Assembly (NCBI GenBank): GCA_036500345.1
Contig: DASYCE010000007.1
Span: 248,001-312,000 of the forward strand
Source of the DNA: Gemmatimonadales bacterium
GTDB taxonomy: Bacteria > Gemmatimonadota > Gemmatimonadetes > Gemmatimonadales > GWC2-71-9
DNA length: 64,000 nucleotides
Reading direction: 5' to 3'
Part shown: piece after piece, positions 1-64,000 of the stretch
How the letters are laid out: each line of letters starts with the position of its first letter
Numbering within the stretch: the first letter of the stretch is position 1
Program-made: the position numbers and the translations under genes
Notes under the pieces: model-generated
The model's input: only the letters and a program-made list of their open reading frames with translations
What the model was told of the DNA's origin: nothing
Databases searched by the model: none

Positions 1-293
1 GTGAAGGTGTCGGGAACGAGACCGACATAGGTGACCGGAAAGGTGCGGATGCCATCGCTGATGGAGAAATCAACCCGCTCGTGCGCCGGATCACGATGGA
101 TCGATCCCGGCACGACCTTCGCGCTCACCTTGACGCCGACATCGTAGAAATGCGGATCCGAGGCGCTGCGCGCAGCGAGTTGCGTGGGGGTGAGAAAGTA
201 GGTGCCGGTCTGCTTGATACCTTCGGTGATCATCAGCACTACGCAGGCCACAATCACGGTTGCACCGACTGCGAACTTCGTCCCTGGCTTCAT
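1..293 (-). CDS. ccmE: Cytochrome c maturation protein CcmE (partial, C-terminus beyond window)
   Basis: This gene reads leftward off the window edge, so only about the first 97 residues are present. CcmE is the periplasmic, membrane-anchored heme chaperone of system I cytochrome c maturation; it carries heme from CcmC to the CcmF/H lyase. The visible part has an N-terminal membrane segment (about residues 6-22), then the typical OB-fold stretch with VVPGSIHRD, VDFSISDG, FPVTYVG and LVPDTF, which match the family's GSV.RD, V.F.V.DG, V.Y.G and LPDLF signatures. The heme-binding His region is not in the window. The ATG lies 28 bases after the glpK stop. A TATATT box 7 bases before the start suggests its own promoter. 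A c-type cytochrome near 51 kb fits a need for this pathway. Confidence 0.85.
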   Translation of the reverse strand, partial: MKPGTKFAVGATVIVACVVLMITEGIKQTGTYFLTPTQLAARSASDPHFYDVGVKVSAKVVPGSIHRDPAHERVDFSISDGIRTFPVTYVGLVPDTF

Positions 294-300
294 GGCCCGG

Positions 301-306
301 AATATA
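301..306 (-). promoter_or_regulatory. Probable -10 element of ccmE (leaderless)
   Basis: TATATT on the minus strand, 7 bases before the ccmE ATG. There is no room for an ordinary Shine-Dalgarno leader, so the transcript would start at or next to the start codon. I see no convincing -35 box. Confidence 0.45.
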
Positions 307-321
307 GTGCCGTGGTGCGCG

Positions 322-1815
322 CTAGCGTGTCCGCGCCCGACCGTCCGCAACGCCGCCCGGCCAGCTCGCCCAGGCGAGTGCGGTGTCGACTGCGCGGCGC
401 CATTCACGGCGTGCCTGCTCCCGCCACGACGCGTCCCGCCGTGGCTCGAACACCGTTGTTTCCCCGCTCTCGGCTGCCGATGGGAGCGACGCGCCGATGC
501 CGATGGCGGCGAGGCGGGCAGCACCCAGCGCGGTGAGTTCGATCGCGGCGGGGCGCTCGACGGGAATACCCAGCAGGTCGGCCTGGTACTGCATCAGCCA
601 GTCATTCTGCGCCGCGCCGCCATCGACGCGCAGCACCGTGACGCCCCCCATGACCTCGACGAGATCCGCGGCGCTGTGCGCAATCGCTTCGAGCGTCGCC
701 CGGACCAGATGTGCCCGGCCGACGCCTCGCGTCACACCGGTGATCACGCCGCGCGCCTCGGCGTTCCAGTGCGGCGCCCCGAGGCCGGCGAGCGCGGGGA
801 CGAAGGTCACGCCACCTGCGTCGACGACGCTCGCCGCGAGTGCCGCAGTTTCGGCGGCGCTCTCGATGAGACCAAGACCATCGCGCAGCCACTGCACCGC
901 CGCGCCGGCAATGAAGACACTCCCCTCGAGTGCCCATGCGCGCGCGCCAGAGCGGTTCGCCGCGATGGTCGCAAGGATCCCGGGCGCGGGTGCGGGAGGG
1001 TTCGCGTCGCCGCTGTGGCGGAGAAGAAAGGCCCCGGTCCCGTAGGTGATCTTGCTCGATCCCGGCTCGGTGCATCCGTGGCCGAAGAGCGCCGCCTGCT
1101 GATCGCCGGCGAGCCCGGTGATCGGGATCGGCGTGCCGAACCACGTCGCCTCTGCCAGACCGACGTGTCCGGCGCTCGGCACCACCGCCGGAAGGATCGC
1201 GCGGGGAATACCAAAGAGCTCGAGCATCTCGTTGTCCCAGTCGCCGGTCGCGAGGTCGGCGAGCAAGGTTCGCGACGAATTGGTCGGATCGGTCACATGC
1301 ACCGCGCCACCGGTGAGTCGCGCTATCAGCCACGTCTCCACCGTCCCGGCGCAGAGCTCGCCGCGAACCGCCCGGCGCGCAACATCGGGATCGCGCAGGA
1401 GCCATTCGAGCTTGGTGGCTGAGAAATAGGGATCGAGCAGCAGGCCGGTTCGAGCGCGCACCCGCGGTTCGACCCCGGCGGCACGCAGCCCGGCGCAGCG
1501 CGTGGTGGTGCGCCGGTCCTGCCACACGATCGCCGGGGCGATCGGAGCCAGCGTCTGCCGGTCCCAGAGCACCACGGTCTCGCGCTGGTTGGTGATCCCG
1601 ATCGCCGCGATCGCGACACCCGCCGCAGCCAGCGCGTCCCGTCCCGCCGCCACGGTGGCCGTCACGAGGATCTCCGGATCATGCTCCACCCAACCCGGCG
1701 ACGGATACGACTGCGGAATCTCGCGATAGCCGCGGCCGAGGACCGTCCCGTCGGCGCCGAAGACGAGCGCCGTCGAGCCGGTGGTTCCCTGATCGAGCGC
1801 GACGATATTGGGCAT
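322..1815 (-). CDS. glpK: Glycerol kinase
   Basis: FGGY-family sugar kinase that phosphorylates glycerol to sn-glycerol 3-phosphate in the cytoplasm. The 497 residues match the family length of about 500. The N-terminus has the ATPase phosphate-1 loop DQGTTGS (residues 7-13), followed by the glycerol-kinase hallmarks WVEHDPEIL, GITNQRETVVLWDR and VWQDRRT. The C-terminal half has YGTGAFLL and the FGGY signature region DGGAAQNDWLMQYQADLLG. I chose the ATG at 1815 because homology starts at MPNIVALDQGTTG; upstream in-frame starts would only add unrelated residues. It is divergent from the enoyl-CoA hydratase gene and shares a palindromic promoter with it. No glycerol facilitator or glpD is adjacent. 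Confidence 0.95.
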   Translation of the reverse strand: MPNIVALDQGTTGSTALVFGADGTVLGRGYREIPQSYPSPGWVEHDPEILVTATVAAGRDALAAAGVAIAAIGITNQRETVVLWDRQTLAPIAPAIVWQDRRTTTRCAGLRAAGVEPRVRARTGLLLDPYFSATKLEWLLRDPDVARRAVRGELCAGTVETWLIARLTGGAVHVTDPTNSSRTLLADLATGDWDNEMLELFGIPRAILPAVVPSAGHVGLAEATWFGTPIPITGLAGDQQAALFGHGCTEPGSSKITYGTGAFLLRHSGDANPPAPAPGILATIAANRSGARAWALEGSVFIAGAAVQWLRDGLGLIESAAETAALAASVVDAGGVTFVPALAGLGAPHWNAEARGVITGVTRGVGRAHLVRATLEAIAHSAADLVEVMGGVTVLRVDGGAAQNDWLMQYQADLLGIPVERPAAIELTALGAARLAAIGIGASLPSAAESGETTVFEPRRDASWREQARREWRRAVDTALAWASWPGGVADGRARTR

Positions 1816-1829
1816 TGGAGTCCATCGCG

Positions 1830-1850
1830 AAGATAGCAATCCGCTATCTT
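1830..1850. promoter_or_regulatory. Palindromic divergent promoter between glpK and the enoyl-CoA hydratase gene
   Basis: An inverted repeat AGATAGC-aatcc-GCTATCT (1831-1849) places a TATCTT hexamer on each strand: 1845-1850 on plus and 1835-1830 on minus. The plus hexamer is 5 bases before the GTG of the hydratase gene. The minus hexamer is 14 bases before the glpK ATG. The symmetry could equally be a repressor operator. Confidence 0.5.
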
Positions 1851-1855
1851 TGTGG

Positions 1856-2641
1856 GTGCCTTATTCAACCTTGCTCTTTGACCTCACCGACGACGGGATC
1901 GGGCTCGTCACCTTCAACCGTCCCGACAAACTCAACGCCCTCAACGCGACGGTCATCGCCGAACTTGGCGCCCTGATCCAGGACGCCTCCCGCGACGATG
2001 GCGTACGCGGATTGATCCTCACCGGAAGCGGCCCCAAGGCGTTCATCGCCGGGGCCGACATCTCCGAGCTGGCAGAGGTCAATGGCAGTGAAGGGATCGA
2101 TCTTGCGAAGCGCGGTTCGCGGGTCCTGCGGGAAATCGAGCGGCTCCCGAAACCGGTGATCGCTGCCATCAACGGCTTTGCCCTTGGCGGCGGCTGCGAG
2201 CTTGCCATGGCGTGCCATATCCGGCTTGCCGCGCCCAACGCCAGGTTTGCCCAGCCCGAAGTCAAGCTGGGGCTGATCCCGGGATTCGGTGGCACCGTGC
2301 GCCTGCCGCGACTCGTCGGTCGTGGCCGCGCCACCGAGTTGCTGATTTCCGGTGCGATGATCGACGCCGAGGAAGCCGCGCGCATCGGGCTGGTGAACCG
2401 CGTCGTCCCCGCCGAGTCGCTGGTGGATGACGCGCGCGCGCTGATGCGCACCATTCTCGCGCAGGGTCCGCTGGCAGTGCGGCTCTGCCTGCAGGCCGTC
2501 GACGGCACCCTCGACCGTCCGCTCGACGAGGCGCTGGCCCTCGAAGCGAAGCTCTTCGGCGATGCCTGTGCCAGTGCCGACAAGGCGGAAGGCACGCGGG
2601 CGTTCCTGGAGAAGCGACCCGCGGTGTTTCGCGGTCGGTGA
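1856..2641 (+). CDS. Enoyl-CoA hydratase / isomerase family protein
   Basis: Crotonase-fold enzyme of 261 residues, most likely adding water to trans-2-enoyl-CoA in fatty-acid beta-oxidation. The oxyanion-hole segments are AFIAGADISEL (about residue 62) and NGFALGGGCELAMAC (about 105). Both catalytic glutamates of the hydratase class are present, in GGGCELAMAC and in AQPEVKLGLIPGFGGT. I chose the GTG at 1856 because the family N-terminus begins just after it and a -10-like TATCTT lies 5 bases upstream. The longer upstream reading frame overlaps the divergent promoter. The stop is 4 bases before the recF start, so the two are probably cotranscribed, an unusual partner for recF. The substrate cannot be read from sequence. 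Confidence 0.9.
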   Translation: MPYSTLLFDLTDDGIGLVTFNRPDKLNALNATVIAELGALIQDASRDDGVRGLILTGSGPKAFIAGADISELAEVNGSEGIDLAKRGSRVLREIERLPKPVIAAINGFALGGGCELAMACHIRLAAPNARFAQPEVKLGLIPGFGGTVRLPRLVGRGRATELLISGAMIDAEEAARIGLVNRVVPAESLVDDARALMRTILAQGPLAVRLCLQAVDGTLDRPLDEALALEAKLFGDACASADKAEGTRAFLEKRPAVFRGR

Positions 2642-2645
2642 CCCG

Positions 2646-3728
2646 GTGCGGGCAGTCTCGCTCGTGGTGCGGTCGTTCCGGAATCTTGCCGACGCCACGA
2701 TCGACCTTCCGGAATCCGGCATTGCGCTGGTCGGGCCCAACGGCCAGGGGAAGACGAACTGTCTCGAGGCGCTCGCCTATCCGGTCCTCTTCCGGTCGGT
2801 GCGCGGTGCTGCAGATCGGGAGATCCCGCGATTCGGCGGACCGGGATTTCACGTGGCCGTCACGACAGATGCCGGCTCGACGATCGCCGCAACATACGCC
2901 GCGGCGGAACGCAGGAAGCGAATCGCAGTCGACGGCGAGGAGCAGCCGACGATCACCGCCGCCATCGGGCAATGGCTGGTGGTGGGCTTCTTTCCCACCG
3001 ACCTTGCCCTGGTGCAGGGCGGCGCGTCGGAGCGGCGGCGCTGGATCGACCGGATGCTGTCACTCGCCGATCGCGAGTACCTCGATGCGTTGCTCCGGTA
3101 TCGCTCTGCGCTGGCGCAACGGAACGCGGCGCTGCGTCACGGCGATGCGGCAACAGCGGTGGCGTTCGATCCTGCGCTCGCGCGCGGCGGTTCGTTCGTG
3201 ACGAGCCGGCGCCGGCAGTGGGTACGCAGTGCCGACACGACCTGGCGGCAGGAGCTCGACGCGCTGGGCGAAGGAACGCCGGTGGCGCTGCGGTATCGCG
3301 GCGACGAGGCACTCGAGGACGCCGCCGCATGGGAGGAACGATTGGAGAGTGCGTTGCCGCGAGACCTGCAGCGGGGACAGACCCACGTCGGCCCGCATCG
3401 CGACGACGTCGTCCTCGGCCTCGGCGGCCATGCACTGCGCGACTACGGATCGACCGGTCAGCAGCGCTCGGCCGCTGTGGCGCTGCGCCTGATGGAACTC
3501 GAGACGCTCGCGACGTCACGTGGCGTCCGCCCGACGCTGCTGGTGGACGATGTCTTTGCGGAGCTCGATGTCGACCGGCAACGACGGCTCGCTGCGCGGC
3601 TCGCGGCAAAGCCGGGACAGCGGATCGTCACCGCACCGCGCGCAGCCGAGATCCCGACGGAACTCGATCTCCCCCGGTGGACGATGCACCACGGCGTCCT
3701 CCGTGCCGGTGAAGGGACCGCGGCGTGA
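2646..3728 (+). CDS. recF: DNA replication and repair protein RecF
   Basis: SMC-like ATPase of 360 residues that binds single-/double-strand junctions and helps load RecA at gaps with RecO and RecR. Walker A is GPNGQGKT (residues 30-37), followed by the RecF-typical NCLEAL. The ABC signature is STGQQRSAAVALRLMELE (about 275) and Walker B is LLVDDVFAELD (about 298-308). The downstream order recF, DciA-like gene, gyrB is that of many bacterial origin regions, but dnaA and dnaN are absent here and an enoyl-CoA hydratase gene lies upstream instead. GTG start, because the family N-terminus (VSLVVRSFRNL) begins within a few residues of it. Confidence 0.93.
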   Translation: MRAVSLVVRSFRNLADATIDLPESGIALVGPNGQGKTNCLEALAYPVLFRSVRGAADREIPRFGGPGFHVAVTTDAGSTIAATYAAAERRKRIAVDGEEQPTITAAIGQWLVVGFFPTDLALVQGGASERRRWIDRMLSLADREYLDALLRYRSALAQRNAALRHGDAATAVAFDPALARGGSFVTSRRRQWVRSADTTWRQELDALGEGTPVALRYRGDEALEDAAAWEERLESALPRDLQRGQTHVGPHRDDVVLGLGGHALRDYGSTGQQRSAAVALRLMELETLATSRGVRPTLLVDDVFAELDVDRQRRLAARLAAKPGQRIVTAPRAAEIPTELDLPRWTMHHGVLRAGEGTAA

Positions 3729-4039
3729 AGGAGACCAAGGGCCCTCTCCCGATCGGCGATGTTCTTGGCACTTGGATCGCGCGGCACGGCATGGCGCGGC
3801 GCTTCGACCTGGTCAACGCCGTCGAGGCGTGGCCTGACGCCGTCGGTCCGCAGATTGCCGCTGTCACCCGGGCGATCTCGGTCGCGCCGGACGGCACCTT
3901 GATGGTTCGCGTGACGACGCACTCCTGGGCCACCGAGCTCGGCTTGATGGCCCCGCGGATCCTGGCCCGGCTCAACGGGTCGAAACGTGGACGCGTGCTG
4001 CACATCCGCTGGCTGGTTGGTCCGCTCGACCGACCCTGA
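3725..4039 (+). CDS. DUF721 / DciA-like protein
   Basis: Small protein of 104 residues with the DUF721 pattern: an N-terminal helix region (IGDVLGTWIARHGMARRF), the conserved AWPDAVGPQIAAVTRA, then VRVTTHSWATELGLM and a C-terminal KH-like end. DUF721 proteins between recF and gyrB are DciA, which helps load the replicative helicase DnaB in bacteria lacking DnaC. The GTG start overlaps the recF stop (GTGA), suggesting translational coupling. The family is assigned from pattern and context; function in this organism is inferred. Confidence 0.8.
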   Translation: MKETKGPLPIGDVLGTWIARHGMARRFDLVNAVEAWPDAVGPQIAAVTRAISVAPDGTLMVRVTTHSWATELGLMAPRILARLNGSKRGRVLHIRWLVGPLDRP

Positions 4040-5989
<1,950 letters not shown>

Positions 5990-6017
5990 CGCTCTCGCGC
6001 GGCGGGAGGACCAGTAG

Positions 6018-6060
6018 CGACAGCAGCGAACGACACTGGTTCGCTGCTGTCGTTTTTGTT
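6018..6060 (+). terminator. Rho-independent terminator of gyrB
   Basis: Perfect 14-bp stem (CGACAGCAGCGAAC / GTTCGCTGCTGTCG) with loop gacactg, followed by TTTTTGTT. It lies 29 bases after the gyrB stop and just beyond the stop of the converging minus-strand gene, so it may serve both. It is the clearest intrinsic terminator in the window. Confidence 0.92.
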
Positions 6061-6061
6061 A

Positions 6062-6310
6062 CTACAGTATCCCCGGCATCGGCGAGTGCCCGCTTCCGGG
6101 GCCCCAATCGTCGGTGTCGTCGTCGACCGCGTCCGCCGCGGCGCGCGCATCGGGATCGTCCTTCACCGCCCGCTCCGCCTCGGTGAGTTCGTCGGCGTCG
6201 ACCGGCGTATCCACGTCGTCTTCGGGCGCAATCGGCTTCCCCTTCCCCAGCCCCAGGAGCCAGATCAGGAACGCGCCGATCAGAGCCACTGTCACCCAGA
6301 TCCCTACCAT
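6062..6310 (-). CDS. Small acidic membrane-anchored protein, unknown function
   Basis: 82 residues: one N-terminal membrane helix (about residues 2-21, WVTVALIGAFLIWLLGLG), a short basic stretch, then a strongly acidic, probably disordered tail rich in Asp, Glu and Ala. I do not recognise a family. Its ATG follows directly on the TGA of the nucleoside phosphorylase gene, and the AGGAGGA at 6313-6319, lying inside that gene's end, is an excellent Shine-Dalgarno, so the two are cotranscribed and probably coupled. The good ribosome site and normal codon use argue that it is real. Confidence 0.7.
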   Translation of the reverse strand: MVGIWVTVALIGAFLIWLLGLGKGKPIAPEDDVDTPVDADELTEAERAVKDDPDARAAADAVDDDTDDWGPGSGHSPMPGIL

Positions 6311-7645
6311 TCATCCTCCTCGGTATGATGCGGTGCCACCCGCCGTGACGCGCCAGGCGATGAGCGGCAGCGTCTCCGGCGCGACATCGCCAATGTCGAT
6401 CGCCAATTCGATGGCGCGAGCCGCCGCGGCCGCGGCATCGTGGCTCCTGGCGTGAATCGTGGCGACCCGTTGGCCTCGTTGCACTGCGATCCCCGGCTTG
6501 ACCGGCACCTCGAGTCCCACGGCGGGATCAACCGTGTCCGTGACGGTTCGACGGCCGCCACCGAGGTCGATGATGATCCGGCCGAGCGCGCGAGGCTCGA
6601 CCACGGTGACGATGCCGGCCCGCGACGCGAGGACATCGAGGCGTACCGGCGCGGCAGGAAGCTTCCCGGGATGCTCCACTGCTGCAGCGTCACCGCCCTG
6701 CGCCTCGACCATCGCGACGAAGCGTTCGAGTGCCTGGCCGGAACTGATCGTCGATTCGAGCCGGCGCCGCGCTGCCGCAGCGTCGTCCTCCGCACCGGCG
6801 AGGAGCAGCATCTCCGTGCCGAGGGCAAAGGTGACTTCCATGAGGTCGGCCGGGCCGTCGCCCCGGAGGCCGGCGATCGCCTCGACCACTTCGAGCGCGT
6901 TGCCGCAGGCGATCCCGAGCGGCCGGTCCATCGCCGTGAGGAGTGCGACCGTCCGGCAGCCGCGCGCCTCGCCGAGCGCGATCATCGTGCGGGCGAGTTC
7001 GAGTGCGCGCTCGGGATCGGGAAGAAAGGCCCCGGAGCCGATCTTCACGTCGAGGACGAGGCCGTTCAGGTCTTCAGCCAGTTTCTTCGACATGATGCTG
7101 GCACTGATGAGCGGGATCGATTCGACGGTGGCGGTGACGTCGCGCAGCGCGTAGAGCTTCCGGTCCGCGGGAGCGATATCGTCGGTCTGCCCGATCATCG
7201 CGACCCCAAGTGTGCGGACCTGTCGTTCGGCGTCGCGCAGCGGCAGCGTGGTGCGCATTCCGGGAATCGCTTCGAGCTTGTCGAGGGTTCCCCCCGTGTG
7301 GCCGAGGCCGCGCCCCGACATCATCGGGACGAGGACGCCGCACGCGGCGAGCATCGGCGCGAGAAGCAGCGAGGTCTTGTCGCCGACGCCACCGGTCGAG
7401 TGCTTGTCGATTCTTGGGCGGTGCTCGCCGTCAAAGCGCAACGAATCGCCGGAACGACGCATCGCATCGGTGAGCGCGGCGAGTTCGTCGGTCGTCAGGC
7501 CGCGAAAGAAGACCGCCATCGCCATCGCGGCCATCTGATAATCGGGGACCTCGCCGGCGGTGTAGGCTGCGATCAACGCCCGCCACTCATCTTCCGAGAG
7601 CGTGCCGCCGTCTCGCTTGCGTTCAATCAGGCGCGGAACGACCAT
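6311..7645 (-). CDS. deoA: Pyrimidine-nucleoside / thymidine phosphorylase
   Basis: Cytoplasmic salvage enzyme that cleaves thymidine, deoxyuridine or uridine with phosphate to the base and (deoxy)ribose 1-phosphate. The 444 residues match the family. Visible landmarks are EVPDYQMAAMAMAVFFRGL in the N-terminal helical domain, the phosphate/nucleoside site DKHSTGGVGDKTSL (about residue 80), the family signature SGRGLGHTGGTLDKLEAIPG (about 110) and a C-terminal alpha/beta domain. Sequence cannot separate thymidine-specific DeoA from the broader Pdp. It converges on gyrB and heads a two-gene unit with the small membrane protein. Confidence 0.92.
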   Translation of the reverse strand: MVVPRLIERKRDGGTLSEDEWRALIAAYTAGEVPDYQMAAMAMAVFFRGLTTDELAALTDAMRRSGDSLRFDGEHRPRIDKHSTGGVGDKTSLLLAPMLAACGVLVPMMSGRGLGHTGGTLDKLEAIPGMRTTLPLRDAERQVRTLGVAMIGQTDDIAPADRKLYALRDVTATVESIPLISASIMSKKLAEDLNGLVLDVKIGSGAFLPDPERALELARTMIALGEARGCRTVALLTAMDRPLGIACGNALEVVEAIAGLRGDGPADLMEVTFALGTEMLLLAGAEDDAAAARRRLESTISSGQALERFVAMVEAQGGDAAAVEHPGKLPAAPVRLDVLASRAGIVTVVEPRALGRIIIDLGGGRRTVTDTVDPAVGLEVPVKPGIAVQRGQRVATIHARSHDAAAAAARAIELAIDIGDVAPETLPLIAWRVTAGGTASYRGG

Positions 7646-7688
7646 TCACCCCTCGCGCCTGTGTGTTGATTCCGGAAGGATCCCGACC

Positions 7689-10492
<2,804 letters not shown>

Positions 10493-10530
10493 GTTCGCTT
10501 CCCCTCCATTCCAGCAGGTTCGGCGGTCCC

Positions 10531-11094
10531 GTGCAGCGCTACCTCATCGCACCGACATCCCTGCACCGCCTGCGCCGGCGCCTTCTCGCCGCGGGGCCCG
10601 GTGTCGCCGCGGAGATTCTCCACGAGGCGGGGTATGGCACCGGCGAAGCGCTGGCGGCGGCGTGGGCCGAGCATGTCAGGAAGCGGACCGGACTGAGCGA
10701 TCCCGGGGAGCTCGATGCCGGATGGCTCGGTCCGCTCCTCGCCGAACTCTGCCGGGAGATGGGCTGGGGGTCGCTCGAACTGGCGGCGATCGACGAGCGC
10801 GCCCTGGTCGTGTCGTCGGTGGATTGGGCGGAGGCCGAGCCCGGCGCCACCGTCGAACCGGCATGCTACTTCAGCTGCGGTGCCCTCGCGGCATTCTTCA
10901 CAGCGGTCGCCGGATCGGGGAGCGCGTCACCGATCGCGGTGATCGAGGTGGCGTGCCGCTCCCGCGGCGATGACCGCTGTTCGTTCCTCGCGGCGGGTCG
11001 CGATGCACTCGCCGCGGTCTACGACCTCATGGCCGCGGGACGGGACTGGCGCGAGGCGTTCGCGCCGGCGCCCGCCGATCGCTCCATTCAGTGA
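10531..11094 (+). CDS. V4R (4-vinyl reductase) domain protein
   Basis: 187 residues. The C-terminal half has the V4R pattern: EPACYFSCGALAAFFTAVAG, then VIEVACRSRGDDRCSFLAAG, with cysteines spaced as in the family's C..G...C.F motif. V4R domains bind small hydrophobic molecules or metal-linked ligands in transcription regulators, bacteriochlorophyll enzymes and TRAPP-like proteins. There is no DNA-binding or catalytic domain here, so it may be a stand-alone ligand sensor. GTG start at 10531; an alternative would shorten the N-terminus. The gene ends 7 bases inside the converging phosphoribosyltransferase gene. Confidence 0.72.
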   Translation: MQRYLIAPTSLHRLRRRLLAAGPGVAAEILHEAGYGTGEALAAAWAEHVRKRTGLSDPGELDAGWLGPLLAELCREMGWGSLELAAIDERALVVSSVDWAEAEPGATVEPACYFSCGALAAFFTAVAGSGSASPIAVIEVACRSRGDDRCSFLAAGRDALAAVYDLMAAGRDWREAFAPAPADRSIQ

Positions 11095-11597
11095 CCGAAC
11101 TCCGCGCGCAGATCCGCGCGCATCACCAGCTCGCCATTCTCGATCACTTCGCGGTCCCACGGCAGTACGATCGCCTTCTCGCTCATGAAGGCGTGGAAAT
11201 CCGGCTGCCAGTTGCCGGTCTGAAATGAGACCGCGGTCCGAACGCTCGCCGGCTTGACGCCCTGAACCGCGTGCACGGCAAGCTTCATCGTATCGCCGCT
11301 GTCGCAGGTCTCGTCGACGAGGAGCACGCGCTTGCCGCGAAGCGCCGTGGGCGGATCGCTCATCAGCTCGGGATCGCCGTGGTCGTGCGGACGACCGATG
11401 ACGATGGTGCGCAGCTCGCGCTGCAGGATGGAGGCGATGATCGCGGCGGGGATTACCCCGGCCTTGGCGATTCCGACGATCACTTCGGGATCGTAGGCTC
11501 GCGAGACATGGAGCGCGAGCGCACGACAGAGTTCACCAAAGAACGGCCAGTCGACTTCGAGGATTTCGCGGACCGGTGTGGCACGGGAGCGTGACAT
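11088..11597 (-). CDS. Purine-type phosphoribosyltransferase
   Basis: Type I phosphoribosyltransferase of 169 residues. The PRPP loop is VLLVDETCDSGDTMK (residues 91-105), preceded by the pyrophosphate-loop region VGIAKAGVIPAAIIA (about 41) and a flexible hood with RPHDHGDPELMSD. The fold and loop resemble hypoxanthine/xanthine-guanine enzymes that make IMP, XMP or GMP from bases and PRPP. Exact base specificity cannot be read. It has its own promoter (TTGTGG, 17-bp spacer, TAGTTA) and a GGAGG Shine-Dalgarno shortly before the ATG. Confidence 0.82.
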   Translation of the reverse strand: MSRSRATPVREILEVDWPFFGELCRALALHVSRAYDPEVIVGIAKAGVIPAAIIASILQRELRTIVIGRPHDHGDPELMSDPPTALRGKRVLLVDETCDSGDTMKLAVHAVQGVKPASVRTAVSFQTGNWQPDFHAFMSEKAIVLPWDREVIENGELVMRADLRAEFGH

Positions 11598-11645
11598 GAT
11601 GACCTCCGCGTGGGGGCGAATGCTTCGACGATCGCGGACAGCAGG

Positions 11646-11674
11646 TAACTAGCGAGTCGCAGAGCAAGCCACAA
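11646..11674 (-). promoter_or_regulatory. Sigma70-type promoter of the phosphoribosyltransferase gene
   Basis: On the minus strand, TTGTGG (11674-11669) and TAGTTA (11651-11646) with a 17-base spacer. It lies about 50 bases before the start codon, leaving room for the leader and the GGAGG ribosome site. Pattern match only. Confidence 0.45.
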
Positions 11675-11732
11675 GGCGGCGCCACACACCGGTGTCGCGG
11701 GCGCCACGGTAGCCCGGAACCCGCCGATCTCC

Positions 11733-11738
11733 TAACTT
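11733..11738 (+). promoter_or_regulatory. Probable -10 element of the TPR / lipoprotein / acyl-CoA synthetase operon
   Basis: TAACTT, 7 bases before an ATG that opens a 10-codon reading frame (11746-11778) and 36 bases before the TPR gene start. The predicted transcript start falls at or next to that ATG. Confidence 0.4.
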
Positions 11739-11745
11739 TCGCGGA

Positions 11746-11778
11746 ATGTCCCGACCCAACCTGGCATTCCGCGCGTGA
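11746..11778 (+). CDS. Possible 10-codon leader peptide
   Basis: ATG-initiated reading frame encoding MSRPNLAFRA. Its TGA (11776-11778) overlaps the GTG of the TPR gene in the same GTGA arrangement seen between real genes here. A -10-like box 7 bases upstream would make it leaderless. It could feed ribosomes to the GTG start of the next gene, which has no clear Shine-Dalgarno. It could also be chance. Confidence 0.3.
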   Translation: MSRPNLAFRA

Positions 11779-12230
11779 GCTGGTGGAAACGCATCCTCAC
11801 GGGTGACGAGGCCGCGGTCAAACCGCAGCGCCTCGACTACCTCAACGAGGGTCTCGCGCTCGAACGCCAGGGCGACTACGAAGGGGCGATCACGTCGTAC
11901 CAGCTTGCCCTCCGCGATCATCCGACCAACGTGAAGACGCTGCAGTACATCGCGATTGCGCTGTCGCGGACCGGGCGTCGCGAGGAGGCGATCCGGCACT
12001 ACCGGCGGGCGATCGAACTGGCGCCTGATCTCGCCGGCGCCCATTACGGCCTCGCGTTCCTCCTGATCAAGCGCGGCGACACCGAGCGGGCTGCCGATCA
12101 CCTCCGGACCTTCCTGGCCAAGCCTCCGCGCGACCCCGAGATGGCGCGATGGGTCGATTTCGCCCGCGAGACGCTGACGCAGATCGAATCCGGGGCGAGC
12201 CCGGTCTCGGATGCGGAGGCGCCGCGATGA
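11775..12230 (+). CDS. Cytoplasmic TPR-repeat protein
   Basis: 151 residues without a signal peptide. After a short N-terminus (MSWWKRILTGD) there are about three tetratricopeptide repeats: LNEGLALERQGDYEGAITSY, LQYIAIALSRTGRREEAIRH and AHYGLAFLLIKRGDTERAAD. TPRs mediate protein contacts; no partner is evident. The start is GTG, overlapping the stop of a possible 10-codon leader, and the stop overlaps the next gene's ATG (ATGA). Confidence 0.78.
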   Translation: MSWWKRILTGDEAAVKPQRLDYLNEGLALERQGDYEGAITSYQLALRDHPTNVKTLQYIAIALSRTGRREEAIRHYRRAIELAPDLAGAHYGLAFLLIKRGDTERAADHLRTFLAKPPRDPEMARWVDFARETLTQIESGASPVSDAEAPR

Positions 12231-12598
12231 AGCGATGGATCGGAATGATCGGCATCGTCGCCATCGTGGCGGCGTGCAGTGGTCTCCCTGCTTCCGACAA
12301 CGGCGTGGTGGCGCTGGTGGTCACGACGCCCGATTCGTTGAACCTCACCGTCGGCGACTCGCTCACGCTCCGAGCCCACGCGGAGAATCTTCAGGGCGAG
12401 ACGGTGCCGGCCGAGATCGAGTGGCGGACCTCGGATCCCACCCTCGTTTCGGTCGATGCCGCCGGCGTCGTCACCGCCCTGGTTGATACCGCGGCATCGG
12501 CGCACGTCCAGGCCACGGCCGGTGCGCTGGTGTCGAATATCGTGATCATCACGCTGCGTGACACCGCGACCACGGCCGGGCTCCGAGCCCGGCCGTGA
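12227..12598 (+). CDS. Small lipoprotein with bacterial Ig-like (BIG2) domain
   Basis: 123 residues. The N-terminus MKRWIGMIGIVAIVAACSG is a lipoprotein signal with lipobox VAAC, Cys at residue 17. One BIG2-like domain follows: LNLTVGDSLTLRAHAEN, IEWRTSDPTLVSVDAAGVVTAL, typical of surface and adhesive proteins. The protein should sit in the outer membrane facing the periplasm or surface. Its ATG overlaps the TPR stop, and its own stop overlaps the GTG of the acyl-CoA synthetase gene, so three functionally unlike genes are tightly coupled. Confidence 0.8.
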   Translation: MKRWIGMIGIVAIVAACSGLPASDNGVVALVVTTPDSLNLTVGDSLTLRAHAENLQGETVPAEIEWRTSDPTLVSVDAAGVVTALVDTAASAHVQATAGALVSNIVIITLRDTATTAGLRARP

Positions 12599-14382
12599 CG
12601 CCGTCCACACTCAATCAGATCTTCCTCTCAGGTGCGGAACGTTTCGCCGGCCGACCCGCGGCGATGCGGCGCAAGATCGAGGGCATGTGGCAGAATATCT
12701 CCTACGATGCGTTGCGCACGCGGGTTCGCCATCTGGGCCTGGCGCTGCAATCGCTCGGCCTCGTTGCCGGTGATCGCGTCGCGATCATCTCCGAGAATCG
12801 GCCGGAGTGGGCGGTCGCCGACTACGCCTGCCTCCTCACCCGACTGGTCGATGTCCCGATCTACACCACGCTCACCCCGCACCAGATCGCGTACATGCTG
12901 CGCGATTCGGGGGCGCGGGCCATCTTCGTCGCCAATCGCACCTATCTCGACAAGATCCTCGAAATCCGCTCGCAACTTCCCGACCTCACCCACCTGATCC
13001 TTTTCGACGGCCCCGCACCCGGGCCCGACGTCATGATGCTCGACGAGCTCGAGTCGCGCGGAGCCGGGATCGATGCGAATCGCTGGGAAGCAGAGGCAGG
13101 GGCGGTGCAACCGGACGACCTCGCCACGCTGGTGTACACGTCAGGGACAACCGGTGAACCGAAAGGGGTGATGCTCTCGCACGGGAACATCACCAGCAAC
13201 GTGGTCGCATCCCTCAACCTTCTGCAGGTTGGTGCGGCCGACGAATACCTCTCCTTCCTGCCGCTCTGCCACATCTTCGAACGGATGGTCGGACATTTCA
13301 CCATGATGCAGGCAGGGGCGGTGGTGAGCTACGCCACCTCGTTTGACACCGTGGTGACCGAGCTTCCCGAAATCCAGCCGACGATCGTCGCGTCGGTACC
13401 CCGGCTCTACGAGAAAATCTTCACCCGCGTCGCCGACACCGCGAATAGCGCCGGCGGACTCGCGCGGGCGATTTTCGCGTGGTCACAAGACGTCGGCCGC
13501 GATCGACTACAGTACACGTTGTTCGACAAGCCGGTGCCCCTCGGCCTGGCGCTTCGCAACCAGATCGCCGATGCGCTGGTGTTCTCCAAGCTGCGCCGGC
13601 GGCTGGGAGGCAGGATTCGCTTCCTGGTCTCGGGGGGCGCTCCGCTCAGCGCCGATATCTGCCGCTTCTTCATCGCGGCCGGGCTGCCGCTGATCGAGGG
13701 ATACGGACTCACCGAGACCTCCCCGGTGATCGCATTCAACGATGTCCACCGGCTGCGCCCGGGGACGGTTGGCCTGCCGCTGACCGGCGTCGAGGTGTCG
13801 TTTGCGGGCGACGGCGAGATCCTGGTGCGCGGACCGAATGTGATGAAGGGGTACTATCACAAGCCCGAGGCGACAGCAGAGGCGATCGATCGGGATTGCT
13901 GGTTCCACACCGGCGACATCGGAGAATTCGACGCCGAGGGCTCGCTGCGCATCACCGATCGAAAGAAGGACCTGATCAAGACGTCGGGCGGGAAGTACGT
14001 CGCCCCTCAGCCGATCGAAGGGTTGCTCAAGCTCAACAAGCATTTCGCCAATGCCGTGATGCTCGGCGACAGGCGGCGATTCCCGATCATGCTGGTCGTC
14101 CCCAACTTCGCGGCACTGGCTGAATGGCTTGCTGCCGAAGGGATCGCCTCGCTGTCGCCGGAGGAGCTGGTGCGGATGCCCGCGGTCCAGGATCGAGTCG
14201 AACGCGAAGCGCGGAAGAGTCTGCGAGATCTGGCACAGTTCGAAATGCCCAAGAAGTTCGTTCTTGTCCCGCGGGATTTCACCATCGAATCGGGCGAACT
14301 GACGGCGACGCTCAAGGTGAAGCGGAAAGTCGTCGAGGAGCATTTCCACGACGCGATTGAAGCAGCGTACGCCGAATCGTAG
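12595..14382 (+). CDS. Long-chain fatty acyl-CoA synthetase (AMP-binding)
   Basis: 595-residue ANL-superfamily ligase that activates fatty acids to acyl-CoA through an acyl-adenylate. The ATP/AMP signature is YTSGTTGEPKGVMLSH (about residues 181-196). Further motifs are GYGLTETSPVIAFN (A5-like), WFHTGDIGEFD (A7) and ITDRKKDLIKTSGGKYVAPQ (A8, linker of the rotating domain). It resembles the bacterial FadD15 / long-chain AMP-dependent group. GTG start, overlapping the previous stop (GTGA). It may supply substrates for beta-oxidation, for which another enzyme is encoded at 1.9 kb. Chain-length preference is unknown. Confidence 0.92.
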   Translation: MTPSTLNQIFLSGAERFAGRPAAMRRKIEGMWQNISYDALRTRVRHLGLALQSLGLVAGDRVAIISENRPEWAVADYACLLTRLVDVPIYTTLTPHQIAYMLRDSGARAIFVANRTYLDKILEIRSQLPDLTHLILFDGPAPGPDVMMLDELESRGAGIDANRWEAEAGAVQPDDLATLVYTSGTTGEPKGVMLSHGNITSNVVASLNLLQVGAADEYLSFLPLCHIFERMVGHFTMMQAGAVVSYATSFDTVVTELPEIQPTIVASVPRLYEKIFTRVADTANSAGGLARAIFAWSQDVGRDRLQYTLFDKPVPLGLALRNQIADALVFSKLRRRLGGRIRFLVSGGAPLSADICRFFIAAGLPLIEGYGLTETSPVIAFNDVHRLRPGTVGLPLTGVEVSFAGDGEILVRGPNVMKGYYHKPEATAEAIDRDCWFHTGDIGEFDAEGSLRITDRKKDLIKTSGGKYVAPQPIEGLLKLNKHFANAVMLGDRRRFPIMLVVPNFAALAEWLAAEGIASLSPEELVRMPAVQDRVEREARKSLRDLAQFEMPKKFVLVPRDFTIESGELTATLKVKRKVVEEHFHDAIEAAYAES

Positions 14383-14390
14383 GAATTTCA

Positions 14391-14414
14391 GCCGAATCGG
14401 CGCGACGATTCGGC
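14391..14414 (+). terminator. Hairpin after the acyl-CoA synthetase gene
   Basis: Perfect inverted repeat GCCGAATCG-gcgcga-CGATTCGGC starting 9 bases after the stop codon. No T-run follows, so it may stabilise the mRNA end or assist Rho-dependent release. Confidence 0.45.
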
Positions 14415-14505
14415 AGCGCCATCCTGCCGCAGGTGCGTGTCACGCCGCCGTAACCCGCTGAGACAACAAGCGTTACAGAAGAAGCGGGTGCCCGTCGGCA
14501 AATCG

Positions 14506-14521
14506 TGGCACGTCGCCTGCA
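14506..14521 (+). promoter_or_regulatory. Sigma54-like -24/-12 element in a convergent spacer
   Basis: TGGCACG-tcgc-CTGCA matches the sigma54 consensus TGGCACG-N4-TTGCA at all but one base. It lies in the 224-base spacer between two converging genes and would transcribe antisense to the gene that follows. No coding region lies downstream on the same strand, so it would make an RNA only, or it is a chance match in GC-rich DNA. The rest of 14415-14606 shows nothing else I can name. Confidence 0.25.
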
Positions 14522-14606
14522 CTATTCAGCTCCAGAGATGGGACATAGCCGGCGGCTGCCGAGGTGATTCGTCGCCCGGCGGCCGTTCGCGCATTCGGGG
14601 CCGCGG

Positions 14607-15179
14607 CTAGCGTCGCTTTGCCACCCAGACACCGTCAGCTTCGCCGATCACCTCGGCCCCACTCTCGGGGCGCGTACCGGTGCCGACGATGCGAAGCCCC
14701 GGAAGGACACTCATGAGGGCCGACGCAGTCCACCCGGCCGCGTCGCTCCCGAGGATAGCGCCGCGAATCGCGTGCGTCTTGAGTGCCCAGGCACCGCTCA
14801 GCAGCACGCTGATCGTGCCCGACGGTTGGAGGTCAGCCGGCGGATTGATGGCAATGATTCCGACCCCGGGGAGGGATCCCTGCAGCTCGGATGCGAGCCG
14901 CCCGGCCGCTCCGGCGAGGGCGATCCATCCTCCCGGACCGTCGATCCCGAGCAGCGCCTGCGCGTCCGATCCCGACGCACATGGCGACGCCACCTCCGAT
15001 CGCCATCCGCCACCAAAATCGGGAACGCGGTCAGTCCAGGCGCAACTCCAACCGCAGATCGGACAGCCAAGGTGGCCGGCGACAACATCGCGGTGATCCA
15101 TCTTGTCGGGCAGAAGGACGAGGTACGCCTCCTCGTGCGACTCCGGACAGCGGAGGTGATCAGTGAGTTCGATATGCAC
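14607..15179 (-). CDS. Protein with N-terminal Trm112-like zinc ribbon, unknown function
   Basis: 190 residues. The N-terminus has a Trm112/YcaR-like zinc-ribbon pattern: LRCPESHEEAYL with Cys11 and His15, then GCPICGWSC with Cys39, Cys42 and Cys46. The remainder is an alpha/beta stretch rich in Gly and Ala (GPGGWIALAGAAGRLASELQ, GVGIIAINPP, GTISVLLSG), recalling a degenerate nucleotide- or SAM-binding fold, but I see no catalytic motif. It is downstream of the SDR and PTPS genes on the same strand (40-base gap) and may belong to that unit. I cannot assign a role. Confidence 0.65.
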   Translation of the reverse strand: MHIELTDHLRCPESHEEAYLVLLPDKMDHRDVVAGHLGCPICGWSCAWTDRVPDFGGGWRSEVASPCASGSDAQALLGIDGPGGWIALAGAAGRLASELQGSLPGVGIIAINPPADLQPSGTISVLLSGAWALKTHAIRGAILGSDAAGWTASALMSVLPGLRIVGTGTRPESGAEVIGEADGVWVAKRR

Positions 15180-15219
15180 AGGTCAATCCGTCATCGCCGG
15201 CAGTCGGGGAGCCAGCCGG

Positions 15220-15912
15220 TCAGACCGGGCCGAGCCGGATCGACTCCAGCTGCACGTGGGGCGGCGCCAGGAGGGCGAAGAGCACTGCAGCGGCGACGTC
15301 GGCGGGGCGAAGCATCCGCGATCTCGGGGTGAACCCGGGGTTGTGATCCGGATCGACCGGATCCCAGATCGTGGTGTCGGTCGGGCCGGGTGAAATCAGG
15401 GTGCATCGCACGCCAGTTCCGCGGAATTCCTCGCAGAGCACGTCGTGCATCCCGCGCACAGCGTGCTTGGAGGCTGCGTAGGCGGCATTTCCGGCAAAGG
15501 CCCGATGGTCGGCGACACTTCCGATCAGGACGTGAGTCCCCTGACCGCGAGCGCGCATCAGCGGCAGGAAGTGTCTCGCCAGTGCGAACGCGGCTTCGAC
15601 ATTGAGTTCCAGTTGGCGCCGAAGAGTGGCGTCGTCGGTCTCCTCGATCGAGGCGACCACGAATGTTCCCGCGGCACTGACCACTCCGTCCGGAACGCCG
15701 TGCCGATCGACGATTGCGCGGAAGGCGTCGGCACGAGCGTGCCCGTCGGCCAGATCAACGGCGAGGTCTATCGCACCGGCCAGCGACGGCATCGGCGATC
15801 GAGCGAGGCGGATCACGGTCGCGCCGAGGCGTGAGGCTTCGACTGCGGTCGCGGCCCCGATCCCGCGCGACGCGCCGGTGACGACGATCGTCTTCCCTTC
15901 GAGCGGCGTCAT
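15220..15912 (-). CDS. Short-chain dehydrogenase/reductase; possible sepiapterin-reductase-like enzyme
   Basis: Classical SDR of 230 residues. The cofactor motif is TGASRGIG (about residues 11-18), the NNAG motif is replaced by VSAAG, and the catalytic Ser-Tyr-Lys is in IGSVADHRAF and YAASKHA. The start at 15912 (MTPLEGK) is set by homology and overlaps the PTPS stop by 4 bases. Next to a PTPS, the third enzyme of tetrahydrobiopterin synthesis, sepiapterin reductase (also an SDR), is an attractive reading. The late segment around TTIWDPVD and LRPADVAAAV is also compatible with bacterial sepiapterin reductases as I recall them. SDR identity is sure; the substrate is inferred from context. Confidence 0.85.
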   Translation of the reverse strand: MTPLEGKTIVVTGASRGIGAATAVEASRLGATVIRLARSPMPSLAGAIDLAVDLADGHARADAFRAIVDRHGVPDGVVSAAGTFVVASIEETDDATLRRQLELNVEAAFALARHFLPLMRARGQGTHVLIGSVADHRAFAGNAAYAASKHAVRGMHDVLCEEFRGTGVRCTLISPGPTDTTIWDPVDPDHNPGFTPRSRMLRPADVAAAVLFALLAPPHVQLESIRLGPV

Positions 15913-16322
15913 TCGCCGCGGAACTCGACGAAATTGCGCGGCGTCTCCCAGAGACGCACCAGCGAGAGCCGTCCCGCGGGAACGCGATCCACCAGCTGCG
16001 TCCAGATGAATACCGCGATGTTCTCGGTGGACGGCAGCCGCGTCGCAAACCACGGGACATCAAGGTTGAGGTTGCGGTGGTCGAGATGCGCGTGGACGTG
16101 TTCGTCGAAGAGCGACTTCAGGACGCCGACATCGACGACGTAGCCGGTGTCGGGGTCGATCGCGCCATCGACGCACAGCTCGACCTCGTAATTGTGGCCG
16201 TGGAAGTTGGGATTGTTGCACGGCCCGAAGGTGGCGCGGTTCCACGCATCGGACTGCGCCGGATTGTGCAGCCGGTGGGCGGCGTTGAAGTGAACGCGAC
16301 GGACGACAGTGGCGCGAGGCAT
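15909..16322 (-). CDS. 6-pyruvoyl-tetrahydropterin synthase family protein (mammalian-type motif)
   Basis: 137 residues of the PTPS/QueD family. The zinc-binding histidines are in FNAAHRL (His16) and HGH (His41, His43). The catalytic cysteine sits in FGPCNNPNFHGHNYEVE (Cys35), matching the CNNPNGHGHNY motif of eukaryotic-type PTPS rather than the shorter C-x3-HGH of most QueD proteins. Later segments LDHRNLNLDVPWF and PSTENIAVFIW also match that type. PTPS turns dihydroneopterin triphosphate into 6-pyruvoyl-tetrahydropterin; QueD works in queuosine synthesis. With the overlapping SDR gene, a biopterin role is plausible. A TACCTT box 5 bases before the ATG suggests a leaderless transcript. Confidence 0.88.
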   Translation of the reverse strand: MPRATVVRRVHFNAAHRLHNPAQSDAWNRATFGPCNNPNFHGHNYEVELCVDGAIDPDTGYVVDVGVLKSLFDEHVHAHLDHRNLNLDVPWFATRLPSTENIAVFIWTQLVDRVPAGRLSLVRLWETPRNFVEFRGE

Positions 16323-16327
16323 GGCGA

Positions 16328-16333
16328 AAGGTA
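16328..16333 (-). promoter_or_regulatory. Probable -10 element of the PTPS operon (leaderless)
   Basis: TACCTT on the minus strand, exactly 5 bases before the ATG at 16322. The spacing equals that of the enoyl-CoA hydratase, aminotransferase and 42.7-kb lipoprotein genes. Confidence 0.5.
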
Positions 16334-16615
16334 CTACGGATGGCGGGGTAGGTCGTGCGATGGCGAGGAGGTTATTTGAAGCCCGGATGAATGTTCGGCA
16401 CCCTCACCACATCGTCCGTCTTCCCCTGGTGGGGCATGACGTCGGACACGGAATTCGGGCCCTTCAATCGGACTTGTTGGCTCAATAACGTGGTTCCCCA
16501 CCACCGCACGGCCGACGCTATTATACGGCGGCGCTCCAACGCAGTCAAACAGATTTGTCGCGGGCACGCGGGTCGCGCGATACCCTTCTCTCACCAGCAC
16601 GAGCGGCGGTGCACA
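16334..16615. other. Intergenic spacer between PTPS and a small membrane protein gene
   Basis: No gene is seen here. A TATTAT box at 16519-16524 could be the -10 of the downstream small gene, giving a leader of roughly 85 bases. A small inverted repeat GTGGT-tcccc-ACCAC (16490-16504) lies just upstream of it. No -35 box is convincing. Confidence 0.35.
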
Positions 16616-16780
16616 ATGGTCGATTTTGTCGTGGGCCTCGCCCTGGTTGCCCTGTGGATCATCCTCCAATTCGTCGTGCGCCCGGCGACCGGATGGATCC
16701 ATCTGGCACTCGGTGCCGGGATGGTGTTCATCATCCGCGGTATCGTCGCGTCGAAGTGGGGAACGCCACGTTCGCAGTGA
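16616..16780 (+). CDS. Small two-helix membrane protein
   Basis: 54 residues made almost entirely of two hydrophobic helices (VGLALVALWIILQFVV and GWIHLALGAGMVFIIRGIV) joined by a short RPATG turn. Size and layout recall small Lmo0937/DUF5670-type membrane proteins, often stress related, but the match is loose. I chose the ATG at 16616 because the upstream extension of the frame lacks any domain character. It stands alone between divergent and convergent neighbours. Confidence 0.6.
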   Translation: MVDFVVGLALVALWIILQFVVRPATGWIHLALGAGMVFIIRGIVASKWGTPRSQ

Positions 16781-16836
16781 TTCGGGAGTGGCAATTGATT
16801 CCGCCGCAACACGCCGCACCCCACTCCCCAACGAGA

Positions 16837-19800
16837 TCACGGCACCAGCGCGTTCTTCTTCGGCATCTCCCTGGTAATTGGCGCAACCCTCCCCGCCATT
16901 GATGCGTTGAACGACGGCAGGTCGGTTCGAACGAACGCGGCGAATGCGGTCTTCGCCGCCGCGAGGTTCGACTCGATCTCGCCGAGATCGGCCAGCGACG
17001 CGTCGGTGGGGCGGTAGTCGGCGCCGCCCGCGACATCCCCGGCACCGGTGCCAACCTCTCCGTACAGCCAGATCAGGTCGAGATAGACTCGCGGTTTCTC
17101 GACGTACCACTTGTCGTCGCTGTTGAGGTCGGAATTGGTCAGCAGCTGCATCTCGACCGCCAGCGCCTTCTGATCGAGTCCCTTGAGCGATTGCTTTGCG
17201 TCGGCGGTCACCGCATCAGACTTGAGGTCGTCCTCGATCTGCTTGCGCACGACCTCGATGGTGTCGATGAGGTCGCTCGTCGCAGAGATGTCATCGCGGA
17301 CGCGGACCTGCGTGCGCGTCGACAGCTCCAGGTCGGCAGCGCTCGACGGCAGCTGGGTGTCCTTGGCAATCGTGAGCGGCGCGGTGTACGCGGTGCCGTC
17401 GACGGTGAGCCGGAACGTGTACTTCCCGGGCGCGGCGAGCGGTCCGGCGCGCTGCGGCTGCTGGATTCCCCAGTGCACCACCTGGCGCGTGGTTCGATTG
17501 TGGTATCGCGGCTCGTCCCAGATATGCGGATTGTCGGGCGGTGTGGTTCGCAGCGTCGGTTCCATCGGTGGATCATACCGCAGATCCCACGCGACGCGGC
17601 TCGCGCCGGGGCGCCCGGCGAACGTCACGGAGTGAACGACGGCACCGGCCGAGTCGATGAATTCGGCGTGCACCGAATCCCGCGGCACCGATGCCAGTGC
17701 AAAAGTCACGGATGCGGTGCCGTTCCGGGCGTTGCGGACACCGGGGAGCGGCGGATAGATGCGCACCGGCCCGGTGGCGACGTGGTCTGCCGTTTCGAGC
17801 GAGGTGATGTCGCGCATCACGTAGAGGCCACGTCCGTAGGTCGACACGATCACGTCGTGCTGCTGCTTGTCGACCACGATCCAGGTGACCGGCGCTGCCG
17901 GGAGGCCGGTGTGAAGCGGGGTCCACGTCGTACCATCGTCCATCGAGCAGTACATCGCATTGCCGGTGCCGGCGAAGAGCATCCCCTTGCGATTGGGATT
18001 CTCGGCGACCGACATCGCGTATGCGAGTGGATCGTCCTGCGGCAGGCCATCGCTGATTCTCGTCCAGCTGCGGCCGAGATCGGTCGTCTTGTAGATGTAT
18101 GGCTTGCGATTGTCCATCATGTGATAGTCGACGACCATGTACGCGGTGCGCGGGTCGAATCGCGACGGCTCGATCTTGCGAATCGTCCCCCACGGCGCCA
18201 TCCCGGCGACATTGGCGGTGACGTCATTCCATTTGCCTCCGCCGTCGGTGGTGTTCCACACCTTGCCGTCGTTGGTCCCGGCCCAGATCAGCCCCTTCTG
18301 GATCTCCGACGGCGCGATCGCGAAGACGACTTCGCCGTAGAACTGTCCAAGGTTGTCGGCCGCAATCCCGCCGGATGAGACGATCCGCGAGGAATCATGG
18401 GTCGAGAGGTCGGGGGAAATGACCTTCCAGCTCTGGCCGGCGTTGGAGGTCTTGAAGATCACCTGGCAGCCATAGTAGACAGTATTCGGATCGAACGGAT
18501 CGATCGCCAGCGGCGGTGTCCAGTGACAGCGATACTTCGCCTTGTTCGGCTCCATGTCGAGGGTGTGCATCCACGGACTGACCGATCGCGCCACCCCGTC
18601 CATGTTGTCGAAGCGGGTGACGGTGTTGGCGTAACAGCTTGCCCAGATGATGTCCGAATTGCCGGGAGTGGGGAGGGTGAACCCCGACTCGCAGCCACCG
18701 ATGTTGGCCTGCCAGGGGGCACCACCACCGCCGGGACCAGCGCGATTCGGGCGGCCGCCGCCTGCGAGAACAAATGGGCCGGCCGGAAGCGACGCCGATC
18801 CGGCGGTATCGCCGGTCGCTCCACCACCACCTCGACCACCGCCTCGTCCACCCCGACCGCCTCCCGGCGTGGCGGCGGCAGCAACCGGTGCGCCCGAGCC
18901 GAATCCACCGGTCGTCGCATAGGACGGGACGTTCGCCACCTGCACCGGTGAATTGCTCGGGCCGCGCATGGTGCCGTCGTCCTGGCGGTTGCTGTAGATC
19001 CAGTATGGCTCGCGGTCGTCGATCGCCACGTGATACATCTGACCGATCGGCAGCGAGAATTGGGAGAACCGCTCGCCGTGATCGCGCGTGATCCCGGCGC
19101 CGCCGTCGCCGGTCTCGACCCAGTGCGAAGGATTCCGCGGATCCATCCAGATGTCGTGGCAATCGCCGCAGCCGCCGTCGGTGACGGCGAACGTTTCGCC
19201 ACCGTTGAGCGACCGGTGGAACGACGAATTGGCGACGAGCACTTCGAGATCGTTCTGCGGATTCACGGTGAGGCGGATGTAGTACCCGGCGCGTCCGATC
19301 AATGAACGATCCCAGCTCATCACCTTCCACTTCATGCCGCCGTCATCGGAGCGCCAGAGCGAGCCCTGGTCGTCGGTCTGGATCAGCGCGTAGACCCGGC
19401 TGGAGTTCGACGGCGCCACCGCCACGTCGATCTTGCCGAGCGGCGAGTGCGGCAGCCCCGGGTCGGTGATGCGGGTCCAGGTCGACCCGCTGTCGTGCGA
19501 GACGTAGACGCCGCTGCCGTTGCCGCCCGAGAACATTGCCCAGGTGTGCATCACCACCTGCCACGTCCCCGCAAAGAGGGTCTTCGGATCGCTGGCATCG
19601 ATCGACAGGCCGGAGCAGCCGGTGTTCTCATCGACGAACAGCACCCGCGTCCAGGTGGTGCCTCCGTCAGTGGTGCGAAAGACGCCGCGTTCCTGCTGCG
19701 GCCCGGTGGCGCGGCCGAGGGCGCAGACGTAGACAATGTTGGGATTGGACGGATTGATGATTATCCGGCCGATCCGGCCGGTCTCGCGAAGTCCCATGTT

Positions 19801-20217
19801 CTGCCAGGTCGCGCCGGCGTCGGTGGATTTGTAGACGCCATCACCCATCACATCGGCGTCGCGAATGGCCCACGCCTCGCCGGTCCCCGCCCAGACGATC
19901 CGCGGATTCGACTGCGCCACGGCGAGCGCGCCGATCGCCTGCACCGGTTCATTGTCGAAGATCGGCGTGAAGGTTCGCGCGCCGTCGGTGGTTTTCCAGA
20001 CCCCGCCGCTCGCCGCACCGAAGTAGTAGGTCGAGGTGTCGCCCGGGACGCCGGCGACCGCCGCGATGCGGCCGCCATTTTCCGGACCGACGTAGGCGAA
20101 TCGTGGCGGCGCGACCGGCACGGCCCCCCCGCTCCCTCCCCTGCCTCCGCGCTGGGCGTGGAGTTGCACGGTAACGCACGAGACGAACGCCACTGCGGCG
20201 AGCAGGCCCTTTGACAT
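16837..20217 (-). CDS. Secreted VPS10/sortilin-type beta-propeller protein
   Basis: 1126 residues. A signal peptide (MSKGLLAAVAFVSCVTVQLHAQ) is followed by Gly/Arg-rich RGGRGGSGG, then repeated BNR/VPS10-like blades: GGVWKTTDGARTF, GVYKSTDAGATW, GVFRTTDGGTTW, GVYVSHDSGSTW, YKTTDLGRSWTRIS. Such glycosyl-hydrolase/sortilin propellers are abundant secreted proteins in several soil phyla; some belong to xyloglucanase-like families, but no catalytic residue can be assigned here. A second Gly/Arg-rich linker sits near residues 440-500. The C-terminal part has a fibronectin-like stretch (GKYTFRLTVDGTAYTAPLTI) and a helical tail. I chose the start at 20217 because GGAG lies 7 bases upstream and the signal peptide begins there. 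A TACTAT box at 20253-20248 may be its -10. Confidence 0.85.
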   Translation of the reverse strand: MSKGLLAAVAFVSCVTVQLHAQRGGRGGSGGAVPVAPPRFAYVGPENGGRIAAVAGVPGDTSTYYFGAASGGVWKTTDGARTFTPIFDNEPVQAIGALAVAQSNPRIVWAGTGEAWAIRDADVMGDGVYKSTDAGATWQNMGLRETGRIGRIIINPSNPNIVYVCALGRATGPQQERGVFRTTDGGTTWTRVLFVDENTGCSGLSIDASDPKTLFAGTWQVVMHTWAMFSGGNGSGVYVSHDSGSTWTRITDPGLPHSPLGKIDVAVAPSNSSRVYALIQTDDQGSLWRSDDGGMKWKVMSWDRSLIGRAGYYIRLTVNPQNDLEVLVANSSFHRSLNGGETFAVTDGGCGDCHDIWMDPRNPSHWVETGDGGAGITRDHGERFSQFSLPIGQMYHVAIDDREPYWIYSNRQDDGTMRGPSNSPVQVANVPSYATTGGFGSGAPVAAAATPGGGRGGRGGGRGGGGATGDTAGSASLPAGPFVLAGGGRPNRAGPGGGGAPWQANIGGCESGFTLPTPGNSDIIWASCYANTVTRFDNMDGVARSVSPWMHTLDMEPNKAKYRCHWTPPLAIDPFDPNTVYYGCQVIFKTSNAGQSWKVISPDLSTHDSSRIVSSGGIAADNLGQFYGEVVFAIAPSEIQKGLIWAGTNDGKVWNTTDGGGKWNDVTANVAGMAPWGTIRKIEPSRFDPRTAYMVVDYHMMDNRKPYIYKTTDLGRSWTRISDGLPQDDPLAYAMSVAENPNRKGMLFAGTGNAMYCSMDDGTTWTPLHTGLPAAPVTWIVVDKQQHDVIVSTYGRGLYVMRDITSLETADHVATGPVRIYPPLPGVRNARNGTASVTFALASVPRDSVHAEFIDSAGAVVHSVTFAGRPGASRVAWDLRYDPPMEPTLRTTPPDNPHIWDEPRYHNRTTRQVVHWGIQQPQRAGPLAAPGKYTFRLTVDGTAYTAPLTIAKDTQLPSSAADLELSTRTQVRVRDDISATSDLIDTIEVVRKQIEDDLKSDAVTADAKQSLKGLDQKALAVEMQLLTNSDLNSDDKWYVEKPRVYLDLIWLYGEVGTGAGDVAGGADYRPTDASLADLGEIESNLAAAKTAFAAFVRTDLPSFNASMAGRVAPITREMPKKNALVP

Positions 20218-20341
20218 GCAGCACTCCGGCATCGGTTGGATGGGTGGATAGTAGGGACGACTGCTGCTCAAGGGGAAGAGCCTGACCGGTGGCGCAGCGC
20301 GGGCGAGTGGCCATCGCCGGTCGGTTTGCGCACATTACCGC

Positions 20342-20635
20342 ATGGACCAATCTCCCGTAGCTGCGCTCGGCTGGCTGATCTTCGCCGTCGGGATCGGCGT
20401 CATTCTCATCGCCGTGGTGCCGCGCTCCACGCAGGTCAAATCGCCGACCCGGCGGATCGCTGGTGTGGCAAGCGGCCTCGTCTTCTGCCTTCTTGCCGGG
20501 ATCGTGATCATCCCGGATATCGGATCCAAGACCCAGACGGCGCTTGCGATCGCGGCACTGATCGCGACCGCCGCGAGCTGGTATCTCGGGCGTCATGCCC
20601 GGAAGATGGACCGGATGGCACGGCGAGCGCGCTGA
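20342..20635 (+). CDS. Small membrane protein with three predicted helices
   Basis: 97 residues with hydrophobic segments near 7-26 (AALGWLIFAVGIGVILIAVV), 39-57 (IAGVASGLVFCLLAGIVII) and 65-82 (TALAIAALIATAASWYLG), ending in a basic tail (RHARKMDRMARRAR). By the positive-inside rule the C-terminus is cytoplasmic. I do not recognise a family. It is a single gene facing the minus-strand phosphoesterase gene. A CACATT box 5 bases before the ATG resembles the leaderless promoters nearby but is weak. Confidence 0.65.
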   Translation: MDQSPVAALGWLIFAVGIGVILIAVVPRSTQVKSPTRRIAGVASGLVFCLLAGIVIIPDIGSKTQTALAIAALIATAASWYLGRHARKMDRMARRAR

Positions 20636-20656
20636 CAAACTCCGGCGCGCGCGTGG

Positions 20657-21397
20657 TCAGCTGCGACGCGTCCGCCGCTGTTTCGGCTTCACCCCTGCAG
20701 CGATCTGGTCCATCGTTCGACTGGTCGCCACCGAGGTCGTTGCTTCGGCGACGATGTCGAATCCGGGCCGCGCGAACTCATCGTCGTGCTTGATCAGGAG
20801 CCATTGCGGCTTGTCGGGATCGCCGCGACGAGTCCGCACCAGCACCCATGACCCTTCGAGCCGCGTGCCTTCCACGATGAACTTGAAATCGCCCCTGGCG
20901 TACCCCTCGCGGAGCCGGGCGACGGGGTCCGGATCCGCTGCAGCGAAGGTGTAGTATCCACGATCCCAGAGCATCACCGTGCCGCCGCCGTATTCACCCT
21001 TGGGAATCGTCCCCTCGAACGTGTTGTAGTCGATCGGATGATCCTCGACCTGCATCGCGAGCCGCTTGACCGCCGGATCGAGCGACGGCCCCTTCGGCAC
21101 TGCCCAGCTTTTCATCACACCGTCGAGTTCGAGCCGGAGATCAAAATGGAGCGCGGTCGCGGCGTGCTTCTGGATCACGTACCGGAGCGCGGCGACGCCG
21201 GCTGTGGCCACGGCCCCACGAGGCTCGGCGGTCCGGGTGAAGTCACGTTTGCGGTGGTATTCGGAGAGCGGGGGCGTCTTCACAGGGCGTTTTGCCGTGG
21301 TGGTCGCGGCAGACTTGGTGCGACGGGACGTCGTCGCCCCCTTGGCAGCTGGTCTCGCGGCAGAACGCTTCGTTCCCGCGCCTTTTCTGGTTGCCAC
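20657..21397 (-). CDS. Stand-alone LigD-type 3'-phosphoesterase (PE) domain protein
   Basis: 246 residues. After a basic, low-complexity N-terminus rich in Lys, Arg, Ala and Thr (about residues 1-45), the PE domain of bacterial ligase D is clear: RYVIQKHAATALHFDLRLEL, SWAVPKGPSLDP, RLAMQVEDHPIDYNTFEGTI, PKGEYGGGTVMLWDRG and GSWVLVRTRR. The active-site His, Asp and Arg positions of the family (H..ALHFDLRLE, QVEDHPIDY) are present. PE domains trim 3'-phosphate or 3'-ribonucleotide ends during non-homologous end joining. The ligase and polymerase domains of full LigD are missing, and no Ku gene is nearby. It follows the Rad50/Mre11/HerA run on the same strand. GTG start with a GGAGGG site inside a hairpin. 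Confidence 0.9.
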   Translation of the reverse strand: MATRKGAGTKRSAARPAAKGATTSRRTKSAATTTAKRPVKTPPLSEYHRKRDFTRTAEPRGAVATAGVAALRYVIQKHAATALHFDLRLELDGVMKSWAVPKGPSLDPAVKRLAMQVEDHPIDYNTFEGTIPKGEYGGGTVMLWDRGYYTFAAADPDPVARLREGYARGDFKFIVEGTRLEGSWVLVRTRRGDPDKPQWLLIKHDDEFARPGFDIVAEATTSVATSRTMDQIAAGVKPKQRRTRRS

Positions 21398-21401
21398 TGT
21401 C

Positions 21402-21420
21402 CCCTCCGTCTGGTGGAGGG
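21402..21420 (-). promoter_or_regulatory. Hairpin enclosing the Shine-Dalgarno of the phosphoesterase gene
   Basis: On the minus strand CCCTCC-accagac-GGAGGG folds back perfectly. The GGAGGG arm is the ribosome-binding site, 4 bases before the GTG at 21397. Translation could be blocked until the stem opens, for example by a ribosome or a protein. Confidence 0.5.
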
Positions 21421-21453
21421 ACGACGCTCAACGTCGCGTTGGCACCCGCAGGA

Positions 21454-22416
21454 TCAGATCTCCCAGTTCGACAGCATCACGCCACGGCAATCGACCCCCG
21501 GCATCCCGCCGAGCGTCATCCGGAGATCGGTCCATTGGACGCGATATCCGTCGGCGATCAGCGCCGCGTACAGCTCTGCGTGCCGGGTCTGGCAGCGGAG
21601 TGCGATGCGGCTGAGCCCCTGCGTCGCCGCCTCACGCTCGACTGCGCCGAGCAGGTCGATGGCGGCCGGCGTATCTGTCGCGACGAGCTTGAGCACCCGG
21701 AGTTCATCCCGCATCCGTCCCTGTGCCAGCGGCGCGGTATGCCAGAGCGCAAAACCGCGCAGCGCACCGCCCGGAGTCCGCAGCATGCTGACATCGCCCA
21801 GGCCGAGCTCGAGGGTGAGCGCGATCTCGCGGGAGAAGTCGACCCCCGGTGCAACGCGCCCCGTCAGGGCGAGACAATCGGCGAAGACACCCGCGCGCTG
21901 ATCGTGTTCGAGTGCCGCCGCGGCGTCAGCCGCAGGACCGGCGTGGCGCAGGCGTTCGCGCTGCAGCGTGATGGTGAGGTGGTCGGGAAGAAAGCCGAGC
22001 TGCGAATAGAACCCGATGTTATCGACCGTCCGCGGCATCGTTTCGAGTCCGATGGTGCGGACCCCTTGAGCCGAGAGCCATTCGACTCCGGCGGTCACCA
22101 CCCGTTGCCCGTGCCCGTGCCCCTGCCGGTCGGTGCGAACCGCCAGCGGTCCCATCCACCCTTCGGAGCCGGAACGGTGCACCATGTTGAATGCCACCAC
22201 GTCGCCGCGGCTGTCGCGCCAGAGCATCGCGCCCTCGGCAGCATCCGCGATGGCGAACTGCCAGACCGCCGGATTGAGATAGGGGACGCGCACGCCCGAG
22301 AGACCGTCTCGCCGGTAGCGCTCGGTGAAGGCGTCGGAGAAGACGCGATTGAGCGCCTCGACGTCGGCCGCCGTTGCGCGCACGGGGCCGTTCAGTGCGT
22401 GATCAGATCGCCACAT
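21454..22416 (-). CDS. GNAT-family acetyltransferase, probably two tandem GNAT domains
   Basis: 320 residues. The N-terminal half has a recognisable GNAT acetyl-CoA motif, MGPLAVRTDRQGHGHGQRVV (around residues 90-108), followed by GLETMPRTVDNIGFYSQLGF typical of motif B. The C-terminal half has a second, degenerate copy (LRVLKLVATDTPAAIDLLGA onward, then LRCQTRHAELYAALIADGYR). GNATs acetylate amines on proteins, small molecules or toxins; no substrate can be inferred. I chose the ATG at 22416; the frame also offers a TTG three bases earlier. Its start lies inside the 3' end of the Rad50-like gene (14-base overlap), so it is translated from the same message. Confidence 0.8.
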   Translation of the reverse strand: MWRSDHALNGPVRATAADVEALNRVFSDAFTERYRRDGLSGVRVPYLNPAVWQFAIADAAEGAMLWRDSRGDVVAFNMVHRSGSEGWMGPLAVRTDRQGHGHGQRVVTAGVEWLSAQGVRTIGLETMPRTVDNIGFYSQLGFLPDHLTITLQRERLRHAGPAADAAAALEHDQRAGVFADCLALTGRVAPGVDFSREIALTLELGLGDVSMLRTPGGALRGFALWHTAPLAQGRMRDELRVLKLVATDTPAAIDLLGAVEREAATQGLSRIALRCQTRHAELYAALIADGYRVQWTDLRMTLGGMPGVDCRGVMLSNWEI

Positions 22417-24817
22417 CAAATGGCTCCGGTGTCGATTCCTTCACCGTCGTGGTACGTGATTCGACGTCGTACGACATGGTGATGACACGGTCGAACGCGT
22501 CGCGCATCCCTTCGACGTGGGTGATGAGGATGACCTGCGGGAAGCGATCCGACAGTGCCCGGAGCAGGGTGAGCACGGCGCCGCGCCGTTCCTCGTCGAG
22601 GGCGCCGAAGATTTCGTCGAGGATCAGCAGCGAGAGCGGCTGCCCGGCGCGCTCGGCAATCAGCTGCGAAATGGCCAGCCGCAGCGCCAGGTTGAGCAGG
22701 TCCTCTTCGCCGCCGGAGATCACCGGCTTGATCTCGCCGTCTTCGACGACGGTCGGGACGTACGCTTCGTCCAGATCGACATCGAGGTAGCGTCCGGCGG
22801 TCAGGTCGCGAAGAAATTGCGACGTGCGTTCGGAGAGATCAGGACGGAGCTGCAGGTTGAGCGCCGTCCGCAGGTCGCTGAACGCACGATCGAGTTCGTC
22901 GAGCAAGGTGATCCGGTGGCCGAGGTTCCTGGCAAGTTCGGCCTTTGCGGCGCGATCGGCGCGGCGCGCGAGCGCGACCTGGCAACCACGCTCGGCGCGG
23001 GTGATCTGATCGGCGGTCGTCTGCACCGCGATCCGCGCCCCGTGCACCGCGAGTTCGGCATCGCGCACCGCTGCCTCGAGGGTCGCGAACGTCTCGGCAT
23101 CCCAGGCGAGCGCCGCCAGCCGCTGATCGATCGCCGCGAGCTCGGCCTCGGCCGCTGACGCACGCTGTTCCGCCGCGGCAGCGTCCGCCACAAGTGATTC
23201 TGCCCGCCGTGCCATGCCGACCACCTGATCGTACTCTCGGCGGGACCGATCGAGCTCGGCGAGACGAGTCCGCACTTGCTCGTGCCGCTCGGCATTGTAT
23301 TCGCCAGCGGGGCCGGCAAGGTCCGTATCGAGCGCAGCAATCTCCTGACTCAGGCGGTGCCGCTCCGCTTCGAGCTCCTGTCGCTGCCGCAGCTGCGCCT
23401 GCGCCTCCCCGAGCCGCTCCGTGGCACGGCGCAGGTCCTGGGCGAGCACCTGCCGCGCCGCTTCTACGTCGCGGACGTCCTGCGGCGGGTCGGTCAGCTG
23501 AGCGACGCGCTGATTGAAATAGGTCCCGTCGGTCTGGACTTCCTCCGTCTGCCGCCCGAGCAGTGCGAGCATCCCCGCAAGCGAATCGCCGAGGGGACGG
23601 CCGCAGGTGGGACAGATCCCCTCGGATCCCTGCCGCTCGACCAGTTCGCGCTGCTCCTTCAGTTCGCGATATCGGTCGCGCAACGCATCGAGCTTGGTGC
23701 GCGCTTCCTGGATGTCCTCCGTCCATCGCGTCCGTCGCTCCTGGAGCTGGCGATCGAGCGCTTCGCCGGCGGCAAGGATATCGGCACGCTGCGTGGTGAG
23801 CGTGGCGACGAGTGCAGTATCCGCGAGGAGCATGAGCGGCGACTCGATCTCGGTGAGCCGCGTGCGGGCGAGGTCGCGTCGTGCCGCGCTGTGGCTTCGC
23901 GCCGTGAACCGGACCGCGTCGCGGTCGAGCAGATCGCGCTCCGCCGCCAGCAGCGACCACTCGGCAATCGCCGGCTCGAGCACCCCGATCCGTTCGCTCG
24001 CCTGCAGCGCGTTGACCAGTTGCTGGTCGATGGCGCGGAACTGCTCACGCACCACGGCAACGCGCTTGTCGATCAACCGCCGTTCGCCGTCGAGCCCCTG
24101 CCACGCCACTCGCCGTTCCTGTGCCGCGACCCAGGCCGGCGACAAGGCCGCCATGCGGTCGTTCACTTCCTGTTCGGTGCGCAACGCTGCGGTCCGGGCG
24201 TCGCGTGCCGTGGAGAGCGCGGAGAGCGCCTGCGTCACCTCGGCTTCAATGGCATCGGGATCGGCGAGCCCCTGTTCGATTCCCGCGAGGGTCGCGCGTT
24301 GCGCCGAACGGTCGTGCCGCAGCGCCTCCTGAGCATCGCGCAACTTGTCGTAGCCGATCACGCGGGAGAGAAACTGCGCCCGCTCGGTGCGCCCCATCGC
24401 CGCCATCACGGCGAGTTCCTTCTGTCCCGTGAAATAGGTGTTGAAGAACTCTTCGCGCCCCATGCCGAGGAGTGACGTGACGCGCTCGGTCACGGTCCCG
24501 GTGCTGTTGGCCAGCACCTGGTCGTCGACCCGAAGTTCCGCGCTGGTGAGCGTCCGTGTCACGACGTAGTGCTTGCTGCCAAGAACAAACTCGAGAGTCA
24601 CCTCGAATTTCGACCGTGCCGGCGATCCGCGGCGACGCAGCGTGTCGCGGGTGCCTCGGGTCCCCGGCACACCGTACAACGCGTAGGCGATCGCCTCCAG
24701 CAGCGTCGTCTTCCCCGATCCGTTCGGTCCGACGATGCCGGTGAGACCGCGATCGAAGGTGAGCTCGGTGGCTTCGTGCTGCCGGAAATTGATCAGGCGC
24801 AGGCGGACGATTTCCAC
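22403..24817 (-). CDS. sbcC: Rad50/SbcC-type SMC-like ATPase
   Basis: 804 residues, shorter than E. coli SbcC (about 1050) and closer to archaeal Rad50. Walker A GPNGSGKT is at residues 30-37 in the typical LINFRQHEATELTF context. Long coiled-coil-like arms flank a zinc hook, EGICPTCGRPLGDSL (CPTC at about 403). The C-terminal ATPase half has the signature VISGGEEDLLNLALRLAISQ (about 700), Walker B LSLLILDEIFGALDEE (about 733) and the D/H loop ILITHVEGM. With SbcD/Mre11 it clips and resects DNA ends and hairpins. The GTG start follows directly after the TGA of the nuclease gene. Confidence 0.93.
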   Translation of the reverse strand: MEIVRLRLINFRQHEATELTFDRGLTGIVGPNGSGKTTLLEAIAYALYGVPGTRGTRDTLRRRGSPARSKFEVTLEFVLGSKHYVVTRTLTSAELRVDDQVLANSTGTVTERVTSLLGMGREEFFNTYFTGQKELAVMAAMGRTERAQFLSRVIGYDKLRDAQEALRHDRSAQRATLAGIEQGLADPDAIEAEVTQALSALSTARDARTAALRTEQEVNDRMAALSPAWVAAQERRVAWQGLDGERRLIDKRVAVVREQFRAIDQQLVNALQASERIGVLEPAIAEWSLLAAERDLLDRDAVRFTARSHSAARRDLARTRLTEIESPLMLLADTALVATLTTQRADILAAGEALDRQLQERRTRWTEDIQEARTKLDALRDRYRELKEQRELVERQGSEGICPTCGRPLGDSLAGMLALLGRQTEEVQTDGTYFNQRVAQLTDPPQDVRDVEAARQVLAQDLRRATERLGEAQAQLRQRQELEAERHRLSQEIAALDTDLAGPAGEYNAERHEQVRTRLAELDRSRREYDQVVGMARRAESLVADAAAAEQRASAAEAELAAIDQRLAALAWDAETFATLEAAVRDAELAVHGARIAVQTTADQITRAERGCQVALARRADRAAKAELARNLGHRITLLDELDRAFSDLRTALNLQLRPDLSERTSQFLRDLTAGRYLDVDLDEAYVPTVVEDGEIKPVISGGEEDLLNLALRLAISQLIAERAGQPLSLLILDEIFGALDEERRGAVLTLLRALSDRFPQVILITHVEGMRDAFDRVITMSYDVESRTTTVKESTPEPFDVAI

Positions 24818-25993
24818 TCACCCCTCGCCCGGTGCATGGTCGGCAGCGGCGAGAAACTCGAGCCCGGCGGCAACGAATTGCGCCCGATCGAGGCCCGCCT
24901 GGAGCTGGCGTTCGCCGAGGTATGCTTCGACAATGTCGGGAAGCGTCTGCCGATGACCCGGCGCGCCGGACGCGACAGCGTGACGTCGCTCGGGCGGCCG
25001 GAGGTCAAGCTGAAAGTGCAGCGCTTCGTTTTTCCACGATCGGATCCGTGCGTGATCGAGCTCGCGAGCGACGGCGCGGGGCACTCCCCGCAACACCTGC
25101 CGGACCACCGCGCCGGCAATGCCGCCGGGGACTTCTGCGACGGCGTCGGCGATCAACCGGTTGATCTCGGCCGCGGCAAGATCTTCTGCATCGAGCCAGC
25201 GAAGATCGAGGAACCGGCGCGGCGCGGCGATCGGCTGCCGCGTGACGGCGCCCGTCTCCAGATCGATCAGTAACCATCCCTTGCCGCGGACGTGCAGGTC
25301 GCGCTCTTCGCGCAGCTCGCGCCAGGGATTGGTCGACACGTAGTCGAGCGACCCGGCGTACCATTGCCGCGCGCCGACCTGACGCTGCACGTGGTAGTGC
25401 CCCAGCGCGATGTAGCTCCAGTCGTCGCGCAGGTCCGCCGCCATGAGCCGCGCACCGCCCGGCTCGAGGTTTTCGGCGTCGTGCGGGAAAAGGTCTTCGG
25501 TCTCGCCGTGAATCAGCAGCACCTGGTGCCGCTCGGTGCCGCCCGGCTCAAACGCCGCACGAGGTGATTCGATCAGCGCCTGGTGGGGGACACCGAGGAT
25601 GCTGAGGTCGAGCGCGGGAAACGGAAATCGCTGCGCGCGATCGGCGGCGACGTAGACCCCGACCTCGCGCAGCACGCCGAAGATCGACACGGTGTCGCTG
25701 GACCGCGGCGTGTCGTGATTCCCCGCGATGACAACGACCGGCACCTGCGGCAGCGCGCGCTGCAGCCGCACGAATTGCTGCAGGGCATGGAGAATGGCCG
25801 AGTTGGTGGGCCGCACATTGTGAAAGAGATCACCCGCGACGACAACCGCGTCGGGACGCGCCGCGATCACGCCGTCGATGGCAGACGCAAAGGCGCTGGC
25901 AACGTCGACTTCCCGCTGATTCCGGCCCTTCTCGTTCAACCGATGGTATTGCCGGAATCCGAGATGCGGATCGGCCAGATGCGCCAGACGCAT
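24818..25993 (-). CDS. sbcD: Mre11/SbcD-type DNA repair nuclease
   Basis: 391-residue metallophosphoesterase with the five Mre11 motifs: ADPHLGF (Asp8, His10), VVVAGDLFHN (about 52), VVIAGNHDTP (91-94), LLIHGETEDL, and YIALGHYHVQ (GHxH). The ATG is 3 bases after the HerA-like gene's stop, and the gene ends directly against the Rad50 start. Mre11 supplies 3'-5' exonuclease and endonuclease activity that Rad50 gates with ATP. The C-terminal third probably forms the Rad50-binding region. All metal ligands seem intact, so the complex should be active. Confidence 0.94.
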   Translation of the reverse strand: MRLAHLADPHLGFRQYHRLNEKGRNQREVDVASAFASAIDGVIAARPDAVVVAGDLFHNVRPTNSAILHALQQFVRLQRALPQVPVVVIAGNHDTPRSSDTVSIFGVLREVGVYVAADRAQRFPFPALDLSILGVPHQALIESPRAAFEPGGTERHQVLLIHGETEDLFPHDAENLEPGGARLMAADLRDDWSYIALGHYHVQRQVGARQWYAGSLDYVSTNPWRELREERDLHVRGKGWLLIDLETGAVTRQPIAAPRRFLDLRWLDAEDLAAAEINRLIADAVAEVPGGIAGAVVRQVLRGVPRAVARELDHARIRSWKNEALHFQLDLRPPERRHAVASGAPGHRQTLPDIVEAYLGERQLQAGLDRAQFVAAGLEFLAAADHAPGEG

Positions 25994-25996
25994 CCT

Positions 25997-27928
25997 CTAA
26001 TATGGCGTGAACGGGTCCTGGTCGTCGCGCACCAGCGGCGCCACCCCGCGCCGTGGTTCGACCGGCTGCGCGACGATGGTCCGCCTGAGACATCCACGGA
26101 AAAAGGCCAGGACGTCGTCCGGTGCCCGGAGCGCCACCGCCGAAAGCGCCTTGAGCACTTCCTGCTCGGGGCGCCCGTCGATCGCGCTCCGGATGCTGTC
26201 GGCGCTGACCGCCGGATCGAGTCGCTTGAGCCGCTGAACCACCCCGTCCTCGAAGGCGACGTCGGGAACCGGCGGAAAGCGATCAACCCCCTCGCGCCCC
26301 GAAAGCGAGGCCGGGCGCGGAAAGCGGATGAAGACTGGTTGGGTAAAGTGGGGATGGCGAAGCATCAGTTCGCCCTTGGGAAGCGACGCCAGCTTGGCCT
26401 TCACCGCAGGCGACAGGGTGGCGTAGCCCGGCATCGCCAATTCGTCGCTGTCCATTCTCCCGTACGCGCTGGTGCCGGCGTTGCCGGTGACTCGCCGCAT
26501 CACCTGCGACCGGAACTGCTGCGCCGAGAAGAGCACGAGGCCGAGGTAGCGCCCCCGCTCGGAGAGATCGAGCAACATCCGCTTCACGTACGTGTCGGGA
26601 CCGTCGGCGGGGGCGTACTTGTTGAGTTCGTCCACGAAGACGATGACATGATCGACGCCGAGATCGCGCCGCTCGAGGTGTTCGCGAACCCGGGCGATCA
26701 GGCGGGCGAAAACGAGATCCTGGGCCAGCGGATCGACGCCCGCGATGTCGACCACGTGCACCGACCGATCACGGAACGCTCCCCACGGGAGATCGCTGAC
26801 GAGCGCGTCATCGGTGACCAGCCCCTTGGAACGCGTGGCAATGTTGCCGAGCCGGTTGCGGACCTTTCGAATCGTCGCCGCGTGGTGGGTCCGCCAGACC
26901 TCGGCGCCACGCTGGGTCTCGAGGAAGTCGAAGATCGAACGGAAGAAGTGGTCGAGGTCGGCGAGACTCGTCACCTCGAACGGCTTTTCCTGCAATTCGG
27001 GCGCCTGATAGCGCTTGCCGACCACGCGATCGGCGAGAAAATCGAGGAGCGCATCCGCCTTGGCGTCGATGTCGTCGCGATTCAGGACCACTTCGGCGAA
27101 GTCGAGGACTTCGCGCAACCCCCACACCAGCGGCTGCACCGCGCCGGCGATCTCAGGATTGGTGCGCAGGGTGTTGAGGTTGACACCATCTGGCTTGAAG
27201 GGGGCGTAGACGGTGACATCGGCAAATGGCACCGCCTGCAATCCGAGTCGATGCCAGATCGCCAGGTCCTCCTTGCTCAGGACCGACGGCTGGTCGAGAA
27301 AGCAGAGGTCGGGGCCCTTCACGTTGAAGCAAAGCGCGGCGACGCTCCCCTTCGATTTCGGGAACGTCTGAAAGATCGCGCTCAGCAGCACGGCGATCGC
27401 ACTGGTCTTGGTGGCGAGACCCGACACGCCGCTGATGTTGAAGTGCGCCGCCTCGGGACCGACGAGGAAGTCCGCATCGAGATACACCGGCGCATCGACA
27501 GCACCGCCGGCGAGGAGTCCGATCGGAATCCCGGTCGACGCGTCACCGCCAGTGTACGTCTCCATCCGCAATGCGACGCGAACGTCCTCCGCCGACGCGA
27601 GGACCACCGCGCCGAACGGCGCGGGCTGCATCGGTTCGGCCGGGAGTTGCCTGACGACGGCGACGGTCCAGAGTCGAATCGCGGTGCGTGATCGTGCGCT
27701 GCGCGCCGGATTGCCTTCGGCAGCGAGGACGGCATCGAGCGGACGGGCAAGATCGAGATAGGAAAAGCCCTCGACGATGACGCCGAAGACGGTTCGCCCT
27801 TCGGCGTCGACGCGAACGATCGTACCGATCCCGCATGACGCGTCGGCACCTGACCAGAAATGAAACTGGTGCGGGGTGCTGGGATGCTCTTCCGTCGCGA
27901 CGACCTGCCCGACGATCGATTCAGTCAC
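25997..27928 (-). CDS. HerA-like ATPase with altered P-loop
   Basis: 643 residues. The N-terminal part (about 1-120) looks like a HAS-barrel (GQVVATEEHPSTPHQFHFW, GIGTIVRVDAEG, FGVIVEGFSY). The ATPase core has FNISGVSGLATKTSAIAV, with P-loop GVSGLATKT (167-175) in place of GxxGxGK[ST], then Walker B VIVFVDELNKYAP (about 430) and a Gln/Arg-containing strand LVLFSAQQFRSQVMRRVTGN. HerA forms hexameric rings that pump DNA into the NurA nuclease during end resection. Here it lies directly upstream of Mre11 and Rad50, as in archaeal herA-mre11-rad50-nurA clusters, but no NurA is present. GTG start. Confidence 0.85.
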   Translation of the reverse strand: MTESIVGQVVATEEHPSTPHQFHFWSGADASCGIGTIVRVDAEGRTVFGVIVEGFSYLDLARPLDAVLAAEGNPARSARSRTAIRLWTVAVVRQLPAEPMQPAPFGAVVLASAEDVRVALRMETYTGGDASTGIPIGLLAGGAVDAPVYLDADFLVGPEAAHFNISGVSGLATKTSAIAVLLSAIFQTFPKSKGSVAALCFNVKGPDLCFLDQPSVLSKEDLAIWHRLGLQAVPFADVTVYAPFKPDGVNLNTLRTNPEIAGAVQPLVWGLREVLDFAEVVLNRDDIDAKADALLDFLADRVVGKRYQAPELQEKPFEVTSLADLDHFFRSIFDFLETQRGAEVWRTHHAATIRKVRNRLGNIATRSKGLVTDDALVSDLPWGAFRDRSVHVVDIAGVDPLAQDLVFARLIARVREHLERRDLGVDHVIVFVDELNKYAPADGPDTYVKRMLLDLSERGRYLGLVLFSAQQFRSQVMRRVTGNAGTSAYGRMDSDELAMPGYATLSPAVKAKLASLPKGELMLRHPHFTQPVFIRFPRPASLSGREGVDRFPPVPDVAFEDGVVQRLKRLDPAVSADSIRSAIDGRPEQEVLKALSAVALRAPDDVLAFFRGCLRRTIVAQPVEPRRGVAPLVRDDQDPFTPY

Positions 27929-27937
27929 GACGACCGG

Positions 27938-28441
27938 TCATTCCAATCCTGGTGGCTGCGGGACGTGCTCGAGCCAGAAGCCGGCGAGCCGCTGCGCGCC
28001 GTCGACTTCGACGAGGAAGTGATCGGCGACCCGAATCGCTTCCACCGGGCGGCGGGTGCCGATCCGGAGATGGAAGGTGGTTTCGTCGGGGTCGGCGGAG
28101 ACGGTCAGTGTGGTGTCGAACTCCAGTGCCGCGACGCCACGCTTGGCCGTGCGCGACGGGACCAGCACCTGGCCGCGCCGCGCCTCCACCGGTGCGGCGA
28201 GCCCCGCGAGGGTCGTGATGTCGGGCCACACCACGATGTCGATGCCGCACAGCACTCCGGCACTGATGTCGAGGACGGCAATCGATCCGTCGTCATCGTT
28301 CAACTCGACGGTGCCGGTATACCCCGCGCCAGTCGCCGGCGGATCGATCGTTCCGGTGAGAATGTCGGTCTCGGGATCCCAACGCCATTGCAGTGTCGGG
28401 AGCGGACCGGGCTGCGCGAGGACGTGAATCTCCAACGCCAT
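27938..28441 (-). CDS. Small unknown protein preceding the HerA-like gene, possibly two DUF2283-like repeats
   Basis: 167 residues, predicted mostly beta. Two halves end in a similar pattern: DGSIAVLDISAGVLCGIDIV (about 50-70) and DHFLVEVDGAQRLAGFWLEHV (about 140-160), each preceded by an acidic strand (WDPETDILTGTI; DPDETTFHLRIG). This recalls the DUF2283 layout (DPEAD..Y..L ... LD.DGRLVGIEIL), so a tandem of that fold is my tentative reading. No nuclease motif is seen, so it is not NurA. Its ATG overlaps the aminotransferase stop, and it ends 9 bases before the HerA-like gene. Context suggests an accessory factor for the HerA/Mre11/Rad50 machinery. Confidence 0.6.
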   Translation of the reverse strand: MALEIHVLAQPGPLPTLQWRWDPETDILTGTIDPPATGAGYTGTVELNDDDGSIAVLDISAGVLCGIDIVVWPDITTLAGLAAPVEARRGQVLVPSRTAKRGVAALEFDTTLTVSADPDETTFHLRIGTRRPVEAIRVADHFLVEVDGAQRLAGFWLEHVPQPPGLE

Positions 28442-29655
28442 CAACCACTCAGCGCGGGCACGCCGAGACGCGCAACGAACTGCACGATCCGATCGCACGC
28501 CGCTTCGAGTTGCGCATCGGACACCGCGAATGACAGGCGAACCCAGCGGTCATCGCCAAACGCGACGCCGGGGACGAGCGCCACGCCGGCATCCTTCATC
28601 AGTTGCTCGCAGAACGCCGCGCCGCCGATACCGCGCCCCGGTGCGAGCGCGTCGACGCGGAAGAGGAAATAGAAGGCGCCGTGCGGCTCGACGAATTCCA
28701 CACCGGGCAACTGGTCGCCGAACCGGGCGACGAGGTAGTCGCGGCGGCGGGAAAACGCGGCGACCATCCGCTCCACGTCGGCGTCGATCGCCGGATCGCC
28801 AAACGCCTTCGTCGCCGCCCACATCGCCGGCTGGTTGGCGCCGGTGGTCATGTGGCTCTGCAGCGCCGCCATCGCCCGGGTCACTTCGGCGGGCGCGTAC
28901 GACGCGCCGATCCGCCAGCCGGTCATCGCATACGCCTTCGACGCGCCGTAGAAGACGAGCGCGCGCTCGAGGACACCGTCGTCGAGATCAAAGAGCGATG
29001 GAGCGGGGCCGGCGCCGTAGTGAATTCGCCGATAGATCTCGTCGTTGAGCAGCCAGATCCCGTGCGCAGCCGCCCAATCGGCAATTGCGCGCAGCTCAGC
29101 CTGGGTGTACACCGAGCCGGTCGGATTGCACGGTGAACAGAGGATCACGCCGCGGGTGTGCTCGTCGCGTGCGCGCTCCAGATCGTCGACGCTGACCTTG
29201 AGTCCCCATTCCGGGTCTCCGGCGACCATCACCGGTTCGGCGCGGGCCAGGTGCACGATCTGTGGATACGACACCCACGCCGGTGAGGGAATCAGCACCT
29301 TGTCGCCCGGGCCGAAGAGCGTGAAGCAGGCGTTGAACAGCGACTGCTTTGACCCGTTGCTCACCATCACCCGATCGGGATCAACGGCACGTCCGCCGCT
29401 CATCCGCGAGAGAGCCGACGCAATTGCCCGCCGCAATTCCACCGTGCCGACATTCGGTGCGTAGCGCGTCTTCCCGGAGCGGATCGCGTCGATCCCGGCT
29501 TCCGCCACTGCAGCGGGGGTGTCGAAGTCGGGCTCGCCGGCGCCGAGATCGAGGACGTCGTCGCCGGCAGCCTTGCGCCGTTGCGCTTCGGTGCTGATCG
29601 CCACGGTTTCCGACGATTTGAGATACTGGAGATTGGGTGAGCGATGGAAGGTCAT
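28441..29655 (-). CDS. Class I PLP-dependent aminotransferase, aspartate aminotransferase type
   Basis: 404-residue fold-type I aminotransferase of the AspB/AspC-Thermus type. Visible features: GAGEPDFDTP near the N-terminus, the PLP contacts SNGSKQSLFNAC and SPCNPTGSVYT, NDEIYRRIHY, the Schiff-base lysine in YGASKAYAMTGWRIG (about 236), and the C-terminal Arg in RWVRLSFAVSD that binds the substrate carboxylate. It likely transfers amino groups between aspartate and 2-oxoglutarate. It is the first gene of a minus-strand run that continues into DNA repair genes, with its stop overlapping the next ATG. A TATTTT box exactly 5 bases before the ATG implies a leaderless mRNA. Confidence 0.92.
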   Translation of the reverse strand: MTFHRSPNLQYLKSSETVAISTEAQRRKAAGDDVLDLGAGEPDFDTPAAVAEAGIDAIRSGKTRYAPNVGTVELRRAIASALSRMSGGRAVDPDRVMVSNGSKQSLFNACFTLFGPGDKVLIPSPAWVSYPQIVHLARAEPVMVAGDPEWGLKVSVDDLERARDEHTRGVILCSPCNPTGSVYTQAELRAIADWAAAHGIWLLNDEIYRRIHYGAGPAPSLFDLDDGVLERALVFYGASKAYAMTGWRIGASYAPAEVTRAMAALQSHMTTGANQPAMWAATKAFGDPAIDADVERMVAAFSRRRDYLVARFGDQLPGVEFVEPHGAFYFLFRVDALAPGRGIGGAAFCEQLMKDAGVALVPGVAFGDDRWVRLSFAVSDAQLEAACDRIVQFVARLGVPALSG

Positions 29656-29660
29656 CCTAG

Positions 29661-29666
29661 AAAATA
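29661..29666 (-). promoter_or_regulatory. Probable -10 element of the aminotransferase / DNA-end-processing operon (leaderless)
   Basis: TATTTT on the minus strand, 5 bases before the ATG at 29655. The facing gene starts at 29727, so both promoters share about 70 bases; TAAGTT at 29711-29716 may serve the opposite direction. Confidence 0.5.
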
Positions 29667-29726
29667 CCCACCTTCCCCGCGCACCGGCCCGGCGCGATTT
29701 TCGACCCGGCTAAGTTGACGTCGTCG

Positions 29727-31214
29727 ATGGTTGATCGAGTCGCTTTGACAATCGAGGTGGGAGTGTCGGGGTTTCTGGAATGGCAGATGATGCCGGCGGT
29801 CGCCGCCGGCCTGGAGCGGCTTGGCTGGCAGGCCGGCGATCCCGAGGTGCGTGACGCCGTCCCCGCCGCGCTCCGTGGCACCAACGTCGTGGCGGTCCTG
29901 CCGCCCTCGCCGGCGTGGGCCGTTCCCCTCGTCGGAGGGCTCGTCGGGCAGCCCGACAAGAGCGGGACGGTTCTGATGCTCGCCGGCCCAGCCCTCCTCG
30001 ACGAATGGGTCACCGCCGTCGGAGCGCTGATCGAGGGTACGCCGCTGCTCGTCGATGTCCTCCGGCCAGGCGCCTCGTCGCGACCACTCGCGCCAACACC
30101 CGACATCGTGATCGCCACACCGGCGACGGCGTTCGCGTTCCACGCCCAGTCCGCCCTTCGTCCCGAACAATTTCGCGCGATCGTGTTCGTCTGGCCGGAA
30201 AGCTGGAACGCCGACGAAGCGGTGAGCGCCATCCTCCAGGATTGTCCCCGCGACGCCCAACGGCTGATGATCACCAGCCGGTCCGACCAGACCAGCGCCG
30301 CCGACGGCGTCGTCGAACGGTATGCCCGCAAGGCGGTCGTCGTGCAATCACCCCGGCCGGCGATTGATACGAAGCCGCCGGCGCCGGTGCGCAGCGTGCC
30401 CGCATCGTGGAACGGGCGGGCGGCAGCGCTCGCCGCAATCGCCGACCGGATCACCGGCGATCCGGTGACGATCTGGACCGCCGATACACGGGACCAGTCG
30501 CTGATTCGCCGCGCGTTCGGGTCGCTTCCGGCGTCATGGCGCTTCGCGGCGCGAGACGTGCCCCGTGGCGGCGAGACGGTGTGCTACGACCTTCCTTCGG
30601 AGGGCCAGCTTGCGGCCCTGCGACAGGCCGGACCGGTCACGTTGCTGATGGCCCCCGGCACGGAGGCGTATGTGGAATCGATCGCACCGAGCCGTCAGCC
30701 GCTGCAGGCGACATCTCCGCTGCGTGCGGTGATCGACCGCGACGAATCGATTCGGAGCGACATCGCCGGGCGCATCGCCGCGGGTGCCGACGCCGGGGCG
30801 CTGTATGCGCTGGGTCCGCTCTTCGATCGCCACGATCCGCAGCTCGTCGCCGCCGCACTCTTCTCGATGTGGCAGCGAACCCGGGATTCGTCGGCCGGCA
30901 GCGGCGGCGGCAGCGCGCCGTCTCAGCCACCGACGGTGACGGCCGCGACGAGCGCCGCGAGCGGGGTCGCCAAGTTGTGGATCGGTGCCGGAAAGAAGGA
31001 CGAGGCGACGGTCGGGGATTTCGTCGCCATCCTGGTGCGCGAAGCAAAGATGGACCGCACCCAGATCGGTCGTATTGACCTGCGCGATACCTTTGCGCTG
31101 GTCGAAGTTCCGGCGGCGGATGCCGAGGCGATTGCCCAGCGTCTTGTGGGCGTCACCATCCGGAAGCGGAAGCTCTCGGCGCGGGTGGACCGCGGTCGGG
31201 GCGGCGGTCGTTAA
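29727..31214 (+). CDS. Degenerate DEAD-box-like protein with C-terminal DbpA RNA-binding domain
   Basis: 495 residues from the ATG at 29727 (a TTG 12 bases upstream is possible). The C-terminus (about 415-490: LWIGAGKKDEATVGDFVAIL, IGRIDLRDTFALVEVP, RKRKLSARVDRGRGGGR) is a DbpA-type RNA-recognition domain. The N-terminal two thirds keep the outline of a DEAD-box core (FLEWQMMPAVAAGLERLGW, PDIVIATPATAFAF, FRAIVFVWPESW) but lack its catalytic motifs. The Walker A position reads AVLPPSPAW, DEAD is replaced by WPES, SAT by ITS, and the Q-motif is gone. I infer an RNA-binding pseudo-helicase, perhaps acting in ribosome assembly or cold adaptation. Coding character is good, so it is not simply decaying. 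Confidence 0.75.
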   Translation: MVDRVALTIEVGVSGFLEWQMMPAVAAGLERLGWQAGDPEVRDAVPAALRGTNVVAVLPPSPAWAVPLVGGLVGQPDKSGTVLMLAGPALLDEWVTAVGALIEGTPLLVDVLRPGASSRPLAPTPDIVIATPATAFAFHAQSALRPEQFRAIVFVWPESWNADEAVSAILQDCPRDAQRLMITSRSDQTSAADGVVERYARKAVVVQSPRPAIDTKPPAPVRSVPASWNGRAAALAAIADRITGDPVTIWTADTRDQSLIRRAFGSLPASWRFAARDVPRGGETVCYDLPSEGQLAALRQAGPVTLLMAPGTEAYVESIAPSRQPLQATSPLRAVIDRDESIRSDIAGRIAAGADAGALYALGPLFDRHDPQLVAAALFSMWQRTRDSSAGSGGGSAPSQPPTVTAATSAASGVAKLWIGAGKKDEATVGDFVAILVREAKMDRTQIGRIDLRDTFALVEVPAADAEAIAQRLVGVTIRKRKLSARVDRGRGGGR

Positions 31215-31220
31215 ACGCCG

Positions 31221-31246
31221 ACGGGCCGCCCAGCGGGGCGGCCCGT
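31221..31246. terminator. Hairpin between the DbpA-domain gene and HU
   Basis: Perfect 10-bp stem ACGGGCCGCC-cagcgg-GGCGGCCCGT between two converging genes, 6 bases after one stop and 27 before the other. There is no T-run on either side. Its position fits a shared, bidirectional stop. Confidence 0.6.
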
Positions 31247-31272
31247 AAGTCCTGTGGAGACTGGCGAAACGC

Positions 31273-31563
31273 TTACTTGCCCTTGTTGACCAGATCCTTG
31301 AGACCCTTGCCCGGGCGGAACGCCGGGACCTTCGACGCCTTGATCTTGATGGTGGCGCCGGTCTGCGGATTGCGGCCTTCACGCGCGGCACGCTTGCGGA
31401 CTTCGAAATTCCCGAACCCGGTGATCGCGATGGCGCCGCCCTTCTTCAACTCCTTGGCGAGCAGACCTTCGGTCGAGAAGAAGAGGTCGACGATGTCGCC
31501 GGCATCTGCCTTCGAGGTTTCGCGGGCCTTCGCGACCGCCTCGATGAGCTCCATCTTGTTCAT
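31273..31563 (-). CDS. HU family DNA-binding protein
   Basis: 96-residue nucleoid protein. It opens with the classic MNKMELIEAVAKARETSKAD and has the signature GFGNFEVRKRAAREGRNPQT followed by GATIKIKASKVPAFRPGKGL; the beta-arm proline region is intact. HU dimers bend and compact DNA. The ATG at 31563 is set by family length and an AAGGAG site just upstream; a longer in-frame extension exists but is not protein-like. Its leader contains an inverted repeat CCAGTC/GACTGG (31604-31621) that could bind a regulator. CATATT in the divergent spacer, with TTGCGG 18 bases before it, may be the promoter. Confidence 0.95.
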   Translation of the reverse strand: MNKMELIEAVAKARETSKADAGDIVDLFFSTEGLLAKELKKGGAIAITGFGNFEVRKRAAREGRNPQTGATIKIKASKVPAFRPGKGLKDLVNKGK

Positions 31564-31737
31564 GAGTTGCTCCTTGGGTTTGACTGTGGGATCGGATCGC
31601 GGACCAGTCGGCCCGGACTGGCGACAATATGCGGTCCGCGTCCGCAAGTCCGCAAGATCCTTGACATTCCCGGGCGCGCGCCGCTGCATCCCGCACGGCT
31701 GGCGGATTCCCGGCGGGTACCCCTTGACGAAACGCCC

Positions 31738-32349
31738 ATGACCGTTCACCACCGTCCGGGCCGGATCGAAGTCGTCGCCGGCGTGATGTTCAGCGGCAAG
31801 AGCGAGGAATTGATCCGGCGCGTGCGACGCGCGCTGATCGCCAGGCACCGGGTGCGCGTCTTCAAGTCGCATCTCGACGAACGCTACGACGGCGTCTACC
31901 GGATTTCGAGCCACACCGGCATCTCGGTCGAGGCCGAGCCGATCGATCGTGCCGAGGAAATCCTGCGGGCGATTGCCGATCCCGACGTGGTCGATGTCGT
32001 CGCCGTGGATGAAACACAATTCCTCGACGTGGGTGTGGTCGAGGTCGCGACGCATCTCGCCGAACGCGGCGTTCGCGTGGTGCTGGCCGGGACCGACACC
32101 GATTTTCGCGGCGAACCGTTCGGCATGATGGGACACCTGATGGCCATCGCCGAAGAGGTCACCAAACTGCAGGCGATCTGCGTCGTGTGTGGCGATCTGG
32201 CGTGTCGCAACCAGCGGCTGGTCAATGGACGTCCCGCGAAGTGGGATTCACCGGTTGTCATGGTCGGTGGCAGCGAGAGCTACGAAGCGCGGTGCCGGCG
32301 CTGCTTCCAGATCCCACGCCACGACGAGGATCAGGTGGCGCTCCTCTGA
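31738..32349 (+). CDS. tdk: Thymidine kinase
   Basis: 203-residue type II thymidine kinase, phosphorylating thymidine to dTMP in salvage. The P-loop is GVMFSGKSEELIRR (about residues 15-28). Walker B-like VVAVDETQFLD and the lasso region GTDTDFRGEPFGMM follow, then a structural zinc site (CVVCGD and ARCRRCF). The ATG at 31738 is fixed by the N-terminal homology. The stop overlaps the coaE start by one base (TGATG). A TTGACA at 31661-31666 in the upstream spacer has only a poor -10. With the nucleoside phosphorylase at 6-7 kb it forms part of pyrimidine salvage. Confidence 0.93.
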   Translation: MTVHHRPGRIEVVAGVMFSGKSEELIRRVRRALIARHRVRVFKSHLDERYDGVYRISSHTGISVEAEPIDRAEEILRAIADPDVVDVVAVDETQFLDVGVVEVATHLAERGVRVVLAGTDTDFRGEPFGMMGHLMAIAEEVTKLQAICVVCGDLACRNQRLVNGRPAKWDSPVVMVGGSESYEARCRRCFQIPRHDEDQVALL

Positions 32350-32942
32350 TGCGCGTCCTCGCGCTCACCGGATCAGTGGCCGCCGGCAAATCCAGTGTTG
32401 GTGCGCTTTTCGAGGAGTGGGGCACACCGGTGCTGAGCGCCGATGCCGTCGTCCGCGATCTGCAACGGAGCGGTGAGCCGGTGTACGACGCGATCGTCTC
32501 GGCGTTCGGCACGGCGATCGTTGCCGCCAATGGCGAGCTCGATCGCGCGGCACTGCGCCGGCGTATTCTCGAGGATCCGGCGGCGCGTCACGCACTCGAA
32601 GCGATCGTGCATCCGGCGATCGAACCGCGGCGCCGCACGTGGCTTGATGCGGCGCGGGCCCGCGGCGAGCCACTCGTCGTCGCCGATATTCCGCTCCTCT
32701 TCGAAGTCGCCGACCCCGCAGCATACGACGGCGTGATCGTCGTCGACGCACCCGTCGCCGAGCGGCGACGGCGCCTGATTGACGACCGCGGACTCTCCCC
32801 GCGCGAAGCTGACCAGCTGCTCGACGCGCAACTTCCCGCCGCGGCGAAGCGCGCCCGGGCAACGTGGGTGATCGACAACGACTCGAGCCGCGACGTCCTG
32901 CGCGCGCGCGCGCGACACGTCTGGGACCAGCTGCCGCGGTGA
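32349..32942 (+). CDS. coaE: Dephospho-CoA kinase
   Basis: 197-residue P-loop kinase for the last step of CoA synthesis, adding the 3'-phosphate to dephospho-CoA. Walker A GSVAAGKSSV lies at residues 8-17. The family features LSADAVVRDL, GELDRAALRRRIL, the EAIVHPAI segment and VADIPLLFEV are present, as is the lid region RLIDDRGLSPREADQLLDAQ. It is preceded by tdk (1-base overlap) and followed by the lipoate ligase gene (GTGA overlap), so translation of the three is coupled. Confidence 0.93.
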   Translation: MRVLALTGSVAAGKSSVGALFEEWGTPVLSADAVVRDLQRSGEPVYDAIVSAFGTAIVAANGELDRAALRRRILEDPAARHALEAIVHPAIEPRRRTWLDAARARGEPLVVADIPLLFEVADPAAYDGVIVVDAPVAERRRRLIDDRGLSPREADQLLDAQLPAAAKRARATWVIDNDSSRDVLRARARHVWDQLPR

Positions 32943-33694
32943 CGTCGTTCATCTGGAACGACAACCGTTCGCGTCCGGCGTGGCAGCAGATGGCGATCGA
33001 CCGTGCGCTCGCGGCACGTGCCGTGGGCGACGGCGCAGTGGTGTTCCGGCTCTACCGGTGGAGCACCAGCAGCGTCTCGTTTGGCGCCAACGAACAGGCC
33101 TGCCGCACCTGGAACCGGCCGGCGCTCGACGACGCCGGAATCCCCTGCGTCCGCCGGCCGACCGGCGGGAGAGGCGTCTGGCACGACGCCGACGACCTGA
33201 CCTACGCGGTCACCGGACCGGCTGCGACCCTCGGCGGGCTCCGTCTCGCATATCGCGTGATTCACGAACAGCTCGCCGCGGCGCTTGCCGCGATCGGACT
33301 CGCCGCGACGATCGCGCCCCGGGCGCACCGGCCGACGCTCGCCCCGGGGAGCTGCTTCGACCTGGCCGTCGGCGGCGAGGTCCTTGTTGACGGCAGGAAA
33401 ACGATCGGCAGCGCCCAGGCGTTGATCGGTGGGGCGATCCTGCAGCACGGCGCCATCGCCCGCGCCGACCGGGGCGGCGCGCTGGCACGATTCCGGCTGC
33501 CATCCGGGTCGGTCGATCGATCACGGGAGGGGCGGAACCTCCCGGATCATGCGACCCTCGCCCGGGCGATCGTTGATCGCTGGTTTGACGAGGGGGGCTG
33601 CGAGATCCCCGGCGGACTCGTGGCGTGGGCCGAAGAAGCCAGCGCGTCGCACGCCGACCAGTTTCGCGATCCGTTGTGGACCTGGCGCCGCTGA
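32939..33694 (+). CDS. Lipoate-protein ligase A / octanoyltransferase family protein
   Basis: 251-residue BPL_LPL-fold protein. Landmarks are RLYRWSTSSVSFGANEQA, RRPTGGRGVWHDADDLTYAV and the lysine of VDGRKTIGSAQ (Lys154) that contacts the acyl-adenylate. The short length, without the C-terminal domain of E. coli LplA, is compatible with LipM-type octanoyltransferases as well as lipoate ligases. It would modify lipoyl domains, such as that of the E2 gene at 62.5 kb, and work with LipA at 59.5 kb. GTG start overlapping the coaE stop; the dpp operon follows after 23 bases. Confidence 0.82.
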   Translation: MTSFIWNDNRSRPAWQQMAIDRALAARAVGDGAVVFRLYRWSTSSVSFGANEQACRTWNRPALDDAGIPCVRRPTGGRGVWHDADDLTYAVTGPAATLGGLRLAYRVIHEQLAAALAAIGLAATIAPRAHRPTLAPGSCFDLAVGGEVLVDGRKTIGSAQALIGGAILQHGAIARADRGGALARFRLPSGSVDRSREGRNLPDHATLARAIVDRWFDEGGCEIPGGLVAWAEEASASHADQFRDPLWTWRR

Positions 33695-33717
33695 GCGCCG
33701 CATACCCCGAGGTCGTG

Positions 33718-35385
33718 ATGCCGGATTTCAACTCATTGCGCCGCCGTGGCACGCCCCGAGTGGCGTGTGGCGTGTTGATCCTTGCCACGATCGCCGCACC
33801 AGCCGCGATGGCACAGCGCCCGGCGACCAACCCCACCATCGTTTACGCCGTCGGCAAGGAGCCGACAATTCCGATTCCGCTCTTCACGCGGAATGAGCAA
33901 GCCAACGACGACGTTTCGGATCAGCTCTTTCTCCACCTGGTCGGCTACGGGCCCACCGGCAGCGTCAGCGGCGATCACGCCATGATCCCCGCCCTCGCCC
34001 GAAGCTGGCGGCGCGTCGATCCGCTGACGCTCGTCTTCGAGATCGATCCTCGCGCACGCTGGCAGGACGGTGCGCCGGTCACTGCACACGACGTCGTGTT
34101 CACCTGGCAGCTGGCGAACAATCCGGTGGTTGGCAGCGATCAGAGCCGGCTCGAACCAATCGCCGAGGTCGAGGCGACGGGCGACCGCAGCGTGCGGGTC
34201 CGCTTCAAGCGCGCTTCTGCGGAGCAGGTGTACACCTTCGGTTTCCTGATGCAGCCGCTCCCGTCGCATCTCCTCGAGCGCGTCGCCGCCGAGGGAATCA
34301 CTACTTCCGATTTCGCGCGCCGTCCCATTGGCGACGGCCCGTTTCGCTTCGGCCGCCGGGTGGCGGGACAGTTGCTCGAGCTCGACGCCGATTCGACCTT
34401 CTTTCTTGGCCGTCCCACGATTTCGCGCGTGATCTTCCGGTATGTCGAAGATGCCAACGCGCGGGTGACGCTCTTTCTCACCGGCGAAACCGACATTCTC
34501 GACGTGATCCCCGAGCCGGCGATGGCGCAGATCCGTACGCGCGCCGATGCCCGGCTGATCGCGGTGCCATCCAATGACCTGATCTCGTTCGTCTTCAACA
34601 CCCGGTCACCGGCCGACACCGCGCGACCGCATCCGATCTTCAATGATCCGCGCGTCCGCCAGGCGCTGACACTGGCGATCGATCGCACCACGATTGCGCG
34701 GTCGATCTTCGATCCCGGCGCGACCGCTCCCGACGCGGCGCAATCGGCGATCTGGAGCTGGATCACACCGGGCGTCGCGCCGCATCCCGCACCCGACGTG
34801 GCACGCGCGCGGGCACTCCTCGCGCAGGCCGGCTGGCGCGATGCCCGCGGTGACGGAGTGCTCGCCAAGGATGGCGTACCGCTCCACTTCTCGATCCTCT
34901 ATCCGTCGTCGAGCGCCATCCGCAACACCGCGGCACTGCAGGCGCAGCAGATGTGGCGTGCGATCGGCGCATCGGTCGATCTCGATCGCGTCGAAGGACC
35001 GGTCTTTGGCGCGCGGCTGCCAACCGGCCGATGGGACGTGATCGTCAATCGCGTGGGGGAAGATCCGACGCCAAGTTCGCTGGTGCAGAGCTGGTCGTGC
35101 AGTGCGGCCCACCGCGCCGGGTCGACGAACTACGCGCGCTGGTGCGATTCGACCTTCGACCGGCTGGTGACCACGGCAACCACGGCGAAGGACCAACCGG
35201 CGGCGTGGCGTGCAGTGCTGGCACGGATGGCGGAGGAGCGCCCCGCGATCTTCTTCGCCGCGTCGACGACGCCGATTGCAATTCAACGGCGCTACGACAA
35301 TGTGATCGTCTGGCCGTCGCGCACCTGGCTGTCGCTCTGGCAATGGCGCGTGCGACCCGCCGACGCGCTCCCGCGCGACCGCTGA
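33718..35385 (+). CDS. Peptide/dipeptide ABC transporter, periplasmic substrate-binding protein
   Basis: 555 residues of the SBP family 5 (DppA/OppA). A signal peptide ends near AAPAAMAQ (about residue 31); no lipobox cysteine is seen. Family stretches include LARSWRRVDPLTLVFEIDP, WQDGAPVTAHDVVFTWQLA, VRFKRASAEQVYTF, and the late PIFNDPRVRQALTLAIDRTT. It should bind oligopeptides or similar ligands for the permease encoded just downstream (1-base gap). I chose the ATG at 33718 because the signal peptide starts there and GAGG precedes it. The substrate cannot be read; nickel or sugars are also known for this family. Confidence 0.88.
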   Translation: MPDFNSLRRRGTPRVACGVLILATIAAPAAMAQRPATNPTIVYAVGKEPTIPIPLFTRNEQANDDVSDQLFLHLVGYGPTGSVSGDHAMIPALARSWRRVDPLTLVFEIDPRARWQDGAPVTAHDVVFTWQLANNPVVGSDQSRLEPIAEVEATGDRSVRVRFKRASAEQVYTFGFLMQPLPSHLLERVAAEGITTSDFARRPIGDGPFRFGRRVAGQLLELDADSTFFLGRPTISRVIFRYVEDANARVTLFLTGETDILDVIPEPAMAQIRTRADARLIAVPSNDLISFVFNTRSPADTARPHPIFNDPRVRQALTLAIDRTTIARSIFDPGATAPDAAQSAIWSWITPGVAPHPAPDVARARALLAQAGWRDARGDGVLAKDGVPLHFSILYPSSSAIRNTAALQAQQMWRAIGASVDLDRVEGPVFGARLPTGRWDVIVNRVGEDPTPSSLVQSWSCSAAHRAGSTNYARWCDSTFDRLVTTATTAKDQPAAWRAVLARMAEERPAIFFAASTTPIAIQRRYDNVIVWPSRTWLSLWQWRVRPADALPRDR

Positions 35386-35386
35386 C

Positions 35387-36358
35387 GTGATTCGCTGGAT
35401 CGCCGGCCGCGCCACCGAAGCCGCGCTCACCGCGGCGTTGGCGTTCGTGGTGCTCGTGATCCTTCTGCACCTCCTGCCGGGCGACCCGCTCACCGCGGTG
35501 CTGCGCGATCACCCGGCTGATCCGGCAGTTGTCGCTGCCCTGCGCCATCGCTGGGGGACCGACCGCACCATCTGGCAATCATTGATCGCCTTCGGCGGTG
35601 GCCTGCTCCACGGCGATCTCGGCGTGTCGGTCTCCGAGCAGCGCGACGTGTTGACGGTGATCGGCGAGCGGCTCCCCGCAACGTTGCTGCTCGCCGGGTT
35701 GACGTTGCTCGTCGACTTCACGATCGGGCTCGCCCTCGGCGTCTGGTCCGCGCTTCATCCCGAATCGATCCGGGCGCGACTGGTCGGCGCGCTCACTGTG
35801 ATCGGATACGCACTCCCCGCCTTCGTCATCGGCCTCGTGCTGGTGTGGATCTTCGCCGTCAAACTTGGATGGTTCCCGCCGAGCGGTGTGAGCGATCCGT
35901 TGTTGTCGCCATCGGCCGGAATCATGGCCGTCCTCGCCGACCGCGCTCGGCATATCGCGCTGCCGCTCGCCGCGCTGGTCATCGCCACGCTGGCGGTACC
36001 GCTTCGTCAGCAACGCACCAGCGCGCTCGCGACGGCAGGGCAACCGTGGGTGGCCGCGGCACGGGCGCGAGGCGTCCGGCCGGCGCTGGTCGCGTGGCGT
36101 CACTGCTGGCGCCCCGCGCTCACGCCGATCGTGACTCTGCTCGGGCTCTGGCTGCCGATGCTCGTTGCGGGGTCGGTCTTCGTCGAATCGGTCTTCGCGT
36201 GGCCGGGCGTCGGGCTCCTCCTGGCGCAGGCCACTGCGGAACGGGACATCCCGCTCGTCATGGCGACCGGGCTGGTGCTGATCTGCGTGATCCAGCTGGG
36301 ATCACTCCTCGCCGATTTCCTCTATCGCGTCGTCGATCCGGCGCAGCGCCCAGCGTGA
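35387..36358 (+). CDS. ABC transporter permease, DppB type
   Basis: 323 residues with about six membrane helices. The first (LTAALAFVVLVILLHLLPGDP) carries the DppB-typical LPGDP. The EAA-loop region that docks the ATPase reads ALATAGQPWVAAARARGVRP, a good match for the family. Later segments SVFVESVFAWPGVGLLL and the C-terminal DFLYRVVDPAQR are also typical. GTG start; the stop overlaps the next permease's GTG (GTGA). It is part of a five-gene importer with both ATPases present. Confidence 0.9.
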   Translation: MIRWIAGRATEAALTAALAFVVLVILLHLLPGDPLTAVLRDHPADPAVVAALRHRWGTDRTIWQSLIAFGGGLLHGDLGVSVSEQRDVLTVIGERLPATLLLAGLTLLVDFTIGLALGVWSALHPESIRARLVGALTVIGYALPAFVIGLVLVWIFAVKLGWFPPSGVSDPLLSPSAGIMAVLADRARHIALPLAALVIATLAVPLRQQRTSALATAGQPWVAAARARGVRPALVAWRHCWRPALTPIVTLLGLWLPMLVAGSVFVESVFAWPGVGLLLAQATAERDIPLVMATGLVLICVIQLGSLLADFLYRVVDPAQRPA

Positions 36359-37161
36359 CGCGCTCCGGAATGGTCGGACTGGCGCTCCTCGTGCTGTTGG
36401 CGTTTTTCGCGCTGCTCGGCCCGCTGGTCGCACCCGATCCCGCGCGTCAGTTTGACCTGATCAGCGCCACACTGCTCCACCCCTCCGCGGTGCACTGGCT
36501 GGGGACCGATCAGCTCTCCCGCGACATCTTCGCGCGGCTGGCCGGCGGAGCCCGGGTGTCGCTCACGATTGGCGTCGTCGCGGTCGCCGTCGCCGGCGTG
36601 ATCGGATCACTGCTGGGGCTGGCCGGCGGCGCGCTCCCCGGACTCGGAGGCCACATCGTGACGCGGTGCATCGACCTCGGCCTCTCGATCCCGCGCGTGG
36701 TGGTGCTCCTCGTGATCCTGGCCGGAATCGGCGACGTGCCGCCGCTGGTGCTCGGCGTTGTGCTCGGCATCACCGGCTGGCCGGCGGTCGCGCGTCTCGT
36801 GCGCGGCGAAACGCTGCGCCTCCGGCACGCCCTCTTCGTCGGCGCGGCCGAAGCACTGGGTGCCACGCCGGGGCGCGTCGTCTCTCGCGAGATCTTTCCC
36901 GGCACACTGCCGGCGGTCCTCGTCGCCAGCACCCTCGGCCTCGCCGATGCGATCCTCCTCGAGGCGGGCCTCTCGTTCATCGGCGTCGGAGTCCGGCCGC
37001 CGGCACCGTCGTGGGGGAGCATGATCTTCGAGGCACGGGACTACCTCGCATCAGCGCCGTGGCTGCTCATCGGCCCCTGCGTGGCCTTGGTGGTGGCGAC
37101 CTCCGCCGCCACATTGCTCGGCGACGCACTGCGCCAATCCCTGCAACCCGATTCCCGATGA
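36355..37161 (+). CDS. ABC transporter permease, DppC type
   Basis: 268 residues. The N-terminal helix (GLALLVLLAFFALLGPLVAP) is followed by the family motif HWLGTDQLSRDIFARLAGGA, then several helices. The EAA loop reads FVGAAEALGATPGRVVSREI, and near the end GLSFIGVGVRPPAPSWGSMI is the hallmark of DppC. Together with the DppB-type protein it makes the membrane channel. The GTG start overlaps the previous stop and the stop overlaps the following ATG (ATGA), so production is coupled throughout the operon. Confidence 0.9.
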   Translation: MTRSGMVGLALLVLLAFFALLGPLVAPDPARQFDLISATLLHPSAVHWLGTDQLSRDIFARLAGGARVSLTIGVVAVAVAGVIGSLLGLAGGALPGLGGHIVTRCIDLGLSIPRVVVLLVILAGIGDVPPLVLGVVLGITGWPAVARLVRGETLRLRHALFVGAAEALGATPGRVVSREIFPGTLPAVLVASTLGLADAILLEAGLSFIGVGVRPPAPSWGSMIFEARDYLASAPWLLIGPCVALVVATSAATLLGDALRQSLQPDSR

Positions 37162-38138
37162 CGCCGCTCCTCGAGGTGTCCGACCTGCACGTCACGTTTC
37201 CGCGGACCGGCGCTGCTGCGCTGGAGCCGGTGGACGACGTGTCGTTCACTATCGAGCGCGGCGAACTGGTCGCGCTGGTCGGCGAATCGGGGTGCGGCAA
37301 GACGCTGACGGGGCTCGCGCTGCCGCGTCTCCTCCCGCGCGGCGCCGAACTCGGTCCCCGGACATCGATCCGTCTCGGCGGAGATGAACTCACTGCGCTC
37401 GATGAACGCGCATTGCGCCACTACCGCGGCCGCCGGATCGGGATGGTCTTCCAGGATCCGATGACCTCCCTCAATCCGGTGATGCGCGTTGGCGATCAGG
37501 TCGCAGAAGCGATTCACGCGCACGAAAAGGTGTCGCGGCGGGATGCCCGCGCTCGGGTGCTCTCGCTTCTGACCGAAGTCGGGATCGCCGATCCGCAGTC
37601 GCGCATTGATGCCTTCCCGCACCAGATGAGCGGCGGAATGCGGCAGCGTGTCCTTATCGCGATGGCGCTGGCGGCGGGGCCCGAGCTCCTCATCGCCGAC
37701 GAACCGACCACTGCGCTCGACGTCACGGTGCAGGCGCAGATTCTCGAACTCCTCGACCGGTTGCGCCAGAACCACGGAATGGCGGTACTGCTGATCACCC
37801 ACGATCTCGGGATCGTGGCTGGCCGAGCCGATCGCGTACTGGTGATGTACGCCGGGCGTATCGTCGAGTCGGCGCCGACGGCGCAGCTCTTCGCGCATCC
37901 GGCGCACCCGTACACGCAGGGTCTGTTCGCCTCGATCCCGCGGCTCGACGCCGGCGCCACACGGCTCACGCCGATCCGCGGCAGCGTGCCCCGCCCCGAT
38001 CAATGGCCTCCGGGGTGCCGATTCAATCCTCGCTGCCCGGTGGCTATCCCGCGCTGCACCGTCGAACGTCCGCCGCTCGACGAAGTGGCACCTGGCCAGC
38101 GCGCCGCCTGCTGGGTTGCACTCGCGGAGTCACGATGA
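37158..38138 (+). CDS. ABC transporter ATP-binding protein, DppD type
   Basis: 326 residues. Walker A is GESGCGKTLT (about residue 41), Q-loop IGMVFQDPMTSLNPVM, signature MSGGMRQRVLIAMALA, Walker B LLIADEPTTALDVTVQAQIL and H-loop ITHDLGIVAG. The C-terminal oligopeptide-transporter extension contains the cysteine cluster CRFNPRCPVAIPRC, which in DppD-type subunits binds an iron-sulfur cluster or metal. Its place in the operon before the DppF-type ATPase is canonical. Start ATG overlaps the DppC stop. Confidence 0.92.
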   Translation: MTPLLEVSDLHVTFPRTGAAALEPVDDVSFTIERGELVALVGESGCGKTLTGLALPRLLPRGAELGPRTSIRLGGDELTALDERALRHYRGRRIGMVFQDPMTSLNPVMRVGDQVAEAIHAHEKVSRRDARARVLSLLTEVGIADPQSRIDAFPHQMSGGMRQRVLIAMALAAGPELLIADEPTTALDVTVQAQILELLDRLRQNHGMAVLLITHDLGIVAGRADRVLVMYAGRIVESAPTAQLFAHPAHPYTQGLFASIPRLDAGATRLTPIRGSVPRPDQWPPGCRFNPRCPVAIPRCTVERPPLDEVAPGQRAACWVALAESR

Positions 38139-39139
38139 CAGCGCCGCTCGTGAGCGTGGAGCATCTCGTCAAGCATTTTCGTGGCGGCGCGATGTTCAGC
38201 CGCCAGGCGACGGTCAAGGCGGTCGAGGATGTCTCATTCACGATTGCCGCCGGAGAGACACTGGGACTGGTCGGCGAATCCGGGAGCGGCAAGACCACCG
38301 TCGGCCGCACGGTGTTGCGTCTCGAGCTTCCCACCGATGGCGTGGTGCGCTTCGATGGCGTCGATCTCGCGACGCTTGCGCCGCGTGACCTGCGCGCGTT
38401 GCGGCGACGGATGCAGATCATTTTCCAGGACCCGTTCGCGTCGCTCAATCCGCGGCGAACCGTCGGCGCGTCGGTCGCCGAAGGGATCGAGATTCACAAG
38501 CTCGCGCCCAAGCGCGAGATCCCGGCGATGGTCGGTCGGCTCCTCGAGGAAGTCGGCCTCGATCCGTCGTACGCCTCGAAGTACCCGCACGAATTTTCCG
38601 GCGGCCAGCGCCAGCGGATCGGTATCGCCCGCGCCCTCGCCGTTTCCCCGGCGTTCATCGTGTGCGACGAACCGGTGTCGGCGCTGGACGTGTCGGTCCA
38701 GGCGCAGGTACTCAACCTGCTCCTCGACCTCCGCGACCAGCGCGGCCTGGCGTACCTCTTCATTGCGCACGACCTGGCGGTGGTGCGGCAGATCGCCCAT
38801 CGCATCGCGGTGATGTACCTCGGGACGATCGTCGAGATCGGCGCAGCGCGCACGGTGATCGACACGCCACGCCACCCGTACACGCAGGCGCTTGTCTCCG
38901 CCGTGCCGGAACCCGATCCCGGCCGGGGGCGCGACCGGATCATTCTCGCCGGCGATCCGCCGTCACCCGCAGCGCCACCACCCGGCTGTCCCTTCGTGAC
39001 CCGGTGCTTTCATCCTCACAAGGATGAGCGTTGCGTCACCGAACGCCCGGTCCTCCGGCCGGTGGAAGGCCGCGACGTCGCCTGCCACTATGCCGAGATC
39101 GTCGCACCCGCCCATGCGAGTGCCACCACGCACGGATAG
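38135..39139 (+). CDS. ABC transporter ATP-binding protein, DppF type
   Basis: 334 residues. Walker A GESGSGKTTVG, Q-loop MQIIFQDPFASLNPRR, signature FSGGQRQRIGIARALA, Walker B FIVCDEPVSALDVSVQAQVL and H-loop IAHDLAVVRQ are all intact. The C-terminal extension has GCPFVTRCFHPHKDERC, the paired cysteine motif of these subunits. It partners the DppD-type ATPase in a heterodimer. It is the last transporter gene; the M61 peptidase gene starts 61 bases later behind its own likely promoter. Confidence 0.92.
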   Translation: MTAPLVSVEHLVKHFRGGAMFSRQATVKAVEDVSFTIAAGETLGLVGESGSGKTTVGRTVLRLELPTDGVVRFDGVDLATLAPRDLRALRRRMQIIFQDPFASLNPRRTVGASVAEGIEIHKLAPKREIPAMVGRLLEEVGLDPSYASKYPHEFSGGQRQRIGIARALAVSPAFIVCDEPVSALDVSVQAQVLNLLLDLRDQRGLAYLFIAHDLAVVRQIAHRIAVMYLGTIVEIGAARTVIDTPRHPYTQALVSAVPEPDPGRGRDRIILAGDPPSPAAPPPGCPFVTRCFHPHKDERCVTERPVLRPVEGRDVACHYAEIVAPAHASATTHG

Positions 39140-39167
39140 CAGATGCGCGTTTTTCGCGCCGCTGCTT

Positions 39168-39175
39168 TATTTTGC
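39168..39175 (+). promoter_or_regulatory. Possible -10 element of the M61 peptidase gene
   Basis: TATTTTGC in an unusually AT-rich patch (CTTTATTTTG), 25 bases before the start codon. Its form TAnnTT matches the other -10 candidates in this window. No -35 is clear. Confidence 0.4.
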
Positions 39176-39200
39176 GCCGTCCCTCACATCACTGGCTTCC

Positions 39201-41120
39201 ATGCGCTCTCGCCTCGCCGTTGTCGCGTCCTTCGTTGCGGCCTTCGCCGTGCCGCACACTTCCCTGCTCGCTCAACTTCATCCGGTGACATGTTGCAACA
39301 AGGGACCGGTGATCGTCTACGACATCTCGTTCCCCAATGCGATGCACCATGAAGCGAACGTCAAGGCGACCTTCACGGCGCTCCCCGCGACGCCGGTGAA
39401 TTTCCGGATGGCGCGATCGTCGACCGGCCGGTACGCGCTGGCCGAGTTCTCCAAGAATGTTCATTCGGTGACGGCGGTGAACTCGAAGGGGAAGGCGTTG
39501 GCGGTAACCCATCCTGATCCGTACAGCTGGACCGTCTCGGGCCACGACGGCACCGTGACGCTCAGCTACGTCGTCTACGCCAATGTCGGCAGCGGGACGT
39601 ACCCCGGGTTCAATCCGGAGCAGGAGCATATCCAGCCGCAGGGGACCTTCGTCTACGTGAAGGGTCTCGAGGCGCGGCCGATCCGGGTGACCTTCCATCG
39701 TCTCGATCCGTCGTGGACCATCGCGACCCAGCTGGTGCCGACGAAGGATTCCGAGACGTTCACCGCACCGGGAATGCAGTACCTCTTCGATTCGCCCACG
39801 CACCTCGGCAACCTGCAGTGGCGCGAATGGACCGAGACCCACGACGGCGTGAAGCAGACGTGGCGCGTCTCGCTCGACGATCCGACCGGGCCGCAGGCGA
39901 TCGATGCCTACGCCGAAGGCGCCCGCAAGATCGTGCATGAGGCCGGTGCCGTGTATGGCGAATTCCCCAAGTTCGACTACGGCACCTACACCTTCGTTGC
40001 CTGCTATCGCTCCGACTGCCAGAGCGACGGGATGGAGCATCGCAATTCCACCAGCGTGACAGGCAACAGCATGAATGGCAACGGCGTCGCCGGGCTCAGC
40101 ACCCTGGCGCACGAGTACTTCCACTCGTGGAACGTCAAGCGGATCCGCCCCAAGGGAATCGAGCCGTTCGACTACGACCGCGCCAACATGACCGACGGTC
40201 TCTGGATCGCCGAAGGATTCACGCAATACTACGGTCCGCTCCTCGAAGAACGCGCCGGCGTCACGCAGCCGCCCAACACAATCCGCGGACTCGGCAACAC
40301 CATCAACGCGGTGGCGAATTCGCCGGGCCGGCTCTACTTCGGACCGATCGGGATGAGCAACCAGGCGCCGTTCCGCGATGGCGCCGCTGCCGCCGACGCG
40401 CCCAATCCCAACACGTTCATTTCGTATTACACCTACGGCGCCGGCATCGCGATCGCCCTCGACTTCTCGCTGCGCGCCAAGGGGAAGTCGCTCGACGACT
40501 TCATGCGCACCATGTGGCTCGACTTCGGCAAGCCCGAGATTCCCTACTCGATGCACGACGCCCGCCATGCGTTGATCACGACGTCGGGTGACTCCGCATG
40601 GGCGGTCGACTTCTGGACGCGCTACGTCGAAGGACACGATCTCCCCGACTATGCGACGCTGCTCGACCGCGCCGGGATCATCGTGCGGAAGAGTGCGGCA
40701 GGGCAGCCGTGGATCGGCGGGGGAGTCGGTGCCGGATTCGGTGGTCGCGGCGGACGTGGTGGCGGTCGTGCCGGCCGTGGCGGTGCCGCCGTCGCGCCGG
40801 GCGATACCACCGCGCGCGTGTCCAGCGCACCTGCGAACTCGCCGCTGTACGCCGCCGGCCTCGACGTCGGTGATGTGATCACCAGCGTCGACGGGAAGAC
40901 GATCGCATCGAGCGGTGAGTTCGATGCTGCGCTCACGGCGCACAAGCCTGGCGACCGGATGAGCGTGACCTACACCAACACCGCCGGTCAGAAGAGCACC
41001 ACGATCACCATCGGCGAAAATCCGGCGCTGCAGACGGTCACCTACGAGGATGCCGGGCGCACGCCGTCGGCGGAGCAGCTGGCGTTCCGCAACGCGTGGC
41101 TCGCCTCCAAGGCGAAATGA
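39201..41120 (+). CDS. M61-family (glycyl aminopeptidase-type) metallopeptidase with PDZ domain
   Basis: 639 residues, exported (signal peptide ending near HTSLLAQ, residue 25). The zinc site HEYFHSWNVKRIRP is at His304-His308, with the downstream glutamate in WIAEGFTQYYGPLL (about 337). The N-terminal beta domain and middle helical domain follow the M61 layout. Between the catalytic part and the C-terminal PDZ domain (about 545-620: SPLYAAGLDVGDVITSVDGK) lies a Gly/Arg-rich linker (506-531). M61 enzymes trim N-terminal glycine or process peptides in the periplasm, which suits the peptide importer upstream. I chose the ATG at 39201 by the signal peptide. Its stop overlaps the next ATG. Confidence 0.9.
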   Translation: MRSRLAVVASFVAAFAVPHTSLLAQLHPVTCCNKGPVIVYDISFPNAMHHEANVKATFTALPATPVNFRMARSSTGRYALAEFSKNVHSVTAVNSKGKALAVTHPDPYSWTVSGHDGTVTLSYVVYANVGSGTYPGFNPEQEHIQPQGTFVYVKGLEARPIRVTFHRLDPSWTIATQLVPTKDSETFTAPGMQYLFDSPTHLGNLQWREWTETHDGVKQTWRVSLDDPTGPQAIDAYAEGARKIVHEAGAVYGEFPKFDYGTYTFVACYRSDCQSDGMEHRNSTSVTGNSMNGNGVAGLSTLAHEYFHSWNVKRIRPKGIEPFDYDRANMTDGLWIAEGFTQYYGPLLEERAGVTQPPNTIRGLGNTINAVANSPGRLYFGPIGMSNQAPFRDGAAAADAPNPNTFISYYTYGAGIAIALDFSLRAKGKSLDDFMRTMWLDFGKPEIPYSMHDARHALITTSGDSAWAVDFWTRYVEGHDLPDYATLLDRAGIIVRKSAAGQPWIGGGVGAGFGGRGGRGGGRAGRGGAAVAPGDTTARVSSAPANSPLYAAGLDVGDVITSVDGKTIASSGEFDAALTAHKPGDRMSVTYTNTAGQKSTTITIGENPALQTVTYEDAGRTPSAEQLAFRNAWLASKAK

Positions 41121-41926
41121 GCGCGCGCGAGTACGACCTCCACCTGATTGACGCCTTCGCCGACGGTCCCTTCGCCGGCAATCCCGCGGCGGTCGTCCTC
41201 GTGGACGCGCCGCCGCCGGATCGGTGGATGCAGCAGCTGGCGATGGAGATGAATCAGGCGGAGACCGCCTTCCTCCTTCCCCAGGACGATGGGTACTCGC
41301 TGCGGTGGTTCACGCCGCGAAGCGAAGTCGATCTCTGCGGCCATGCGACCCTCGCCAGCGCGCACTACCTCTGGGGTCAGGGGATTCTTTCCCCCGATGA
41401 TACCGCCCGCTTTCAGACCCGAAGCGGCCTCCTCACTGCGACGCATTCGAAGGACGGCATCACCCTCGATTTCCCGGCAATCGCGTCGACGCCGGTGGCG
41501 ATGCCGCACGATGCAGCGCGAGTGTTGGGCGGTGAAGTCGTGGAAGCGATGCACGGAGGATTCACGGTGATTTGCCGTCTCGGATCCGCAGCGCAGGTGC
41601 GCGATTGCAGCCCCGACCTCGGCGCAATCACGAGCTGGAATCCGAAGGGTGGCGTCGTGGTCACCGCGCTGAGTGATCGGGAGGGGATCGACTTCATTTC
41701 CCGGTGCTTTTTCCCGGCGCTCGGCGTGCCGGAGGATCCGGTCACCGGGTCGGCGCACTGCGTCCTCGTGCCGTACTGGCATCGGCAACTGGGAAAGACG
41801 GCGTTGACCGCATACCAGGCGTCGTCCCGCGGGGGAACGCTTCGCTGCGAATTGCGCGGCGAGCGCGTGACATTGACCGGCCGGGCCGTCACGACTATGC
41901 GCGGAAAGGTTGCCGCGGCCCGCTAG
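41117..41926 (+). CDS. PhzF-family isomerase/epimerase-like protein
   Basis: 269 residues with the two-lobed PhzF fold. Landmarks: HLIDAFADGPFAGNPAAVVL at the N-terminus, the catalytic glutamate in MNQAETAFLLP (about 47), RWFTPRSEVDLCGHATLASA, and the C-terminal EDPVTGSAHCVLVPYW. Members isomerise or epimerise small acids, as PhzF does in phenazine synthesis, but most are of unknown substrate. No phenazine genes are nearby. The ATG overlaps the peptidase stop (ATGA), and the gene ends 4 bases inside the converging lipoprotein gene. Confidence 0.9.
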   Translation: MSAREYDLHLIDAFADGPFAGNPAAVVLVDAPPPDRWMQQLAMEMNQAETAFLLPQDDGYSLRWFTPRSEVDLCGHATLASAHYLWGQGILSPDDTARFQTRSGLLTATHSKDGITLDFPAIASTPVAMPHDAARVLGGEVVEAMHGGFTVICRLGSAAQVRDCSPDLGAITSWNPKGGVVVTALSDREGIDFISRCFFPALGVPEDPVTGSAHCVLVPYWHRQLGKTALTAYQASSRGGTLRCELRGERVTLTGRAVTTMRGKVAAAR

Positions 41927-42687
41927 TTCGTCGGCTTGGCTCCCTGCGGAAGGCCGAGAAGGAGTCGGCGGACCACGCCGAGCAGTTCATTGTCGCGATT
42001 GACCAACTCGATGCGCCGGACCGACCGCCCTTCGGCGGCAATCCAGAGCCGGGTGCGCACCGGCCCGATGTCGGCGCTCACTACCCACAATTCGCGGCCC
42101 GCCATGTCGGGACGCTCCTGCATGTCCATCTCGGTCTGGACCTCGAAACGCAGCCACTCCCATCCCCGCGGCGCGGTGTCGACCACCACCGGTATCAACC
42201 CGTGATATCCGCCTCCCAATGGCATCGATGCGATGACCAGCTCCATGCCGAGCGCGGAGTACGGTTCGACATCTTCGGTTTCGATCCGGCGCGTCGTCGA
42301 TCCGTTGATTGATCGGAAGATCCGCTCGACCACCCGCCGGTTGTAGTGGACGATATACGTCCCTTTGTTGGTCCATCGCCATGTCGCAATCGGCCGCAGC
42401 GTCGTCCGGTCGAGAAGCACCGAGTCGCCCGTCATCCGTTCACCGGTGGTGAAATGACGAACCTGCTGAAGCATGACGCGGCCACCGATGTGGACAATGT
42501 CGATCGCAATCGACCCTTCCGGCGCCGACGCGTCATCATCCTTGATCTTGGTAGTCAGCCAGCCGACACTCGGCTTGACGCGCCCGCCGACCGGTTCGGG
42601 CGGTGCGTCGTCGTACGGCAGGCTCATGCCGATGGTGCTGCACGCCGACAGCACGACGAGTGCAGGGACGACTGTACGCGCCCACAT
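41923..42687 (-). CDS. Lipoprotein of unknown function
   Basis: 254 residues from the ATG at 42687. The signal MWARTVVPALVVLSACST has a lipobox LSAC, so mature Cys16 is lipidated. The rest is predicted mainly beta, with segments such as GSIAIDIVHIGGRVMLQQVR, RPIATWRWTNKGTYIVHYN and RELWVVSADIGPVRTRLWIA. The layout resembles DUF3108-like or LolA/LolB-like beta sheets that handle lipids, but I cannot assign a family. I chose this start over an ATG 18 bases upstream because a TACCCT box lies 5 bases before it, as in other leaderless genes here. Confidence 0.7.
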   Translation of the reverse strand: MWARTVVPALVVLSACSTIGMSLPYDDAPPEPVGGRVKPSVGWLTTKIKDDDASAPEGSIAIDIVHIGGRVMLQQVRHFTTGERMTGDSVLLDRTTLRPIATWRWTNKGTYIVHYNRRVVERIFRSINGSTTRRIETEDVEPYSALGMELVIASMPLGGGYHGLIPVVVDTAPRGWEWLRFEVQTEMDMQERPDMAGRELWVVSADIGPVRTRLWIAAEGRSVRRIELVNRDNELLGVVRRLLLGLPQGAKPTN

Positions 42688-42692
42688 TCTCA

Positions 42693-42698
42693 AGGGTA
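42693..42698 (-). promoter_or_regulatory. Probable -10 element of the 41.9-42.7 kb lipoprotein gene (leaderless)
   Basis: TACCCT on the minus strand, 5 bases before the ATG at 42687. It fits the TAnnnT-N5-start pattern; no -35 box is seen. Confidence 0.4.
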
Positions 42699-42863
42699 CA
42701 ATCAAGGCAACTGGTCTCCCGGTCCTGGGCTATCAGGACGGTAGCGGCCACTGGTGGCACGGCACCTGTATCGTTGGGGCAGCGCCAAACAATAACCACG
42801 GCGCCCCGCTTCACCCACTGGCGGGAAGCTTAACCCGCACCGCGCGGAATCGTCCTAGAAAGC

Positions 42864-44570
42864 ATGAGAATCCGCATCGAGTTCCTGGTCGTCGGGCTTG
42901 CCGCCGGAATCGCTATTCCGACGGCCGCGCAGGCGCCGATGACAACCCGGGATTCCGCCCGGCACGTCCTGAACCGTCTGGCCTATGGTGCCACTACCGA
43001 TGAAGTCGATCAGGTTATTCACGAAGGTGTTCTCAAATGGGTCGACCGCCAGCTCGGATTTGCCGACGTCCACGATCCCGCGCTGACGACCGGGGAAGCC
43101 CGCTTTGATGTCCTGCACGAATCCAATGATGACATGCAGGCGCTCCTGCAAAAGACCCAGGCACGAAATGCGCAAGTACAGTCGATCGGCGATTCAGTCG
43201 AACGCCAGCAGGCGATGGACCAGTTGCGCGCCGAACAGCGGGGCGATCGTCGTTCGCTCGCCGTTCTCGATAATCAACTCGCTGCACTGGTGGTGGTTCG
43301 CGCTGTAGCATCCGATCACCAGCTCGACGAAATCCTTTGCGATTTCTGGACCAACCATTTCAACGTTTTCATCAACAAGGGCCAGGACCGCGCCTATTTC
43401 GCCGATTATCTCGAGCACACCATTCGCGCTCGCGCCCTCGGCCGGTTCGAGGATCTTCTTCTCGCCACCGCCCGCAGTCCCGCCATGCTCTTCTATCTCG
43501 ACCAATCCGAGAGCGTGGCCGACGCCAGCGCCACAAGGATGGCACCAGGCGGGCGGCGGATCGCGATCAACGGCCGCCCAGGATTCGGGCGAGGGCGACC
43601 ACTCTTCCCCGACCCTCGCCCGGGCGTCTATCCACCGCCATCGGGGACCGGCGCGGCAGCCACCGCGACCCGCCAGCAGGTTGCCCCGCGGGCGCCCCGC
43701 GGACTCAACGAGAATTACGCCCGCGAGCTGATGGAGTTGCACACCCTCGGCGTCGACGGCGGCTACACCCAGCAGGACGTGATCAATGTGGCGCGGATCC
43801 TCACCGGGTGGGGGATCGATCGCCGCGATGCATCGTTCACTTTCCGCGCAGCGGCGCATGACGAGGACGCCAAGACCGTGATGGGCCAGCCGTTCGACGC
43901 AGGCCACGGCGAGGACGAAGGGGTCCGCCTGCTCAAGATGCTGGCCACGAGCCCCGCGACGATGCATCACGTCAGCGCACAGCTCTGCGCCCGGTTCGTG
44001 AACGATGTGCCGCCCGATGGCTGCATCGACGACGCGGTCCAGGCATGGAAAAAGAGTGGTGGCGAAATCCGGGACGTCGTTCGCGCCATCATCCGCTCGC
44101 CGGATTTCTGGGCCTCCGCCAACGTGCAGAGCAAGGTCAAGACGCCGCTGGAGTTCGTCGCGAGCGCTGTGCGGGCGGTCGGTGGCGTTCCGGATTCCAC
44201 GCCGCGACTCGCACAACGAGTCGCGCAGCTTGGCGAGCCGCTCTTTCAGCATCAGACCCCCGACGGCTATGGCGAACGCCAGGAGGACTGGGTCAACAGC
44301 GGAGCGCTTCTCGCCCGGATGAACTTCGCGGTCCAGCTCGCCAGCGGCCGGGTCGCCGGCGTTGCGGTTGATCTCGACCGGGTTGTCTCCGCGACTGACG
44401 ATCACGCGGCGTTGGTGACCGCGGTGGATCACGCCATCCTCGGCGGCGCGATGACCGCACAGACCCGGCAGACGATTCTGAAGGAACTCGCCGACGTCCC
44501 TGATCCGCGCGCGGCTCGCGCACTCGCGGTCGGATTGGCCATCGGCGGCCCCGAATTCCAGCGCCAGTAG
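42864..44570 (+). CDS. DUF1800 family exported protein
   Basis: 568 residues with a signal peptide (AAGIAIPTAAQA). DUF1800 landmarks: HVLNRLAYGATTDEVDQVI, ILCDFWTNHFNVFINKG, LNENYARELMELHTLGVDGG and DVINVARILTGWG, with helical repeats after them. The function is unknown; DUF1800 and DUF1501 genes are commonly paired, as here, and are thought to act at the envelope. A Pro/Gly/Arg-rich insert of about 50 residues (about 222-278) interrupts the usual sequence just before LNENYARELMELH. The next gene starts 24 bases downstream. Confidence 0.88.
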   Translation: MRIRIEFLVVGLAAGIAIPTAAQAPMTTRDSARHVLNRLAYGATTDEVDQVIHEGVLKWVDRQLGFADVHDPALTTGEARFDVLHESNDDMQALLQKTQARNAQVQSIGDSVERQQAMDQLRAEQRGDRRSLAVLDNQLAALVVVRAVASDHQLDEILCDFWTNHFNVFINKGQDRAYFADYLEHTIRARALGRFEDLLLATARSPAMLFYLDQSESVADASATRMAPGGRRIAINGRPGFGRGRPLFPDPRPGVYPPPSGTGAAATATRQQVAPRAPRGLNENYARELMELHTLGVDGGYTQQDVINVARILTGWGIDRRDASFTFRAAAHDEDAKTVMGQPFDAGHGEDEGVRLLKMLATSPATMHHVSAQLCARFVNDVPPDGCIDDAVQAWKKSGGEIRDVVRAIIRSPDFWASANVQSKVKTPLEFVASAVRAVGGVPDSTPRLAQRVAQLGEPLFQHQTPDGYGERQEDWVNSGALLARMNFAVQLASGRVAGVAVDLDRVVSATDDHAALVTAVDHAILGGAMTAQTRQTILKELADVPDPRAARALAVGLAIGGPEFQRQ

Positions 44571-44594
44571 CGCAGCATCACAGGAGGAGTTCAC

Positions 44595-45842
44595 ATGCCC
44601 ATCTCTCGACGCGCATTCATGAAAGCCGGCGGCCTCGCACTGCTCTCCCTCGGCGCCGATCCCATTTTCCTCGATCGCGCTGCGTACGCGCTCGGACGTT
44701 CGGGCCGCCGGATCGCCGGCAGGAAGACGCTGGTATGCCTCTTTCAGCGCGGAGCCGTCGACGGCCTCTCGATGATCGTGCCGGCGGGAGACAGCTGGTA
44801 CTGGCAGGAACGGCAGCGGATCGCGCTGCCGAAGGAACAGCTGATCCCGCTCGATGGCATGTTCGCCTTGCACCCGCGTCTCGCGCCGCTCAAGCCGCTC
44901 TGGGATCAGCACAACATGGCGATCGTCCACGCGGTCGGGTCGCCGTCGACGACGCGCTCGCATTTTGACGCGCAGGATTACATGGAATCGGGGACACCCG
45001 ACGTCAAGGCGACCCCCGACGGCTGGGCCAACCGGTATTGTGCCCACGCGGAGGAACATGCCAACACGCCGTTCCGGGCAGTCGCGTTCGGACCGCAACT
45101 TCCCCGAACCCTCGCGGGGAGTGCACCGTCGCTTGCAATCGATGACCTCCGCACCTTCGGCCTTCGCGCAGCACAGGCCGGCGGCGAACAGAAATTGACG
45201 CGCGCATTCGAGGAGCTCTATCAGGGAGCGGCGACCGGACTGGTGGCATCGTCGTCGGCCGAAAGCTTCGAAGCAATTCAGATGCTGAAGAGCGCGAATC
45301 CCACGTCCCTTCCGCCATCCAACGGCGCCGTCTACAGTCGCACCAAGCTCGCCACTTCGCTCAGCCAGATCGCGCAGCTGATCAAGGCCGATCTCGGGCT
45401 GCAGATCGCGTTCGTGGATGTGGGTGGCTGGGATACTCACGTCAATCAGGGGTCCGACCAGGGACAGCTGGCGTCGCGACTCGACGAGCTGTCCGGTGCG
45501 CTGGGTGCATTCACCACCGATCTCGGCGCCCGGATGCGCGACGTCGTCCTGATCACCATGAGTGAGTTCGGGCGGACGGTCAAGGAAAACGGCACCAGCG
45601 GCACCGATCACGGCCATGGGACGGCGATGATGGTGCTGGGCGGTGAGGTGAAGGGCGGGCAGGTGTACGGGCGGTGGCCCGGGCTCGCGCCGGACCAGCG
45701 CTACGAGGGACGTGATCTCGCTGTCACGACCGACTTCCGGTCGGTCTTCAGCGAGGTGATCCAGGGGCACCTCGGGCCGATCGACGTTTCGCAGGTCTTC
45801 CCAGGGTTCGCGCAGCCGGCTAAGGTAGGTCTCTTCGGCTAA
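44595..45842 (+). CDS. DUF1501 family protein, Tat-exported
   Basis: 415 residues. The N-terminus MPISRRAFMKAGGLALLSLG is a twin-arginine signal (SRRAFMK), so it is exported folded. DUF1501 features are TLVCLFQRGAVDGLSMIVPA, HAVGSPSTTRSHFDAQDYME, FVDVGGWDTHVNQG and MSEFGRTVKENGTSGTDHGH, resembling the alkaline phosphatase / sulfatase fold with metal-binding His and Asp. Substrate unknown. A strong AGGAGG site (44582-44587) precedes the ATG. Paired with the DUF1800 gene and followed by two propeller lipoproteins and a TonB-dependent receptor. Confidence 0.9.
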   Translation: MPISRRAFMKAGGLALLSLGADPIFLDRAAYALGRSGRRIAGRKTLVCLFQRGAVDGLSMIVPAGDSWYWQERQRIALPKEQLIPLDGMFALHPRLAPLKPLWDQHNMAIVHAVGSPSTTRSHFDAQDYMESGTPDVKATPDGWANRYCAHAEEHANTPFRAVAFGPQLPRTLAGSAPSLAIDDLRTFGLRAAQAGGEQKLTRAFEELYQGAATGLVASSSAESFEAIQMLKSANPTSLPPSNGAVYSRTKLATSLSQIAQLIKADLGLQIAFVDVGGWDTHVNQGSDQGQLASRLDELSGALGAFTTDLGARMRDVVLITMSEFGRTVKENGTSGTDHGHGTAMMVLGGEVKGGQVYGRWPGLAPDQRYEGRDLAVTTDFRSVFSEVIQGHLGPIDVSQVFPGFAQPAKVGLFG

Positions 45843-45853
45843 CAGAACTGCCT

Positions 45854-46972
45854 ATGACAGCGCGCCCGTCTTGTTCGGCATGCCTGATCCTCGCGGTGCT
45901 CGTGGGTACCGCGTGCAGCCATTCCTCGAGCGAACTGCCGAACCCTCCCAGCGTCGGTCCGTCGGGTAGCGGCCCCGACGTCCGTCTCACGGTCAACGCC
46001 GAGCAGGACTACTGACCGGCATGGACCGCCGACGGCCAGGGAGTCCTCTACTCGTTCGTCAACCAGGCGCCAGACAATCGTCATCGGTGCATTGGACTTC
46101 TCCCTGCGGCGGGTGGTACGAGGATCTGGGAGCTCTGTGACAATCGTGGCACCGAGGTCGACTCGATCAACTCGTTCCCTGCATACGCGCTCGCGGCCGA
46201 CGGGCGCCTTCTGTACGTCGAAGCCGAAGCACCGTCGGGGCCACAGTCGCTGAACCCGGCCAGTTCCACGCTGTGGCTCGCCGATACCGCGGCTCCGTTC
46301 GCTCGTCGCGCACTGGCAACACTCCCTGTCGTGGTCGACGGTCAACGGGTTGACTGGCTCGTCGATCTCAACTGGACCAGCCCGACCGAATTCACGGCTC
46401 TGGCAGCGGAATACGGCGCCAATATCCACTGCAAGGGATGCACGACATTCGACTCGATCTTTACCGGCGTCGCGGTGCTGCACGGATCGATCGGTGCCAG
46501 CGGCGCATCGCTGACGCTCGTCCCGGGGACCGATGGCGCGAGCAACTATTCGAATGCGGACGGCGGGGCGTCCATCGTTTTTTCGCGACACGCTGATCCC
46601 CACCTCTACAAACTCCCGGCGGTCGGCGGCATCGCGAACGCGATTGCGGCGGTGGGCAGCGATTCGTTGCTCGGCGTCTCGTGCCAGGGCAGCACGTGCG
46701 TCGTCGCCGAGGATCCAGTGACGCTGATCCCTGTGACTGCCCTGGTCGCATTTGTCGGCACCACGGTGAACCCCGGCAAACTCTGGTCGGTATCGCTGGT
46801 CACAGGCGCTACCAACGTCGTGCGGTCCGATCCCTCGGCTGTCCTCGCCACACCATTGCTCTCGCCGTCAGGGCACGACGTTGTTGCCCAGCGCGGCGGA
46901 CTCCTGGGTCACCTGCGCACCGATTCATCACCGAGCGCGGACCTGCATCTCTTTCCCGGACTGATTCCATGA
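45854..46972 (+). pseudogene. Propeller lipoprotein interrupted by one in-frame TGA
   Basis: Reading from the ATG at 45854 gives a lipoprotein signal (AVLVGTACS) and 53 codons, then TGA at 46013-46015; the same frame stays open to the stop at 46972. Its neighbour at 47142 is a clear paralog. At the same place that gene reads INPEQDYWPTWTADG where this one reads VNAEQDY, stop, PAWTADG, so a TGG tryptophan codon has become TGA. After the stop the protein remains well conserved: CIGLLPAAGGTRIWELCDNR, HCKGCTTFDSIF, GVSCQGSTCVV, HDVVAQRGGLLGHLRTDSS. With one lesion and no frameshift it is either a very young pseudogene, a read-through gene, or a sequence error. TGA is a normal stop in surrounding genes. 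Confidence 0.85.
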
Positions 46973-47048
46973 TGCCGGTGTCGGCGACGGTCCGACAGAT
47001 TGCCGATTGTCATCGCCATCGATCATTTGCGACCGTTTCAATTCGGGT

Positions 47049-47056
47049 TACCTTGA
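47049..47056 (+). promoter_or_regulatory. Possible promoter of the second propeller lipoprotein gene
   Basis: TACCTTGA, with TTTG 19 bases upstream (47026-47029). This resembles the Bacteroidetes-type TTTG / TAnnTTTG promoter. It lies 85 bases before the GTG start. Only this candidate has the paired upstream box. Confidence 0.35.
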
Positions 47057-47141
47057 AAGTTCCGGACGACTACTGAGTCACGCTTCGAGTGCCGCGTGAG
47101 TGCTACGTGCGCACCATGGAGTCTTCCATGGCGAAGATCCT

Positions 47142-48242
47142 GTGAGAGTACCTGGACCAACCGCCCTCTGGCTCACGACGCTGGTTGCGCTGGCCTCCTG
47201 CGGCCACTCGGTTGCCGATTTTCCGTCCCCTCCCGCGTCGGGACCCTTCAATTCCGCAGCCGACATGCGGCTCACCATCAATCCCGAGCAGGATTATTGG
47301 CCCACGTGGACGGCGGACGGCCACGGGATTCTCTATTCGTTCATTGCACAGGTCCCGGGCTCGGAGCATCGCTGCCTCGGCATCCTCCCGGCTGCGGGGG
47401 GAACGAGGGTCTGGGAATTCTGCGATAACCGCGCCGCAGAATCGGACTCACTCAACTCGTTCGCCGCGTACGCGCTCGATAACGCCGGACAGCTCCTCTA
47501 CGCCGAATCCGAATCGCTGGACAGCCCGCAGCGGCTGAATCCCGGATCGTTCACCCTCTGGCTCGCGGATACCGCGAATCCGTTGCAACGCCGGGCGCTT
47601 CTCACCCTGCCGATGCCGCTCGGAGGCGTGTCGATGGCGTGGCTCGCCGATATCGCCTGGACCGGTCCAGCCGAATTCACGGCACTCGCCCAGACCTTCG
47701 ACGGCGCGGTGCACTGCAAGGGATGCGTGATCTTCGACTCGCTGTTCGGCGGGATCGGCGTGGTCCGCGGGACGATCGGTCCCAGCGGCGCGACGCTCGC
47801 ACTGATCGCGGGAACCGAGGGCGCCAGCGGTTATTCGTCGGCGGAGAGCGGATCATCAATCGTCTTCACCAAGCCCGGCAATCCCGGCCTGTTCAAGGTT
47901 CCGGCGGGCGGTGGCACCGCTATCACCGTGACGCAGGTAGGCGCAGGCGCGGAACTCCTCGGTGTGTCGTGCGTGGGCTCAACCTGCGTTGTTGCCACCG
48001 ACCCGATCGCTGACGTCGCGTTCATCGGCACCGCAGGCAATCCGGCCACGCTTCGCGCCGTGTCATTGGCGACAGGTGCCAGTCAGATCGTCTTCAGTGA
48101 CCCTCTCGCCGTTGTTGCGACGCCCGAGATCTCTCCGGCCGGCCACGATGTCGTCGCGCAGCGGGGCGGGGTGTTCGGCCATCTGCGCACGGTCTCGTCG
48201 CAACTCTCCGACCTGCACCTCTTCCCGGGACTGCTGCCATGA
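47142..48242 (+). CDS. Propeller-like lipoprotein, intact paralog
   Basis: 366 residues. The signal VRVPGPTALWLTTLVALASCGH has the lipobox LASC. The mature protein has TolB/PD40-like blade sequences (RLTINPEQDYWPTWTADGHG, ILYSFIAQ; VAFIGTAGNPATLRAVSLAT), suggesting a beta-propeller. Cysteines are conserved with the upstream paralog: CLGILPAAGGTRVWEFC, HCKGC and GVSCVGSTC, likely disulfides since the protein is outside the cytoplasm. The stop overlaps the start of the TonB-dependent receptor (ATGA), so it probably works with that receptor as a surface or periplasmic substrate-binding partner. I chose the GTG at 47142 by the signal peptide. Confidence 0.8.
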   Translation: MRVPGPTALWLTTLVALASCGHSVADFPSPPASGPFNSAADMRLTINPEQDYWPTWTADGHGILYSFIAQVPGSEHRCLGILPAAGGTRVWEFCDNRAAESDSLNSFAAYALDNAGQLLYAESESLDSPQRLNPGSFTLWLADTANPLQRRALLTLPMPLGGVSMAWLADIAWTGPAEFTALAQTFDGAVHCKGCVIFDSLFGGIGVVRGTIGPSGATLALIAGTEGASGYSSAESGSSIVFTKPGNPGLFKVPAGGGTAITVTQVGAGAELLGVSCVGSTCVVATDPIADVAFIGTAGNPATLRAVSLATGASQIVFSDPLAVVATPEISPAGHDVVAQRGGVFGHLRTVSSQLSDLHLFPGLLP

Positions 48243-51076
48243 ACTCACCGATGCGATCGATCGACCGGCGGTTCGGCATCTGCGGAATATCGCCTCGACG
48301 TTGTGCCGCGGTGCTTGGTGCCGTGTTCGTCGCAGTGAGTCATGCCGCTCCGCTCGCAGCACAGAGTACCGGCGGCATCGTGGGGCAGGTCGTCGACGCC
48401 ACCAACGAACATTCGATCCGCGGTGTCGACATCCGGCTCGATGGCATGCGATTCACCACCACGACCGATTCGGCTGGCCAGTATCGGCTGCGGGCCATTC
48501 CGTCCGGGATGCATTCCCTCACCGTCCTGCGTCCCGGGTATCGCCCCGAGCATCGCGACAGCATCCAGGTCATCTCCGGTGAGGTGACGCGTGTCGATGT
48601 ACGACTCGCTCCGCAAGCCGTGCAACTCGCCGACCTCCGCGCCGTGGGCGTGCAGGACCCGGTGCTCGATCCCCTCGCGACCGCCACCGAACAGCGGATC
48701 ACCGCCGATCAGTTGCGCCGTCTCCCCGTCACCAATCTGCAGGATGCGATCGCGATGCAGGCCGGTGTCGTTGGTGAAAGTTTCCGCGGCGGCCGGCCCG
48801 GCGAACAGGCGTTCGTGCTGGACGGCTTCGGGATCAAGAACCAGCTCGACGCGTCGACCAACGGGAGCGCGGCGATCCAGATCCCGCCCGACCTGATCGT
48901 GTCGGCGTCGCTCATCACCAACGGATATTCGGCGCGCTACGGGCAGGCGATCTCCGGGGTCGTCGACGTCACGACGATGGACGGCGGACCGGTGTGGCGC
49001 GGCCGCACGGCGTACGAAACCGATCGACCGCTCGCCGGCGGCGCCGATCACGGCATCGACCGGATCGTGTTCCAGGCGGACGGACCGATCGGCAAGAAGA
49101 TTCGCGCCGTCGGCATCCTCGACCTCAACGGCCAGCTCGACGGCGACCCGTCGTCCGCGCCGGCCCCGTCAGATACGCTCGACCCACGGTCATCGACGCC
49201 CTACCCGCTGCCGCACAGCAGCACCGAAACGTGGACCGCCGGCGGGAAGCTGACGATTCCCTTCAGCGACCGCCTCACCGGGCGGCTTTTCGGCCTGGCA
49301 ACGACGCAGCAGGCGTATCTCTACGATCCGATGTACAAGTACGATCCGAATGACGGACCGGGGAGCCGCACCAACGGCAAGCTGCTCACCGCGCACCTGC
49401 AGATGTTGCCGCCGTCGCAGAATCACACCCCGCTCTGGGGGGATCTCCGCGTCGGCTATTCAGACAAGTCGTTTGTCCGCGGCGAGGTCGCCGCGCCCGA
49501 TTACGCCTTCGGTGCGTTCACCGGCAAGACGATGCACATCCTCGACGAGGAGATCGCGAAACGGCAGGACACCATTTCGACCCGCGCGGCGCTCCCCGAT
49601 TTCGGTACGCCGCAGTTCGCGTCGAACACGCCGTGGGGCGTTCCCGCCTTCTTCCAGAGCGGCGCCGGCAGCGGCGAACTGGCGTGGAACGATTTCTCCG
49701 AGCTCCGTTCGCAACTCGATGCGACCCTGGGGCTGGGGCGTTACGTCGATCTCGCATTCGGCGGCATGTACGCGGCACAGAGCGTCAAGACGTTCCAGCG
49801 GGTGCTCTCGTACCTCCCCGTCGGTGACTCCGTTCCACCGCCCACCGCGTCAAACTTTTCGCCGTGGGTCTCCGGCGCGTATGTCGAGGGTCAGGCGCGT
49901 GCTTCGGATCTTGGATTCACCGCGGGATTGCGATACGACGGCTTTGCGCCGGGCACCGACCTGCACAACGCCACGCTCAACGCGCGCTCGACCCTGAGTC
50001 CACGCGTCGCCGTATCGACCCAGGTCAAGGGAGCGACCTTCGTCGCGTCGATCGGCAAGTTCTCGCAGCCACCCGACCTGCAATACCTCGTCGATGCTGC
50101 CTTCGACGACACCACCCGCACCGGCCGCTTCCGTCAGGGAAACCCCAACCTCGGCTTCGAGTCGGCGACGCAGTACGAAATGAGCGCGCGGGTCCGGCTG
50201 CCGAGCGGGAATTCGCTCAAGATCAACATCTACGACAAGCACCTCGACGGACTGGTTGCGTCCGTCCCGATCAACGTGAATCCCGATTCATCGGTCTTCG
50301 TCAACGCCGATGTCGGCACGGTGACCGGCGCCGAACTAATCTTCGAACGCGAGTTGCACGATGGCTGGGGAGTTCGCGTCTCGGGCGTTGTGCAGCGCGC
50401 CGAGGCGACGGTCAGCAATGCATTCCTGATTTACGATCAGACCCACATCAATCCGATCACCGGCGACACCGTCCCGCCGTCGCGCGCCCAATTTCCGCTC
50501 GACTACGACCGCCGGCTGGCGATCACGGCGGTCGTCACCGGCGAGATCTCGCAGCACAGCCGTTTCAGCATGTTCGGCGTCCGTCCGTTGGCCGGACTGC
50601 AGATGTCGGCCGTCGGACGCTACTACACCGGCTTGCCGTACACCCGCACCAATACCGCCGGAGATTCGCTGACCGGGCCGATCAACGGCAGCCGGCTGCC
50701 GAATCAGTATTCGATCGACGCGCTCTTCCGCCGGCCGATGCGTGTCGGCAAGTTCGACGGCAGCATCTACCTCGACATGCGCAATCTGCTGAACACGCAG
50801 AATCAGACCAGCGTGCGTCGCGACACTGGCACCCCGACGCCCGACGACGCGACCGTCGCCGCGCTGGCGATGAAGGCGTACCTCGCCAACCCGAATCCGA
50901 TCCCTTACGAATCGCCCCGATACCGCGCGTGGGCCGACAAGAACGGCGACGGCCTGTTGTCGGGCCAGAGCGAACTGCTGCCATTGTACACGCGTGCCGC
51001 GACCGACTTCACCTTCCCGCTCTTCGTCTACGGTCCGCCCCGGCTGGTGCGATTTGGCGTGGAGCTGCTCTTCTAG
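48239..51076 (+). CDS. TonB-dependent receptor with N-terminal carboxypeptidase-regulatory-like domain
   Basis: 945 residues. A signal peptide (VLGAVFVAVSHAAPLAAQ) is followed by a CarboxypepD_reg-like domain (GGIVGQVVDATNEHSIRGVD, TTDSAGQYRLRAIPSGMHSL), then the plug (LRRLPVTNLQDAIAMQAGVV, FVLDGFGIKN, GYSARYGQAISGVVDVTT) and a large barrel ending in RFGVELLF, with the C-terminal Phe needed for outer-membrane assembly. It imports a ligand across the outer membrane using TonB energy. A calcium-loop-like DKNGDGLLSGQSE lies near residues 900-912. The ligand is unknown; the coupled upstream lipoproteins are the best clue to it. Confidence 0.9.
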   Translation: MNSPMRSIDRRFGICGISPRRCAAVLGAVFVAVSHAAPLAAQSTGGIVGQVVDATNEHSIRGVDIRLDGMRFTTTTDSAGQYRLRAIPSGMHSLTVLRPGYRPEHRDSIQVISGEVTRVDVRLAPQAVQLADLRAVGVQDPVLDPLATATEQRITADQLRRLPVTNLQDAIAMQAGVVGESFRGGRPGEQAFVLDGFGIKNQLDASTNGSAAIQIPPDLIVSASLITNGYSARYGQAISGVVDVTTMDGGPVWRGRTAYETDRPLAGGADHGIDRIVFQADGPIGKKIRAVGILDLNGQLDGDPSSAPAPSDTLDPRSSTPYPLPHSSTETWTAGGKLTIPFSDRLTGRLFGLATTQQAYLYDPMYKYDPNDGPGSRTNGKLLTAHLQMLPPSQNHTPLWGDLRVGYSDKSFVRGEVAAPDYAFGAFTGKTMHILDEEIAKRQDTISTRAALPDFGTPQFASNTPWGVPAFFQSGAGSGELAWNDFSELRSQLDATLGLGRYVDLAFGGMYAAQSVKTFQRVLSYLPVGDSVPPPTASNFSPWVSGAYVEGQARASDLGFTAGLRYDGFAPGTDLHNATLNARSTLSPRVAVSTQVKGATFVASIGKFSQPPDLQYLVDAAFDDTTRTGRFRQGNPNLGFESATQYEMSARVRLPSGNSLKINIYDKHLDGLVASVPINVNPDSSVFVNADVGTVTGAELIFERELHDGWGVRVSGVVQRAEATVSNAFLIYDQTHINPITGDTVPPSRAQFPLDYDRRLAITAVVTGEISQHSRFSMFGVRPLAGLQMSAVGRYYTGLPYTRTNTAGDSLTGPINGSRLPNQYSIDALFRRPMRVGKFDGSIYLDMRNLLNTQNQTSVRRDTGTPTPDDATVAALAMKAYLANPNPIPYESPRYRAWADKNGDGLLSGQSELLPLYTRAATDFTFPLFVYGPPRLVRFGVELLF

Positions 51077-51086
51077 GAGAACACCG

Positions 51087-51938
51087 GTGCGCGTTGGCTG
51101 GCGGAGCAGGTGGATCGCCACCTGCTCCTTCACTGTTGTTCTCTCCGGCGCGTGTCGTGGCGGCGCTCACCCGCCGGTCGTGGCTGCGGCCGCCGACTCG
51201 ACGCTCCGCGCACCCGATGGATCGGTGCCTGCGGACGACGCGGTCGGTCACAGCATCCGGCGCGGCGCGGCGATCATGGCCGCGACGCGTGATTCGCTCC
51301 CCGCGCACGTCGGCAGCGCCCTCCGATGTTTTTCCTGTCATCTCGGCCGTGGAACCGATACCGCCGCGCTTCCGCTGACTGGTGTCTACGCGCGCTTTCC
51401 GCAATATCGCTCGCGGTCCAATCGCGTCGAGCTCATCGAGGACCGGATCAACGACTGTTTTCAGCGATCGCTGAACGGCACGCCGCTGGCACTTGACGAC
51501 CCCGCCATGCACGACATCGTCGCGTTCCTCGCCTTCGAGTCGCGCGGCATCCAGGTCGCAACCGGTACACCAGGGAACACGATCGACCCGCCGCACGGCG
51601 ACACACTGGCCGGGCGCGAGCGCTATCGCGTCAGCTGCGCGCGCTGTCACGGACCCGAGGGCGCGGGCAATGCGATCTATCCGCCGGTCTGGGGGGCGCA
51701 GAGTTTCAACATTGGGGCGGGAATGGCCCGGTTGGGCACCGCGGCCGCGTTCATCCGGCGCAACATGCCGCGCGACAGCACCGGTGTATTGACCGATCAG
51801 GAAGCGGCAAATGTCGCGGCGTACATCGTGTCGAGGCCGCGTCCGGATTTTCCGGGGAAGGAGCACGACTGGCCCCGCGGCGACGCGCCGGCGGATGCGC
51901 CGTATCCACTGCTCGCCGGCCATGGGACCGGGCCCTGA
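51087..51938 (+). CDS. TsdA-like diheme cytochrome c
   Basis: 283 residues with an N-terminal export signal (a lipoprotein form is possible at GACRGG). Two heme sites are seen: CFSCH (81-85) and CARCH (184-188). The sequence between and after them matches thiosulfate dehydrogenase TsdA: TGVYARFPQYRSRSNRVELI, EDRINDCFQRSLNG, and later YPPVWGAQSFN, NMPRD and LTDQEAANVAAYI. Cys124 in INDCFQRS corresponds to the cysteine that ligates heme 1 in TsdA. Whether it oxidises thiosulfate or serves another redox role cannot be told. GTG start with AGGAGA 6 bases upstream. It depends on cytochrome c maturation, as encoded by ccmE. Confidence 0.85.
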   Translation: MRVGWRSRWIATCSFTVVLSGACRGGAHPPVVAAAADSTLRAPDGSVPADDAVGHSIRRGAAIMAATRDSLPAHVGSALRCFSCHLGRGTDTAALPLTGVYARFPQYRSRSNRVELIEDRINDCFQRSLNGTPLALDDPAMHDIVAFLAFESRGIQVATGTPGNTIDPPHGDTLAGRERYRVSCARCHGPEGAGNAIYPPVWGAQSFNIGAGMARLGTAAAFIRRNMPRDSTGVLTDQEAANVAAYIVSRPRPDFPGKEHDWPRGDAPADAPYPLLAGHGTGP

Positions 51939-51953
51939 AGTCGCGGGGCCCGG
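51928..51953 (+). terminator. Hairpin at the end of the cytochrome c gene
   Basis: CCGGGCCC-tgaagtcgcg-GGGCCCGG is a perfect 8-bp stem whose loop carries the TGA stop. It lies between two converging genes. No T-run follows. Confidence 0.45.
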
Positions 51954-51980
51954 CGAGAGCTCGGCGCTACGGAGCGGAGA

Positions 51981-53507
51981 TCACCCTGCCGTTTCCGACT
52001 GCGCCAGCATCCGCTTGATCGGATTCACCAGCAGCGCAAGGATGACGGCGAAGATGAGCGCATAGGTCGCAACACCGCCAAAGAGCGTCGGAAGCGAGAA
52101 CTTCTCGTACACGCCGGCGACGCGGCCGCCGATGAAATTCCCGACCGAATCTGCCAGGAACCAGACCCCCATCATCAGCGACGCGACTCGCTTCGGCGCC
52201 AGCCGCGTCATCGCCGACAATCCCACCGGGCTCAACGACAGTTCGCCGGCAGTGGCGAGGAAGTAACTGCTCATCAGCCACCACCACCCTACCCGGTGGC
52301 CGCCATTGGCGAGCACTGCGGCCGGCACCATGATGTAGAACGACAACGCCACCAGCAGCAGGCCGATTGCGAATTTCGCCGGGCTCGATGGATTGCGCCG
52401 CCCGAGCCAGACCCAGATCCACGCGAAGACCGGCGCCAGCACGACGATCCACCCCGAGTTGATCGACTGCCACCAGCTCGATGGGAATTCGTGGCCGAAG
52501 ACCGAATTGCGAGTGCTGTTCTGGGCGAAAAGCGTCAGCGTCGACCCGGCCTGCTCGAATACCGACCAGAAGACCGCGGCACCGAGAAAGAGCACCAGGA
52601 TCACGACCAGCCGCCGTCGTTCCTCCGGCGTCCAGTTTGCGCTCAGAAAGAGCCATGCGAAGAAGACCACGACCAGGACGAGGAGACCGACGCCGAAGAT
52701 GTTCGACACCGACGTGGTCGTGAGAGCGATGACTCCTGCGGCCTGAAGCCCGCAGACGATCACGAGGGCGGCGGCGACGCCCGTCAGCGATCGCCACAGC
52801 TTCCGCTTCGCGATGACGGCATCCTCCGGCGACGTCACCGCGGGATGGAGTCCCGCTTCACCCAGTGATTTCCGGTCGACCACGTACCAGATCAGCCCCA
52901 GGAACATCCCCACCGCGGTGGCGCCGAACCCCCAATGCCATGATGTCTCGGGGCGGATCCCCCAGCTGCTCAGCGTCGCCCGCCACCCTTCGCTCTGCGC
53001 CAGATATCCGACGACCAGCGGCGAAATCATCGCGCCGAGGTTGATTCCCATGTAGAAGATCGAGAAACCGGCGTCGCGGCGTTCGTCTTCCGGCGCGTAC
53101 AGCTGGCCGACCATGGTCGAGATGTTCGGCTTGAGCAGGCCGACCCCGATCACGATCAGCACCAGGCCGAGATAGAAGGAATTGATCGAAGGGACAGCGA
53201 GTGAAATGTGCCCGAGCATGATGATCACGCCGCCCCAGAACACCGACTTGCGCGCGCCGAGGACGCGGTCCGCGATCCAGCCGCCCGGCAGCGCCAGCAG
53301 GTAGACCATCGAGGTGTACACCCCGTATACTGGACCGGCCTTGGCCGGCGTCCACCCGAACCCGCCGGCGGCGATCGGCGCGGTCATGAACAGTACGAGG
53401 ATCGCGCGCATGCCGTAGTACGAGAACCGCTCCCACATCTCGGCGAAGAAGAGCGTGCGCAAACCGGCTGGCTGGCCGAAGAATCCCGTCTGCGGAGCCT
53501 GATTCAC
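51981..53507 (-). CDS. POT-family proton-dependent oligopeptide transporter
   Basis: 508-residue major-facilitator protein with about 14 membrane helices. The proton-coupling motif ExxERFxYYG is present as EMWERFSYYGM (23-33). The PTR2 signature region reads GGWIADRVLGARKSVFWGGV and GVGLLKPNISTMVGQLY, and FSIFYMGINLGAMISPLV is also typical. It takes up di- and tripeptides with protons across the inner membrane, which complements the dpp-type importer. The start overlaps the stop of the coiled-coil gene by 4 bases, so the two are cotranscribed. Confidence 0.93.
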   Translation of the reverse strand: MNQAPQTGFFGQPAGLRTLFFAEMWERFSYYGMRAILVLFMTAPIAAGGFGWTPAKAGPVYGVYTSMVYLLALPGGWIADRVLGARKSVFWGGVIIMLGHISLAVPSINSFYLGLVLIVIGVGLLKPNISTMVGQLYAPEDERRDAGFSIFYMGINLGAMISPLVVGYLAQSEGWRATLSSWGIRPETSWHWGFGATAVGMFLGLIWYVVDRKSLGEAGLHPAVTSPEDAVIAKRKLWRSLTGVAAALVIVCGLQAAGVIALTTTSVSNIFGVGLLVLVVVFFAWLFLSANWTPEERRRLVVILVLFLGAAVFWSVFEQAGSTLTLFAQNSTRNSVFGHEFPSSWWQSINSGWIVVLAPVFAWIWVWLGRRNPSSPAKFAIGLLLVALSFYIMVPAAVLANGGHRVGWWWLMSSYFLATAGELSLSPVGLSAMTRLAPKRVASLMMGVWFLADSVGNFIGGRVAGVYEKFSLPTLFGGVATYALIFAVILALLVNPIKRMLAQSETAG

Positions 53508-54037
53508 TTGGTCTCTCCCAGTTTCTTCTTGAGATGGGCCAGCTGGGCTTCCACTGCGGCGTCACGAGCACGCTGGTCGTTCGCCAGCCTGTCGGCCGCA
53601 GTCGTCTCCGCCGTGCCTGGAGCGACCTCGGCCGGTGATGCGTCGAACGGCACGCCGCGCGACGCCGCCTGGAATCGCTCCCGAGTCGATTCGTACTCGC
53701 GTTCGGCCATCGCCAGTTCGTCGCGCACGACGATCACCTTCCGCTCCAGCAGGTCGACCCACTCCTGGGCGCGAGCGGTGAACTCCGTCGCGATCCTGAC
53801 CGTCTCCGCGTCGTTGATCTCTCCGGCGAGCTGTCCCCGCCGAGCATAGTCCGCCGACTCGCGGCGTGCCCCGTCGAGCTCGCGCTCGGCGCGCGCCAGC
53901 GTGTCGCGCAGGACGCCGATGCCGACCTTGAACTCCACCAGTGCCGCACGCAGCCCCGCTGCCTGCTCGCGGTTCGACCCGCGCGACACGGATGCCAGGA
54001 TCCGATCAAATTCAGCCTTGATATCGTCGAATTCCAT
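53504..54037 (-). CDS. Coiled-coil protein of unknown function
   Basis: 177 residues, soluble, rich in Glu, Arg and Ala. Long heptad-like stretches run from about 25 to 125 (RDTLARAERELDGARRESAD, WVDLLERKVIVVRDELAMAE), then a Pro/Ala-rich stretch and a short helical end (AAVEAQLAHLKKKLGETK). There is no signal peptide and no recognised domain; the overall style recalls PspA-like or viral-coat-like coiled coils but without specific similarity. It is the first gene of a two-gene unit with the POT transporter and might regulate or scaffold it. The spacer to the divergent gene (54038-54170) holds the small palindrome GGGGAATGCTACCCC and a TAGATTGC box. Confidence 0.7.
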   Translation of the reverse strand: MEFDDIKAEFDRILASVSRGSNREQAAGLRAALVEFKVGIGVLRDTLARAERELDGARRESADYARRGQLAGEINDAETVRIATEFTARAQEWVDLLERKVIVVRDELAMAEREYESTRERFQAASRGVPFDASPAEVAPGTAETTAADRLANDQRARDAAVEAQLAHLKKKLGETK

Positions 54038-54170
54038 GCGCGCTGTGGATGGGGAACGGGGAATGCTACCCCACGGACTGCGGCATGGTCAAGCAACGGA
54101 GACGACGGGTAGATTGCAACGCGGCGCCAAGGGCGCGCCGAGATTGCCGAAGACGACCGTGGGGATTCCG

Positions 54171-54893
54171 ATGAGCCGACCGCGAATTGGTGTGGCAGGC
54201 GTGACGCGCGAATGGGATGGGCAGACGCGCACCGGCGTCAACGTCAATTATGTCCGTGCAGTACTCGCCGCCGGGGGCCTTCCGATTCTCCTCGTTCCCG
54301 AGCTCTCCCGCGAGCAGACCGTCGAATTGTTCGGCGACTGCGACGGCCTCCTGCTGACCGGCGGCGAAGACGTCGACCCCTGTCACTACGGCGCGGTACC
54401 ACATCCGAAGCTCGGCACCCTCGATCCGCGGCGTGATGCAAATGAACTCGCCCTCGTTGCCGAAGCGCGCGCGAGGGATCTCCCGATCCTCGGCATCTGC
54501 CGCGGCATCCAGCTCTGCAACGTGGCGTTTGGCGGCACACTGATCCAGGATATCGCCGCGCAGCGCAGCAGCGCCATCAATCACGATTCGCCGACGCAGC
54601 GCGACGTTCGCGCCCATCCGATCACCATCACCGAACACTCCCGCCTTGCGGCGATTCTCGAAGCGACGTCGTTCGACGCCAATTCGTTTCACCATCAGGC
54701 TGTCGACACGGTCGGCGCGGGACTCGTGGTTACGGCTACCGCGCCCGACGGCATCATCGAAGGAATCGAGAGCGCCGATCCGCATGACTGGATCGTGGCG
54801 GTGCAATGGCATCCCGAGGAACTGGCGCTCAACCCCGACGCGGCAGACCTCAAGCTCTTCTCCGCCCTGATCGCCGCGGCCCGACGAAACTGA
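54171..54893 (+). CDS. Class I glutamine amidotransferase-like hydrolase (gamma-glutamyl-GABA hydrolase / PuuD type)
   Basis: 240-residue peptidase C26-type enzyme. The nucleophile cysteine is in LGICRGIQLCNVAFGG, and the catalytic His-Glu pair is in VAVQWHPEEL near the C-terminus. N-terminal TREWDGQTRTGVNVNYVRAV and LLTGGEDVDPCHYG are typical of the PuuD/YvdE group, which hydrolyses gamma-glutamyl amides such as gamma-glutamyl-GABA from putrescine breakdown. No other puu genes are nearby. It leads a run of genes followed by two glycosyltransferases (13-base gap). TAGATTGC at 54110-54117 is a possible -10. Confidence 0.9.
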   Translation: MSRPRIGVAGVTREWDGQTRTGVNVNYVRAVLAAGGLPILLVPELSREQTVELFGDCDGLLLTGGEDVDPCHYGAVPHPKLGTLDPRRDANELALVAEARARDLPILGICRGIQLCNVAFGGTLIQDIAAQRSSAINHDSPTQRDVRAHPITITEHSRLAAILEATSFDANSFHHQAVDTVGAGLVVTATAPDGIIEGIESADPHDWIVAVQWHPEELALNPDAADLKLFSALIAAARRN

Positions 54894-54906
54894 TCACGGC
54901 AGTCCG

Positions 54907-55953
54907 ATGATCGTCCATGTCGCCAGCGGCCGCGAGTGGCGCGGCGGACAGCATCAGGTCCTCCTCCTCGCCGCAGGCCTTCACGACGCAGGCGTGCCGA
55001 CCGTCGTGATCACCGGCACCGCGACAACGCTTGCCGCGCGCCTTCGCGACGCCGGCGTTGCGGTGGAAGAGGTCGGATGGCGCATCGGACTCGACCCGCG
55101 CGTTGCCATACGCCTTCTCCGGTTGGTCCGGCCCGATACGATCATCCACGCCCACGACAACCATGCGTTTGCGCTCGCCGACGCGGTGACCCGCATCCGG
55201 CGCCGGCCGCTCGTCGTCACGCGGCGGGTGATCTTTCCGATCCACAGCCCCCGGCGATTCCGGCGTGCGGCAGCGGTGATCGCGATCTCGAACGCCGTCC
55301 GCGCCGAGGTGGCACGAGCCGGAGTCCTCTCCGATCGGATTCACCTGATTCCCGATGCGATCGATCCAGCCGGGATCCCGGATCACTTCGAGGATGCGGG
55401 CGATGAGGGCGGTCCGGTGATCGCCTGCGTTGCGGCACTCGAAGCGGAAAAGGGGATCGACACGCTCCTCGACGCAGCGGCCATCGTGCGCACTATCCAT
55501 CCGCTCGTCCGCTGGCGGATTGTCGGCGATGGCAGCGAACGGGCGGCGCTCGAGGCGCATCGCGACCGCCTCGACCTCGCGGGACTGGTGGAATTCACCC
55601 CGCCTCGCGCGGCATACGAGGCGTTCGCCGGTGCAGCGCTCGCAGTGCAGCCATCGCGCAGCGAGGGACTCGGATCGGCCGCCCTGCAAGCGCTGGCCTG
55701 CGGTGTTCCCCTCATCGTCAGCGACGCGGGCGGTCTCCCTGACACGGTGGCCCTCGGCGGCGGCGTCATCGTTCCGCGCGACGCACCCGCCGAACTTGCT
55801 CGCGTCATCGACGAACTTCTCCAGGCGCCGGAAGTCCTGGCGCGTCTCGCCGCGGAGGGTCGCGCGGCCGCCCGACATTTCACCGTCGAACAATTGGTGG
55901 AGCGCACGCGCCGCGTGTATCGTTCCGTGGCGTCCACCCGAGATGGGGCATGA
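54907..55953 (+). CDS. Glycosyltransferase family 4 protein
   Basis: 348 residues, GT-B fold, cytoplasmic. N-terminal HVASGREWRGGQHQVLLLAA resembles the acceptor domain of GT4 enzymes. The donor-site motif is PSRSEGLGSAALQALACGVP, with the EGLG...E-like pattern slightly altered (Ala-Ala-Leu-Gln where Glu is common), and VSDAGGLPDTV follows. It probably transfers a sugar in lipopolysaccharide or exopolysaccharide synthesis. Its stop overlaps the next glycosyltransferase's start (ATGA), so the two likely act on the same glycan. Confidence 0.87.
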   Translation: MIVHVASGREWRGGQHQVLLLAAGLHDAGVPTVVITGTATTLAARLRDAGVAVEEVGWRIGLDPRVAIRLLRLVRPDTIIHAHDNHAFALADAVTRIRRRPLVVTRRVIFPIHSPRRFRRAAAVIAISNAVRAEVARAGVLSDRIHLIPDAIDPAGIPDHFEDAGDEGGPVIACVAALEAEKGIDTLLDAAAIVRTIHPLVRWRIVGDGSERAALEAHRDRLDLAGLVEFTPPRAAYEAFAGAALAVQPSRSEGLGSAALQALACGVPLIVSDAGGLPDTVALGGGVIVPRDAPAELARVIDELLQAPEVLARLAAEGRAAARHFTVEQLVERTRRVYRSVASTRDGA

Positions 55954-56735
55954 TCTACTTCTGCATTCCGGCATACAACGAGGAAGCCACGGTGGGACTT
56001 CTCCTGTGGAAGATCCGTCGCGTGCTCGAAGCATCGTCGCGAGAGTATCTCCTGCTCGTCGGTGACGACGCGTCGACCGACAGCACCCAGGAGGTCCTCG
56101 AGCCGTACCAGAAGGCGCTCCCGCTGGTCGTGCTGCGGTCGCCATCACATCAGGGATATGCGGCAACCGTCGAAGGTCTGCTCAAGGAAGCGCTGACGCG
56201 TTCCGATCGTCACAAGCGCGATATCGCGGTGGTCATGCCCGCCGACTTTGCCGTCGACCCCGACGCACTCCCCGAGTTCCTCAAGCACATCGACAGCGGC
56301 GCCGACCTGGTGGTCGGCGAAGCCACCCTCACCGGCGACGTGGGAAAATGGGATCGGCGCGTGCGTGAGTGGGCTCCCCGGATTCTCGGCCGGCACGCCA
56401 GGATTCCCGGAGTGCGCGACGTCGTCTCCGGATTCGCCGCGTTCCGGCTGGTCTCGTTGCGCAATGCGTTTCGCGACTGCGAGGGTCGCTGGCTCACCAC
56501 CCAGGATTGGGCGGCGAATGCGCAGCTGCTGGGCTGGGCCGCCGCGGGATCGCGCCGGGTTGAAGTGGTACCGGTGACCGAACGCCTCGACCGTCACACC
56601 CGGGCGCATCGCCACGCACCGTGGGCGAGAGCTCGTGCCCTCTGGGCCGCTCGCAGCCTCCTTCCCGCGCCACCGGCCGGGCAGAAGGCGGAACGCGGGC
56701 AGCAGGCGACGCCGAGAGGTCAGGAAGCCGCGTGA
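55950..56735 (+). CDS. Glycosyltransferase family 2 protein
   Basis: 261 residues, GT-A fold. It opens with FCIPAYNEEATVGLLLWKIR, followed by VGDDASTDSTQEVLEPY, with the Asp pair for the nucleotide sugar; MPADFAVDPDALPEF holds the acidic metal-binding position. SGFAAFRLVSLRNAF and TTQDWAANAQLLGWAAA match the acceptor side. There is no membrane segment at the C-terminus, which ends in a basic, low-complexity tail. It overlaps the GT4 gene upstream and the next gene downstream (GTGA). Confidence 0.87.
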   Translation: MIYFCIPAYNEEATVGLLLWKIRRVLEASSREYLLLVGDDASTDSTQEVLEPYQKALPLVVLRSPSHQGYAATVEGLLKEALTRSDRHKRDIAVVMPADFAVDPDALPEFLKHIDSGADLVVGEATLTGDVGKWDRRVREWAPRILGRHARIPGVRDVVSGFAAFRLVSLRNAFRDCEGRWLTTQDWAANAQLLGWAAAGSRRVEVVPVTERLDRHTRAHRHAPWARARALWAARSLLPAPPAGQKAERGQQATPRGQEAA

Positions 56736-57457
56736 TTCCGTTTGTCGTCGGCACGATGCTCGCGCAATCGCTCGCAATGGCACCGGCGCCGATCTCCGCC
56801 GCACCATCGCCGTTCGGCGTGGGCGAGACGATCGAATACGTCGGCCACTACAAATTTCTCAGCCCCGGCCATGTCACGCTGAAGGTCGTCGGCGTCGACG
56901 ATGTGCGAGGTGCAAAGGCGTGGCACTTCTCGCTGGCGATGAATGTCGCGGTGCTGATGTTTCACAGCAGCACCGCCCTCGATTCGTGGACCGCGATCGA
57001 TCCGTTCGAGTCGCTCAAGTACCGGAAGGTCATCGACGGAAAGACCAGCGAATTCGCCATCTTCCCCGATTCCGGCTTCTATCGTTCCAGCGGCGATACC
57101 ACGCACCACCCGACGCCCCATGATCCGATCGACGATCTCGCGTTCATCTATTTCCTGCGCACCACGCCGCTGCATGAGCACGCCCACTACGATTTCTCGC
57201 ACTACTACCGGATGGACAAGAACCCGGTCAGCATCGATGTGCTCGGCCGCGAAATGGTCTCGCTCGACGACGGTACCCGCCGGTACTGCTGGATCCTTCA
57301 TCCGATCGTCGATGAGCCGAACGGGATGTTTGCCCGGGATCACGACGCACGGCTCTGGCTGACCGACGACGGCCTGCGCCTCCCGGTACAGATCCGGTCC
57401 AACTATTCCGTCGGCGCGATCACGCTCCGCATGCGCCGGGTCACGCTGGCGCACTGA
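56732..57457 (+). CDS. DUF3108-like exported protein
   Basis: 241 residues with a signal peptide (MIPFVVGTMLAQSLAMAPAPISA). The mature part fits DUF3108: PFGVGETIEYVGHYKFLSPG, GHVTLKVVGVDDVRGAKAWH, TALDSWTAIDPFESLKYRKV, and a C-terminal TDDGLRLPVQIRSNYSVGAI. This family is periplasmic, all-beta and of unknown function. The GTG start overlaps the glycosyltransferase stop, which suggests it belongs with envelope-glycan genes. Several starts are possible; this one begins the signal peptide. Confidence 0.8.
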   Translation: MIPFVVGTMLAQSLAMAPAPISAAPSPFGVGETIEYVGHYKFLSPGHVTLKVVGVDDVRGAKAWHFSLAMNVAVLMFHSSTALDSWTAIDPFESLKYRKVIDGKTSEFAIFPDSGFYRSSGDTTHHPTPHDPIDDLAFIYFLRTTPLHEHAHYDFSHYYRMDKNPVSIDVLGREMVSLDDGTRRYCWILHPIVDEPNGMFARDHDARLWLTDDGLRLPVQIRSNYSVGAITLRMRRVTLAH

Positions 57458-57462
57458 TCGTG

Positions 57463-57933
57463 ATGCAGCGCCCCGCGGTCCTCGCCGCATTGCTGCTCGT
57501 CTCAACGAGCTGCCATCATGCGCCGCCACCAATCCTCCCGCCTGGCGCGATCCCGATCAGCGTCGGCTCGTTGCAGGCCGATTCGATCGCCCACGCGATG
57601 ATCCAGGTCGCGTTCGCGGCCGACGCGAAGCTGACCACCCCGGATTCGACCTATATCCCCGATTCGGAAGTGATTGCCAACGGTGCCCCTCGCGCGGACC
57701 CTCCTCGGCTCGCCGGCGTTTCGGCCGACGGCTCGATCGAAATGGGGTCGAGTCGCTTTGCCGTGACGGGAAACTTTGTGTGGGGAAGCGTGCAGTATCG
57801 CTGGATGCCGAACGATGCTGGCGGCCGGATTGTCGAGGGGTGGGCGACGCTGGTTATCGCCCGGACCCGAAGCGGTGATTGGCGAATCCTCGAACTGCAT
57901 TCGTCGACCATTCCGCCGGCGACCAATCCCTGA
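57463..57933 (+). CDS. Small lipoprotein with NTF2/DUF4440-like fold
   Basis: 156 residues. The signal MQRPAVLAALLLVSTSCHH has a lipobox-like STSC. The mature part starts with a Pro-rich spacer and has the layout of a DUF4440/SnoaL-type cone: a helix (SIAHAMIQVAFAADA), then beta strands ending in GRIVEGWATLVIARTRSGDW and RILELHSSTI. Those folds bind small molecules, but no catalytic residues can be named. ATG at 57463; a GTG three bases upstream is possible. It lies 5 bases after the DUF3108-like gene, last of the run. Confidence 0.65.
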   Translation: MQRPAVLAALLLVSTSCHHAPPPILPPGAIPISVGSLQADSIAHAMIQVAFAADAKLTTPDSTYIPDSEVIANGAPRADPPRLAGVSADGSIEMGSSRFAVTGNFVWGSVQYRWMPNDAGGRIVEGWATLVIARTRSGDWRILELHSSTIPPATNP

Positions 57934-57941
57934 TGACGCTG

Positions 57942-57964
57942 GCCGGCACCAGGTCGGTGCCGGC
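57942..57964. terminator. Hairpin between converging genes at 57.95 kb
   Basis: Perfect 9-bp stem GCCGGCACC-aggtc-GGTGCCGGC, 8 bases after one stop and 16 before the other. It lacks a T-run but its place between converging genes fits a shared terminator. Confidence 0.55.
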
Positions 57965-57980
57965 GTTCACTGCCGGAAGA

Positions 57981-58202
57981 TCAGGCCGCGCTCGACGACG
58001 TCCCCCGGATGGCGTCCCGAATCCGCTGGGCCACCCCCGGCGCGAAGATCTTGAGGAGGGTGTAGACCACGAAGCCGAGAAAAGCCCACCAGAGCACGGT
58101 CACCAGCAGCCCCACCACGGTGCCGAGCAGCCCCATCAGGATCCTGAAGCCGATCATTGCGACCACGGCGAGCACCGCGAAACCACCGATCGTCCGAACC
58201 AT
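57981..58202 (-). CDS. Small membrane protein, unknown function
   Basis: 73 residues with a nearly continuous hydrophobic region of two helices (about 5-22, GGFAVLAVVAMIGFRIL, and 24-52, GLLGTVVGLLVTVLWWAFLG and onward), then a basic amphipathic tail ending in GTSSSAA. I do not recognise a family. ATG at 58202, with GGAG about 8 bases upstream. It is divergent from thiO and stands alone. Confidence 0.6.
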   Translation of the reverse strand: MVRTIGGFAVLAVVAMIGFRILMGLLGTVVGLLVTVLWWAFLGFVVYTLLKIFAPGVAQRIRDAIRGTSSSAA

Positions 58203-58293
58203 ATTAGACTCCGCCGAAACTGGGAAACCGCTCTGAACCGATACTCGAAGAAGAATACGTGGCCCCTCCGATTGAGGTTTCAACCCGCACCGT

Positions 58294-59409
58294 ATGCCCG
58301 CGCTTTCTGACGTCGTAATCATCGGTGGCGGGGCGATCGGCTCGGGGTGTGCCCGTGCGCTGGCGCATGCCGGTGCTCGCGTCACCGTATTCGAAGGGGC
58401 GTCGCCCGCTCCGGCCGGCGAAGGGTGGCGGGCCTCGGCGGGGATGCTCGCCGCGCAGGTCGAGACCGAGATTGACGACCCTCTCTTCAAGCTTGCCCTG
58501 GCTGGTCGCGCGTTTTTTCACCGCAATGCTGCGCCACTGCGATCCGCGACCGGAATCGACATCGGACTGATGGAATGCGGTGTCCTTCAACTGGTGCGTC
58601 ACGAGGCCGAGATCGAGCGCATGCTCGAACGCGTCGCCTGGCAACGTCAGCAGGCACATCGCGCCGACTGGCTGAGCGGGCTCGAGGTCGCCGAGGGGTG
58701 GCCGTGGCTCGCCCCCTCCCTCGGCGGATTCTGGGCGCCGGAGGATGGCGCGGTCGATCCTGAGCGGCTCGTCGCAGCGCTCAAGGCCGACGCCGTGGCG
58801 CACGGCGCCCGGTTTGTCGCGTCGAGCGTCACGGCGCTCGATCGCACTGGCGACCGACTCAACGGCGTCCAGACCGGGAGCGGAATCCACGCATGCGGCG
58901 CCGTGGTGATCGCCGCCGGGGCATGGTCCGGCAGGATCGCCAATCTGCCGCGACCGCTCTCCGTCGAGCCGGTCCGGGGACAGATGATCGCCTTTCCGTG
59001 GCCGGCGAGCGCCGCACCGGCCGTCATCTATGGCGAGCACTGCTATCTCCTCAAGCGCGGGAACGAAATGCTGGTCGGCGCGACAGTTGAACACGCCGGA
59101 TTCGACGCGTCCGTCACCGCGGAAGGGGTCGCCGATCTCCACACACGCGCCATGCGCGTCTACCCTGGCCTGATCGGCAACGACCCGATCCGCCGCTGGG
59201 CCGGCCTCCGTCCGGCGGCGCCAGATGGCCTGCCGATCATCGGTCCCGAGCCACGACTCGCCGGGCTCTGGTACGCGACCGCACATGGTCGCAACGGCAT
59301 ACTCCTGGCCGGCATAACCGGCGAGTTGATCGCCCGGGGATTGCGTGGCGACCCGCTCCCCGACGAACTCCTCCCCTTCCGCCCTTCCCGCTTCTGGGAT
59401 TGGTCCTGA
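58294..59409 (+). CDS. thiO: Glycine oxidase ThiO
   Basis: 371-residue FAD-dependent oxidase of the DAO family. The dinucleotide fold is VVIIGGGAIGSGCARALAHAG (start at residue 7), followed by GEGWRASAGMLAAQVE typical of ThiO. The FAD-closing motif at the end is RRWAGLRPAAPDGLPIIGP and ATAHGRNGILLA. ThiO oxidises glycine to the imine used to build the thiamine thiazole; other amine oxidases of the family are possible. No thiG or thiS is adjacent. It precedes lipA and the TPP-dependent dehydrogenase genes, so thiamine supply next to a thiamine enzyme makes sense. Confidence 0.85.
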   Translation: MPALSDVVIIGGGAIGSGCARALAHAGARVTVFEGASPAPAGEGWRASAGMLAAQVETEIDDPLFKLALAGRAFFHRNAAPLRSATGIDIGLMECGVLQLVRHEAEIERMLERVAWQRQQAHRADWLSGLEVAEGWPWLAPSLGGFWAPEDGAVDPERLVAALKADAVAHGARFVASSVTALDRTGDRLNGVQTGSGIHACGAVVIAAGAWSGRIANLPRPLSVEPVRGQMIAFPWPASAAPAVIYGEHCYLLKRGNEMLVGATVEHAGFDASVTAEGVADLHTRAMRVYPGLIGNDPIRRWAGLRPAAPDGLPIIGPEPRLAGLWYATAHGRNGILLAGITGELIARGLRGDPLPDELLPFRPSRFWDWS

Positions 59410-59512
59410 CCGTTCCGATTCCCTAGGATCGAACTTCAATCGGCGCTATCTTGATGGGCTTGCGCGCGACTGCGATTGCGCGCGTCAACCCTGTGCTGTG
59501 CAAGGAGTTCGG

Positions 59513-60457
59513 GTGGCCGCACCGCTGGTGCAACTGACCCACGGATCGATGGTGGCCGAACCGCAGTCGGCGTCGGGCTCGGTGATGCCGTTCACCCCGG
59601 TTCGCAAGCCATCCTGGCTCAAGGTGCAGGCACCCGGCGGCCCTTCGTACCTGCATATCAAGTCGATGATGCGGACCCTGGGGCTGCACACCGTCTGCGA
59701 AGAAGCTCGTTGTCCCAACATCGGCGACTGCTGGGAGCACAAGGCCGCGACGTTCATGATTCTCGGCGATGTCTGCACCCGGAACTGCGCCTATTGCGCC
59801 GTGTCGCATGGGACCCCTGCCGCGTTTGACCCGACCGAACCGGCGAAGCTCGCCTCTGCGGTCGAACAGATGGGGCTGGAGCACGTGGTGATCACCTCGG
59901 TCGACCGGGACGATCTCGAGCACGGCGGCGCCGAGGCGTTCGCCGATTGCATCCGTGAGATCAAGCAGCGCCTCCCCGAAACCTCGGTCGAAGTGCTGAT
60001 TCCCGACTTCAAGGGATCGCTCGACGCGCTCCGGATCGTGATGGACGCCAGGCCCGACATTCTCAATCACAACCTCGAGACCGCCGAACGCCTCTATCGG
60101 CTCGCGCGCCCCGGTGGCCGGTACGACCGGGCGCTGACGCTCCTCGCCAATGCCCGGACGCTCGATCCCGACGCCCTAACCAAGTCGGGAATCATCGTCG
60201 GTATGGGTGAAGAGTGGGACGAAATCATCACCTGCCTCCGCGACCTGCGGCGCAGCGACGTGAACATCGTGACAATCGGCCAGTATCTGCGTCCCTCGGC
60301 GGCGCATCTCCCGGTCGTTCGCTACTACACCCCGGCAGAATTCGACGAACTCGCGGTACTCGGCATGCGCATGGGCTTCACGCACGTGCAGTCCTCGCCG
60401 CTCACCCGGTCGTCGTACCACGCATGGGAACAGAAGAAGGCCGCGACTCACCAATGA
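59513..60457 (+). CDS. lipA: Lipoyl synthase
   Basis: 314-residue radical-SAM enzyme that inserts two sulfurs into octanoyl groups on lipoyl domains. The auxiliary cluster cysteines are CEEARCPNIGDC (Cys62, 67, 73); the radical-SAM cluster is CTRNCAYC (Cys88, 92, 95); the C-terminal RSSYHA serine ligand is present. I chose the GTG at 59513 because AAGGAG (59502-59507) is 5 bases upstream; an ATG at 59549 is an alternative. TATCTTGA at 59447-59454 may be the promoter, giving a leader of about 60 bases. It lies 10 bases before the E1 alpha gene, whose complex needs lipoate. Confidence 0.95.
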   Translation: MAAPLVQLTHGSMVAEPQSASGSVMPFTPVRKPSWLKVQAPGGPSYLHIKSMMRTLGLHTVCEEARCPNIGDCWEHKAATFMILGDVCTRNCAYCAVSHGTPAAFDPTEPAKLASAVEQMGLEHVVITSVDRDDLEHGGAEAFADCIREIKQRLPETSVEVLIPDFKGSLDALRIVMDARPDILNHNLETAERLYRLARPGGRYDRALTLLANARTLDPDALTKSGIIVGMGEEWDEIITCLRDLRRSDVNIVTIGQYLRPSAAHLPVVRYYTPAEFDELAVLGMRMGFTHVQSSPLTRSSYHAWEQKKAATHQ

Positions 60458-60467
60458 GGAATGCGTG

Positions 60468-61487
60468 ATGGCAGTCGAGTCCCCCGCGCGCGCCAGACGG
60501 CGCGGCACCGAAGCTCCCTACGTCGACCAGTATCGCGACTGGCTGCGGATGATGATCCTGATCCGGCGCTTTGAGGAAAAGGCCGGAGAGGCATATTCGC
60601 TGGGCCAGATCGGCGGCTTCTGTCACCTCTACATCGGTCAGGAAGCGGTTGCCGTCGGCACGATCTCGGCCCTCCGCGCCGACGACTACATCGTGAGCGC
60701 CTATCGCGAACACGGACAGGCGCTCGCGCGTGGACTGTCGTCGCGATCGGTGATGGCCGAGCTGTTCGGCAAGGCGACCGGCTGCTCACACGGCAAGGGC
60801 GGCTCGATGCATCTGTTCGATGCGGCGCTGCACTTCATGGGCGGCCACGGGATCGTCGGCGGGCAGATACCTCTCGGCGCCGGCTTCGCCTTCGCCGCGC
60901 GGTATCGCAACACCGATCAGGTCTCGCTCACCTACTTCGGTGAAGCTGCTGCGAATATCGGTTCGTTCCACGAGACGCTCAACATCGCCGCGCTCTGGCG
61001 GCTTCCGGCGCTGTTCATCATCGAGAACAACGGCTACGGGATGGGAACCTCGCTGAAGCGCGCCGCCTCGATCACCGACCTGCACCAGCGCGCCGCGAGC
61101 TACGGGATTCCAGGCGTCGAAGTCGACGGTCAGGATGTCGTCGCGGTGCGGCAGACGACCGACGAAGCGGTGCGACGCGCCCGCGCCGGCGAGGGTCCGA
61201 CACTGATCGAGGTGAAGACCTTCCGCTACATGGGCCATTCGATGTCGGATGCGGCGAGCGGCACGTACCGGAGCAAGGAAGAACTCGACGCCTCGCGCCA
61301 GCGCGACCCGATCGTCCTTCTCGAGAGCCGCATGCGCGACCTCGACATGCTCGACGACGCCGGCGTGCAGGAAGTCGAGGCGAGTGTCGTCGCGGAAGTC
61401 GCCGACGCCGTCAAGTTCGCCGAGGAATCGCCCGATCCCGATCCGTCGGAGCTCTGGACCAACGTGTACGCGCCGGAGCCCCACTGA
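60468..61487 (+). CDS. pdhA: Pyruvate dehydrogenase-type E1 component, alpha subunit
   Basis: 339 residues. It binds TPP with the beta subunit and decarboxylates a 2-oxo acid, probably pyruvate. Family stretches: RRFEEKAGEAYSLGQIGGFC, YREHGQALARG, ATGCSHGKGGSMHLFD and IVGGQIPLGAGFAFA. The TPP/Mg motif, normally GDGAAN, reads GEAAAN (158-163), followed by IGSFHETLNIAALWRLPALF and IENNGYGMGTS, so Asp has become Glu and Gly has become Ala. Otherwise it is intact, including the phosphorylation-loop-like YMGHSMSD. ATG at 60468 with GAGGA upstream; a GTG three bases earlier is possible. Branched-chain or acetoin specificity cannot be excluded. Confidence 0.88.
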   Translation: MAVESPARARRRGTEAPYVDQYRDWLRMMILIRRFEEKAGEAYSLGQIGGFCHLYIGQEAVAVGTISALRADDYIVSAYREHGQALARGLSSRSVMAELFGKATGCSHGKGGSMHLFDAALHFMGGHGIVGGQIPLGAGFAFAARYRNTDQVSLTYFGEAAANIGSFHETLNIAALWRLPALFIIENNGYGMGTSLKRAASITDLHQRAASYGIPGVEVDGQDVVAVRQTTDEAVRRARAGEGPTLIEVKTFRYMGHSMSDAASGTYRSKEELDASRQRDPIVLLESRMRDLDMLDDAGVQEVEASVVAEVADAVKFAEESPDPDPSELWTNVYAPEPH

Positions 61488-62467
61488 TGGCGACGCTGAC
61501 CTATCGAGACGCCCTCAACGCCGCGCTCCGAGAGGAGATGCAGCGCGACGACAGCGTCTTCCTGATGGGCGAGGAAGTCGCCGAGTACGATGGCGCCTAC
61601 AAGGTGAGCCGGGGCCTCCTTCGCGAGTTCGGTCCGCGCCGTGTGGTCGACACCCCGATCGCGGAGCTCGGCTTCACCGGCATCGGCGTTGGCGCGGCAA
61701 TGGTCGGCCTCCGTCCGATCGTCGAAGTGATGACGTTCAACTTCGCGCTCCTCGCCATCGACCAGATCGTCAACGCGGCGGCCAAGATCCGCTACATGAG
61801 CGGCGGCCAGATCGGCTGCCCGATGGTGGTGCGCGGACCGGGCGGCGCGGCGCTGCAACTCGGGGCGCAGCACAGCCAGGCGTTCGAGAGCTGGTACGCG
61901 CACATTCCGGGACTCAAGGTCGTCATGCCGGCGACCCCGGCCGACGCCAAGGGACTCCTCAAATCGGCGATCCGCGATGACAATCCGGTGATTTTCATCG
62001 AAGGGGAGATGCTCTACAACCAGAAGGGCGACGTCCCCGATGAGGAATACCTGATTCCGCTGGGCAAGGCAGATATCAAGCGCCCCGGCAAGGATGTCAC
62101 CATCATCTGCCACTCCAAGACCGTGGCCCCGGCGCTCAACGCGGCGAAGACCCTCTCCGACGAGGGAATCGACGCCGAGGTGATCGATCTCCGGACGATC
62201 ACGCCGCTCGATCAGGACGCGATTCTCGCATCGGTGGCGAAGACGAACCGCGTCGTTGTCGCCGAAGAAGGATGGGGATTCGCCGGCGTCGGCGCGCAGG
62301 TCGTCGACGTGATCCAGCGGGAAGCGTTCGACCAGCTCGACGCTCCGGTGATTCGCGTGCATCAGGCCGACGTCCCGATGCCCTACAACAAGCATCTCGA
62401 AAAGGCCGCCAAGGCGGACGCGACCAGGATCGCCGCGGCCGTCCACCAGGTCTGCTACCGGAACTGA
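61487..62467 (+). CDS. pdhB: Pyruvate dehydrogenase-type E1 component, beta subunit
   Basis: 326 residues with the usual start TYRDALNAALREEMQRDDSV, the TPP-site segment GEEVAEYDGAYKVSRGLL and VDTPIAELGFTGIGVGAAM, MTFNFALLAIDQIVNAAAK, and the C-terminal domain with DAEVIDLRTITPLDQDAI and VVVAEEGWGFAGVGAQV. It forms the heterotetrameric E1 with the alpha subunit. The ATG shares one base with the alpha stop (TGATG), a typical coupling. The E2 gene begins 4 bases after it. Confidence 0.93.
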   Translation: MATLTYRDALNAALREEMQRDDSVFLMGEEVAEYDGAYKVSRGLLREFGPRRVVDTPIAELGFTGIGVGAAMVGLRPIVEVMTFNFALLAIDQIVNAAAKIRYMSGGQIGCPMVVRGPGGAALQLGAQHSQAFESWYAHIPGLKVVMPATPADAKGLLKSAIRDDNPVIFIEGEMLYNQKGDVPDEEYLIPLGKADIKRPGKDVTIICHSKTVAPALNAAKTLSDEGIDAEVIDLRTITPLDQDAILASVAKTNRVVVAEEGWGFAGVGAQVVDVIQREAFDQLDAPVIRVHQADVPMPYNKHLEKAAKADATRIAAAVHQVCYRN

Positions 62468-62471
62468 GGCT

Positions 62472-63737
62472 ATGGCGACCAAGGTCGTGATGGAAGCGCT
62501 CTCGCCCACGATGGAAGAAGGCCGCCTCGTGGAGTGGAAGAAGAAGGAAGGCGACGCGGTGCAGACCGGCGACGTGCTCGCCGAAGTCGAGACCGACAAG
62601 GCCGTGATGGAGCTCGTGGCGCGAGCCGCAGGCACGCTGCTCAAGCAGACGGTTGCAGCCGGAGCCACCGTTCCCGTGGCCGAGACGGTCGCGTGGATCG
62701 GCAACGCGGGCGAAGCGGTGCCCGGTGGCGATAGCGCTCCCGCCGCATCGCCGGCACCGGCACCTGCTGCACCTTCCTCGTCACATCCCGCGGCACCAGC
62801 TCCAACGGCGGCGGCGGCGGCGGTGCCGTCGCGGACCGCGCCCCCGGCGCCCGCTCCGGCACCAACTGCGTCGACCGCACCAACCGCACCAACAACGGGC
62901 GGGCGCGTCAAGGCGTCGCCGCTGGCGAAGCGCATCGCCGCTGATCGCGGACTCGATCTCAATGGTGTCGCCGGCTCCGGCCCTGAAGGGCGGATCGTCA
63001 AGCGCGACGTCGAGAACGCCGTCCCCAAGGCCGCCGCACAGTCCGTCACCGGATCCGGGTTCAGCGACATCGATCTCTCCCCGATGCGGAAGACGATCGC
63101 CAAGCGTCTCGCGCAATCGATCGGGCCGATTCCGACCTACTACCTCACCGCCGAAGTCGACATGGAGCGCGCGCACGAAGCTCGCGAAGCGCTCCTGGCA
63201 CTCGATTCAACCGGCAAGTTCTCCTTCAACGATCTGCTGATTCGCGCCGCCGCGACCGCGCTCCACCTGCATCCATGGGTCAATGCCTGGTGGATGGACG
63301 ACAAGGTCCGGCAGTGGCACGAGGTGCATATCGGTGTTGCGGTCGCCGTCGAGGAAGGGTTGATCACACCGGTCGTCCGTCACGCCGACCAGAAGACGCT
63401 CCGCGCCATCGCAGGCGAAGTGCGCGAGCTCGCCGGTCGCGCGCGAGAGAAAAAGCTCAAGCCCGAGGAATACACCGGCGCGACCTTCTCGATCTCCAAT
63501 CTCGGCATGTTCGGCATCGACGAATTCACCGCGGTCATCAATCCCCCCGAAGCGGCGATTCTCGCTGTCGGCCGGATCGAGCCGAAGCCGGTCGTGATGG
63601 ACGGCGCCGTCGTGGTCCGGCGCCGGATGCGGATGACGCTCAGCTGCGACCATCGCGTCATCGATGGCGCCACCGGTGCGGCGTTCCTCAAGACCCTGGT
63701 CGGCATGCTGGAGAATCCGCTCGCCCTGGTCTGGTGA
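62472..63737 (+). CDS. pdhC: Dihydrolipoamide acetyltransferase (E2) of a 2-oxo acid dehydrogenase complex
   Basis: 421 residues. A single N-terminal lipoyl domain contains EVETDKAVMEL, with the lipoylated lysine near residue 43. A long Ala/Pro-rich swinging linker (about 88-140) follows, then the E1/E3-binding domain (ASPLAKRIAADRGLDLNGVA, SGPEGRIVKRDV) and the catalytic core with the active site DHRVIDGA (His394, Asp398). It passes acetyl groups from E1 to CoA. The lipoyl group is supplied by LipA at 59.5 kb and possibly the ligase at 33 kb. Confidence 0.95.
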   Translation: MATKVVMEALSPTMEEGRLVEWKKKEGDAVQTGDVLAEVETDKAVMELVARAAGTLLKQTVAAGATVPVAETVAWIGNAGEAVPGGDSAPAASPAPAPAAPSSSHPAAPAPTAAAAAVPSRTAPPAPAPAPTASTAPTAPTTGGRVKASPLAKRIAADRGLDLNGVAGSGPEGRIVKRDVENAVPKAAAQSVTGSGFSDIDLSPMRKTIAKRLAQSIGPIPTYYLTAEVDMERAHEAREALLALDSTGKFSFNDLLIRAAATALHLHPWVNAWWMDDKVRQWHEVHIGVAVAVEEGLITPVVRHADQKTLRAIAGEVRELAGRAREKKLKPEEYTGATFSISNLGMFGIDEFTAVINPPEAAILAVGRIEPKPVVMDGAVVVRRRMRMTLSCDHRVIDGATGAAFLKTLVGMLENPLALVW

Positions 63738-63773
63738 TCAGGGCGTCACATTCGACACACGGAGTCCATGCTC

Positions 63774-64000
63774 GTGGCTAATCAGTCCTTCGACATCGTG
63801 ATCATCGGCGGCGGCCCGGCCGGATACCCGTGCGCCATTCGCGCCGCGCAGCTCGGCCTCACCGTGGGGCTCGTCGAACGCGACAAGATGGGCGGCGTCT
63901 GCGTCAACATCGGCTGCATCCCGACCAAGGCGCTGCTCTACAGCGCGTCGACCGCGAACACAATCCGCAAGCAGGCGAAGGATCTCGGCATCGAGGTCGG
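63774..64000 (+). CDS. lpdA: Dihydrolipoamide dehydrogenase (E3), partial, C-terminus beyond window
   Basis: About the first 75 residues are present. They show the FAD-binding motif [40 protein letters not shown] with the redox-active disulfide pair (CVNIGC), and KALLYSAS. E3 reoxidises the dihydrolipoyl arm of E2 and passes electrons to NAD+. I chose the GTG at 63774 because GGAG (63761-63764) is 9 bases upstream; an in-frame ATG at 63768 is closer to that site (3 bases) and remains possible. It is the fourth gene of the complex operon. Confidence 0.92.

Follow-up and report, generated by a model that had tools for sequence, protein, structure and literature searches.

A maintained pseudo-DEAD-box helicase with a DbpA-type RNA-recognition domain in Gemmatimonadota, a candidate ATP-free RNA scaffold

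The gene at positions 29727-31214 (forward strand) of the 64,000-nucleotide stretch of Gemmatimonadales DNA analysed here (the window) raises the question of whether a DEAD-box protein without its ATPase motifs is a decaying relic or a maintained protein that works in another way. The initial annotation had described a full-length frame of 495 codons, a C-terminal DbpA domain and a core that has lost its catalytic motifs. The frame was indeed open throughout and encodes 495 amino acids; its start is uncertain, the homologues beginning with "MTIE..", which is compatible with a TTG at 29745 as well as with the ATG at 29727. A Pfam search recovered the DbpA domain (PF03880) at residues 417-486 with an E-value of 6.5e-18 and a score of 65 bits against the curated cut-off of 25.6 bits, and this RNA-recognition motif (RRM) was annotated at 30966-31190. 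It was the sole Pfam match of the protein: neither PF00270 nor PF00271 was found, and no family model reached threshold in the core. Sequence comparison revealed a short GRGGGR tail behind the RRM (31191-31211), and C-terminal Arg/Gly-rich tails are frequent among the relatives. The open frame, its relatives, purifying selection and the predicted fold together identify the gene as a pseudo-DEAD-box helicase with a C-terminal DbpA RRM.

The ancestry of the core was recognized with a profile built from 40 relatives of the window protein. The profile matched DbpA (PDB ID 7pli) across the core and RRM with an E-value of 9.4e-25, and CshA (PDB ID 5ivl) over both lobes with an E-value of 1.1e-24, extending weakly into the CshA dimerisation region as a second stretch (E 0.0043). 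The AlphaFold2 model, calculated without templates, has a pLDDT of 88.8, and the comparison with DbpA structures that had been proposed at the outset could thus be made: a Foldseek search of the PDB returned DbpA structures as the best matches (E 2e-19), with CshA and Hera next. Whole-chain TM-scores, at 0.37-0.42 for DbpA, were modest; a different arrangement of the lobes and the RRM would account for this. By profile and model, the window protein is a DEAD-box descendant with two RecA-like lobes. The first lobe (RecA1-like; residues ~1-205; 29727-30341) lacks the ATPase motifs and is not basic, with a net charge of -7, and the second (RecA2-like; residues ~206-335; 30342-30731) is shortened. 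They are followed by a helical region (30732-30902) that resembles the DeaD/CshA dimerisation domain, as indicated by the second CshA stretch, by low dN/dS and by the dimerisation domain PF25399, which was found in 4 of 28 relatives and remained below threshold in the window protein. Chance resemblance is excluded, because the DEAD-box core was recognized by both profile and predicted fold and its substitutions are repeated in members across the clade.

To locate the motifs, we aligned the window protein with nine motif-complete helicases from other loci and with E. coli DbpA and DeaD. Motifs Q, I, Ia, II, III, V and VI were all lost. At the Walker A (motif I) position the protein has AVLPPSPAW without G-x-G-K-T (29892-29918), at the DEAD (motif II) position WPES with a Trp in place of the catalytic Glu (30192-30203), and at the SAT (motif III) position ITS (30270-30278); these three sites and the missing Q-motif fell where the initial annotation had put them. 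The segment carrying motifs V (ARGLD) and VI (HRIGRTGR) is deleted, and the "VNYDIP" sequence that follows motif V persists as "VCYDLP". No alternative alignment with intact ATPase motifs, a finding that would have spoken against a pseudoenzyme, was obtained for the window protein or its closest relatives. Judging from these motifs, neither ATP binding nor ATP hydrolysis of the DEAD-box kind is possible for the encoded protein.

The same loss was found across the clade. A strict P-loop at the motif I site occurs in only one of 80 aligned members, the basal member L085, which keeps GSGSGKT together with the Q-motif; DEA[DH] at the motif II site occurs in none of the 80, and L167, which lies beyond these 80, keeps DEAD with a broken P-loop. 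The Q-motif, along with half P-loops (GPGSGV, for example), is retained in several basal members. None of the aligned members has motif V or VI, and an intact motif set was found in no member checked. The replacements of motif II vary by lineage (AWPE, AWAD, AWLD, DGAA, DQAS). A Trp stands at the catalytic-Glu position in 67 of the 80 members (A-W-P-E, A-W-A-D or A-W-L-D), where it may plug the empty nucleotide cleft, and a Pro-Pro pair occupies the P-loop position in 47. As read from the alignment, motif loss is stepwise, because some basal members keep one intact motif while all those examined lack V and VI. The simplest history would be that the V-VI segment was lost in the common ancestor and that the other motifs then eroded in different orders. 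A further ~30-40 residues of the second lobe are missing from four members of one family (f3; L022, L023, L024 and L028).

Despite these losses, the coding sequence is strongly constrained. For pairs with unsaturated synonymous sites the overall dN/dS was 0.09-0.26, the value of the window protein itself being derived from distant relatives that are 57-59% identical with dS near 1, and frame-shifted controls gave 1.1-4.9. By part, dN/dS was 0.06-0.17 in the RRM, 0.01-0.25 in the dimerisation-like region, 0.10-0.36 in RecA1, 0.10-0.31 in RecA2 and up to ~1.5 in the linker, so that the RNA-binding and dimerisation-like parts are the lowest. A dN/dS near 1, the anticipated sign of decay, was thus not seen.

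The family is spread far beyond the window. Among the near genomes, 58 of 61 have a match, and no internal stops were found in the near relatives. The profile matched in 282 of 292 sampled genomes of the class (Gemmatimonadota), or 282 of the 298 in the whole phylum sample, 282 being an upper figure since several of the very weakest matches proved to be motif-complete helicases; the six genomes of another class in that sample had no match (0/6). The genomes whose weakest matches are canonical helicases include G140, G214, G081, G125 and G249. We considered that the weak matches in the genomes of families f2, f5 and f7 might be canonical helicases only, and rejected this: when 20 weaker-match genomes were re-searched, all carried a pseudo-helicase except G113, in which only an RRM fragment was recovered beside an HU gene. 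Related genomes with the weakest profile matches also contain three DEAD-box helicases (L189, L191 and L192) that have all motifs but in which no DbpA RRM was detected. Apart from two Clostridium DbpA helicases and one unidentified bacterium, the named records returned by a contig search with a 13-row alignment, a scan biased to close relatives, were all Gemmatimonadota. The proposal of a maintained pseudoenzyme therefore holds at a much larger, class-wide scale.

Motif-complete DeaD paralogues are present elsewhere in many related genomes. In a maximum-likelihood tree the 46 sampled pseudo-helicases fall on one side of a branch with an SH-aLRT support of 100, with ordinary DeaD beside them, and the branching inside the pseudo-helicase clade broadly tracks the genome families. 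Judged by profile and tree, the pseudo-helicase is an old paralogue of a DEAD-box RNA helicase of the DeaD/CsdA type and has been inherited vertically.

The locus is stable as well. Across the order, the gene order is conserved as a divergent class I/II aminotransferase (28441-29655, reverse strand, in the window), the pseudo-helicase, a convergent HU-type DNA-binding protein (31273-31584, reverse strand), thymidine kinase and CoaE; the aminotransferase and/or HU neighbours are also found in most basal families, and canonical DeaD genes lie outside this neighbourhood. Between the pseudo-helicase and HU genes lies a strong GC hairpin (31221-31246; z -3.3), which is probably a bidirectional terminator. 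The conserved block also holds two genes on the reverse strand whose products have no Pfam match: a 643-aa protein (25997-27928), HerA-like by eye, and a 186-aa protein (27938-28498). A metallophosphoesterase gene (24818-25993) adjoins these two. In our longest-ORF annotation, the aminotransferase ORF overlaps the 186-aa ORF by 58 bases on the same strand.

DbpA domains direct DEAD-box helicases to 23S rRNA. The I-G-R-I loop of the RRM (31065-31076, forward strand) belongs to a near-invariant I/V-G-[RK]-I/V pattern, with Gly in 80 of 80 members and Arg or Lys at the third place (position 449) in 79 of 80. In the RRMs of YxiN (I436, G437 and I439) and Hera (V461, G462 and V464), the main-chain amides of this loop read a guanine, on which K463 of Hera stacks (PMC3695512). 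The third loop position is T, A or S in the canonical DeaD paralogues of the same phylum. Guanine recognition has likely been kept, because the loop is near-invariant, and its specificity has perhaps shifted, given the R/K at the third place. RRM positions outside the guanine loop vary, position 438 being K, G, R or N, and for this reason the RNA target may differ from hairpin 92 of 23S rRNA.

The RRM has itself been lost in one branch. In part of the Gemmatimonadaceae (L150-L154, L159, L160, L162, L164, L166, L168 and L172) the core is present at the same locus and no RRM was detected. RNA binding through the RRM cannot therefore be the universal function of the family, and the initial proposal of an RNA-binding chaperone or decoy, plausible in view of the conserved loop, has to be amended accordingly. 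The core of the RRM-less members gave dN/dS values of 0.09, 0.16 and 0.36 for three pairs; because it remains under purifying selection, the core very probably does something in its own right. In the window's genome the pseudo-helicase carries the single DbpA domain, and it is likewise the only DbpA domain in most genomes of the same family outside the genus.

These results bear on what the protein could do. The lost catalytic motifs, and the many spurious long ORFs of a GC-rich genome, might suggest a pseudogene, a decaying gene or a frame held open merely by base composition. However, dN/dS of 0.09-0.26 against frame-shifted controls above 1, class-wide conservation, fixed synteny and the lack of internal stops in near relatives rule out decay and leave this account with next to no probability. 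An unorthodox mode of ATP binding with weak ATPase activity is hinted at by L085, with its GSGSGKT and Q-motif, and by the DEAD of L167. It is nevertheless very improbable, for no checked member has a full motif set, every aligned member has lost the two motifs that complete the ATPase site (V and VI), and the window protein lacks both P-loop and DEAD.

More room is left for the core to have acquired a new activity or ligand, its cleft being rebuilt around PPxPAxAxP and AWPE to bind another small molecule or a peptide. The frequent Trp (67/80) and Pro-Pro (47/80) replacements and the constraint on the core even where the RRM is gone would agree with this, but replacement residues that vary by lineage are more in keeping with structural plugging than with a single new active site, and the core of the window protein matches no family model; we regard such a ligand as improbable. 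A dominant-negative or allosteric regulator, which would use the dimerisation-like region to pair with an active DeaD helicase, or compete for its RNA, and so tune it, is the likeliest of these alternatives and still an unlikely one. The DeaD/CshA dimerisation region is recognizable and constrained, and pseudo-helicase and canonical DeaD occur together in several related genomes; yet no further DbpA-domain helicase is present in the window's genome or in most family genomes outside the genus. With a single DbpA domain in the genome, an RRM-bearing DeaD partner is not required, and a model in which the protein acts only as a heterodimer with DeaD is weakened. An RhlE-like enzyme (L032) was noted as a candidate alternative partner to DeaD.

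That the gene encodes a maintained pseudo-helicase is well supported and, to us, nearly certain. For its mechanism we lean, with reasonable but limited confidence, towards a scaffold or chaperone that binds RNA independently of ATP. In this model the RRM, with its basic tail, would bind a loop or single-stranded stretch that contains guanine in a structured RNA, most likely rRNA; the two lobes, fixed in place, and the helices of the dimerisation-like region would hold the captured RNA and/or partner proteins, and RNA folding or ribosome assembly would be aided without ATP-driven cycling. In the RRM-less Gemmatimonadaceae, the scaffold role would remain with the core, and partners would supply the RNA targeting. 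The non-basic RecA1 lobe, the modest TM-scores, the variable RRM positions outside the guanine loop and the RRM-less lineage count against this mechanism. On balance, we think it somewhat probable that this is the first family of pseudo-DEAD-box helicases from bacteria, present nearly throughout its class, serving as an ATP-free scaffold for RNA and ribosome assembly that has taken over the RNA role of DeaD or works beside it, and that its members represent intermediates of ATPase loss, in which V-VI went first, then P-loop and DEAD in varying order, and then the RRM in one branch.

Pseudokinases and other pseudoenzymes are well studied, and pseudo-helicases are hardly known. Within one class there is a natural series of motif-complete DeaD helicases, members with one motif left, fully dead ones and ones without the RRM, which makes testable both the role of the DEAD-box fold without ATP and the order in which an ATPase motor can be taken apart without the protein losing its usefulness. 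Because many genomes of the family have no other DbpA-domain protein, the pseudo-helicase may be their only protein with DbpA-type RNA recognition.

Among known systems, DeaD/CsdA and CshA are the nearest relatives by profile and tree. DeaD/CsdA has the same domain order, i.e., RecA1, RecA2, dimerisation-like helices, PF03880 RRM and Arg/Gly-rich tail, whereas the pseudo-helicase has lost all ATPase and unwinding motifs, lacks the V-VI segment and has no PF00270 or PF00271 match. E. coli DbpA, the top structural match, and B. subtilis YxiN share with it the RRM family and the guanine-binding I-G-x-I loop, but no helicase activity would be expected of the pseudo-helicase. Thermus Hera has the dimerisation-domain and RRM architecture and the basic tail in common; the R/K of the pseudo-helicase (79/80 at position 449) corresponds to K463 of Hera and is also Lys in E. 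coli DbpA, unlike the T/A/S of canonical DeaD of the phylum. Hera differs as an active ATP-dependent helicase. We found no precedent for a bacterial pseudo-helicase in the open-access papers searched, in which the described cases are eukaryotic. The closest described concept is yeast Utp25. Utp25/Def is a eukaryotic SSU-processome pseudohelicase, called there the first fully validated one, with a DEAD-box fold that has lost its catalytic motifs and is maintained and needed (PMC9539457). It retains motif Ia together with parts of motifs Q, IV, V and VI, and a DbpA RRM does not appear to be reported there (PMC9539457). We saw no sign of common descent of the window protein and Utp25 as pseudohelicases. 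The window protein shares with this concept the features that define a pseudohelicase: a helicase fold, here predicted, the loss of the catalytic residues and maintenance by selection.

Follow-up and report, generated by a model that had tools for sequence, protein, structure and literature searches.

Do six adjoining genes on one strand make up a single outer-membrane module? The question is raised by a locus in the window, as we call the whole 64,000-nucleotide stretch of Gemmatimonadales DNA analyzed here. An earlier note described positions 42864-51938 as one module of six plus-strand genes, with two propeller lipoproteins beside a TonB-dependent receptor. The six genes and their strand are confirmed (Table 1), while the first lipoprotein, LipoA, is broken by an in-frame TGA and the run proves to be layered: its core comprises the second lipoprotein, LipoB, and the receptor, and the DUF1501 and cytochrome genes are local additions.

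Table 1. Features of the locus and its flanks, in window positions.
Feature	Position	Strand	Basis or remark
PhzF-family protein, 5' neighbor	41096..41926	+	Within older syntenic block
Protein without Pfam or NCBIfam family, divergent neighbor	41923..42705	-	Conserved in genus
DUF1800 protein, genus-level accessory	42864..44570	+	PF08811, E 1e-125; Sec-type signal peptide by eye
DUF1501 protein, genus-level accessory	44595..45842	+	PF07394, E 6e-33; MPISRRAFMK N terminus Tat-like by eye
LipoA, propeller lipoprotein paralog with one in-frame stop	45854..46972	+	LipoB comparison
In-frame TGA of LipoA	46013..46015	+	Aligns to TGG (Trp) of LipoB
LipoB, intact propeller lipoprotein	47142..48242	+	Start GTG; alternative GTG 47100
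LipoB C20-G21-H22: predicted lipid Cys and family C-x-H signature	47199..47207	+	Alignment
ATGA, overlap of LipoB stop and receptor start	48239..48242	+	Sequence
TonB-dependent receptor with N-terminal CarboxypepD_reg domain	48239..51076	+	Pfam: CarboxypepD_reg, Plug, weak barrel match
TsdA-family two-haem cytochrome	51087..51938	+	Start GTG; SoxA/TsdA domain (Pfam); phmmer to TsdA
POT/oligopeptide:H+ symporter, convergent neighbor	51981..53507	-	Same position in G000, G001, G003, G008, G009

Lipoproteins, receptor, and accessory genes

LipoB has a lipobox-like ALASC (identified by eye), as expected of a lipoprotein signal. Its C20 and H22 are invariant among 33 aligned members of the family, and C-x-H or C-H stands at the predicted lipid cysteine in all 44 members read. 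The PF part of the C-x-H..PF linker is absent in many members, LipoB included. The lipoproteins had been described as cysteine-rich propellers. The first term holds only modestly, as LipoB has six cysteines besides the predicted lipid cysteine, and just C78 and C94 of these are invariant (n = 33). The second is backed by a moderate-confidence structure model, by its fold matches, and by profile matches to TolB and Pizza chains. The AlphaFold2 model (pLDDT 74.3, pTM 0.77) predicts a TolB/NHL-like β-propeller, with VIA-align Z values of about 20 to lactonase, Pizza6, NHL, and TolB propellers, which are six-bladed kinds. Neither BtuG nor XusB appears in the list of fold matches for this model; their absence excludes nothing. 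No Pfam family matches LipoB at E 0.01; DUF4374, the family of XusB, has a Pfam model.

The motif C-x-H-x-x-P-F was also considered as a general lipoprotein-export signal and rejected: four genomes (G000, G004, G009, and G028) contain 36 sites, against 29 for the reversed pattern. Thirty sites were read with their loci, and the five that follow a lipobox-like N terminus all belong to LipoB-family members. The motif thus looks specific to the family, although six of the 36 sites were left unread, one of them (G004:C8) a family member by position.

As sequenced, LipoA would yield a product of only 53 residues. Recoding of the TGA as tryptophan is rejected, since LipoB and the cytochrome both terminate at TGA. 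A long-dead pseudogene is rejected as well: there is no frameshift, and after the stop LipoA differs from LipoB with dN 0.31 and dS 1.34. LipoA is therefore either a copy in the process of loss, through a recent mutation, or a gene affected by an assembly error.

Pfam matches of the receptor (E values: PF07715, 6e-8; PF14905, 2e-7; PF13620, 2e-15) identify a Plug and an outer-membrane β-barrel. Its start overlaps the stop of the second lipoprotein in an ATGA, as previously noted. A structure model of the receptor was discarded (pLDDT 32.3, from a five-row alignment).

The 10-base gap reported between receptor and cytochrome also holds, given the cytochrome start at GTG 51087 (receptor stop 51074-51076, gap 51077-51086). 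By sequence, the cytochrome clearly belongs to the TsdA family of thiosulfate dehydrogenases/tetrathionate reductases. It matches the Allochromatium vinosum TsdA chain (4wqc) over residues 40-257 (phmmer E 8e-51) and carries both CXXCH haem sites, CFSCH and CARCH. The axial ligands of TsdA are Cys96 to haem 1 and Met209 to haem 2, according to the available portion of PMC6879331. Both are conserved in alignment (positions counted by hand), the cysteine within INDCFQRSLNG and the methionine within RRNMPRD. At position 208, Asn replaces the Lys of the A. vinosum enzyme, as in Campylobacter jejuni TsdA.

The DUF1800 and DUF1501 proteins score 420.6 and 114.9 bits, respectively, against Pfam gathering thresholds of 26.1 and 27, and the DUF1501 gene is the sole match to its family in its own genome. 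The excerpted text of PMC5122149 mentions a Tat motif and places DUF1800/DUF1501 pairs next to chitin synthases of bacteria. The pair is found at the locus in eight of ten genomes of the genus; the other two (G003 and G007) have the receptor and cytochrome there without it. The DUF1501 protein or the cytochrome had been proposed to process the ligand of the receptor. The counts outside the genus support neither proposal: DUF1501 occurs in 5 of 19 genomes with the receptor versus 22 of 32 without it, and the counts for TsdA are the same. DUF1501 and the cytochrome are thus local additions, because neither tracks the receptor outside the genus. The DUF1800/DUF1501 pair and the cytochrome joined the locus in this genus and probably lie outside the importer proposed below.

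Lipoprotein and receptor across genomes

Co-occurrence and adjacency give strong support to the view that the receptor and the propeller lipoprotein are a pair, and the pairing recurs well beyond the window, contrary to the refuting outcome named in the earlier note. Among 61 genomes, 28 have both, 1 has only the receptor, 1 only the lipoprotein, and 31 neither (Fisher P = 4e-15). The 27 genomes from other genera of the family show the same pattern (12 both, 1 receptor only, 1 lipoprotein only, 13 neither; P = 1e-5). Both P values overstate the association, as related genomes are not independent. A scan of genome contigs with LipoB alone recovered no loci; a closer alignment recovered five.

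In 25 of the 29 genomes with a receptor, the gene immediately 5' of it encodes the lipoprotein (the junction is readable in 22, and in 3 the receptor is cut at a contig end); contig ends interrupt 2 others. The same order holds in all 14 further genomes with enough contig, which were fetched by the lipoprotein alone. Nineteen of the 22 readable junctions have a 4-base overlap (15 by script, 4 by eye from script output). Lipoprotein duplicates stand in tandem, with one to six copies per receptor (six in G004). One receptor (in G031) has no adjoining lipoprotein, with two family members elsewhere in that genome, and several genomes have LipoB-family members away from any related receptor; thus, the two genes need not be linked in cis. 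Because a propeller lipoprotein is almost always encoded right 5' of the receptor, these data suggest that Gemmatimonadota possess a counterpart of their own to the lid-assisted importers through which gut Bacteroides take up nutrients.

No Rfam RNA, riboswitches included, reached its gathering threshold in the window or in any of 24 related loci, and thus there is no sign of B12 riboswitch control. Promoter and terminator scans gave counts near or below those of shuffled sequences and were discarded as evidence; the terminator scan showed nothing terminator-like in the interval from LipoA to LipoB. A search of a plasmid collection gave no match.

A candidate lid-assisted importer

We lean toward reading LipoB and the receptor as a two-part, lid-assisted outer-membrane importer, similar to BtuG/BtuB or XusB/XusA and built on a different propeller family. 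LipoB would be anchored through its N-terminal cysteine and a short, conserved linker that may dock on the receptor; in this linker, a PF-type pair usually comes after the C-x-H. The propeller, presumably exposed at the surface, would be seated on the receptor as a capture lid, taking up a small ligand and delivering it into the barrel, where TonB would drive import. The leading, if tentative, candidate for the ligand is a chelated metal (a corrinoid, a haem, or a siderophore, for example). This is hinted at by a BtuF-like PF01497 protein encoded directly 5' of the lipoprotein in all five loci of f3, another family of the order Gemmatimonadales. That protein has no signal peptide by eye, and it was not found among the family f1 loci searched. 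It is also conceivable, if somewhat speculative, that Gemmatimonadota evolved a lid-assisted TonB importer of their own, in which the lids are lineage-specific, TolB-like, and probably six-bladed lipoproteins that dock through a C-x-H..PF linker. A single receptor would then be served by one to six interchangeable lids, duplicated and discarded as ligands change.

LipoB might instead face the periplasm and support the receptor from that side, not as a surface lid but as a TolB-like factor for assembly, for energy coupling, or for accepting the ligand. TolB is a periplasmic protein and is among the nearest profile and fold matches of LipoB; the invariant C78/C94 pair would suit the periplasm as well as the surface, and our analysis established no lipoprotein surface-export signal for Gemmatimonadota. 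However, the receptor-co-encoded lipoproteins described in the portions of PMC10404256 and PMC13142918 at hand are surface lids, and six tandem copies beside one receptor would suit ligand capture better than housekeeping. A periplasmic LipoB appears unlikely.

Import of oligopeptides, with the locus serving peptide use, is a decidedly doubtful reading. The POT symporter and an M61 peptidase adjoin the locus in the window, an M28 peptidase lies just 5' of the lipoproteins in G003, G004, G005, and G007, and M1, S9, or S15 peptidases (M1 and S9 identified by eye) adjoin it in other genera. However, such genes could be frequent in these genomes in any case, and the type of peptidase varies between clades. 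Furthermore, the PhzF, M1, S9, half-size TauE/SafE, and POT genes hold similar positions across several genera, which looks like inherited synteny.

A sulfur module, in which the receptor would import a sulfur compound handled by TsdA and a TauE/SafE-type half transporter, is very improbable. Within the genus, TsdA lies 3' of the receptor, as does a 119-residue TauE/SafE-type gene (PF01925) in eight of ten genomes; rhodanese/MBL and thioredoxin-reductase-like genes adjoin the locus in other genera. Yet neither the window nor G006 has the half transporter at this locus, and outside the genus TsdA shows no positive association with the receptor. Thiosulfate and tetrathionate, moreover, are small ions that should not require a TonB-dependent receptor. 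That two genes unrelated in function are adjacent merely through vertical inheritance of gene order, as the syntenic flanking block over several genera might imply, is scarcely credible given that the pair is kept where other neighbors differ (families f1 and f3) and is jointly absent from 31 genomes.

Comparison with known systems

A lid-assisted importer here, if confirmed, would assign a function to a family that neither Pfam nor NCBIfam models, and would offer a way into how bacteria represented here solely by metagenome-assembled genomes take up nutrients. A Gemmatimonadota receptor coupled to a separate propeller family would mean that the lid principle has a broader origin or spread, and arrays of up to six lipoproteins beside one receptor would allow asking whether lids are exchangeable. 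A literature search that covered neither preprints nor most subscription papers found no lipoprotein-receptor pair in Gemmatimonadota.

The best matches of LipoB are six-bladed kinds of propeller, whereas BtuG2 is seven-bladed in the excerpts of PMC10404256, which describe BtuG/BtuB (Bacteroides vitamin B12 uptake) as a propeller lipoprotein co-encoded with a TonB-dependent receptor, as here, and the linker after the BtuG2 lipid cysteine as held by the BtuB2 barrel. LipoB further departs from that system in lacking a Pfam family and a detected riboswitch at its loci. XusB/XusA (Bacteroides xenosiderophore uptake) likewise pairs a propeller lipoprotein with a receptor, although XusB is a seven-bladed DUF4374 propeller, in the part of PMC13142918 available, and no PepSY-type XusC gene is seen among the annotated neighbors here. 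The best PDB sequence match of the receptor is XusA itself (9gbc_A, E 6e-6), a match based on a common domain and confined to residues 40-200, that is, the N-terminal domain and the start of the plug. Propeller-lipoprotein-assisted TonB transport is described for Bacteroides in both sources. The receptor falls far below the TIGR04056 cut-off for SusC/RagA membership (33 bits against 368.25, residues 48-191 only), and LipoB differs from SusD in the same lack of a Pfam family. Nevertheless, the SusC/SusD systems and utilisomes of Bacteroidota share with this locus a receptor with a lipoprotein partner, and several lipoproteins per receptor.

The lipoprotein–receptor pair

The core of the gene run is a propeller lipoprotein paired with a TonB-dependent receptor. 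The window comes from a 3.32-Mb genome (32 contigs, 96.45% complete), and the relatives sharing the locus are listed in the public collection as 'MAG: Gemmatimonadetes bacterium'. The earlier note placed all six genes correctly, from DUF1800 to the two-heme cytochrome, and its start/stop overlap is an ATGA shared by the LipoB stop and the receptor start; its 10-base gap before the cytochrome holds provided that the latter starts at GTG 51087. It overlooked an in-frame TGA in LipoA.

Features of the window and of compared loci
Feature	Position	Strand
Oligopeptide-type ABC ATPases and M61 peptidase, 5' of locus	36666-41120	
PhzF	41096-41926	+
DUF1800	42864-44570	+
DUF1501	44595-45842	+
LipoA, propeller lipoprotein	45854-46972	+
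In-frame TGA of LipoA	46013-46015	+
LipoB, paralog of LipoA	47142-48242	+
ATGA overlap, LipoB/receptor	48239-48242	+
TonB-dependent receptor	48239-51076	+
Receptor–cytochrome spacing	51077-51086	
TsdA-family cytochrome	51087-51938	+
POT symporter	51981-53507	-
Six tandem lipoproteins, L055 (G004:C1)	5554-12251	
PD40-like lipoprotein directly 3' of distant receptor, L159 (G064)	7683-9125	
Propeller protein near distant receptor, L099	352-1512	
Propeller protein near distant receptor, L046	3400-6014	

Neither Pfam nor NCBIfam assigns LipoB to a family. Its relatives occur in 29 of 61 genomes, including five members in its own, and the receptor is likewise found in 29 (E 1e-60). Presence is concordant in 59 genomes (both in 28, neither in 31; Fisher P = 4e-15); the exceptions are a lipoprotein fragment alone (G021) and a distant receptor alone (G033, 31% identity). 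Among 27 genomes from other genera of the same family, 12 have both, 1 and 1 have a single partner, and 13 have neither (P = 1e-5). These P values overstate independence, because the genomes are related.

The lipoprotein lies directly 5' of the receptor in 25 of the 29 receptor genomes: 22 with a readable junction and 3 in which a contig end cuts the receptor. The remaining four are G006 and G040, split by contig ends, G033, and G031, whose receptor adjoins no lipoprotein while two copies lie elsewhere. At 19 of the 22 readable junctions (15 by script, four by eye from printed junctions and frames), the predicted receptor start lies in a 4-base overlap with the lipoprotein stop. New data came from 19 further stretches around family matches in a 298-genome phylum search. 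In 14 of them, each from a different genome, the family member is clear and the contig long enough, and in all 14 the receptor lies 3' of the lipoprotein. Thus, the pairing recurs elsewhere, as the earlier note's test asked. Of the other five, two stop at contig ends (G247 and G040), two are G031 stretches in which no receptor was found, and one is from G064.

In G064, from another family of the class, a similar pair has reversed order, a PD40-like propeller lipoprotein lying directly 3' of a 32% receptor. Close to more distant receptors of this type, there are other propeller proteins (NHL and PD40); in L099, the NHL protein, divergent from its receptor, carries a lipobox-like N-terminal sequence.

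The lipoprotein family and the LipoA stop

An alignment of 33 members has nine invariant columns, among them C20, H22, C78, and C94. In all 44 members read, the predicted lipid Cys is part of a C-x-H or C-H motif; this count is partly by construction, because starts were picked close to the motif, but the alignment agrees. The AlphaFold2 model (pLDDT 74.3, pTM 0.77) matches lactonase, Pizza6, NHL, and TolB β-propellers with Z near 20. Foldseek ranks TolB first, and the family profile matches Pizza and TolB chains.

In a tree of the 44 members, LipoA and LipoB group together (100/100), and the tandem copies of G004, six 5' of one receptor, fall into sister pairs. The lipoprotein thus duplicates within lineages, reaching up to six copies beside a single receptor. 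The single in-frame TGA of LipoA aligns with a Trp codon of the adjoining, intact LipoB. Apart from the TGA, LipoA is intact: its base composition is of the coding type, and 3' of the stop it shows dN 0.31 / dS 1.34 against LipoB. The TGA is therefore either a young nonsense mutation or an assembly error.

Genes around the pair

DUF1800 and DUF1501 are at the locus in 8 of the 10 genus genomes. Nine of the 10 have the cytochrome close to the receptor; in the tenth (G002), the contig runs out. Outside the genus, neither DUF1501 (above cut-off) nor TsdA (E 1e-40) tracks the receptor: each is found in 5 of 19 receptor genomes versus 22 of 32 receptor-less ones. The earlier proposal, that the receptor imports a propeller-bound ligand which the cytochrome or DUF1501 enzyme may process, is thus supported for the pairing and not for these two enzymes.

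The cytochrome matches Allochromatium vinosum TsdA (E 8e-51) with both heme sites. It retains the Cys96 and Met209 positions of that enzyme and, like Campylobacter jejuni TsdA, has Asn at position 208 (PMC6879331). C. jejuni TsdA acts as a tetrathionate reductase (PMC5146829).

A 119-residue TauE/SafE-type gene lies 3' of the receptor in 8 of the 10 genus genomes. This half-size gene is absent at the locus in G006 and in the window, where receptor and cytochrome are just 10 bases apart; other TauE matches lie on other contigs of the window's genome. PhzF recurs near the pair, as do POT and the half transporter in one other genus, a pattern suggestive of an ancient syntenic block. At 5 of 5 loci of family f3 (L041, L042, L043, L063, and L064), the gene directly 5' of the lipoprotein encodes a BtuF-like protein (PF01497); these five proteins have no evident signal peptide.

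Putative mechanism and substrate

Hints to the substrate conflict. BtuF-like neighbors suggest a metal chelate, peptidases and POT near the pair hint at peptides, and TsdA with TauE/SafE hints at a sulfur compound. We weakly favor the metal chelate.

The LipoB-type lipoprotein and its receptor probably operate by lid-assisted uptake, as do the Bacteroides importers BtuBG and XusAB. Three features fit such uptake: a CarboxypepD_reg domain at the receptor's N terminus, the receptor's match to 9gbc_A (XusA, according to PMC13142918), and the near-strict pairing with a propeller lipoprotein. In BtuG2, the barrel holds the linker that follows the lipid Cys (PMC10404256); a similarly held linker would explain the conserved residues right after this Cys. 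By analogy, the lipoprotein would be surface exposed, dock on the receptor, and bind a ligand. Lid-assisted uptake has been demonstrated for BtuBG and XusAB; for the window pair, we infer it from sequence and model.
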